Source: Chrysophaeum taylorii (lineage: Eukaryota; Sar; Pelagophyceae; Pelagomonadales; Pelagomonadaceae). From it: a stretch of 38,647 nucleotides of DNA. Position numbers and translations under genes: made by a program. Position 1 is the first letter of the stretch; each line of letters begins with the position of its first letter. Below the pieces are notes generated by a model. It was given only the letters and a program-made list of their open reading frames with translations, made no database searches and was not told where the DNA came from. Location: contig JAQMWT010000329.1 of NCBI GenBank assembly GCA_029834535.1, positions 1-38,647 of the forward strand, read 5' to 3'. Positions 1-38,647 of this stretch are shown piece by piece.

Positions 1-2955
1 TATTGTACTTCGTTCAGTTACGTATTGCTGAGATTTTGCGTGAGTTTGTGATGCTTAACCGAACCATGATGTACAAGAAGGAACGTCAAAGCATGAGTGA
101 GGAGGAACGTGAAGAAAGCAACAAAGGACTTGATACGTGCGGCTATCATTCGTGAGCATTTACCGCGCGAAGACTGGCGATAACTGCAGGTGCGACGTTA
201 GCGTGACTGAACTTTGTTTGCAGCATATGGCAACATACTAGAACGAAAATAAAGCGAGATGGAACTGAAGCGAAGGTGAACCTGCGAAGACGACGAAGGA
301 GCGTGGGTAGCTATGAATGCGCGATGAACGGAACTTGGTGTTGTCACAAATCGTAGGGACGATGAATCAGGTCGCGATTGAAGCGGGAGGAGCGACGAAC
401 ACTCATCAGATCTGATGTTGTGACGGAAGGTATGAAAGGGACTTCGGTACGTGCCTTGGTGCGCGTGTAGCCAGATAGCGGGGCGCGGATGATACGGATA
501 AAGGAAACAGATGTGCGTCGTCGGTGGAAAACTAATAGCGCCCTCGTAATTCGAACTGGGTGAAATCGACAATTGCCGGTGTGACCGAGCGACCATGATT
601 GCGAAACGACACCAGAAACCGGGCAGCGGTCGGAGAGTACGGCGCGTGATGCTTCAGAGACGACAGTGCGTTCTGCGTATCATGAATAAAGGTGTTTGGG
701 CATCGTGCGGCGACAAGCGAGCGTGCGTCTCAGTTGACTGTGGGTGTACCATGGGTATGGCGCAATGTTTGCGTAGTCTAAACCGAGAGGGCGGTGAAGC
801 GATACCGTCGCAGTGCGCTTGTACGGCGGTGTCTGAGCTTTATCAGAATATGACACGCGACTAAGCGCAGCCGGAGCTGGAATCATACGTGATGAGACTG
901 GCTGTGGTAGCCGGGAAACGCTTGTAGCAAAGTGGCGCTCAAATGAGGGGGGAACACAGTCCACTATCTTGGTTACCGTGTGTCGCGGTACTATGGGCGT
1001 AAACAAACGACATGAAGTAAATGGCACAAAACGAGAATGCGGTTATAGTCGCATGGGGAGGTTTTGTTGTCTCTGCTGCAGTCAAATAAGGAAACCAGCG
1101 GAGAAACCATGAGCACATGGTGGCGTCTGGTGGCCAAAGTTCCTGTGGGAGTGGTGGTGACTCAAAGTGGATTAACTTAGTATGACTCAGCGTTGCAATG
1201 AGCTCATGCTCGAGATCATAATCGTCGTTAGATGACTGGTGGTAAGAATGAGCATACGTCGACCTGGCGTCAGGGAGACCGAGGTGGTGCAGTGACCTGA
1301 CTGGCGGAGGTAGCCGTGCTGGTAAGATTCGCAGGTGCGCATAACTCTGCAGAGTGCTGACATTGGCCTGTGCCATGATCTGCAGTCGTGCATGAGGGCA
1401 GCTCGTCTGTGCTAATGTGGATTGCAGCGACAGGGAAGGGTCAGGTGCCTGGGGGCTGAGAGGCGGCCTTTGTCTCAGAGGCGAGGGATCAAGCAAAGCT
1501 GTAGCTTCGTCTCGTCGTGATCGGATAGGCGCAATGAGCTTGTGCGCATGATCGTGGTGCGCTTACCTGTGTCTTCATGACGTACCTTTGTGTCCTGTGG
1601 TGGTGCTTCTGCGAAGCAGGACATATCTTGGGATGGTCCATCGGATGGGGTGCATCAGCTATGAATGAGACAGGAGGAGCAGTAGCAGTGCAAGGTCAGG
1701 TGACAGAACGGTGGCGTGGTCGAGTAATTGAACGTTGGACCTGAGCATCGTCTGCATAGTCTGAACCGTGCTGTGCAGTTGGTTTGCGTTGTCTCGTCTG
1801 CTACATCAATGAGCTGGCTGGTGTAGCTGGCCGTTGTGGTCTTATCTTTCGTCTCGTCGTCGTCCTAGAGACTGCGAGATAGTGCTGGTGCTATGTGCGA
1901 GACATAGCTTTGAGCAGCTGTTGAGAGCTGGTGCTCTCTTGTCTGGCAGTTTCTGTTGCTTTGGGTTCAGAGACATGATTGCGCAGCTTCAGACGTCTTG
2001 GCATTGGGGATTGCCATAAAGTAACTCGTAAGTTCAAAGTCGGACGTCGGAAAATGCATCGAAAGACCTGTGAGGTCACCAATGGAAATACGCCCTCGTC
2101 CGGCGTGCGCGACGTGGTGCGGGCGCGAGCGGCTTATGTTGGTGATCTGAAGGTCGTGAGATACGTTGCGGCGCAGTGTCGGTGGAAATGACGAGTGTCG
2201 TGGTGTTAGAGGCGGTGACGCAGAGAGCATCGAAAGTCATGCTCAAAGCAGCGCGTGATGCAGGTGGTCCGAAAGTCAGTGCCAAAGTGTGCTCGCGGCT
2301 GACCTGTCTGCAAGGTAGGGCAGCGGGCGCGCTGATATCCCGTGGTGGAGAATCCGGCCTGAAAATGCTTGGGCTCCAGAGCGGGAATTCGAAAAGAGTC
2401 GCCGATGAAGAGTAGCTTGAACCAAAGGCGATGTAGAGTCAGTCCTGCTGGGTGCATCCTCAATAGCGAATGCTGAGACCAGCGGTGAGTGCCGTAGTGA
2501 CTAGGGTTCCCTTCGGCGTAGAGCATTCGAAGGTGCGGGCATGTGACATGCGTCCTCAAATGAGGAGTGACGTGCTGAGCGATAAGACGCTTTTGAGGAG
2601 GCAACGTACGTGACTTGGGTGTGTGTTTGTGGAGCCGGCAGCTGGCGTGGAACGTTGGTCGTGCATTCCAGTGATGCGAAAATGCTTCAGGAAGTGGTTC
2701 AGTTGAAGCGAGTCTGTGCATAGTGCGCGGAGAATGTTTCCTGAGAGCGCAACGTCGATTTTCCGGAGGCAGCGCAAGCGTGTGGCGTCCAGAAGAGAGC
2801 TATGCAAGGGGGCACACAGGACCGAAGTGGTCGCAATGGAATCGTGCATCGTTTGTGGCTGATCGGGTCGTTCAGAACTCTCGAAATCTGTGTCGGTTAC
2901 TGCAGCCATGGGGAAAGGTTTCCAGAGGCTTGGTCGCGGTGAGACATAAGGATCG
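1..2955. other. Region without a convincing gene
   Basis: I see no recognisable protein family, RNA gene or repeat here. The plus strand is rich in G and T, matching the strand bias of element D to the right, so this could be its decayed continuation. The longest open stretches are on the minus strand: 939-1496 (185 codons), 2206-2721 (171 codons) and 2556-2963 (135 codons). They are proline-, serine- and histidine-rich and match no family I know. I do not call them genes. Confidence 0.5.
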
Positions 2956-2959
2956 GCAG

Positions 2960-3664
2960 TCAAAGGAGTGCGTTCTGTGACTGAGAGTTGGGGAGCGGGT
3001 GATCAGGTGTAGCGACTGGTGCTCGTGCGAAGACATCCATCAAATCGTCACACGGTGGTCGCATATGGGTCCATGCAACCCGCCGAGCAGTGTCATCCAG
3101 TGCATCCAACCGAGAAGGAGGATGGTGGGTGCAGCAGCAAGCGCCGGTGAGCGGCAGTGCGCGCCTGTCTTCGAGGAGGGGAGGCGGCGAGGCGGAACCA
3201 GCTTCGAAGTGATCGGGAGCTGCTGATCGAGAGATATCGAACAAGGCGGGAGTGCCTGGCGAATCTGAGCTGATACCTGCAGGTGCGGTGAGTGCCTGCG
3301 AGTATGTTGACCGTGGGACCGTTGACAGCGTGTCTTGTCCTTGTGGATACGGCATTGCTGGGGCATTGGTGATGGTGCTTGGATCAGGTGGCTGATCTGG
3401 AATGGTCGGGGAGACCATCTTCGAGACTAGCGAAGTGGGTCTTGCTACTTCGCTGTATGCATCATACCAGGGGGCTGAATCCGAGGGGATGTTGTCAGTG
3501 GCCTGCGGCTCTTGTGCCTGGGGCATATAATACGGCGGAGCCTTAGGTTTCTTGGGTGTGGTTGCCATAGTCGATGTAGGCATAATACTCGGGACCATCT
3601 CGAGGTGTCTTGGTCTTTGACTTGTCGAAAGTGGGAACGAGATGGCTTGGTGTTTCTTCGACAA
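2960..3664 (-). pseudogene. Element D, 3' segment: proline-rich open frame
   Basis: Open frame of 234 codons, rich in Pro, Ser, Ala and Thr and probably disordered. It overlaps the end of the 510-codon frame upstream (3543-5075) by about 120 bases in a different phase. The most protein-like stretch (PKKPKAPPYYMPQAQEPQAT and what follows) begins around 3550, where the upstream frame closes, so the two are probably one original gene with a frameshift. No enzyme motif or zinc knuckle is visible. A gag-like or structural protein of an otherwise unrecognised element is the best guess; its function is unknown. Confidence 0.3.
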
Positions 3665-5075
3665 GATTGCTTCCTGGGCCGTTGTGCCCGAAGAGAGAAG
3701 AAGCCCTTATGCATGTATTGGCAGCATGATGGTGAGCATGACCATCTGGCAAAGAGCTGTCTTTTGATAGTTCAAAACTTGTCGACTCTTGATGTGGGTG
3801 GTCTTGATTCTTGGTGGGACTTTGCACGTGGAGATCGTCGCTGGTTGTAGGGGTACGGTCGCCGGTTTTGAATGTATGCCCTCGCAACTCGGACGCGGGG
3901 ATGTGGTCGAGTTGGAATGAACCAGGTAGCTGATAAGGCGAGCGGGTGCAAAGGGGTTCAGGGGATGCCAGAGAGGAGAAGAGTGAGTGGGTAGAGGAGG
4001 AGGGGCCAGAGATGGCGGGGGGTTGAGAACAGAGATATGGAGTGGGTGGTGAACCAGGAGAACCAGGTCCGGGGCATCCGTGGAGGTGGTAATGATACTC
4101 GGGGAGAATCGGGGGAGAGGCATCGGAGGTTGGTTCGGAAGAGGATGAAGGTTGGTTGTGGATGGGGAAAGGAGGTAAAAGATGCGATGCAGCATCTTGG
4201 GTGGGGTGAGTGGCATCCAATGAGGTAATAATGGTTTGGAGGACGGCGTTGGTTTCAAGGTAGGAGCTGCGGATGTCGAGTGCCTTGAGCTGGGTGTGGG
4301 TGAGATGGTGTTCGGCTTGGGTGGAGACCAGTTCGTCGGCTTGGATGGGGAGCTGGGCAGTGGCGAAAGCCAGGGCGGCGTCGGTGGTGGTGAGTTTGTT
4401 GGCTGTGGAGGACAAAGCGTCATCCTTGCGAATGAGCATGGCCTTGGTTGCGGCCAATTCAGCGGTTTGGGAGCGGAATGCAGCCGTAGTGGCGGCCAAC
4501 TCGCGTTGGAGCGCAGACGGAGGTGCATTGGAACTTGGAGAAAGGAGGTGGAGTGTTGCTTGAGTGGGGACTCGAGTGGGGACGGAGGAATGGTCGTAGT
4601 CGTAGAATGCATAGTCACGCGGGTGGAGGTGCAAATCGGGGGAACAGCGACTTTCGAAAGGTGATGAAGGTACTTGAGCCGCGGAAGGAGCTGTGGTAGA
4701 AATGGAAGTGCCGGGGCCGTCGTGGCCGTAGGTGGCATGGTCTTGTGGATGGAGAGGAAAGTCCTGAGGAGAGTGATTTGCGGAAGATGATGGATATCGG
4801 ACAAGGGAATCCGACAGTGGGGCGGCATGAGCTTGAGCCGCGGTGGGGGCTTGGTCAGGGATGAAGGTGCCGGGGCCGTCATGGCCGTATATGGCATGAT
4901 CATCAAGAAGATGAGTGGTGCGGCAAGAGGGTTGACGATGATGTTGGGGAACTTGTATATGTGGTGTAGCGGGAGTCGCCGATAGTGGGGAGTTAGGCTC
5001 CAGTGAAGGAGGTGGAGGCTCCGGTGGGTGTGGAGTGAAGGGAGTAGTGTTTATTGGTGGTGGTGTGTTCAACAT
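3543..5075 (-). CDS. Element D, central ORF: proline-rich protein with YGHDGPGT repeats and a coiled coil
   Basis: Open frame of 510 codons. The N-terminal part is Pro/Thr-rich. It then carries two imperfect repeats starting HAIYGHDGPGTF and HATYGHDGPGTS, a decayed third (YAFYDYDHSS) and a related LFGHNGPGS near the C-terminus. Residues about 190-285 (from LQRELAATTAAFRSQTAELA) have the Leu/Ala/Gln/Glu heptad look of a coiled coil. The remainder is disordered and rich in Pro, Ser and His. No membrane segment, zinc finger or enzyme motif is visible. The frame just upstream (5150-5605) is coiled-coil-like and may be the true N-terminus after frameshifts. A gag-like or structural protein is plausible but not shown. 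Confidence 0.4.
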   Translation of the reverse strand: MLNTPPPINTTPFTPHPPEPPPPSLEPNSPLSATPATPHIQVPQHHRQPSCRTTHLLDDHAIYGHDGPGTFIPDQAPTAAQAHAAPLSDSLVRYPSSSANHSPQDFPLHPQDHATYGHDGPGTSISTTAPSAAQVPSSPFESRCSPDLHLHPRDYAFYDYDHSSVPTRVPTQATLHLLSPSSNAPPSALQRELAATTAAFRSQTAELAATKAMLIRKDDALSSTANKLTTTDAALAFATAQLPIQADELVSTQAEHHLTHTQLKALDIRSSYLETNAVLQTIITSLDATHPTQDAASHLLPPFPIHNQPSSSSEPTSDASPPILPEYHYHLHGCPGPGSPGSPPTPYLCSQPPAISGPSSSTHSLFSSLASPEPLCTRSPYQLPGSFQLDHIPASELRGHTFKTGDRTPTTSDDLHVQSPTKNQDHPHQESTSFELSKDSSLPDGHAHHHAANTCIRASSLFGHNGPGSNLVEETPSHLVPTFDKSKTKTPRDGPEYYAYIDYGNHTQET

Positions 5076-5149
5076 TGCGGGTGCGATATTCGAACAAGGT
5101 GGAGTGTCCTCGTGAATGTGGGGTGTGCCAGGTTGTGGAGTAACCTAGG

Positions 5150-5605
5150 CTATGCCTGGGTCCGGAGGGAAGGCAGTTGGGTCTGAGACTTTGCCGTGGG
5201 GTGTTTGACATCCAGTGGCGTTGTCGGCATGAGGGGGTTTGACCATCGAGATGATGGGTCTTGGGTCGCGACTTTGTGAGAAGTTTGCCTGTGCTTGAGG
5301 GGAGTTGCCGTATGAACGGCTGGTTGGGGAGCTTGTTCAAGTTGCTCGTCTTGATCGAGTTGCACTTCTTGATCGAGTTGCTCGTCTTGATCATTTGCGG
5401 CAGTGAGTTTGGCTCAGAGATCAGCGTAACCAGCAGCGATTTTGGCTTGCAAGGCAGCATTATCAGCGGCGTGTTGATCTAAGAGATTAGCTTGGCGCCG
5501 TTGGCAATCAGCCAAATTGGCTTTGAACTGTTGCATGAGAGCGTTCTGTGTAGCGAATTGCGTCGCTACTTCCAGACTCGGGACTAGTGGGTCGTGAGTC
5601 GCCAT
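5150..5605 (-). pseudogene. Element D, N-terminal segment: coiled-coil ORF with an in-frame TGA
   Basis: The frame starts at an ATG ending at 5605 (MATHDPLVPSLEVATQFATQ) and encodes about 63 residues of Ala/Gln/Leu-rich helix (FKANLADCQRRQANLLDQHA). It meets a TGA at 5416-5414, then continues in the same phase through an acidic Gln/Glu/Asp stretch (QDEQLDQEVQLDQDEQLEQA) to a stop at 5150. The same-phase continuation suggests one gene with a nonsense mutation. Length and composition resemble the N-terminus of a retrotransposon gag protein, but there is no diagnostic motif. Repeat R1a lies 220 bases upstream. Confidence 0.35.
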
Positions 5606-5827
5606 CGTTTTCGGGGTTGCGTTTTGCGCGTTGTTGGTTGCCTTTCACACTTTGTTCACACTTGTTCACCAGTAGCAAGCGATGAGACTCGACTACGGTC
5701 TTAAAACTTTCAGGAACTTCAGGAGATTGCTCTTGCCTGGAAATCCTGAGCCTTCGTCCGAGACGTCGATCGAGATCGATGTCTTTCGGAGGACGTTTCT
5801 CTACCAGTACCGGACTGGGTCCAAACC

Positions 5828-6016
5828 TAGAGAACAGTAAAAAATCATTGTGCCTCTGGTAGAGAATGGTGGCAGTGGTAGTGCTGCCTTTCGTCCTGTC
5901 ATCTAACGACACTAAGAGCAGCACGGTGTGCGACACAGCGATTTAGTCGTTGTAAGTGTGAATGATGTGTTTAAGGGGGAGGGGGGTTTCTAACCCTAAA
6001 TGGGATTTCTATCTCT
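5828..6016 (+). repeat. Repeat R1, copy a (core only)
   Basis: First of four copies of a dispersed repeat. It starts TAGAGAACAGTAAAAAATCA, contains CTCTGGTAGAG, GTCCTGTC, CTAACGACAC and GCGACACAGCGATTTAG, then a G-rich run, and ends with CTAACCCTAAATGGGATTTC and TATCTCT. Here it ends at 6016, where the gypsy-1 protease sequence begins. The longer copies continue with a CCCTCGCAGATTGAACTCGG block that is missing here. The insertion truncates gypsy-1 after its protease. The repeat contains a telomere-like CCCTAAA unit. Confidence 0.8.
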
Positions 6017-6579
6017 AGTCCATTCGTCTGCCTTACGAAAAGAATCAGCAGCGTCGAAGTCCCTGGCGCTAAAGAGACTCGAAGGATGATCCATTCCTTG
6101 AAGGCAGCTCCGGACCCACCTGATCCACCGAGAGTACGCGTAGATGGTAACGGCTTACGATAGATGATCTTGCCATCGCGACTAAGTTTGGTGCACAGCC
6201 TATGGTCGATGTACGGCGAGTCGGCCATGCCATCCAACCCGGCAGCAATGACAGAATGCGTCGAACCATCTAAAGAAGAAACAGCGACAGGGACGTACGT
6301 CAAACAAGTTGACTTAGTCCCATCGTACGTAACCGCCTTATCTTCATGAGGGTCCGAGCTCCCTGCGGTGTTCATTGCTGTCTGAGGGCAGAAGTCCTCG
6401 AAGTCTGATGAGATGCTGGGTGGGGTACGTAGCAGAGCGATTGGCGAAGTTCTCGTTCGGCGGGACCACATCGATAGCGAACACATTATCCCGCCTGCCG
6501 AGCAAAATTGGGCACTCATGTTCCCACGTCTTAGCTCGAAAGGGAATGACCGGCGGATTCTTGTATACCTCTGTACCAC
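5971..6579 (-). pseudogene. Gypsy-1 aspartic protease, truncated by R1a
   Basis: Retropepsin-like domain of a Ty3/gypsy-type polyprotein. The likely active-site loop is IAAGLDGMADSPYIDHRL (residues about 111-128). A second conserved block is FKEWIILRVSLAP. The protease of gypsy-2 at about 29500 has matching blocks, GVDGMADASYI and HRWIAIRVALADD, so the two are homologous. Known retropepsins have Asp-Ser/Thr-Gly-Ala; both copies here read Asp-Gly-Met-Ala instead. The last codons (about 5971-6016) are encoded by repeat R1a, so the true C-terminus and all reverse transcriptase and integrase sequence are missing. The protease would cleave the gag-pol polyprotein during particle maturation. Confidence 0.6.
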
Positions 6580-7290
6580 ATCCTTCTTCCGCCTTCCAAG
6601 CCTACTCAGTAATCACCAGACAGGAAGGTGATTCCATAGGCTCATCATGGAAGCGATGTTCCTCGGACGGGAGACTATCATCGTCACTTTCGTCCTCATC
6701 ATTCCCGTCCGACACGTTTCCTTCCATAAGTTCAGAATTCTGGACAGGGCAACTTCCTGACCGCTTACTGTCATCCTGATTCTCACCCAGAACGTCGAGC
6801 CATCGAGCTGCGGCTCCATCGTTGCGTCGTTGCGCTGACTGGTGCTCGCCTTCTGCTGCTGCTGCTCCCTTGCCGCAGTAGTCGGCTGGTGGGCTTGACG
6901 CATTAACGACATCGTGTTCAAAGCGTTTGCAATATCCTCCAATCTCACTGAAGTCCGCGCGACCTGCTGTGCGGCGGACTGGTGCTGGACCACCTGCTGC
7001 GAAGCACCCGTGATCACCGGTGGTTGACCTGCACCTGTGCCCTGTGCTGCTGTGTAGACCATATGCGGTGGCTGTCCAAAGGGTCCCTGTAGTCGTTGAG
7101 TCACTGAAGCTCGACTCGCGACAATGGCTTGCCGATACTGTTCCTGTCCTTCCGCGGTCGGAGGGAATCCAGCATCTCTCAACGTGCGGGTGGCGCGTTT
7201 TTTCCTCTGAGGGTTGCTCGGTTTCCCGTTTTCGTGCCCAATGTTGCGGAGTCCAAGCACGTCGTCACCGCTTGACACGAATCAGGGTCA
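6580..7290 (-). pseudogene. Gypsy-1 gag C-terminus and gag-protease linker
   Basis: After the gag core the frame shifts near 7280. It then encodes a basic segment (QRKKRATRTLRDAGFPP) and a Gln/Ala-rich linker (REQQQQKASTSQRN). A second shift near 6770 leads into an acidic run (GNVSDGNDEDESDDDSLPSE), then a TGA close to 6615, before the protease. A possible degenerate zinc knuckle (CxxxxC...GHxN-like) lies around 7240-7300 but is split by the frame change, so I do not rely on it. This is a gag-pol junction in a dead element. Confidence 0.45.
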
Positions 7291-7943
7291 AGACCCGAGG
7301 GCAGCCAAGATGGCGCTTCGGAATTGGTAACATACCCGGCCAGCTGCCGTTGCCGCAGCCATTCCTTCTTCCGTGCCGCTCGTTCTTTCTGACTTTTCTC
7401 CTTGTACTTCTTCGATTCGTCCTCTTCATCAACCGACGGATGGGCTTCCAATATCTTAGCTATCTGCGCAGTCAGATGGATCACATAATCCAACGTGCGC
7501 GCTCTCTCAGGTGCTGAGATCTGAGCGTATTCAACGTCGTGTCGCAACTTGGCTGACTGTAATCCGGCGATAAAGTGCATCCTGAAAGCCGATGGATCCA
7601 TCGTTTGTCCAGACGAAGCTCGCCATTGACCGAACTTCTGGATCCACTTACTCACGTACTTCGAGAGCGGGAGGTTGCCTTGCTGCATCCGGTACCAGTC
7701 CTTCTCCAATTGCGCTGGAGTGGACCGGGGCGGACAAGGCGACAACAGAGCTTCCTCAATAGCATCGAGGCACTCTTCGTCGTGCCGACGTAGTTCGGCT
7801 CTCGTAATAAGCCCCCGTCGGAACCGTTCCCACATAGGCTTCCGCTCTTCTTCCCACTTCAGATAGGGCGCCATTGGGGCTCGCTGGTACTCGCCTTGTA
7901 CCATAATCATGGCGATCAAAGGCCGGTCCATTTTTCTTCTCAA
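7290..7943 (-). pseudogene. gag: Gypsy-1 gag core (Retrotrans_gag-like)
   Basis: Capsid/nucleocapsid precursor of a Ty3/gypsy-like element. The helical core reads LEKDWYRMQQGNLPLSKYVS, then WIQKFGQWR, then AFRMHFIAGLQSAKLRHDVE. This is the typical pattern of the retrotransposon gag domain (Lys/Gln-rich helix, Tyr-x3-Phe/Trp, then Phe-x-x-Gly-Leu). A Lys/Glu-rich coil (EEDESKKYKEKSQKERAARK) follows. The phase differs from that of the N-terminal part upstream (break near 7920), so the gene is frameshifted. It would build the virus-like particle in the cytoplasm. Confidence 0.6.
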
Positions 7944-8799
7944 TCGTGCGCCGAAGCTGACGGAACCACGTCAACACCTCATCACGCGGTTTGACGATGG
8001 GTCCCGAAAGCGCCTGAAAAGGCAGCTTAACCTCCCCTGCAGCGCCCCTCTCCATGTCGATGTCGTCGTCGCCGTCGCGGGGACGAACTAAATCAGGCTC
8101 GGAATGCCGTCGCCGCGTAGGCTCCGGATGCCTCCGTGGCGGTGGATCGTCCGAAAGTGATGACATAACGTCGTCTTCTCTTTCTGGAGTTACGCGAGTA
8201 ACATCGGGAGAAGGTGGCCGTTCCTCTCGGCTTCGCCGTGACTCTTCGAGCTCCCATTGGAGACGTTCGCTTTCAAGTCGATGACGCTCAGCTGCTTGAC
8301 GCTGGCGTTTTACCTCTGCTTCGAGATAGTTAATCTGCGTCAGGGACGAAACGACTCGTTCGTTAATTCCCCGTAACAGGTCGGGATCAATTCCTCCCTT
8401 CTCTTCTCAAGCGGCAGCAGACACGGGGGGTGGTACCGGAGGTGCGCTCGCCTCCGGTTCCCGCGTCGCTGCTGGAATTCCAGAGTCGGACCGAGGCCGT
8501 TCCGTAGTACCCGCCCCGCTCCCTCGTGCGTGTACGGGCATAGGCCTCGGCTCGGGTCTGCTGGATGCTTCATACGCAGACACTGGAGCTGTCGTATCAC
8601 CCGTAGTGCCTGCTTCGTCTCTCCCTGCAGTGCGTATCTCTGGCAAGTCTACCACACTCGGGACACGTTCCACTGGAGTGGTCTCCTTTCGTTCGTCACC
8701 CGTCCCGGCTCCAAGCCGTCGTCGGACAGATGCCTCAATTGTCGGGGTGATGGCACGCGTCAGGCGTTCTGTCGTGCCGAACCACCTTGTGGGTTCCAT
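7920..8799 (-). pseudogene. gag: Gypsy-1 gag N-terminus with an in-frame TGA
   Basis: From an ATG ending at 8799 the frame encodes MEPTRWFGTTERLTRAITPT and a Pro/Ala/Thr-rich region to a TGA at 8409-8407. It continues in the same phase with a coiled coil (YLEAEVKRQRQAAERHRLES) and an Arg/Pro/Asp-rich segment (DDPPPRRHPEPTRRRHSEPD), then loses phase near 7920. The TGA stands between PPVSAAA and EEKGGID and could derive from an Arg CGA codon. The N-terminal 139 codons lie in the left unit of a 417-bp tandem duplication. Confidence 0.5.
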
Positions 8800-9234
8800 G
8801 GTGAATTTTCTCGGCTTCTCTTCTCAAGCGGCAGCAGACACGGGGGGTGGTACCGGAGGTGCGCTCGCCTCCGGTTCCCGCGTCGCTGCTGGAATTCCAG
8901 AGTCGGACCGAGGCCGTTCCGTAGTACCCTTCCCGCTCCCTCGTGCGTGTACGGGCATAGGCCTCGGCTCGGGTCTGCTGGATGCTTCATACGCAGACAC
9001 TGGAGCTGTCGTATCACCCGTCGTGCCTGCTTCGTCTCTCCCTGCAGTGCGTATCTCTGGCAAGTCTACCACACTCGGGACACGTTCCACTGGAGTGGTC
9101 TCCTTTCGTTCGTCACCCGTCCCGGCTCCAAGCCGTCGCCGGACAGATGCCTCAATTGTCGGGGTGATGGCACGCGTCAGGCGTTCTGTCGTGCCGAACC
9201 ACCTTCTGGGTTCCATGGTGAATTTTCTCGGGTA
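8401..9234. repeat. Tandem duplication, 2 x 417 bp
   Basis: Bases 8401-8817 and 8818-9234 are nearly identical direct repeats, differing at only a handful of positions (for example ACCCGCC versus ACCCTTC near 8510 and 8928). The unit of 417 bp is 139 codons, so the duplication keeps frame. Each unit holds an ATG (8799 and 9216, minus strand) and the whole Pro/Thr-rich gag N-terminus up to the TGA. The few differences suggest a recent duplication, or recent gene conversion. Confidence 0.95.
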
Positions 9235-10206
9235 GCGACAGCTATTCCGAACACAAGAAACTTTCCGTCAAACGGCGAAAATCGCCGGCAACCGTTTGAC
9301 TCGCGCGCTTCACCGGTGCGTCGGTCTTACTCGGCCCCTAGCCTCTTTGCAACGCTAGGGACTATGGTCGGTCCTCCCGGACTCCTTTTGTTTGAAGCTC
9401 ACTCAAATTTGCTCGAATTGAGACACACAACTGTGCTCGACGTCCGAAAGTGTCCCCTCGAACGTTCGTTCCGATTTACATAAAGAGCGCGCTGTGGCTC
9501 TCTCGATCCGTCCGATTCTCGCCCCACTAACACGTCGGCTTTGCGCTCTCTCCAAAGCCGATTCACCGATTCACCGCCGAATACGTAAAAGCGAGAGTCC
9601 GGGGTTCGCGTAACAACACCCCTGGGACTTCTCGATTCCCTGGCACTGAGGCCACTGTCGCGGTTCCTCAGCTCACCCGCCTCTCTTGGCCGGACTGGCG
9701 GTCACCACGTGACCTTTCAAATAGCCCACTGCCGCGTTTTATTCCGCCACACGCCCAACTCAGCGCTTACGCTTGCGCCATATCAATGTCGGACAATCTT
9801 ATTATGAGGGTACATAGGGAGGAATCAATATAGATCCTCGGTACATTGGTTTCAGTGGAAAAGCAGGTGAAGGTGTCAGGGCGACACCCCCTGATTTTCA
9901 ACGAACAGGCAGGGTAACAGGCAGATAAGTGGGGGTGATGGACGTTACCGCCACAGTTTGGTGTGTTGTGAGGGGTATGAAGGATGTGCTTGAAGGGCGT
10001 AGATAGGTATGCGGGTCCTAGTCGGGGTCGTCGCCGAGCCGCGGGGCAGGCGAAGAGAGGACGGGCCCCGCCCGTAGGTTGTACGCATGCTGCCGCCGGA
10101 CGTATGTGTGACGAAGGGTGGCGTCCTGCTGGGATCGGGCGGCCTGGGCGGGGCTGCCCGAGGCGGCAACATGGCTGAGGGCGATGAGTCTTTCTCAGCG
10201 TTGCAC
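9235..10206. other. Non-coding region upstream of gypsy-1 gag
   Basis: No gene seen. The region lies where the minus-strand 5' leader or LTR of gypsy-1 would be, but I could not find a matching second LTR or a clear primer-binding site. It contains a near-palindrome with a CACGTG core (GGTCACCACGTGACC, about 9700-9714). Bases 10000-10180 are GC-rich without protein similarity. Confidence 0.4.
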
Positions 10207-10233
10207 TTTACTCTAAGTTAAGGGTAGAGTAAA
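10207..10233. repeat. Hairpin, 9-bp perfect stem
   Basis: TTTACTCTA, a 9-base loop, then TAGAGTAAA. The stem extends outward by GCA/TGC after one mismatch. It has no run of T and no adjacent gene that would make it a terminator. It may be a structural remnant of a small mobile element. Confidence 0.6.
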
Positions 10234-10370
10234 ATGCCTTTAATCTGAGGTGGCAAGGGACAAAGTTCAAAGCAAAATCAAGTGGCGGCTACAAGCTCAT
10301 TCGACCATAAACCGCAACAACATATCACACATTTTTAAGAGGGTTTAGTGTCATGGTCGTTGTTCGGCCA

Positions 10371-10537
10371 TCAAGGGGGGTTAAAGTTGCTTCGATCGGC
10401 GTCCAGTGGCGGGCTGGACGCGTCGATAGCACACATTTAGACTGGGACTGAAAAATACATTTGTCCGTGGAATCTGCTCAGCGTCGCGACTGTCGAGGCA
10501 TACGACGCCGATCGACGCGCCTTCGACCCCCCTTTGA
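10371..10537. repeat. Imperfect inverted repeat, arms about 33 bp
   Basis: The left arm (10371-10403) contains CAAGGGGGGTTAAAG and ends CGATCGGCGTC. The right arm (10504-10537) is its imperfect reverse complement, with GACGCCGATCG matching the left end exactly over 11 bases and the CCCCCC run matching GGGGGG. The spacer is 100 bp. The structure lies about 330 bases upstream of the first transposase-like coding sequence, so it could be a terminal or subterminal inverted repeat, or a small MITE. No partner at the far end is visible because R1b cuts the transposase. Confidence 0.5.
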
Positions 10538-10859
10538 CATCCAAAGTCGCGTTAAGCCTTAAATGCTCGCAGGATTGTTCAAAGGTCGGGTCTGGGTGAG
10601 CTGGTGAGCACGCAGGCGTTCGGCGGTTGGGGATTAAAATTAAAGGGTAAGGGTGAAAATCCAAGGGCTATGGTTTGCTGTGTTTCTTGATTTTCGCCTC
10701 GTGCTGGTTGCGTGTCACCGAAGAGCCACCAAGCGCGATAACAGGTCGGCTGCGTGTGTTCTGGAAGTGGTGCTGGACACTCGTGTATCTGTTTGTGGCT
10801 TCCACCGACGGAGCACGCTTCGCGCGAACACGGCTCCACGGGTTTTACACCCCTGGACA

Positions 10860-12543
10860 TGGCGTGGCAAGTTCTACGTCCACATGGATGTCTGGAAGAG
10901 GTACATAGGCAAAGGGGTGAAGAGGATTTTGAAACTCTGTACTTACTCGACGCTGAGCGATGCTCTCATCGACCTCGAACGAGTTCGCGAAACGTATGAG
11001 CCGAGATCGTACAACTTTGCTGACACCGAAAGCGAGGTGCCGAAGACGACGACGCCGAAGACGATGTCGATGACGATGATGCCGATCCCGACGCTGCCCG
11101 CCTCCAAGGAAACCCCCTCGAGCCGCACCAGTTGGAGTTCAAAGGGCGACGGTTCGTCATCGTGGCAGTTCGTTGTTGCGGCCGACTACAACTTGTACCA
11201 ACTCAAAGCGCAAGGCGGAGGCTCCCGCGAAAACAGCCGAGTACGAGAAAGCTTGCAAGTGGGCTCGCATCATTCAGAGATTCTGTTGCTTCAAGCGGCG
11301 CAAGCGCTTGCGCTTTTCTCGCAACCGACCAGACAATCGGGAGATCCAACACCACGACGCTGAAGAGGAGGAAGCTACCCGCCAAGAGGCAGGGGACTTT
11401 CGCTTTGAGACTTCAGCGGCTTGGCGGCGCGACATGATGACGGGATTGAACGAGAAAATCGACGCGAACAAGGAGATCGAGCTCATCCTGCACTCGGCGA
11501 ACGACGATGACGGCGAAGGCGTCCGGAGAGAGGTCAACGCCACCTTCACCGGCCACCAACTCAACCGCGTCCGCATGCAAAGCCAGATCAAGTACCGTTA
11601 CCTCCGACTCGTGGATACCGAACACTTCTCCATCGTCGAAGGCGGAGCTGACGTCAAGTCGCTGTCCGACAATGCGGTGGAGATGTCGCCTTACTCAAAT
11701 ATCTATGGCTGGACGCTGCGAAGGTGGTCTGGCGACTTCCAGCGCAACGACGGGTACTTTACCAAGGACCAACGCGGCTCATACGAACGGGAATCGTGGA
11801 TTCTCTACACAGTGCACAACGAGGACCTGCTGTGCGAGTTGAAGACCTGGCTCAAGAAGAACCTTTCTGACGTCACCTCCTCGACGCAGCAGTACCTCGC
11901 CTCTAGAATCCTGCCGCAGATCAGATTCGACGAGAAGCGCGAGTACAAGATCCCCATCGAGCTCCCCTCGCTCTTTCAAGTCCACAAGCTTATGGTCCAC
12001 GAAAAGGTTCGTTGCAAGTGCGGCGCCTGCAAAAAGTGCTATTACGTGGATGCGCACGAGCGGCCCGACGTCCGAGAGCATCGCGCGAAGTATCTTAACG
12101 ATTAATTCTGCTTGTACGAGGCACGGATGTACAAGTGGATCCAGCTCCCCATGGAAGTAGCGAGCGCCTCGCGCGAGTCTCACCCGCATCTTCCGGAGGG
12201 CTTCTCGTATGAGCGCTTCGACGACGGCGCCAAAATGGTCGAGTTCCACGTGGACGACTGCGAGGCCTTCGACGCTTGGCGCATCAATGACCCGTCGTCG
12301 CCCTTCAAGCATCACGCCATGGACACGGTCGGCGGCTTTCCCGCGGCTTTCCCATGGGTGCCAACCTGAGTGTGCGGTTCCCCAAGGACGTGCTCCCATT
12401 GATCCACTTGGGCCAGGACGAGGCGACGTACAAGGCGTTTTGCATGCCCAAGGACACATGGACCATCGAAGGCTACCAACCCCTTCGATCAAAATCCGAC
12501 GGTCCGGGCCTTGTGGTCTCCGCGTTCGTCGGCTCGCCGTTCT
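10860..12543 (+). pseudogene. DDE-type DNA transposase, frameshifted and truncated
   Basis: The clearest part is 11173-12105: ELKTWLKKNLSDVTSSTQQY, then CKCGACKKCYYVDAHERPDV. After a TAA at 12103-12105, YEARMYKWIQLP follows in the same phase. A further frameshift near 12350 leads to PLIHLGQDEATYKAFCMPKD and EGYQPLRSKSDGPGLVVSAF. The pattern YVDxHERxDV, then a QDE/HDE-like acidic motif, then PLRxKxxGxGxxVSxF matches a group of transposases common in fungi, in which HDE probably holds a catalytic acidic residue. Upstream coding pieces (YVHMDVWKRYIGKGVKRILK, then an acidic linker near 11045) sit in other phases. R1b begins at 12544 and removes the C-terminus. The element is dead. Confidence 0.6.
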
Positions 12544-13181
12544 TAGAACACAGTAAAAATCACTGTGCCTCTGGTAGAGCATGATGGCAGTGGTAGTGCC
12601 ACTCTCAACGCCCTGTCTCTAACGACACAAAGAGCGGCAAGGTGATAGACACAGCGATTGTTGGTGATTTGAGTGTGTGAGTGTGAAAGGTAACCCTAGA
12701 AAGGAACTTACTATGTGTATGCCCTCGCAGATTGAACTCGGGAGAGTAAAATCGCGAACAAAAAAAAACAAATGTGTGGCGGAGGCTTTTGGAGTACCTA
12801 CCCTGCCCAGTATGTTTTTTAATACTCGGCGTTGGTACTTTAAACGCCTCAGCCACATGTGGCCAAAGACAAAGAGAAGTTGAGTTCCAAGGAGGCGTGT
12901 AGTAAGAGGTGTGCGAAGTGCATGAGAGAAGCGCGGAGATCGAGATAGCAGGTGTACATCGGTGAGAAAGGGGAAGTGCGCAAAGTATAAAGAGGAACAA
13001 TTGGTAAGAGGTGACAAAGTGAGGAGGCGAATGTAAGAAGAGGAGGCGAATAAGGCGAAAGCGGAAAGTGTCGGCTGCAAAAGGGAAGAAGCTGTGGATG
13101 AGAATGCTAGATGAGTGAGATGTGAAACAAGGTGAATACAACAATAGAGGTCCGATCGCCATCTTGTCCAGTGACTAATGA
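12544..13181 (+). repeat. Repeat R1, copy b (long form)
   Basis: The core runs from TAGAACACAGTAAAAATCAC to the CCCTCGCAGATTGAACTCGG block. Homology with copy c then continues through GTGTGCGAAGTGCATGA to a shared end (CATCTTGTCCAGTGACTAATGA here). It starts exactly where the transposase similarity stops. The minus-strand open frames in this segment (such as 12605-13162) have no protein similarity and look like chance. The purine-rich tract at 12960-13100 includes two GAGGAGGCGAA units. Confidence 0.8.
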
Positions 13182-13467
13182 AGGAAGGTGTGAAGTGACA
13201 ACATCGCGAAAAGTGATGCGAGATGCAATGTGGACAGAAGGATCGGGATGTGGCTAAGAAGAAGTGAGTGCATCAGTGTCGTGGTGGAACATGAGGTTGC
13301 ACACATAGAGTCGAGGGTGCTCCATGATATAGAACGACTATACGTTCCAGTGGATATATCCTAAGTGATTGATGGACCATCGTAGTAAAATGGGTGATCT
13401 AAATGGTAGCGATGGCATTGATCATATCCCGACATGATCCTGTGCATCAGACATAGCGGTATGTAAG

Positions 13468-14826
13468 TTATGAGCTGTATCGTCGATTTTGCTGTGTCTC
13501 GTCATAAGTATTTGGAGGAAACTGTCCAATATACGAAATGAGCGATCGTGAGATTATGTGAACAAAGACAGCAAGGGTAGGTATCACTGTATCTTGGTGC
13601 ATTTGGTAGCTTGATAGTATATTATACAAGAGCGCGACATGTTTGAGATTTTCGGTTACTTGAGCGTTTAATGTGTCATAAGCCTCTTGTAGCTGAGTTA
13701 AGTTTTTTACAGCAGTAGATAGGTGTTGATCTCGTTCCATCAATTGCTGCTCACTGTTAGTAAGACGTGAGGATAGGGATCGAATTTCTCCTTTTAACTG
13801 GCGAAAAGATCCAACCACATTGTCGTTAGGTTCGTCTGGCGTGGGTTCAGCAGATGTAGTTTCGACTGGTGCCGGTGCTTCACCTTCTGACAAATTATTA
13901 TCTGAAAATGTGTCAATTATAGCAGAGGGATAGCCAACCTGGACTAGCACGTTTTTGAAAGCAGACTGATGCTCAGGTGAAAGTTGACGAAAGTAATCTA
14001 ACATTGGCGGTACCATCTCGTGAGAAGTATCATTAAGCTGGTGAAAGACATCATTAACGAAACTTTCAATGAGCACATTAAGTAGCTCGTCAGGATTGGT
14101 CACGACACAGATTTTATCTTCAACAGACTGTAGTAATGACCAAGCCGCTACAAGAATCTCAAGATTTACGTTCGAGATATAAGGCAGCTGTGGCAGGAGG
14201 GGAGCGTTGGCGTCAGGGTTTACGATGTTTTTAGAAGCATCCAAATTATGGATAGCCATACATTTCATGAGCGCCTCTTTAAGCAGCTTGTTGATTGCAA
14301 TGGACTTCCCAAAGCGGAGAATGATAGCTCTCATGTGTGCAGCTGGATCACTAGAGCAAGAAAGATGAAAGGACTGTCGGCTATTCCTAATTAACGCTGT
14401 CCCGTGCTGCGACAAATTACACATGACACAGATCAAAATAAAAAATGGACGCGGTACGTCAAAACAATGCGAAGCATGTTGATCTGACGCAAGGTGGCCC
14501 TCGATGATTTTAATGAGTTTGTCCGTTTTAAACTCATCTTCGGTGCAAATGGCGAGTACAAAGGGCGTACCCGGCGCATCGGTTTTATTAAAACACTTCG
14601 TACACGCCACGTGTACTTTGACAACGCCTTTAATGGGTGGGTATCGATGAAATCGAATACCCTCGTTTGTCGGTATGTTAGGAGCGTTACGGATGCGCTT
14701 TGCCTTTAGACACAATAGTGAGCTCAGAAATTGGAGGTTGTCAACACAGTTATTTTGTTGTGCCTCCGTAAGCAGTTGTTGGATGGATTGATGCCAACAT
14801 TGAGGATCCTTAGGTGGTGGTAGCAA
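13468..14826 (-). CDS. Orphan 452-codon gene between two R1 copies
   Basis: Intact open frame that I do not recognise. It is more AT-rich than its surroundings. The N-terminal third contains CTKCFNKTD and later FILICVMCNL, which together could form a Cys4 metal site (two CxxC pairs about 60 residues apart). The middle is helical. From about residue 345 (GEIRSLSSRLTNSEQQLMER) to 405 it has coiled-coil heptads, following an acidic Pro/Thr linker. Direct repeats R1c (44 bases upstream) and R1b (287 bases downstream) flank it, so it may be cargo of a unit bounded by R1. A gag-like or host-derived protein is possible; I cannot decide. Confidence 0.5.
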   Translation of the reverse strand: MLPPPKDPQCWHQSIQQLLTEAQQNNCVDNLQFLSSLLCLKAKRIRNAPNIPTNEGIRFHRYPPIKGVVKVHVACTKCFNKTDAPGTPFVLAICTEDEFKTDKLIKIIEGHLASDQHASHCFDVPRPFFILICVMCNLSQHGTALIRNSRQSFHLSCSSDPAAHMRAIILRFGKSIAINKLLKEALMKCMAIHNLDASKNIVNPDANAPLLPQLPYISNVNLEILVAAWSLLQSVEDKICVVTNPDELLNVLIESFVNDVFHQLNDTSHEMVPPMLDYFRQLSPEHQSAFKNVLVQVGYPSAIIDTFSDNNLSEGEAPAPVETTSAEPTPDEPNDNVVGSFRQLKGEIRSLSSRLTNSEQQLMERDQHLSTAVKNLTQLQEAYDTLNAQVTENLKHVALLYNILSSYQMHQDTVIPTLAVFVHIISRSLISYIGQFPPNTYDETQQNRRYSS

Positions 14827-14869
14827 AAAATTCGTTGGCTGGGTGCCAAGCGAAAGAACGTTCCCTGAC

Positions 14870-15379
14870 TAGAGAACAGTAAAAATCACTGTGCCTCTGG
14901 TAGAGAATGATGGCAGTGGTAGTGCTGCCTTTCGTCCTGTCCTCTAACGACACAAAGAGCAGCACGGTGTGCGACACAGCGATTTAGTGGTTGTAGGTGT
15001 GAAGTGATGAGGTTAAGGGGGTTGGGGGGGGGTTCCTAACCCTAAATGGAATTTTCTATCTCTACGCCCTCGCAGATTGAACTCGGGGATGAGCGAAATC
15101 TGGAACAAACAAAACAAATGTCTGGCCAAGGACAAATGGATGTCGAGTCGTGAGGAGGTATTGAAGGAAAGTGTGCGAAGTGCATGAAAGAGATAGAGGA
15201 AAACGAAACGCAGGTGGTGTGTGAAGTGAGAAAGGAGAAAGAGCGGGTGATCAAAGAAAGGAAAAAGCATCGATCGTGAGTAAGAAGAAAAGTGGAGGAA
15301 GATGCTAAGTAGGCTAACGATGAAGTATGGCGAATGTTGTGCGAGAGAGCAGATCGTCATCTTGCTCGGTGGCTAATGA
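14870..15379 (+). repeat. Repeat R1, copy c (long form)
   Basis: Starts TAGAGAACAGTAAAAATCAC and contains CCTCTGGTAGAGAATGATGG, CTAACGACACAAAGAGC, a G-rich run, CCTAACCCTAAATGG and CCCTCGCAGATTGAACTCGG. It then shares GTGTGCGAAGTGCATGA with copy b and ends CATCTTGCTCGGTGGCTAATGA. It lies in the same orientation as copies a and b. Together with copy b it brackets the 452-codon gene like terminal direct repeats. Confidence 0.85.
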
Positions 15380-15840
15380 TATAGGGGATGGTGTGAGCCG
15401 GTGGATAAATCCGAAGTAGCTGGGGGATCATCAGAGTAGAGCGGATGGTCTATCGAATAATAACAGGAGGGATCTTGGGTCAGGCAGTCGGGAATCGTAC
15501 AGCAGACCAATAGTTGATGGAAAGGCGAATAATGAGAGTGGCCGTATGGATGAGAGGTTATTGTGGCTAATGTTGGGCTAGTAAAGATTTGACGATATGA
15601 CGGAGCGCTAGCGTGATCCCATGAAGAGATATGACCATTTAACCAAATCGGTTTCGACATGGTCAGGTAATCGTCGTAATGAGGGCGAGTAAGGCGGAGC
15701 TGTTTCTGGAAGATGAGAGAACCAAAATTGCCTGTCACATACGTGTCAAAGCTGTCGTCCTGAGTGTAGCGTGGGACAGCTGAAGCTAGGCTATGAGCGT
15801 CTAAACAAATATGCGGATAACCGTAGCGCGATGAGGACAT
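15373..15840 (-). CDS. Unidentified ORF at the 3' end of element B
   Basis: Open frame of 155 codons in line with element B. It is rich in Tyr, His, Ser and Pro (SRYGYPHICLDAHSLASAVP; later PSCYYSIDHPLYSDDPP). No family is recognised. It ends within the last bases of R1c. It may be the decayed remainder of an integrase or of a linker to the missing reverse transcriptase, but no catalytic motif supports that. Confidence 0.25.
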   Translation of the reverse strand: MSSSRYGYPHICLDAHSLASAVPRYTQDDSFDTYVTGNFGSLIFQKQLRLTRPHYDDYLTMSKPIWLNGHISSWDHASAPSYRQIFTSPTLATITSHPYGHSHYSPFHQLLVCCTIPDCLTQDPSCYYSIDHPLYSDDPPATSDLSTGSHHPLYH

Positions 15841-15879
15841 CGGGATAAAGTTGTCTGGGGGTGGCCATAAATATGAAAA

Positions 15880-16692
15880 CTACAAATTTGCTGTAGCTTT
15901 GGGTTCGTACTCTAAATTTGCTGTAGGTTTGGTTTCGTAGTCTCGTGTAAGTAGCCAGTGGCTATCATAAAAAAATGATTGGGCGGAGACTGAGGTTTGC
16001 GAGTGTATCGCGTATGATGGTGGGTACAGGCGTGTGTCCTGTGCTGACGAGTCGGTGCCCTGTGCATAAACCGCAGAAGAGTTGGGCAACAGAAGAGAAT
16101 GCCGGAAGGCGATGGACTGCTTGAAGATAGTGTCCGTGCCAGGGGGAGAGTTGACTTCGAAGGTATGGTCAAAGTCGCATCTTTCGTGTTCTATGTTGCT
16201 AAGTGACCCTGAACTGTGACAATCGACTAATCCATTCATTCCATGTCCGGGGTCGTTTTCATCCGAATCAAACGATAAGTTTTCACCAGAATCAAACTTC
16301 CCTCGATGTACAAGCGCGAGGGAGCGTGGTGCATCCCTGGTGAATCGTGCAGTGACGGGAAGGGGTGACATTCGACAGAAGGGTTTGTGAGTTTGCTCAA
16401 AAGAGGGCTTGGTCGGATTGAAGTGCTTGTGCGGGTGGCGCTTGTTATGTGCGATGCAGTCGGTGCATAAGTCGCGATACGGTAGGTCTGAGGCAGAGAA
16501 GCCAGGGCGAGCCAGTACGTTGGGGGCCTTGGCTGCAACGTTGTCGGGGCAGTGGTGCACCCGGTGGAAGCGATTGGCACGTTCTTTGGCGTTGAGGTAT
16601 TCAGCAGATCCGCGTGCGAAGGATTTGCGAGGAATGGGATGAGCGGGGATATGGCGTTTGCGCCGAACATCGAACTTGAGTTCGGTGTCCAA
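15880..16692 (-). pseudogene. Element B, HHCC pre-integrase-like domain plus acidic tail
   Basis: A 270-codon frame. Near residues 40-95 it reads ANRFHRVHHCPDNV, then LPYRDLCTDCIAHNKRHPHK. The His-x3-His and Cys-x2-Cys spacing and the trailing Lys/Arg-His run match the zinc-binding gag_pre-integrase domain of Ty1/copia elements, which helps integrase bind DNA. The acidic stretch that follows (KFDSGENLSFDSDENDPGHG) has no visible D,D-35-E integrase core. So element B either lost its core, reverse transcriptase and RNase H, or they are unrecognisable. This domain is my main reason for calling element B copia-like. Confidence 0.45.
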
Positions 16693-16779
16693 GGCAGGAG
16701 GAGGTGGTGCGTCGTCATCCTGGTGCGCAGCAGGGTCACTTGGAGGTGCATCCTCATCATCACAAGTAGCGAGAGTATA

Positions 16780-17310
16780 TTAGTAGGACGAAGATATATA
16801 GCTTAACGACATTTCGGTCAAGCAGTTGCTGGAGATAGAAGTCATGAAGGCTTGTGCCAAAGACAAGGTATCTGTGCTGCACGTGGTGGAGGCCGGATCA
16901 AAGGTCATGAAGTTGGATACATAGGATTTCTTCATCACGGCAGCAGTATGTTGGAAGGTAGGGTCCAACATAAGAGATTTAATATCGGCAACGAGGAGCG
17001 AAAGGTGCTTGTACAGTGTGCTGTACGTACCGGCAGGCAGAGCATTGCTGAGCATGTCGCAGCAAGGGTCGTGGCGAAGAGACAAGAGGAAAGATTCCCG
17101 TTGTTTGGTGTGGTTGTTAGCACGAATCAATTCCGGTCGAGTATGATAGCGTAGTTTGCCGTTGCGAGGGTCGAGTAAGATAATGTTTGCATACCCTCGG
17201 ACGGTGGGCAATGGAGCAAGCATGGAGTGGATTTTAGAGCCGAGTTTGCGGTCACTTCCACGAAGATACCCTATGGCGACTATGGGATAAGTGGTGATCT
17301 TCCAGAGCAA
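16780..17310 (-). pseudogene. Element B, unidentified region (second part)
   Basis: A 176-codon frame continuing the upstream frame (17252-18253) after a shift near 17290. It contains PIVAIGYLRGSDRKLGSKIH and YANIILLDPRNGKLRYHTRP. The second stretch resembles a beta-strand pair, and these blocks could be a very diverged integrase or an added domain; I cannot assign them. It ends with CLTEMSLSYIS, where motif copy 4 is located. The stop lies just before the HHCC domain frame. Confidence 0.35.
16799..16819 (-). repeat. SLNY motif, copy 4
   Basis: On the minus strand this reads GACCGAAATGTCGTTAAGCT and so on, matching the motif of copies 1 and 2 at 19 of 21 bases. It encodes EMSLSY in the open frame. 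Confidence 0.6.
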
Positions 17311-17924
17311 AATGAGAATCTTTGTAGTCGAAAGAGTTTTCGGCGGCCTTGTAGGTAAGGCAGCCAGGCATCACAAGAGAGCATCTGGACAAGAGCTTCT
17401 GTATGGCGGTGCCATAGGTGGCAGCGGAGCCAACTTGAGGAAGGGCTTGGATTATCCACAAGTAACCCATAAACGGCTCCAAATATGTAGATATGTCTTT
17501 GTCGCGGGGGACGTTGGAGGCAGTAAACGTACACGTGCTTCCAAAAGCGTCAATGGAAGCATGGTTTTTGGTGGCGGCGTTTTCTATGGTGAGGTTGCCG
17601 TCAGAATGGTGGCCGCCGGTTAGGAAGTAGGTATTGTGTGATGCTGATGAGGTTGTAAGTAGCAGCCTATGTGACGGTTGGTCAGTTTCGAAAACGGTGA
17701 TGTAATAGGACACAGGAGTGGGTGAGTTAGTGTGCAATCTGGCAAACACATTATAGAGGATGGTAAAAGCCTTGACACGTAATGGATTAGTTGCATGTGG
17801 CAGTGGTTCCAAGGAGGAGCGTTTGAAACACAGCTGATGGTAAGTACACTCGGACTGAACAGAGTGCGTGCGTTGCTCGTGCGCCTGTTGTGAGTGAAGG
17901 CGTAGAAATGACAAATTGAGTGTT
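17252..17924 (-). pseudogene. Element B, unidentified region after the methyltransferase (first part)
   Basis: This phase is joined to DNMT-B by a one-base shift near 17950. Beyond the methyltransferase motif X it encodes about 220 residues: SYYITVFETDQPSHRLLLTT, then TYFLTGGHHSDGNLTIENAA, then YLEPFMGYLWIIQALPQVGS and CSLVMPGCLTYKAAENS. The composition is globular and the frame uninterrupted, so this was probably a folded domain. I recognise no family. In published retroelements the integrase normally follows the protease, so this block and the methyltransferase are extra. Confidence 0.4.
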
Positions 17925-18737
17925 TCAAGGACAGTCATAGTAAGCTGAACAGATCCTATGCGAGAGTAAGGTGCAAACGTTTTTAGGAACGGGGACATCT
18001 GGTGGATCGGGGAACACCCGGATCCAGTCTTTGGCGATATCTTTGGATAGCCAAAGTCGCTTAGGAATGCCTTGTATGTCATCCACGATCTTAAGGAAGG
18101 GGCGTGAGTGGTGGATAGACCATGAAAGTATGTTGATTGGGCCAGTAGAATACCTGCGTGCGATGCAGATCCATCTTCCCCTAGATTGGTAGTCGCCACA
18201 TAGGTAGGTCGGGAACCTGTCAACAACATCGACACAGTAATCGAGTGTGGCATGGATGAGGTTGGCCACAGTTATGTGGTCTTGATGACAGTACTTGTGG
18301 AGTGGTGTCATCTCAGCCAGTAGTACCAAGGGTTGGAGAAGTTTGATGACAGACAGCATGCTGTCGAACAGAGAGTCGTCGAGCAGGCTGTGTAAGTCTT
18401 CGGTCTTATGCTGCTTTAGTAGATTCCTGTTGGTGCAGGGAGGAGTTATCTCAATAATATCGCAATAAAATTTGCGCCTTTACTCTGGTGAGATTAGGTG
18501 AAGATGGTTGATAAAGGCAGGTAAAGATTCAAATAATAATACTGTAGGAAAACGGTGGCGTAACATGCGCACAAGCGTATCATCAGACTCAACAACAACT
18601 TTTACATTGATACTTAAGCCTAGGTCATTAGTGGCTTGAGACAGGAACGCTGGGGTTGACAAACCAGAACAAAGTAACAAGACAGAGGGTTTGCGAAGAT
18701 TGGGCTCATGTGAGAGAAACACTGGGCGAGAAAGCAT
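17910..18737 (-). pseudogene. DNMT-B: DNA cytosine-5 methyltransferase inside element B
   Basis: Transfers methyl from S-adenosylmethionine to C5 of cytosine. Visible motifs, in order: I, VLLLCSGLSTPAF (residues 19-31); II, KVVVESDD; IV, the catalytic loop FYCDIIEITPPCTNRN with Cys in the codon at 18435-18437; VI-like, PLVLLAEMTP; VIII, LCGDYQSRGRWICIA (about 18200-18150); X-like, RIGSVQLTMTVLETL (about 17955-17910). Motif I to Pro-Pro-Cys is about 75 residues, normal for the family. The target-recognition stretch is short, about 60 residues. A TAA at 18482-18480 splits motifs II and IV, and a one-base shift near 17950 precedes motif X, so this copy is dead. It is in phase with the protease upstream, separated by one TGA (18740-18738). 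Confidence 0.75.
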
Positions 18738-19421
18738 TCATGTTAATGGCGGAGTGTTTTGCTCGACGAACTTGTTCTGTTTCCGAAGATTAAGAACCAA
18801 AGGGCGAATCCACGGCCGATCTGGTAAAACTCTCTTGAGGAGATAGTTATAATATGCCAGTAGATCCCTGTTTTCGTGGTATCGCTTGAGCGGAAATGCG
18901 AGGGAGCGTAGTTCGAGTTGCTTGTCGCGAGCGATGTTGTAGGTGAGACAAGGGAGAGCAGGCAAATTAGCTGCTACGTAACGTATGGGAATACGCACAT
19001 CTTTGTCTATGCGGCTCGTGACAGCGCGGAGCTTTGGCTCAGATCGATTATTGAGCACAGTGGTCAAGTTCGTATGGTTCCACTCGAGCATGCTCAAGAT
19101 AGCGAGATGTCGGTTGTGCACTGGCTGAAGACATAGGGCGAAGTCAATCTTCACGTAACCGATTTGTGGATGATCTGGCAGGGGGACAACTATATTACGT
19201 GTTAACATCATATGTGAGGCACGTTGTTGTCCAGTGGCAGTTTGTATAATAATCGGCGCGTATTTGGAATCCAGTGGAATAATATGATTTGGTATCGCAT
19301 AGTCGTAGGTGGACATTAATGATATGGTAGCACAAGAGTCAAAATATAAAAAGGAACAATGTTGGGGGACACTGTTTACCTTCATATATTTCGTTAGAAG
19401 TGCATTTTCCGAAGCGGGCAA
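18738..19421 (-). CDS. Element B retropepsin-like aspartic protease
   Basis: A 227-codon frame. The active-site region is SFLYFDSCATISLMSTYDY (residues 23-41), corresponding to the Asp-Ser/Thr-Gly-Ala loop of retropepsins but with Cys in place of Gly. A flap-like TATGQQ (about 61-66) and NRHLAILSMLEWNH (about 103-116, equivalent to the usual hydrophobic-Leu-Gly-x-Asp/Glu-Trp block) support the assignment. It overlaps the end of gag by 28 bases in another phase, the usual layout for programmed frameshifting into pro-pol. Its TGA stop is followed immediately by the ATG of DNMT-B in the same phase, so the two may have been one polyprotein. Role: polyprotein processing. Confidence 0.6.
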   Translation of the reverse strand: MPASENALLTKYMKVNSVPQHCSFLYFDSCATISLMSTYDYAIPNHIIPLDSKYAPIIIQTATGQQRASHMMLTRNIVVPLPDHPQIGYVKIDFALCLQPVHNRHLAILSMLEWNHTNLTTVLNNRSEPKLRAVTSRIDKDVRIPIRYVAANLPALPCLTYNIARDKQLELRSLAFPLKRYHENRDLLAYYNYLLKRVLPDRPWIRPLVLNLRKQNKFVEQNTPPLT

Positions 19422-21526
19422 GTAGTGGAGAGGCTGGCAGTGAAGAAGTTCTCCATAAATAACAAGTGAGTTGGAATGATAATCGGCTGAACAGGTGGTG
19501 ACGGTTCGTCAGCCTCATCAGCCATGCCGTGCTTCTCATCAAATGATGATAGCGAGGTCGGATCGACATCCCTTGTGGTTTCGGCTCGTGGTGGTTGGTT
19601 GATGGCTGATTGGACCTGTGAAGATAGCGAGGACAGTAACGCTGGTGGTAACGCCGAGATGGCGGAAGCAGTAAAGAAGTCAGGCACAATATCAGAGGGA
19701 TCACCCTGTGTGTTGGAGGCATTCCTGATATCTGTAGGAGGAGTTGTCTTTGGGGTGGGAGCAGTAGCAATAGTATGATGTTGTGGCTCCACGTAGTTTA
19801 ACGACTTTCCGGTCGAGGATAGATGAACGTCTACATCATAAATGATGTCTTCTGCGAACATGAGTTGTTCGTTTAGGCGAAGTAAGTCACTATTGTCCTC
19901 AGTAGATGTCGTTGACAGAATATCAGCGGATTGCAACAGAGTCTCACATAACTTGGTGATGTTCTGTTGTAGCTGAGCCGTGATATCATTATCTGTCACA
20001 TGCTTCGTAAGTTCACTACACTGCTCTTGCAGTGTATTTAAGGTGTGCTTCGTTCGGTCCAACAATTTCATGTTAGATCGAGAGGACCTGTCGAAAGTGC
20101 GGGGGCAAATTGGACGGTCATGGGACCGTCCAGCAGTTTTCTTGGTGACATAAGAATCACCAGAACGATAATACGATAGGTCGCTGCGAGAGAAAGGCTG
20201 GCGTGCATCGTTAGAGTTACGCAAGCGTCTAGCGTTAAACGTGGAGGATGTTCCAGGTTGAGAAGAAGTAATGGACGCGAGTGCGTTTGCAGTTTGAGTC
20301 AGACTTTTGTCTGATAGGTCCAGCGTGTTTGTCAGTAGAAATGTTGGCTTTGCTTGTGGTGTCAATCCTTCAACATAAGGTTGCCAAGAAACAGGGCGTT
20401 CTAAGCGTCTTTTGTTCGACCCATTTGATACTACATTATATAAGTCTGATGCGTATTCTAAGATATAGCTAGGATTGGTAGGGTGACACAATCGTTCAGC
20501 GTCTGGCACAGGCCGAGATGAAGATCGAGTTTCATACATACAACACCAGTCTGCCCAACCACGATCGTAACGATTGTTGCTGGTATTATCGGCATAATGC
20601 CGATGTATCTCTTCATAAATTTTCCTACAAAGAGTACCAAAGTCGAATTGAAGGTCAGTCTCTTCCTGGTTAAGTTGGTAAGAGATTTGCCTAAACGCTA
20701 GGACAGCTTCAATAAAGACATGGACATACCAGTTAGGGTCATAAACAACAGAGTTAAACTGCTGTTTCAGGTAGGATACATCAGTAGTCGCAACAGACTC
20801 GTAGTGACTAAAGGCAATGAGCATAATGGCGCGAGCCTTGTTGGGCAAATAAATTTTGTTATACACCTCACTGATGGCGGGCCAGGCCGCAAGTGCTGGT
20901 TTTCCAACACGTTCAAGATTGAAGTAAGTATGCAAGAATGTAGCATACGTGTTCTGACAAGTGTGCCAATCAGCAGCAGTTAACGAAAACATGGTAACAG
21001 GGGCACGAACGCGGGTGTCAAAAGCTAATGCTTTCGGGTGCGCGCGATTTAAGATTCGTCCCTCTTCTAAGAAACGAAGATTGATTTCAGGGCGCAATGT
21101 CTTGACTTCATTGTCGTAAGAGATAGTAGCTAGCTGGGCTACTTCTGCGTCAGTTAAGTTGGGGAAAGCTTCATTGGTGAAGTGCCATTCCTGATACTCA
21201 GGGGGCAATTCATCAACAGCTAAATGGAGATCAGGAGCCCTATCGGTCTTCCATTCCAGGAAAACGCGATCGAGAATTTGATTCCGGTGGATCTCGTAGT
21301 CCTTGCATGACCGAGTGTAAGCATCGTACGAGTCGTACTCGAGGAAGGCATCGGCATGACTGGACCGTAATAATTGTTGAATATGCTTAATTTGCAAGGA
21401 TACCTTGCGGGTCTGAAGCTGAAATCGATTTCCTTCGTTAAGAAACTCAACTACAGGAGCTTCGAGCTTCCGTATGTCCGCACCTGTGATCGCCTTGGGT
21501 GCGGCTCGTGCTGCGTGTTCTGCCAT
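19394..21526 (-). CDS. gag: Element B gag-like protein, 710 aa
   Basis: Uninterrupted frame from an ATG ending at 21526. The first 330 residues are predicted helical and globular (VEFLNEGNRFQLQTRKVSLQ; later QDEE-like Gln/Asn-rich turns), in the style of copia-type gag. A basic Ser/Arg stretch follows (about 430-500, including RRLRNSNDARQPFSRSD), then a coiled coil (LNTLQEQCSELTKHVTDND). The tail is Pro/Thr/Ser-rich and disordered. I see no CCHC zinc knuckle; the basic stretch may bind RNA instead. It is the first gene of the element and overlaps the protease frame by 28 bases. Motif copy 3 lies within it. It is the best-preserved gene of element B. Confidence 0.6.
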   Translation of the reverse strand: MAEHAARAAPKAITGADIRKLEAPVVEFLNEGNRFQLQTRKVSLQIKHIQQLLRSSHADAFLEYDSYDAYTRSCKDYEIHRNQILDRVFLEWKTDRAPDLHLAVDELPPEYQEWHFTNEAFPNLTDAEVAQLATISYDNEVKTLRPEINLRFLEEGRILNRAHPKALAFDTRVRAPVTMFSLTAADWHTCQNTYATFLHTYFNLERVGKPALAAWPAISEVYNKIYLPNKARAIMLIAFSHYESVATTDVSYLKQQFNSVVYDPNWYVHVFIEAVLAFRQISYQLNQEETDLQFDFGTLCRKIYEEIHRHYADNTSNNRYDRGWADWCCMYETRSSSRPVPDAERLCHPTNPSYILEYASDLYNVVSNGSNKRRLERPVSWQPYVEGLTPQAKPTFLLTNTLDLSDKSLTQTANALASITSSQPGTSSTFNARRLRNSNDARQPFSRSDLSYYRSGDSYVTKKTAGRSHDRPICPRTFDRSSRSNMKLLDRTKHTLNTLQEQCSELTKHVTDNDITAQLQQNITKLCETLLQSADILSTTSTEDNSDLLRLNEQLMFAEDIIYDVDVHLSSTGKSLNYVEPQHHTIATAPTPKTTPPTDIRNASNTQGDPSDIVPDFFTASAISALPPALLSSLSSQVQSAINQPPRAETTRDVDPTSLSSFDEKHGMADEADEPSPPVQPIIIPTHLLFMENFFTASLSTTCPLRKMHF
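19792..19814 (-). repeat. SLNY motif, copy 3
   Basis: Matches copies 1 and 2 at 21 of 23 bases on the minus strand, inside the element B gag, where it encodes GKSLNYV in the gene's own frame. Confidence 0.7.
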
Positions 21527-22364
21527 GGCAGTTGACTGGAACCTGTGGGTTCAGTCACGCAGTTGACACTGTCTAGACATTCTAAGGGGGTCTGTCTATC
21601 GGTGTCTATGTACACTCATGCGTTATCGATGGAAAAATGTCTATTTGACAACGGTGCAAGCTGTGAGTCCAGAGTAGTGCCGCTAAGCGTAGTCACTCAT
21701 GGCAGCTGGTTATTTTGGTGCTCTCGAGGAGCTTGGTAAGTGCATTGCCATGGAATGTACGAGTGGACGTACCCAAAATATTCCATAACATGTGTGCAAG
21801 AGTACAGGTTAGCCAACTTACACACACATCAACATTAACATGACAATACGATACTATGAACAGGTGCACACAAGGTTACACGATCACGTGTGCAAAATGT
21901 GCTATATACAGCCCAATGGTAATGACGTTATATTAACAAGCGTGTTTGCGTGGCGAGGCTGGACCGGCGCGGTAACAGTCCAAAACCCATACGTTACGTG
22001 CACGCGTTGACACATGGTTTCTCAGGGACCCGCCTGGGCCCGCAACCTGCAGAGCATTTATAGCATGCAGTGGTAAGTCACCTGGGATACCATCCCGTCT
22101 CATCACAAACGTCTGGAAGTATTTAATTCGGGGAATGAAAGGTTATGTTCCCTATATCCTCAGAACACGACAGGCGGCATCTAGAACTATACGAGAAAGG
22201 CTAAGTGTATAGTGCTACATACCTCGGGACGCGCTTGACCATGATGATGAGCTTGAGCACAAATCAGAGAACTAATTGACTGTGTAGAAAGGAAGAAGAA
22301 GGGTAAGGAAGATATCACGCTCTCAACGGACGGATAAGGGTAAGAGGCAGCAGATTTCCCTGCA
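21527..22364 (-). promoter_or_regulatory. 5' leader of element B with TATA-like boxes
   Basis: No gene seen. On the minus strand, upstream of gag, there are TATA-like sequences: GCTATAAATGC (about 22056-22068) and GTATATAGCAC (about 21900-21912). They could drive element B. The stretch is the expected place for its 5' LTR and leader, but no second copy of it is present in the window, so LTR ends cannot be defined. The gene-free run ends at R1d. Confidence 0.25.
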
Positions 22365-22599
22365 TGTTTGTTCCAGATTTCGCTCATCACCGAGTTCAAT
22401 CTGCGAGGGCGTAGAGATACAAAATCCCATTTAGGGTTAGTACCCCCCCCCCTTACATCACACTCACACCCAATAACCAATAAATCGCTGTGTCGAACAC
22501 CGTGCCGCTCTTTGTGTCGTAAGAGGACAGGGCAACAGGGTGGCACTACGACTGCCATCATTCTCTTCCAGGGGCACAGTGAATTTTTTCTGTTCTCTA
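22365..22599 (-). repeat. Repeat R1, copy d (inverted)
   Basis: Reverse-complement copy of the R1 core. Read on the minus strand it runs TAGAGAACAGAAAAAATTCA, CACTGTGCC, GAGAATGATGGCAGT, CTTACGACACAAAGAGC, a G10 run, CTAACCCTAAATGGGATTTT, then CCCTCGCAGATTGAACTCGG and ATCTGGAACAAACA. Similarity to copy c stops after AACAAACA. It lies between elements A and B. Confidence 0.85.
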
Positions 22600-22771
22600 T
22601 TACCTACTATAGGACGCAAGACTGCTTCGAGTGTTCTTCCATTCTACTTGCTAGAAAGAGAAGTTAGAGACAGAAAATTTGATGTCACCTGTGTGGCGTA
22701 ACAAGAAATTATGCCTACCTGGCTCACCTTCGAATCTAGGCTCGCCGCTCACGTCCGCGCTCTTGGTCGAG

Positions 22772-23989
22772 TCACTGGACGAGGAAGGCCGTTCGCTCGC
22801 CACACACCCACAAACAGCTTCCGTGCCTGGTCCTCACAACTCGAGGACCGGCTGTTGCTTTATGATTAAGAACACTTGAATCACAGAAATCAGGGAAGAT
22901 GATGTCATAGAGAAAACTGACATCATCAGATCGGAGTAGGGTGCCCCTGATAACGGGGGGCCCTAAAGGAGGGGTGAGCCTTAGGAGACGGGAGTTTCCG
23001 CCACAGGACTCCCCTGGTGAGAATACGAGCTGCCCCAGCGAGCTGCTAGCGCGAGGAGCGCGGCTTGGCCTTACGAGCATCTCGTGAGAGAATCTTCTTG
23101 TGAACGCGGGTGATGATCGGTTCGGGAACGCGACCCTGCGTAGAGAAAACTTGGGGACCAACACATCAGTCTCGTGCGGAGCGAAACCCGTGACACAAGG
23201 AGTTGTGCTGGATGAGATCTTGGACTTGTCGGTGAAACTGCGACTGTCAACGTCCTCGTACTCAGGCTCGAGCTTGCGGTGCGAAAGGTGAGAGGTCGGC
23301 TTGAAATAAGCGACATCATCGTTCGGACCCAAATCGGAATAGAAATGTAGAGCAACACGATCAATCTGGTGATCGTAAGGCTCGTAAACTTCAGCAACAT
23401 AGATCTTCTTGCGCCAATCAGAACGCTTCCGGTCAGGAATCCGGAAAAAAACAAACTTACCGTGGTGATAGTCATCACGGAAGGTTTCTTCGGGTTTGCG
23501 GATGGCTTGATCAACGATCGGGGGAACCATCACAGGCGTGATCTGACTAACATGAACACGTCGTTCTTCGGGCGGAGAGTCGAGAGACTCAATCCTATAG
23601 GTGACCGGGAAAAGGCGTTCCTTGATAATAAACGGTCCTCGCCATTCCGGTCGAAGCTTGTTCTGAAGGAAAGGAATGTAGAGCAAAACATGCGACCCTC
23701 CCTTGTATTCGACATCGACATGATCGGCGTTGTAAGCCAGTCGTTGTTTCTTCAGAGCTTTTTCACGAGCTTCGTGGACGATCTTCGTATAATACTTCAA
23801 TCGTTCGCGAGTTTCAGCGACTGCATCAGAGCGAGTCTTTGGTAACAGTCTGGTATCGAAGTCCATAAGCATATAATCGGTCGGTAACATCGACTGACGG
23901 TTCAGGCGTAGCATAAAGGGAGAAATCTGCGTGCCTGGAATAAACTTGCGGAGTAGCAAAACGCAATATAGTGGGTAAAGTCGGGCCAA
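22772..23989 (-). CDS. Element A integrase C-terminus with reader-like extension
   Basis: About 405 codons, joined to the integrase core by a frameshift near 23945. Residues about 25-100 finish the core helices (TRERLKYYTKIVHEAREKAL). The GPY/F DNA-binding module follows: GGSHVLLYIPFLQNKLRPEW, RGPFIIKERLF, then RRVHVSQITPV. After it comes a further domain: DWRKKIYVAEVYEPYDHQID, then RVALHFYSDLGPN and YFKPTSHLSHRKLEPEYEDV. Its W-x4-YVAEV...HFY pattern resembles chromo-, Tudor- or BAH-like beta-barrels seen at the end of some protist Ty3/gypsy integrases, where such domains steer insertion to chromatin marks. That function is inference. The last 150 residues are Ser/Arg-rich and may be read-through of non-coding sequence. 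Confidence 0.55.
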   Translation of the reverse strand: MARLYPLYCVLLLRKFIPGTQISPFMLRLNRQSMLPTDYMLMDFDTRLLPKTRSDAVAETRERLKYYTKIVHEAREKALKKQRLAYNADHVDVEYKGGSHVLLYIPFLQNKLRPEWRGPFIIKERLFPVTYRIESLDSPPEERRVHVSQITPVMVPPIVDQAIRKPEETFRDDYHHGKFVFFRIPDRKRSDWRKKIYVAEVYEPYDHQIDRVALHFYSDLGPNDDVAYFKPTSHLSHRKLEPEYEDVDSRSFTDKSKISSSTTPCVTGFAPHETDVLVPKFSLRRVAFPNRSSPAFTRRFSHEMLVRPSRAPRASSSLGQLVFSPGESCGGNSRLLRLTPPLGPPVIRGTLLRSDDVSFLYDIIFPDFCDSSVLNHKATAGPRVVRTRHGSCLWVCGERTAFLVQ

Positions 23990-24381
23990 TCCGTGATGTT
24001 CCGGCCCTGAAGGCAGGCACGGAGGACGGCCTTGATAAATCGGTTCACACGCTCAGCAGGGTTTGACTGGGCGTGATAGGGAATCGTAGTTTGGTGTCGC
24101 GTGTTGAAGAGATGGCAAAACTCGCGCATCAACTTGTTCACGAACTCTTTACCGTTGTCGGTACGAATCATCTGGGGCAAGTAGCCCTCGAGGAGGATGT
24201 TAATGACAAAAGACTCGATAATGGATTCAGCAGTCCTATCGTTCAAAACATCCAAAATCAAGAAGTGCGAGAACGGATCGAAAAACGCTAGAAGATACGT
24301 CTCGGGACCAGTGCTGGGCAAAGGTCCAAATAACTCCATGCATTGAACAGCGCCATCACCATCGTAGACAGGCTGTTGCAA
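23902..24381 (-). pseudogene. Element A integrase catalytic core
   Basis: Retroviral-type integrase core (rve fold), which joins cDNA ends to host DNA in the nucleus. The first strand reads CMELFGPLPSTGPETYLLAF, the second block MIRTDNGKEFVN and the third PYHAQSNPAERVNRFIKAVL. Asp at residue 75 and Glu at residue 110 are exactly 35 apart, as in the D,D-35-E triad. The first catalytic Asp is replaced by Glu (residue 16, codon 24334-24336). It continues the HHCC frame upstream in the same phase; only a TGA near 24393 separates them. The frame is lost near 23945. Confidence 0.75.
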
Positions 24382-24390
24382 GAGTCCAGC

Positions 24391-24876
24391 TCATTTCGGC
24401 TCAGGATTACGAGCTTTCTGGCAAACTAAACATTCAGCAATGGAGACTCCGACTTCGTTCGACATGTGGGGCCACCAAAATCGTTCCTGGATAGCCTGGA
24501 CCGTACTGTGACGTCCCATATGACCACCGTTGACCGGAGTGTCATGGTAGAGTCGAATAATGCGCTTGCGCAACGTGGCAGGGGCCACAATCATCGGGTG
24601 CAAATCAGCAGAAATGCGGTAAAGTAAGTCTTTCACAACTTCATATCGTTCGTTAGCTCGGTAACGTCGCGACGTATGACCTCGGGCCATCCGATAGCGA
24701 ATATCCTCGCAAGTAGCATCAGATTCTTGCTCACGCGCGATCTCATCGAGCGTCATATTATCGGGAATTTTATCAATATAATCCTTGTAGGCGGCTGCGT
24801 CCTCGAAGACCTGCGGCTCATCGCGCACGCGGTTCTTCCGACGTTGTCTCGTAGCGTGAGACGTAGCCAATCTCAT
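24391..24876 (-). pseudogene. Element A integrase N-terminal zinc domain (H2C2)
   Basis: The HHCC zinc-binding module precedes the core: RIIRLYHDTPVNGGHMGRHS, then FWWPHMSNEVGVSIAECLVC and QKAR. The His and Cys positions (YHDTPVNGGH and CLVC) are those of the integrase H2C2 domain, which supports integrase multimerisation. The upstream part links it to RNase H. The frame ends in TGA directly after NPEPK and continues in phase as AGLLQQPVYDG, so the TGA is an internal nonsense codon; an ancestral CGA is possible. Confidence 0.75.
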
Positions 24877-25259
24877 CGGATCTTTTTCGGGATCTTCTTC
24901 CTCGTCTTCCGGCAGTTCGGTCGTAACAACGACAATATGAAGTGACAGCCGGAAACCGGAATTCCTTGGTCATCAATAGGTCGGGGAAGCTCTTGGAACA
25001 CCAAATAAGCGTGGTTCAAAGGCTCACCAAACTCGTCTGTCTCGATGACATGATCTATCGGATTGCGGGAGAGACAGTCAGGGATACTCATGCTCGGTGA
25101 CTTTCCCGGCTCGTAACCATGTTCAGGGTCAAAGTTGGCGAGGCGCATCGCCCTACGAGCAAGCTGCCCAGACGAATGCGTCGCCTTACATAAAAACGCC
25201 AAATTTCGGTGATCGGTCTCCAAAACACTCCGGTGCCCTTCGATGTAGGCTCGAAAGTG
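24873..25259 (-). pseudogene. Element A RNase H, C-terminal half
   Basis: Continuation of the RNase H domain after an in-frame TAG at 25262-25260. The phase is that of the reverse transcriptase frame. It begins HFRAYIEGHRSVLETDHRNL; the Asp of ETDHRNL is a catalytic residue, and PDCLSRNP matches the C-terminal Asp block (ADxLSR) of Ty3/gypsy RNase H. The domain degrades the RNA strand of the RNA-DNA hybrid. The tail leads toward the integrase, with a phase change near 24870. Confidence 0.75.
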
Positions 25260-26909
25260 CTATAGAGAAAGTATAACTGCCAGCAGCTCTAGCCGACGGG
25301 GCTCATAATTGCGCATCTCCTTCGGCACGGCTCGGCTCCAGTATTCAATCACTCGTTCTTCTCGAGTCACTCTTCCTGCCTTGTCCTTGACTTCGACAAT
25401 CTGGAAGGGATATGCTCCAAGTCCATCCTTGGAAGCATCGGATCGGATCTGAAAAGGCAGATCATAATCGGGGTGGTAGACTCCTCTGGAATCAACCAAA
25501 GCCTCAATAATCGTATCCCAAGCCTTTTGACACTCGGGCGTCCACTCGAACTTTACGCCTTCGAGGCATAATCGTCTCAGCGGTTCCACAATCTTCGAGT
25601 AGCCTTTCACATATCGCCGGCAGTAATTACTCATGTCGATGAAAGAGCACATCTGGGTCTTCGCATAAATATTCGGCAAAGTACCTGGAATGGGCATCTT
25701 CTGCAGTGCCTCCAGCATCTTCGGATTTGGCTTCAAGCCTTCTGGGGTCGAAATGTGTCCCAGAAATTCTATCGCATCCTTGAGAAGGTGGAACTTCGCG
25801 GTTCGACCGCTGTACCCTCTCTGCGCCAAATGACACATAACTTTGATCAAAACTTGTAAATGTCGATGAAGATCGTCGGACCCCATCATAATATCGTCAA
25901 CAAACGCAACCAAGTCTCGATACATCCATTTCGAAAGGTCGCTCGCTATCTGCTTGCAGAAAAGAGCTCCGGCCGTCTTCACACCCAGAGGTAATCGCAA
26001 GACACTATGAGCGCCAAGTGGGCTAACCATCGTGACAGCGTCTTGCGCTGCCGGATCCAGACGAAGGTTGTGGTATCCCCTTCTAATATCACTGCATGTC
26101 CGCCAGCGTCGCATGGCGAGAAAAGCTAAAGCATCGTCTTGTCAAATGTTCGGCCAACTGTCATTGACCAATTGATCGTTGAGCTGACGTAAGTCAACGG
26201 CAACACGGAACGCGTTTGACGTTCCAATCTCAGCTCCTTTCTTGGGAAGCATCAACAGAGGAAATCCCCAAGGTGAGTTGGCCGGGCGAATGACTCCATC
26301 CCGACACCACTCACTGATCTGCTTGCGGAGACAATCGAGCTTCGCAGCCGTCAGTCGGTAGGGCGTCATCTTAATCGGTCGCGGATTCGCGTCTTTGAAT
26401 CGCAGAGACACAGGTGGCGAGTCCACAGGTCTCATAATCGGGTCGAAAAAGGCCCAAGAATATTGCACACAGTGACGGAGCATCAGCTTCGCATCGTCAT
26501 CTAAGTGCGGATTGTCAGGAATTCCAAGCTCCTGTACAACCCTGTCAACTTCTTCCTTCGTAGGAATCTTCACTTTCATAGCGTGGTTATCCTTGACATG
26601 CTCGGGAGTTTGCGGCAGCGGTGCACCATCAGCATCGCGCGGCGCATCTTTCCATGGCACATCGAACTTTTTCTCATATTTTAGTCTCACTTCCGGGTGG
26701 CTTTTGTTGATCTTCTCGCCTTTGACACGAACGCTCGGCTCGCTCTTAATCTTCGGTTCCCGATTTCGCTCAGGATCTGGTGGAACGTCCAAATTTGGTC
26801 GGGGGGGGGGGGGCAGCGGAAGAAGCATGATACGTCCCCGGCTCATCTGTTGCAGGCGGAAGCAAAGGCACCTCTGGAGGTTTCCATCTGGTGCGATATT
26901 GGAGATCAT
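25260..26909 (-). pseudogene. pol: Element A reverse transcriptase and N-terminal RNase H
   Basis: Ty3/gypsy-type reverse transcriptase. The fingers read KMTPYRLTAAKLDCLRKQIS, then RDGVIRPANSPWGFPLLMLP and FRVAVDLRQLND. A TGA at 26144-26142 (after DSWPNI) breaks the frame, which resumes in the same phase with TCSDIRRGYHNLRLDP (motif A Asp) and DLVAFVDDIMMGSDD (catalytic FVDD for the usual YxDD). Thumb and connection are present (FLGHISTPEGLKPNPKMLEA). RNase H begins PFQIRSDASKDGLGAYPFQI and has the second acid in RRLELLAV. Upstream, a 13-G run at 26801-26813 (plus strand) marks the phase change from the DNMT-A frame. The element is dead but easily classified. Confidence 0.9.
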
Positions 26910-27309
26910 CAGTCGACACCCATCTTACGACACGTGTGCGCGTGTTTAACAGCGGAACTTGTACGAGACGAAGGGTGGTTTCGTCGATTTGCAAATAATA
27001 ATCAAACGGTCGGCCTGCAGGACTCAACGCGGACGGTAAAGCCTCGCCGAGCAAGCGAAAATCCTTGGTCACAGAGTTGTGCTGATCGAGTACCAATAAG
27101 GCCATCGTGTCTGGTGGCACGACGGACGCCAGGTGTTTCAACGAGGTCGTCCTGGAGAAGCCGGCCCAATCAAAATCAAGGGGCATCGTCAGCAACTCCG
27201 ATGTCATTTTCAGATTGAGAGATCTGTAATCGGAAAACGGTGCGGTCCTACGCGAAGTGGGACACGCACAACGGTATAAGCTGCGTCTGTCGCGGCTCGC
27301 GATGATCCT
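26814..27309 (-). pseudogene. DNMT-A C-terminal part (motifs IX-X) and linker to RT
   Basis: Immediately after the SINE-like insertion the minus strand is open from about 27309. It reads RTAPFSDYRSLNLKMTSELL, then TMPLDFDWAGF and LKHLASVVPPDTMALLVLDQ. I align LKMTSELLTMPLDFDW with motif IX (LTxxE...GFPxxFxF) and LASVVPPDTMALLV with motif X (GNAVPPxxA) of cytosine-5 methyltransferases, i.e. the end of the domain whose motifs I-VIII lie on the other side of the insertion. The following 100 residues link to the reverse transcriptase and end in a proline run at the poly-C tract. The alignment is by eye; an unrelated linker is the alternative. Confidence 0.5.
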
Positions 27310-27318
27310 AACTTGTTC

Positions 27319-27685
27319 TAACTAACTAACTCACTAACTTCAGACCTCTCCCGAGCATGGGAGCCAGGCCGGACCGACAGGAGCCAGTCCGGAATCACGG
27401 GCCTGTAGACGAGGAGCGCCGAAAGGTCGGTCGGCGGAGAGTGACCATCAAGCTTGTCGCCATGCGACGAGGAGACCGCGATGTGACTGACAACCAACTC
27501 GTCGATAACCTTCCGTCTTCGCCCCCCGGCCATACCCCGTCCCACTGCGAACGTTCCGGCTGCCAACCGGCCCGCCCGGGAGGCGAATAGGTGCCAACCT
27601 ACGCCGGGAGGCCGGATGCCCTCGCAAGGCTCAGGATTCATGAGGCACCGTCCTCCATCGCAACCGCAGTCGGCGATCAGGGTAA
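27319..27685 (-). mobile_element. SINE-like (or LINE 3'-end) element, copy 1
   Basis: Read on the minus strand it starts near TACCCTGATCGCC and contains GGTTGCGATGGAGGACGGTG, CGCCTCCCGGGCGGGCCGGT, then GTCCGGCCTGGCTCCCATGC and GGGAGAGGTCTGAAGTTAG. It ends in a GTTA repeat, a typical non-LTR tail. Copy 2 at 32289-32688 shares the head, middle and tail with many substitutions and indels. No clear target-site duplication is visible. It sits between the motif I-VIII part of DNMT-A and its putative motif IX-X part. Confidence 0.65.
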
Positions 27686-27706
27686 GGGATGAAATGTTCG
27701 TCTGAA

Positions 27707-28735
27707 TTAAATGTCGTTCGTAACACCAAGCGCAGCAGCGAACTCTTGTTGCATATTCTTGCAAGTCTTGGGAACTGCGCGTAAATGGGGCGGATGGCTG
27801 GAAACCAACAACCGCACGCGACAGCTCATCAAACTGGGCGTTATGTCGTAAAAATGGACGACGTACACGTAAGGGTGCAAACGCGCAACATAAGGAATAA
27901 TCGAGGCCTCCTGCTCGATCAACCACATAAAGAAACCAGCCATCTTGCATAATTTCATCGTCCGGTGGGCGGCGGTGACTCCCTTCCCAACATCTCTGTA
28001 AGTCAAGTTGCACAGAGCAGAGTGTACGCAGGGTGGCGACGCGATACACATCGACGACGACCATTCCGCGTAAGGTAAATAAGATTCGATCAACCGTAGG
28101 GTTGTAACATAGCGACCACAAAGTGAGTGCTGCACCACAGGAATGTTCGGAAAATTCTTGCGGTGGATCTTGTTGGCGGTGTCCGACGCATCGAGTGCTA
28201 ACACGACTCGATACGACGTCCCGCATATTTCGTTGGCTCGTTGGAGACCTAAAGTGCTGCCTCCGGCTCCACTGAACAGCATCACCACCTTGCGATAAGT
28301 GATCGGAAGCCATTGAACCTTTTCGTATCGGCGGCGGATCTCCGCTTCGGTGATCTCGCGGCACTTTTTCTCATCTTCTTCAGACCGTCGAGCGAAATCG
28401 TCGTCTCGCTTGGGTCGTTTGGAGGAGGACTCGTCCACAGCAGCGGTTGGAGCGTCCTTCTGCGCCGTGCTCAGCAACATCGGCGGGGGAGATTCGTCGA
28501 AGCGCGTCATGCGGCTAGTGACGGAAACGGTGAAAGAAAGGTTCCCCTTGTCGTACCCTTCTTCACATTCTTTCATAAGCTCGTTGATCGTAGAAACGTT
28601 CATCTCATCTTCGTACCGAACGATGTCGCCAATTGCAAGAACCTCGCCTTGAGCGACGACCGTCGGCACTTCTAGCGTGGAAGTAACAGCCACGCGAGCA
28701 GATGGCTTGTCGTGCTCTTCGCTTGAAGAACACAT
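27707..28735 (-). pseudogene. DNMT-A: DNA cytosine-5 methyltransferase inside element A
   Basis: A 342-codon frame. Residues 10-50 (SARVAVTSTLEVPTVVAQGE) finish the post-protease beta domain, followed by an acidic-basic linker. The catalytic domain starts near 145. Motif I is YRKVVMLFSGAGGSTLGLQR (FSGAGG at 154-159). Motif II is VVLALDASDTANKIHRKNFP. Motif IV is CIASPPCVHS with catalytic Cys236 (codon 28028-28030). Motif VI-like is WLIEQE (271-276) and VIII-like is SLMSCRVRLLVSS. Motif I to Cys is about 80 residues, as expected. The frame stops about 20 bases before the SINE-like insertion, so the target-recognition end is displaced. It methylates cytosine in known relatives; this copy should be inactive. 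It lies between protease and reverse transcriptase of one element. Confidence 0.8.
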
Positions 28736-29067
28736 CCCTGCGACAATTCCCTACTGTTCGTTTTCAGCAAACGCAGCGACGAATACCTGTCCGTTTTCAT
28801 AGGCTTCGACAAAATAACCGGTAAATTGCAAGTTCGACCGGGCTCGATTTGTAGCGTGCGCGCGGCGTAAGCAACCACTTCCTGCGCGGCTTCTCCCGGA
28901 GCTGGGGAGAGTTTGGTCGTACAATGTCCCCGCGTCATCAAGGCTACCGCTCGTTCCGGCGGCGGGCTGCGGAGATCTTCAATCGTGCTCAGACGAGCGT
29001 AAACTCGAGTCTTGACCAGGTCGAGACTCTGCCGAAAGCCGTCGTGCTGATGATTGTAAGTCGGCAC
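28672..29067 (-). pseudogene. Element A post-protease beta domain
   Basis: Encodes GEAAQEVVAYAARTLQIEPG and RTCNLPVILSKP before a phase change near 28760. DNMT-A's frame then continues with RVAVTSTLEVP and VLAIGDIV. Together these resemble the dUTPase-like or beta-rich segment found between protease and reverse transcriptase in some Ty3/gypsy polyproteins (basic, then 'EPG', then 'VLP/IPV', then a 'GdvVA'-like strand). It links the protease directly to the methyltransferase and supports one continuous polyprotein. The family name is uncertain. Confidence 0.4.
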
Positions 29068-29960
29068 GGTTGTCGGGTCTCGATTGTAAACAGATCGAAT
29101 GTCGCAATGGGTGCATCGACTCGTTCACCCTTGACTTTAATCTTCTTGCGCCCGTAGACGACTTGGGTTCGATAAAAACAGATCCGATCGTGGGGGTAGT
29201 CCACGACGGCTCCTAAAACTCGGATATCGCGCCCTCCCAACAGGAAAAGATAGTTGGTGTCTTCCACAATAGCAACAATGGGGGCGGCGATGTCGTCGGC
29301 GAGAGCGACCCGGATCGCGATCCAACGATGGATCGTCGTGGTATTCAACCCCGATCCGTACTGCTTGCGCTTAATCGGAAGCTCGCCTTCATCAAAAATC
29401 AGCTTATCTTTGGCCAACTTATCTTTGGCCAACTTCCTGACCATTTCGCGGCAAATATAAGAAGCATCTGCCATTCCATCGACACCGATGGTCGTCGAGA
29501 ATTTCGGTCCGTCACGATTCCTGTAGATGTGACAGGCCATAAATGTAAGAGTACCCGTATCCAAACAACTTAGGCTAACTAAATCATCTTCGTTAGTCTT
29601 GCCGTCTCGCGGCGTTATCGAAGTGTGGGAACATTGTGCTCTGACTTGCTCGTCGCCGGGTTTGGGCATCGACACCGCGGCTTGAGCTCTCGTATCATCT
29701 GTCGTCGGCGTCATCGACGCATCGCTCGCGACAGCCTCTTTATCTGGCGGCTTTTGCTCTTCCTCCATGACAATCTCGGAGGGAATCAATGCTGGTAGGG
29801 GATCCCGGTCTTCGGCGTTCTCGGAAGCAAAGGACCTCTCCCATAACTCGTTCATTTCGTCTTTCCAGAATGCATCCGTATATTCATTCGTCATCGGTTG
29901 ATCGTCACAGTCGGTGTCGATCGGTTCCGTGTCGGCTGCGGCCTCGATTCCGTAGCTCAA
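28989..29960 (-). CDS. Element A aspartic protease
   Basis: A 323-codon frame. The first 125 residues are acidic and Thr/Pro-rich. The protease region holds KFSTTIGVDGMADASYICRE (Asp161-Gly-Met-Ala) and, later, IHRWIAIRVALADD, then YLFLLGGRDIRVLGAVVDYP, where LLGGRDIRVL corresponds to the retropepsin hydrophobic-Leu-Gly-x-Asp block. The active site deviates from Asp-Ser/Thr-Gly in the same way as in gypsy-1, which argues for a true lineage feature. A 15-base tandem repeat (TTATCTTTGGCCAAC, about 29399-29430) duplicates the residues KLAKD. Role: polyprotein processing. Confidence 0.6.
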   Translation of the reverse strand: MSYGIEAAADTEPIDTDCDDQPMTNEYTDAFWKDEMNELWERSFASENAEDRDPLPALIPSEIVMEEEQKPPDKEAVASDASMTPTTDDTRAQAAVSMPKPGDEQVRAQCSHTSITPRDGKTNEDDLVSLSCLDTGTLTFMACHIYRNRDGPKFSTTIGVDGMADASYICREMVRKLAKDKLAKDKLIFDEGELPIKRKQYGSGLNTTTIHRWIAIRVALADDIAAPIVAIVEDTNYLFLLGGRDIRVLGAVVDYPHDRICFYRTQVVYGRKKIKVKGERVDAPIATFDLFTIETRQPCRLTIISTTAFGRVSTWSRLEFTLV

Positions 29961-30378
29961 GCGGTCGTTCTGGTGGCTTCTTTAGCAAGAAGTTCCTAGT
30001 TCTCGTCCACCAATCCTGCAGGTTCCACGTCGGCTCATCTTCGTCCCACTCGAGAACGCTGCTAATCTTCTTCTTACATCCATCATTTTCGGTCGGGTTC
30101 GGCTCGACTCCGGCAACGCCGTCACGGCTCTTCTCTCTTGACGGTGACAATCCCGGGCATTGCTCGATTGGAGAAGCGTCCCTTTCGTCTTCGGACTGTG
30201 CACGTAGCTTCTCGTCCGACGCATTACGCGATTTCGTATCCTTTTCTTCCGGCGGCGTATCCGTGGCTCGATCCGTCGTAACCGGATCCGTTTCGGGGGG
30301 GGGCGCAGGAAAAGATGGCGTCGTCCCCGACGTCAACTCTATCGTAACATCGTTGTCTGCATCACTCGCAATGGTCAT
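29905..30378 (-). pseudogene. Element A acidic, disordered segment 3
   Basis: A 157-codon frame, rich in Asp, Glu, Ser, Pro and Thr, beginning MTIASDADNDVTIELTSGTT. It contains SGTTPSFPAPPPETDP at a 9-G run (plus 30295-30303) and an aromatic end (EDEPTWNLQDWWTRTRNF). No domain is recognised. The phase differs from that of the protease downstream. It is part of the long acidic N-terminal region of element A. Confidence 0.35.
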
Positions 30379-30770
30379 CGTCTCATCTGTCGAATGATCA
30401 TCCGTGCTATCGCTGCAGAAATCCTGTCTGGCTCACTGCCAGTCCGGTCGCCAAAGGTCATCTCGGGGGGATCCAAAGATAAGCCGATAGCGTCGAGGGC
30501 TTCCTCGTCAAAAACAAACGGTGGGTCGTCCTTGGACGACTCGTCAAGTAACGTAATCGAGGACACTGGTTCACAAGGTGCGGCTTCTTCGTCTTCCGAG
30601 TCCGAATCGCCTTCCCAGTATCGTGGAGCTTCGCGTTCGTCGCTCGACTCGCCGGGTTCATCGCCCGACATCTCCTCGTAAATCCGTGCCAAAGACAGAC
30701 GATCGGTCAGCACTTCGTCGGGTGGCTCGTCCGTCAGCGGACGAGCACAATCTTCGAATAGCCGCGGCAA
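30375..30770 (-). pseudogene. Element A acidic segment 2
   Basis: A 131-codon frame, strongly acidic (GDEPGESSDEREAPRYWEGD; DSDSEDEEAAPC). It probably continues the upstream frame after a shift, because RLFEDCARPLTDEPPDEVLT picks up where AAIRRLCSSAD leaves off. No domain is recognised. A disordered gag or linker region is plausible. Confidence 0.35.
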
Positions 30771-31236
30771 AGGCGTCGGCTGCGTCTTCGGAGCGGGTGT
30801 CCGTGTCCGGGTACATCATCACTCCTGATGGTAGCTGTTGACCGCAAGGGGTCGTAAACGCGAACGCAGCACTCAAAGAACCCAAATTATATTGGTATCG
30901 GCCTCCGTCGTATTCGTTTTCGCGCGATCGCCGTCGTCTGTGCCGGCGCGAACTTCGACTGGGGCTCTTGCTATCTTTGTCTCTCTCTGGCGTCAGCTCG
31001 GCAGGTCCTGGTATCTCTGGATCGTCCCTGTAGGCGACTGGTGCTCCCAAGCCTATCCGAACTGCCTCAATCGTCTCGTCCATCAAAACATCGAGACTTG
31101 CGTCGTCTTCTTGCCAAAACTCCGACCAAACGTAAATTAACTCTCCGTTGGCGAATAAATCCATGCCTCGGGGTCGGAATCGCACTTCTTTCCGCTCGGC
31201 GGTTTCTTCCTCGGGAAACAGTGAGCTCGTATCCAT
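30658..31236 (-). pseudogene. Element A segment with basic SR-like stretch
   Basis: A 192-codon frame. It starts acidic (MDTSSLFPEEETAERKEVRF), has a globular piece (GMDLFANGELIYVWSEFWQE), then a short Arg/Ser-rich run (SKSPSRSSRRHRRRRSRENE) that could bind nucleic acid, then YQYNLGSLSAAFAF. It occupies the gag position of element A, yet no canonical gag core or zinc knuckle is visible. Phase is lost near 30750. Confidence 0.35.
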
Positions 31237-31379
31237 ATCGTCGATACGCTCATCTTCCTCTTATCCATGCTGATCGTCCCATCCAAATGCGATTCTGGGC
31301 GGCAGCTATACTCATCCCTCATAGTCTGTTCGGGATCTTTCTTTATCACATAGCCATCATCATATACAGGCTGAAAATC

Positions 31380-31700
31380 TTAGAAGTCTTCGTTCGTGAG
31401 TAAAACGCCGGGGCTTTCACAGAGCTCCAAAGCCGGTTCATGCATTATAAGGTTCTTCACCTCTTCAGATTTCGTATCCATTTTCTCGGCCGATTCGCTC
31501 GGCCTATCATCCGCTCCATCGCTTAAAATATCGGCTATCGCCTCGTCACTAAAAATGTCGGCACACGAACTGTCTGCCATCGTCAAAAAGAACAAAACGT
31601 CTGGAAAAACGTCTGCAGTCGGTTCCTCGGGGGGGGCTGCAAAAGAAGAAGGCGTCGTCCCCGACGTCATATCTGTCAAGAAATGGCCACCAAAGGGCAC
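31380..31700 (-). pseudogene. Element A acidic segment 1
   Basis: A 106-codon frame containing TSGTTPSSFAAPPEEPTADV, which repeats the motif of segment 3, and acidic Asp/Ser runs (EAIADILSDGADDRPSESAE). The repeated piece lies at an 8-G run (plus 31629-31636). No domain is recognised. Confidence 0.3.
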
Positions 31701-31775
31701 GTGACGTTCGATGGGCGCGCAAACAGGCGCGCGCTTATCATTCGATATAGTCCTCTGCGACCCATCGTTGATCGA

Positions 31776-32270
31776 TCATGGAGACGAAGTGTCATCCACT
31801 TGAATGTCCGGAGGTAGACTCATAGCATCGAGCGTAGCAGCGGCGGGTCCATTCCTTTGGGCGTCCTCGGCTGCACGGGGTTCGTAAATCGGATTCGAAC
31901 ATAACTCCGGCGCATCGTCAAAACCAAGGGTTGTGTCAGCCGACGACAGGTCATATCGTGCCACAAACGGTGACACCGGGCCGGAAGCGCATCTTGGCTT
32001 CGGCCCGTAGTTTAACGACGTTTCGGTCGGATTCTCCGATCCTGTAGGGATTTTGGTTTGGGTGAGCTCCTTCGACGTGGATTGCTCTTGCTCGTAGTTT
32101 AACGACGTTTCGGTCATCTTGGACGACTCGTCGTCGTCGTCGCGCGGCTTCCTAACTTCCGCGCGCGTTCGCGTAGGCGGCGGTTCCTCCGAGGGTCGGA
32201 ATTCTCCCTCAGGACTGCTCGCTCGCCTCGAGCGACTCGGCGTACGCAACTCATCCTTCTCGCGGGTCAA
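31776..32270 (-). pseudogene. Element A N-terminal remnant with two SLNY motifs
   Basis: A 164-codon frame, charged and disordered (MTREKDELRTPSRSRRASSP; VRKPRDDDDESSKMTETSLN). It carries PTETSLNYGP and MTETSLNYEQ exactly 29 residues apart. It starts 19 bases from SINE-like copy 2, so the 5' end of element A, including gag core and 5' LTR, is cut off or lies elsewhere. Confidence 0.35.
32006..32115 (-). repeat. SLNY motif, copies 1 and 2
   Basis: Two identical 23-base copies at 32006-32028 and 32093-32115, containing ACCGAAACGTCGTTAAACTA on the minus strand and 87 bases apart. Both are read in the same frame as ETSLNY. The sequence between them is not repeated. Confidence 0.8.
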
Positions 32271-32288
32271 CCATCGTACTTGCCCGTG

Positions 32289-32688
32289 TAACTAACTAAC
32301 TAACTAACTTCAGACCTCTCCCGAGCATGGGAGCCAGGCCGGACAGGCAGGAGCCGATCCGGAATCACAGAGGAAAATCACACAGTTGGGGCTGAGGCGA
32401 GGGACGAGGACTCGTTGATGACGGACCGCCACTGCGCGCGGTCTTGTGCGAAGTCGTGCAAAAGCGTCGCAGGCCGCAAACGTGCTGGTCCACGAACAAT
32501 CGACCTGTCCGTCGCGTTCTGCCCAACCGAGCGAACCCCATCCCAGCGCGGACTTTCCGGGTGCTAACCGGCCAGCCCGGGAGGCGAGCAGGCACCGTCT
32601 CACTCCGGGACGGCCGGGGCCGCCGCAGGGAGCAAGCGTGTTAGGCGCCGTCCTCCATCGCAACCAACGGTTAGCGATCGCAGGGTAT
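32289..32688 (-). mobile_element. SINE-like (or LINE 3'-end) element, copy 2
   Basis: Same family and orientation as copy 1. The minus-strand head is TACCCTGCGATCGCTAACCG, then GGTTGCGATGGAGGACGGCG; the tail is GGGAGAGGTCTGAAGTTAG with five GTTA units. It is about 30 bases longer than copy 1 and clearly diverged, so neither is a recent duplicate of the other. It abuts LTR1 of element C with 12 bases between. Confidence 0.65.
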
Positions 32689-32700
32689 CTCATGTTTTCT

Positions 32701-32796
32701 TGTGAGGAAGCTATGACACTTACCCCTGCACCACGTATCCAGTATCCTTACGTCTTTCTCTTATCGCTAGTCTAACGCCTCATACCATTCGTAACA
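32701..32796 (+). repeat. Element C LTR, extra upstream copy (LTR1)
   Basis: 96 bp, TGTGAGGAAG to GTAACA, with the TG...CA ends of LTRs. It is identical over its full length to LTR2 at 34574-34669. The bases that follow (32797-32808, TGGTAGCAGGTG) also match the primer-site region after LTR2. Confidence 0.85.
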
Positions 32797-34502
32797 TGGT
32801 AGCAGGTGTTCGTTATTCCGGCGACAGCGAGCGTACTCGTTCCAGTAATGGCAGCCGTACTCGCAATGCCTGCGACTGTCAACGTGCCAGCGCTTGCCGT
32901 TATCGACCCCCCACTTGTAAGATGCGCGGCTTCCGCTGCATTCGCCACGGTCAAGGCTGCCGTACTTTGAACCCCGGCGGCGTATAGCGTGCTCGTGCCA
33001 GTTATGGCGGCCGTGCTGGTAATTCCGGCGACAGCGAGAGTGCTGGTGCCCGTTACGGCGGCGGTGCTCGTGATACCAGCAATTGTGAGTGTCCCTGCAC
33101 TAGCTGTAATTGATCCTCCACTTGTGAGATGCGCCGCTTCAGCAGCATTCGCCACGGTCAGCGCTGCTGTGCTTTGAATGCCGGCTGCATACAATGTGCT
33201 CGTGCCAGTAACAGCAGCAGTGCTCGTAATACCAGCGACGGCGAGCGTACTTGTCCCAGTGACTGCAGCCGTGCTGGATATGCCAGCGACGGTGAGGGTT
33301 CCGGCGCTCGCCGTGATCGATCCTCCGCTCGTCACATGAGCTGCTTCCGCAGCGCTAGCGACAGTCAACGCGGCTGTACTTTGAATACCGGCAGCATACA
33401 GCGTGCTCGTGCCGGTCACCGTGGCGGTGCTCGTAATACCGGCAACCGCGAGAGTACTTGTACCAGTTACGGCAGCAGTGCTCGTAATACCAGCGACCGC
33501 GAGCGTGCCAGCGCTCGCTGTGATAGATCCTCCGCTCGTGAGATGCGCAGCTTCTGCTGCATTTACCACAGTCAAGGCAGCCGTACTCTGAATCCCAGAC
33601 GCGAACAGCGTGCTGGTGCCAGTCACGGCGGCGGTGCTCGTAATCCCGGCGATGGCCAGCGTACTCGTTCCAGTAACGGCGGCCGTACTCGTGATACCGG
33701 CGACCGTCAATGTCCCGGCGCTTGCCGTTATCGACCCTCCGCTCGTGAGATGTGCGGCTTCGGCTGCGTTTGCCACGGTCAACGCAGCAGTACTCTGAAT
33801 GCCGGCGGCATACAATGTGCTCGTGCCGGTTATTGCCGCGGTGCTCGTTATACCGGCGATGGCCAGCGTGCTCGTGCCAGTAACCGCGGCCGTACTGGTG
33901 ATACCGGCGACCGTCAACGTTCCAGCGCTCGCCGTGATTGAACCCGTGCTCGTAATCTTCGCTGCCTCTGCGGTTGTGGCGACTGTCAAGGCGGCAGTAC
34001 TTTGAATGCCCGCCGCATACAGAGTGCTCGTGGCGGTTATGGCGGCGGTGCTCGTGATGCCGGCGACAATCAGCGTGCCGCTCGTCGCGGTGATGGAACC
34101 GACAGCGATGCCGACGTCGGAGTAAGTTCCGCTTGATTGGTACCAAAAGGTGAGGTCGGTGACCATCGTGATGGACTGGCCAGGCTCGAGCGTGAGCGAG
34201 GTTACGGCGGTTGCGTCGTTGTTGTACATGTTTTCCGACGACGCGACGGTGCACTGGTTGCTCGTGCCGATGTTGATGATAGTGAAGTATCGGCTCATGT
34301 AATTGCTGTTCTCGGTCATGCCACTGACAGCTGGGAGCGTCATCGTGATTCCTCCGCCGCTGGTGTCGCAGAATACGACGGTGGCGGTGTAGGCATCGAT
34401 CGTCGCGCTCGATGTGGCCGTGGTGATCGAGAATACGGCCGAGGATGCATTGACTCGCGCGACGAATAGCAAGGCGAGGACCCTGCGCAAGTGCATGATC
34501 AT
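32772..34502 (-). CDS. Secreted repetitive (fibre-like) protein captured between LTRs
   Basis: Intact 576-codon frame, antisense to the LTRs. The N-terminus has a signal-peptide pattern (MIMHLRRVLALLFVARVNAS). Residues about 22-125 form a beta-rich domain (TLPAVSGMT; YFTIINIGTSNQCTVASSEN; SITMVTDLTFWYQSSG), like head domains of phage or giant-virus tail-fibre and surface proteins. About six repeats of 69 residues follow, each built from GTSTLxVAGITSTAAVT-type strands, GIQSTAALTVANAAEAAHLT and GGSITASAGTL. The last residues (NTCYHVTNGMRR) are encoded by the primer site and LTR1, so the gene is cut there. A secreted, possibly adhesive beta-helix is likely; ligand unknown. No introns are seen. 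Confidence 0.7.
   Translation of the reverse strand: MIMHLRRVLALLFVARVNASSAVFSITTATSSATIDAYTATVVFCDTSGGGITMTLPAVSGMTENSNYMSRYFTIINIGTSNQCTVASSENMYNNDATAVTSLTLEPGQSITMVTDLTFWYQSSGTYSDVGIAVGSITATSGTLIVAGITSTAAITATSTLYAAGIQSTAALTVATTAEAAKITSTGSITASAGTLTVAGITSTAAVTGTSTLAIAGITSTAAITGTSTLYAAGIQSTAALTVANAAEAAHLTSGGSITASAGTLTVAGITSTAAVTGTSTLAIAGITSTAAVTGTSTLFASGIQSTAALTVVNAAEAAHLTSGGSITASAGTLAVAGITSTAAVTGTSTLAVAGITSTATVTGTSTLYAAGIQSTAALTVASAAEAAHVTSGGSITASAGTLTVAGISSTAAVTGTSTLAVAGITSTAAVTGTSTLYAAGIQSTAALTVANAAEAAHLTSGGSITASAGTLTIAGITSTAAVTGTSTLAVAGITSTAAITGTSTLYAAGVQSTAALTVANAAEAAHLTSGGSITASAGTLTVAGIASTAAITGTSTLAVAGITNTCYHVTNGMRR
32797..32808 (+). promoter_or_regulatory. Primer-binding site after LTR1
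   Basis: TGGTAGCAGGTG directly follows the LTR. The first nine bases are complementary to the 3' end of typical eukaryotic initiator methionine tRNA (...CUGCUACCA). Captured sequence begins immediately after it. Confidence 0.55.
32820..34080. repeat. 207-bp tandem repeat array, about 6 units
   Basis: Minisatellite-like array inside the repetitive protein gene, period 207 bp (69 codons). Each unit contains three or four shorter sub-repeats built on GTGCTCGT-type strings. Units differ mostly at third codon positions on the minus strand, which fits selection on the protein or homogenisation of the array. Confidence 0.85.
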
Positions 34503-34573
34503 CTGCTCATTTTCACGCGGATCCGCGACGCGACGACCGTATGTCTTTTCGTAACCAGGCGGCGGGCGCTTCT

Positions 34574-34669
34574 TGTGAGGAAGCTATGACACTTACCCCT
34601 GCACCACGTATCCAGTATCCTTACGTCTTTCTCTTATCGCTAGTCTAACGCCTCATACCATTCGTAACA
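34574..34669 (+). repeat. Element C 5' LTR (LTR2)
   Basis: 96 bp, TGTGAGGAAG...GTAACA, identical to LTR1. The first 18 bases recur at the window end (38630), where the 3' LTR begins. It is very short for an LTR but has correct TG/CA ends. Confidence 0.85.
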
Positions 34670-34681
34670 TGGTAGCAGGTG
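34670..34681 (+). promoter_or_regulatory. Primer-binding site after LTR2
   Basis: TGGTAGCAGGTG follows the LTR directly; nine bases match the complement of the initiator methionine tRNA 3' end. It would prime minus-strand cDNA synthesis of element C. Confidence 0.6.
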
Positions 34682-34779
34682 CAGCGTTCGTTCGTTTCGA
34701 TCGAACCTGCGCTTGACTTCACGGCGGCTCCTCCTCGGCTTCAGTTCATTGCTACGTGTTCGGTTCGTTATCGTTTATC

Positions 34780-34989
34780 ATGTCCTCGATCGAAATTAAG
34801 GATAGCAAGCTTTCGCAAAAACTCGATGCTTTCAGTGGCGAGCGACATCTTTTTCACCAATGGACCCGGCGCCTGGAAAACATGATAATTTCCACCGGTG
34901 ATCGCATTATCTTGACCACTGACACTTGGACTAGCATTTCAGCACCTCGCTGCTCTGAAGAAGACTTTCGCGTCAAGCAACAACGTTGA
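34780..34989 (+). pseudogene. gag: Element C gag N-terminus
   Basis: A short frame from an internal ATG: MSSIEIKDSKLSQKLDAFSG, then ERHLFHQWTRRLENMIISTG. KLDAFSG...FHQWTRRLE resembles the start of copia-type gag (K-L-x-G-x-N-F-x-x-W). It ends at 34989. The rest of gag and the protease are missing or replaced by minisatellite-rich sequence. It would have formed the particle shell. Confidence 0.45.
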
Positions 34990-35940
34990 TATCCATGACA
35001 ACCGCGACATGAACTTCACGCGACTTTACAGGCGCATTACCGATGTCTACATGGGCCGTGGGGATCGCGTAGCGAACTTCCTCAACAAGTTCATCATCGG
35101 AGTATACAAGTTGCTCGACATTGTACCTATCACCGGCGTTCAAGTTGCTCGGCATTTTACCTATCACCGGAGTTCACGTTGCTCGGCATTGTACCTGATC
35201 CGACGCACCCTCGAGTGTGTCCTCGCATTTGACTACGTGCATCGTGCTTCAAGCCTTACTGGCTTTGTTTTATCGTCTTGCGTTTCGTACCGATGAATGT
35301 GGTTGTACCCTTGAGAAGTTCAACTACAACCAATTTCGATGGCATGCACAACTACTTCCGCCGCGCTATCCGCCGCGTCGTCAGCCACCAGACTCTTCCA
35401 AGCTGATGCAAGCACATCAACAACCCCATCCCACGGAAGCCCCTCGTTTTTTTGTTTTTAGCTCCCATTGCACAGGCGCCTCGTTCTGTATTTTCCGCTA
35501 TTCGTTGCTCCTCTCCTCGTTCTGTCTTTTCACCTCGTCGTTGCTCCCCTCCTCGTTCTGCATTTTCACCTATTCGTTGATCCACTCCTCGTTGTGCTTG
35601 TCGGTTTTGGTAAAACCAGCGAATCACGTTCCATCGCGCATTTCACCTGCCACAACTAAGCCGTGCCTGTCAATTTTTCGCGTGCGCAGTTTTCGTGCTT
35701 CCTATGTGGTTGGATCGCTCATCTTCGGGATCCTGGACAGATGCTTCTTTGCTGTGTGATTTGTGGTTCTCCTTCACGCACTTTTTCGCCGCTTTTCTGA
35801 CCTTTAAAATTCGGTTTTGCTATCGACGTGAATTCCGTCCTCAGCACCCGCGACGCTATCTGCAATGTTCTTACGTGCCACTGCGACGCTATCTGCAAGC
35901 TATCTGCAACGTTCTTACGTGCCACAACTTTTTTGCCACT
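34990..35940 (+). other. Decayed gag-protease-integrase region of element C with minisatellites
   Basis: This 950-base stretch should hold gag, protease and the first half of integrase, but I recognise none of them. It contains a 34-bp tandem array (35111-35205, about 3 units starting TTGCTCGGCATT) and a 36-bp array (35479-35600, 3.3 units starting CCTCGTTCTG). A short duplication of GACGCTATCTGCAA...GTTCTTACGTGCCAC lies at 35845-35932. Internal deletion followed by repeat expansion is likely. Confidence 0.55.
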
Positions 35941-36627
35941 GTCGCCAACTTCTACCGCAGTCTATTCGAGTATGACGAGCGAAGCTCGCGTCCACCTGAT
36001 TTTTGGCGTTGGGCCATGGAAGCGGCTGACTTCATCTCTGAGCGTATGCCAAATGCCTCTAATCCTGGATATATGACGCCATATGAAATGCTACACGAAA
36101 CACTCCCGCGTGTCGATTTTCTTCGTGTTTGGGGCTGTCCTGCTGCAATTCTTACTGGCGACAAATGGCCTACCAAAGCTATAGCCGGTATCTTCATTGG
36201 GTATCCCTATGCAGGCCCTGGATATCGCACATTGCTTCAACGCCCCACAGGTCCTATCATCCACACCTCGATTGATGTTGTTTTTGACGAAAATTTCGCT
36301 CTGCGTAAGTCACTGTCCACTCAACCCCTTCCTCCGTCGTCTCTAGTGGATTCTCGTTTTCCTGACTTGTTTTATTACGACCCTCGTTTATCTTCGGCCG
36401 TGGCCCCCATGTCTTCTGTTTTTGATGCTCCGGAGCCGGCCTTATCGGGACTGATCACCCCTGAAACAACTCAACCGTCACTGAATACACTGTTACCGGA
36501 CAATACGAAACGTGCACCATTACGTCGTGCCAAACGGGGCCGACCGCGCAAAGTCGACCAACGCGCGTTACAACAACCAACAAAATTTTTTTACGGGCCA
36601 TTCTGTTTCATCCTGTCACAATGTTGA
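35941..36627 (+). pseudogene. Element C integrase, C-terminal part (copia type)
   Basis: Recognisable blocks: PPDFWRWAMEAADFISERMP, GYMTPYEMLHETLPRVDFLR, VWGCPAAILTGDKWPTKAIA, GIFIGYPYAGPGYRTLLQRP and IIHTSIDVVFDEN. This is the standard end of Ty1/copia integrase (FWxxA...TPYE...LRVFGC...K...FxGY...Y). The HHCC domain and the catalytic Asp residues are missing upstream. The frame ends in the repeat at 36590-36700, after a Lys/Arg-rich nuclear-targeting-like run (RRAKRGRPRK). Confidence 0.7.
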
Positions 36628-36700
36628 TACGGGCCATTCTGATGTCGATACGGGCCATTCTGTTTCCTCCTGTCACGATGTTGATTCTGTTTCCTCTGTC
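36590..36700 (+). repeat. Short tandem repeats ACGGGCCATTCTG
   Basis: Three copies of ACGGGCCATTCTG(TTTC) mixed with CCTGTCAC(A/G)ATGTTGAT. They lie exactly where the phase changes between the integrase and reverse transcriptase frames and encode HSVSSCHDVDTGHS-type peptides. Confidence 0.75.
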
Positions 36701-38232
36701 GCTTCTCTTTCCCCCTGTAACTCTTTGTATGTTTCTTCTGTTAGCTTTCGTTTGTTAGTTCATTATGTCTTCCTTCCCCTTTGTTTAGCTAACACCCTTG
36801 TTGATCCTCATGCACACGTTTATTACTCTGCTTCCGAAGAACTGTCGCAATATTCCGACCTTGACGAACACACTATCACTTCCAGCCATCTACGTGAAGC
36901 TTTAGCTCCGACCAATCCTGAGCGTCCTGGCTGGTTGCAAGCCATCGCTAAAGAATACAGCTCTCTTGGTCAACTTGGCTGTTGGGATGTGATTCGCCTC
37001 CCTGAGACTTTTTCTGGCAACATTTGTACCCTCAAGTGGATCCTCCGCAAGAAGCATGACTCTGGCCGCTTCAAATCGTACAAGGCTTGCCTTGTCGTCC
37101 GCGGTTACACCCAGGTTCACGGCATTGATTATCATGACACCTACTCACCGGTTGCCAACATCGTCACGATCCGTTTCTTTCTAACCTTTGTCGCTGTTCA
37201 TGACTGGGATTTGCACAAGTTGGATGTCAGCTCCGCCTTTATTCAAGCTCCCATTGACGAAGACATCTATGTCTGGCCACCCGAAGGCTATGCTCCTCGC
37301 CAACCCACCGATGGTTCCAAAATCGTTTACAAGCTCCGTCGCTCTTGGTATGGTTGCAAACAAGCTTGTCGCAATTGGTGGCTTTATTTGGAACGCTTCC
37401 TTCTCAATGATTGTGGCTTCGTCCGCGGATCTGGTGACACTTGCCATTACAAGCTCGTGCTCAATTCTACCGTGGTCCTCCGTCTCGTTTTGGTCGTTGA
37501 TGATCTTCTTGTGGCGCACCCTCCTCATTGCATTGGCCATTACCAAGCCTTTTTCCTCCGTTTCCGCGCTTTCACTGACGTCAATGAACTTGATCTCACC
37601 TCTTACGTTGGTCTTCGCATTACGCGTGATCGCCCTCGGAGAACCCTCACTCTTGACCAATCCCATGCTATCCGTGAAATCCTTACCGAACATCGCTTCA
37701 TCAACAGTAAACCCGAACTCACTCCCGCTCCCAAAGGTCTTCATCTTTCTGCGGCTGATTGTCCGGCTCCTGGTTCTCCAGATCACATCTTCATGGCACG
37801 CATCCCTTTTCGCCGTATTGTTGGCTGTGTCCTCTTCATCTCCATCATGACTCGCCCTGATATCACTTGGTCCGTCAATCAGTGTGCGCGTTTTTCCCAC
37901 AATCCTGGTAAACCCCACTGGCACGCTTTATCCCACACTCTGCGTTATCTCAACGGTTCTCAGGATCTTGCCCTTATTCTTGGTCGCGATTCTACCCTTC
38001 ATCTCTGTGGTTATTCCGACTCCAGCTGGGCCGACGACCCTGATGACCGCCACTCTACAACTGGTTTTTGTTTTCCTTGCTGGCTCTATGATAGCCTACT
38101 GCTCCCGCTCGCAGTACTTACTTGCTCGCTCTTCTTTGAAGCTGAATTGCTCGCTCTTTACGCTGCTACTGCTGAGCTCTCTTGGCTTCTCAAACTTTTT
38201 GATGACTTTGATCTCCTCGTCACACGGTCCCA
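36700..38232 (+). pseudogene. pol: Element C reverse transcriptase and RNase H (Ty1/copia)
   Basis: The reverse transcriptase begins RPGWLQAIAKEYSSLGQLGC, then CTLKWILRKKHDSGRFKSYK and LVVRGYTQVHGIDYHDTYSP. Motif A is KLDVSSAFIQAPIDEDIYVW (Asp codon 37222-37224). Then come GCKQACRNW and the catalytic LVLVVDDLLV (37495-37503), with VVDD for the usual YVDD. Then VGCVLFISIMTRPDITWSVN. RNase H reads GYSDSSWADDPDDRHSTTGF and EAELLALYAATAELSWLL. Between them the phase shifts twice: LAGSMIAYCSRSQYLLARSS is in another frame at about 38065-38135, two compensating indels. The frame breaks again near 38232. Copies cDNA from the element RNA; this copy is dead. Confidence 0.9.
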
Positions 38233-38457
38233 ATGTATGTTGATAATAGCACCACCGTCACCCAAGTTCGTCTCCAATGTCTCACACGGCGCACCCGCCA
38301 TATTGACATTCGCTTTTACAGTACCGCCGAATATCATCGCAACCACATCATTGATCTCAAACACATACCCCGCCTTCACAATCTTAGCGACATTTTCACC
38401 CGCAGTACGGAAGCTCCTTCCTTCCTCCGGCTTCGTGCTCTTTACCTCACTTCGTGA
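38233..38457 (+). pseudogene. Element C RNase H C-terminus
   Basis: After the last frameshift: MYVDNSTTVTQV, then RTRHIDIRFYSTAEYHRNHI and DLKHIPRLHNLSDIFTRSTE. This is the canonical end of copia RNase H (VDNxxA...RTKHIDIRxH...IxxxHIPxxxNxADIxTK). VDN holds the last catalytic Asp. The pol frame ends at 38457, 172 bases before the 3' LTR. Confidence 0.8.
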
Positions 38458-38525
38458 TCTTCGCCCTGATCTCTGCTGTTTTTCTTGCCACAACGCCTCT
38501 GTGACGTCTTCCTCAAAGCTTCTCC

Positions 38526-38629
38526 TCTGTGCGCGTCTCACTTACCCCTTTTTCATTTTCCCTTCTTTTCCAGCACCTGTGTGAGGACCTCACTTACCCC
38601 TTTTCCCTTTTCCTTCTTTCCAGCACCTG
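38526..38629 (+). repeat. About 50-bp tandem duplication before the 3' LTR
   Basis: CTCACTTACCCCTTTT...TTCCAGCACCTGTGTGAGG occurs twice in tandem; the second copy runs into the LTR start (TGTGAGGAAG). The pyrimidine-rich plus strand here is unusual, since a polypurine tract is expected on this strand just before the 3' LTR. Confidence 0.6.
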
Positions 38630-38647
38630 TGTGAGGAAGCTATGACA
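38630..38647 (+). repeat. Element C 3' LTR (first 18 bases)
   Basis: TGTGAGGAAGCTATGACA equals the first 18 bases of LTR1 and LTR2. The window ends inside it. From the 5' LTR this gives element C an internal length of about 3.96 kb. Confidence 0.75.

Follow-up and report, generated by a model that had tools for sequence, protein, structure and literature searches.

A strongly diverged C5-cytosine DNA methyltransferase (DNMT) very likely forms the N-terminus of Pol in a Ty1/copia LTR retrotransposon of Chrysophaeum taylorii. The domain, termed DNMT-B, was located on the minus strand of the window, the whole analysed stretch of 38,647 nucleotides (contig C329 of the searched assembly, 70.8 Mb in 697 contigs). 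The element in the window is a dead, decayed and truncated copia copy running from 22364 to 16381, with the following parts:

22048..22364, minus strand: 5' LTR of about 315 bp, matching both LTRs of the C333 copy and the 3' LTR of the C127 copy
19415..21615, minus strand: gag-like part of ORF1, 92.5% over 708 aa against ORF1 of the C127 copy (tblastn)
18741..19418, minus strand: protease-like end of ORF1 (ORF 18738-19421), 96.5% to the last 226 aa of the C127 ORF1
18738-18740, minus strand: in-frame TGA between gag-protease and DNMT-Pol, a TGA in 31 of 32 readable junctions
18012..18737, minus strand: DNMT-B motifs I to VIII, residues 1-242 of ORF2, 95% to the C127 copy, with a TAA at 18480-18482
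17273..17992, minus strand: part of DNMT-B past motif VIII, residues 249-488, 92.5% to the C127 copy in another frame
16950..17274, minus strand: motif IX/X-like end of DNMT-B, about residues 489-597, 96% to the C127 copy in a third frame; 16950 is an estimated end point
16381..16950, minus strand: linker to just ahead of the integrase core, where similarity is lost

The copia element in the window and its better copies

The five peptides from which the first-pass annotation had deduced a methyltransferase, VLLLCSGLST, VVVESDD, EITPPCTNRN, GDYQSRGRWICIA and RIGSVQLTMTVL, were all present in the window, in that order on the minus strand. The annotation had read the domain through one TAA and one single-base shift. 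One TAA was recovered, and the frame does change, however at two places inside the domain instead of one, between 18012 and 17992 and at about 17273 (tblastn with the C127 copy as reference). The extent of 17910 to 18737 proposed earlier was too short: DNMT-B has a length of about 600 aa, continues beyond 17910 and shows motif IX- and X-like stretches in the minus-strand ORF 16780-17310. Residues 249-488 are, from their position, probably the target recognition part.

The assignment to a copia-like element was borne out by other copies. Behind the DNMT, ORF2 of the C42 copy matched rve (E 0.0076, residues 784-866, below the rve cut-off), SH3_retrovirus (E 5.6e-4) and RVT_2 (E 7.7e-42, residues 1431-1651), a domain order that is the copia order. 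Paired LTRs in direct orientation bound the C333 copy (315 bp, 95.9% alike, about 11.2 kb apart) and the C127 copy (314 bp, 97.1% alike, 13.5 kb apart). The window copy has the 5' LTR only. Its similarity to twelve compared copies ends at 22358-22365 in nine of them, while the remaining three do not extend to that point; at the other side it breaks off at 16380-16385 in all twelve, with the match to the C127 copy stopping at 16384. ORF2 residue 785 falls at this position, and the rve match of the C42 copy begins at residue 784. Since similarity is lost there, the window copy is without integrase core and reverse transcriptase (RT). A dispersed repeat of about 120-240 bp occurs at four sites of the window (22365-22599, 14869-15111, 5827-6017, 12544-12686), one of which adjoins the 5' LTR.

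Several of twelve fetched stretches of 7.6-9.9 kb, picked for long open frames, had a common plan in which one in-frame stop separates ORF1 (up to 960 aa) from ORF2 (up to 1691 aa). The element order is LTR, gag-protease, TGA, DNMT, integrase, reverse transcriptase, LTR. ORF1 is free of stops over 960 aa in the C127 copy, and the window copy shifts frame within it at about 21537 and 19418. The label gag rests on position, as the Pfam search gave no gag match for this part. DNMT-B had been described as lying directly behind an aspartic protease. The position is as described; the protease itself was recognized by eye from a D-S-C-A-T motif in an ORF for which Pfam returned no protease match, and the TGA at 18738-18740 stands between the two.

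The annotation had further regarded DNMT-B as a split gene. A host or nested gene divided by an intron or by recoding would agree with window pieces that are short and in different frames, but this explanation has a negligible probability and was rejected. The genome search for copies without the interruption, suggested with the original call, found DNMT and integrase, partly also RT, in one frame of the same genome: better copies have an unbroken DNMT joined to integrase and copia reverse transcriptase, as in L031, L033 and L035, where DNMT and integrase stretch share a single frame that in one case continues into the RT. Moreover, everything past 16381 is missing from the window copy as well. 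A 184-aa middle piece, stop-free in the window, matched 150 scored places of 959 candidates in the C. taylorii genome (non-self matches 74-95% identical), and 117 of the 150 had no internal stop by hand count. The DNMT-B copia family thus occupies at least 150 genomic places, and the split in the window is decay of that one copy.

Affiliation of DNMT-B and related methyltransferases

Judged from the sequences, DNMT-B is with high confidence a strongly diverged C5-cytosine DNA methyltransferase domain. In such enzymes the Pro-Cys of motif IV is catalytic, and the norm includes the Glu within ENV of motif VI, QxRxR in motif VIII and the FxGxG SAM-binding loop of motif I. Among 16 aligned DNMT-B copies the PPC of motif IV was invariant (16/16), in a register that matches the LPC of DNMT-C, a clear DNMT described below. 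Also invariant were E142 of motif VI and Q184 and R186 of motif VIII, R188 being nearly so. The Asn of ENV is not retained, and in motif I the first Gly is present in at least 90% of the 16 copies, the second being replaced (GLST). Stretches like motifs I, II, IV, VI, VIII, IX and X follow each other in order and in register with DNMT-C; for motifs I to VIII a low-confidence model extends the shared register to DNMT1/3 structures.

Profile searches gave a fainter picture. The window pieces matched no methyltransferase family in Pfam, and PF00145 (DNA_methylase) was found in 3 of 16 DNMT-B copies with a best E of 0.0022; one of these scored 16.5 bits against a curated cut-off of 22, and the match of the L035 copy lay in the expected register. 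Only one of the 16 copies touched one other Pfam family, which leaves PF00145 as nearly the sole family touched. Methyltransferases were absent from PDB sequence searches with DNMT-B pieces and a profile, and the DNMT-C profile reached a cytosine methyltransferase there at E 0.24 only. Two DNMT-B copies found nothing in NCBIfam, and one DNMT-B and one DNMT-C region nothing in protein databases at E 10 and E 1. In an IMG/VR scan 13 stretches matched a pattern and none was confirmed; tblastn against phages gave for DNMT-B a single match, to a receptor-binding protein at E 7, while the window piece matched nothing. The first structure model of DNMT-B had a pLDDT of 28. A low-confidence model derived from DNMT-B and DNMT-C superposed on C5-methyltransferases in 49 of 50 listed rows. 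A glycosyltransferase stood in the first row of Foldseek.

An unrelated Rossmann-like domain with motifs matched by chance would fit this glycosyltransferase row, the window pieces without Pfam match, the PDB profile search without methyltransferases and a probability of 1.2% (E 0.046) in hhalign of the shallow B and C profiles. We consider it very improbable in view of the motif stretches, which are ordered and in register with a clear DNMT, of PF00145 as almost the only family touched by the 16 copies, and of the C5-methyltransferases that make up 49 of the 50 listed structure rows.

DNMT-C resides in a second copia family, which by sequence comparison is a relative of the DNMT-B family. One of its copies is:

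1097-6952 of L045 (C96:62000-69000), plus strand: 1952-aa frame with a protease-like motif (by eye), DNMT, integrase and RT

This copy matched PF00145 above the Pfam cut-off (E 1.1e-7) and RVT_2 at E 1.6e-38, and the DNMT is placed ahead of the integrase as in the DNMT-B element. DNMT-C also matched NCBIfam dcm at E 3.4e-8, below that model's own cut-off, and among phage proteins eight of the best 10 of 47 matches were annotated as DNA methyltransferase (best E 5e-6). A genome search yielded 80 match rows from 69 scored candidates. A 377-aa frame, gag-like by position, overlaps the start of the L045 frame in a different phase.

In a shuffle test the B-C alignments reached z 9.4-11.9 in four comparisons that included motifs I-VIII and z 4.0 for the C-terminal, motif IX/X-like parts; none of 500 shuffles scored as high in any of the five comparisons. 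DNMT-B was weakly similar to DNMT5 (z 3.5) and DNMT-A (z 4.0), DNMT-C scored z 2.0 with DNMT5 and nothing with DNMT-A, and neither scored with the host DNMT2. The test misses distant kinship, because it gives no score between the DNMT5 and the DNMT2 of the host either, although each is a clear member of PF00145. The RTs of both families share 36% identity (97 of 269 columns) and 27-29% with the other copia RT of the window, which lies at 36512-38584 on the plus strand (RVT_2 E 2.1e-35). A single DNMT capture in the ancestor of B and C would be the simplest reading of these similarities.

DNMT-A, the other methyltransferase in the window, belongs to a Ty3/gypsy element:

27707..28735, minus strand: DNMT-A, PF00145 at E 4.7e-4 over residues 149-202 (20.1 bits, below cut-off)
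22772-29960, minus strand: gypsy element with DNMT-A upstream of the RT

ORFs for gypsy RT, RNase H and integrase follow downstream on the same strand, and in L058, another DNMT-A copy, the DNMT likewise lies ahead of a gypsy RT frame. The earlier view of DNMT-B as different from DNMT-A was upheld. An unrooted tree of 17 motif I-VIII sequences, DNMT3 not among them, separated B and C from A, DNMT2 and DNMT5 with a split of 92/91. Given its long branches, for which the tool cautions against false joins, we claim no more than that DNMT-B is not the sister of DNMT-A within one element family. A sister relation within one element family was rejected, with A in gypsy, B in copia and their groups apart in the tree. 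A 365-bp repeat adjoining the end of the DNMT-A frame (27323-27690) is a short mobile element that is also present in or beside the DNMT-B copies L032, L033, L036 and L039 (96-98% alike).

Two host methyltransferases were identified, a list that is incomplete, as part of the PF00145 matches is without family assignment. One is a DNMT5-like gene, and pelagophytes are reported to have DNMT5 (PMC9998398):

1968-7999 of L044 (C621:14500-22500), plus strand: host DNMT5-like gene with DNMT (E 8.3e-17) and SNF2 (E 3e-13) in one long frame

The other, on C634, is a DNMT2-type protein (PF00145 E 4.1e-19) identical to CTAYLR_008533. This identity and light-harvesting genes of the fucoxanthin-chlorophyll a/c type fit C. 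taylorii as the host and led to the rejection of Perkinsus. Both methyltransferases share the C5-methyltransferase superfamily with DNMT-B, but lie outside retroelements as far as seen and on the opposite side of the tree from B and C. PF00145 matches on C260 and C57 were considered as host DNMTs and discarded, since by eye they resemble another DNMT-A-type family. In this family (L062, L063), related to DNMT-A, the DNMT has a motif IX/X-like end, again by eye.

Expression, selection and proposed role

The junction between ORF1 and ORF2 was readable in 32 of 37 loci and consisted of TGA in 31 and TGG in one; outside the 32, L029 also has TGG. The codon behind the 31 TGA stops was ATG in 14, CTA in 8, ATA in 6 and CTG, ATC and CCA in one each. 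The literature describes UGA CUA (G) as a context with high readthrough or weak termination (PMC12233894, PMC4207609). Because the TGA is kept in 31 of 32 junctions, is followed by CTA, ATA and other codons and in eight cases stands in a weak stop context, ORF2 is most likely reached by TGA readthrough and would be made as a Gag-Pro-DNMT-INT-RT fusion. Re-initiation at an ATG directly behind the TGA would suit the 14 loci that have this codon, the window copy included. We regard it as unlikely and reject it as a general route: the other 17 of 31 carry CTA, ATA, CTG, ATC or CCA, among them the long open L031, L033 and L035 and the diverged L057 (TGA CTA, 73% identical to the first row of alignment A4), and eight show the weak TGA CTA context.

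Seven DNMT-B copies with open frames had a median dN/dS of 0.11 in motifs I-VIII (21 pairs), 0.256 in the middle part (21 pairs) and 0.135 in the end (20 pairs). The integrase of four of these copies had 0.21 (6 pairs), the end of ORF1 0.076 (3 pairs) and DNMT-C 0.236 (10 pairs); the choice of open frames pushes all such values downward, and it is the comparison with the integrase that is informative. Purifying selection acts on the catalytic half of DNMT-B, which is conserved at least as strictly as the integrase.

Made as a readthrough product fused to integrase and RT, the DNMT would be packed together with both into the element particle. Since it is joined to these two enzymes, it would be well placed to modify cDNA, and we tentatively propose that DNMT-B methylates the cDNA of its own element before or at integration. 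As a trace of CpG methylation, no convincing excess of CG transitions was seen in 28 copies (0.139, 0.109 vs 0.109, 0.097; CHG 0.072), a result that neither favours nor rules against self-methylation. A descendant of a C5-DNMT that now acts on RNA, or that is only a nucleic-acid-binding part of Pol, without DNA methylation, is rather unlikely. In its favour, motif I and ENV deviate from the norm and clear CpG decay is not seen in the copies. The DNMTs of SymbioLINE are reported to produce no DNA methylation in yeast, with RNA suggested as a possible substrate (PMC5890265). A mere binding part, on the other hand, would need neither the Cys, Glu and QxR that are invariant in 16 copies nor the low dN/dS, arguments with which an RNA substrate is still compatible.

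Retroelement copies of DNMT number in the hundreds in C. taylorii and belong to at least three LTR lineages (scored candidates: copia B 150, copia C 69, gypsy A 118). Cryptococcus DNMT5 is described as an enzyme of maintenance only (PMC10538959). If DNMT5 in C. taylorii, too, only maintains methylation, new 5mC might come, genome-wide, from the mobile elements, whose Pol DNMT would be made in amounts limited by TGA readthrough, an idea we consider improbable. Were it true, the host would recognise parasites by a mark that a parasite provides.

Relation to known elements

Retrotransposons bearing a DNMT are already known; new is a copia lineage in a pelagophyte. De Mendoza et al. 2018 reported de novo CG methylation by retrotransposon DNMTs, proposed methylation of retrotranscribed cDNA, and described LINE, DIRS and Gypsy elements with DNMT from dinoflagellates and a charophyte, while the Copia elements of Symbiodinium are given there as free of any DNMT (PMC5890265). 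The DNMT-B element resembles SymbioDIRS-Dnmt3 and SymbioLINE-Dnmt in its high copy number, the DNMT within the coding region and purifying selection, and shares with SymbioDIRS the location in Pol (PMC5890265). Unlike the LINE and DIRS elements of Symbiodinium, it is a Ty1/copia LTR element, its host is a stramenopile, and its DNMT sits between the protease-like part and the integrase. KnitGypsy-Dnmt3 of Klebsormidium nitens is, as here, an LTR retrotransposon with the DNMT in Pol, but is of the gypsy type with a Dnmt3 that was found by survey, (PMC5890265), whereas DNMT-B sits in a copia element and scores under the Pfam cut-off; DNMT-A, in gypsy, is its closer analogue. By its copia RT the DNMT-B element is thus not SymbioLINE, SymbioDIRS or KnitGypsy, though it may work alike.

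One sentence in PMC12344493 places DNMT3 in 'LTR Copia and DIRS' elements of streptophytes and dinoflagellates; it cites the 2018 paper, which has Gypsy, DIRS and LINE, and may be either an error or a true copia case. Searches of the open literature brought up, among the matches listed, no paper on a pelagophyte retrotransposon with DNMT, and the main text of the C. taylorii genome paper contains no word starting with 'transpos' or 'copia' (PMC10366177). For a stramenopile to have a copia lineage next to a gypsy lineage in the same 71-Mb genome would imply more DNMT captures than reported in 2018, and DNMTs as strongly diverged as these would escape surveys based on Pfam. With many copies under selection in a host that is in culture, the benefit of a DNMT to a retrotransposon becomes testable.

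Two further repeat structures were noticed in the window. A 576-aa ORF at 32697-34681 consists of degenerate repeats of about 207 bp and has an identical 112-bp direct repeat on either side (32697-32808 and 34570-34681), and a tandem duplication of 417 bp with 98.8% identity lies at 8398-9231.
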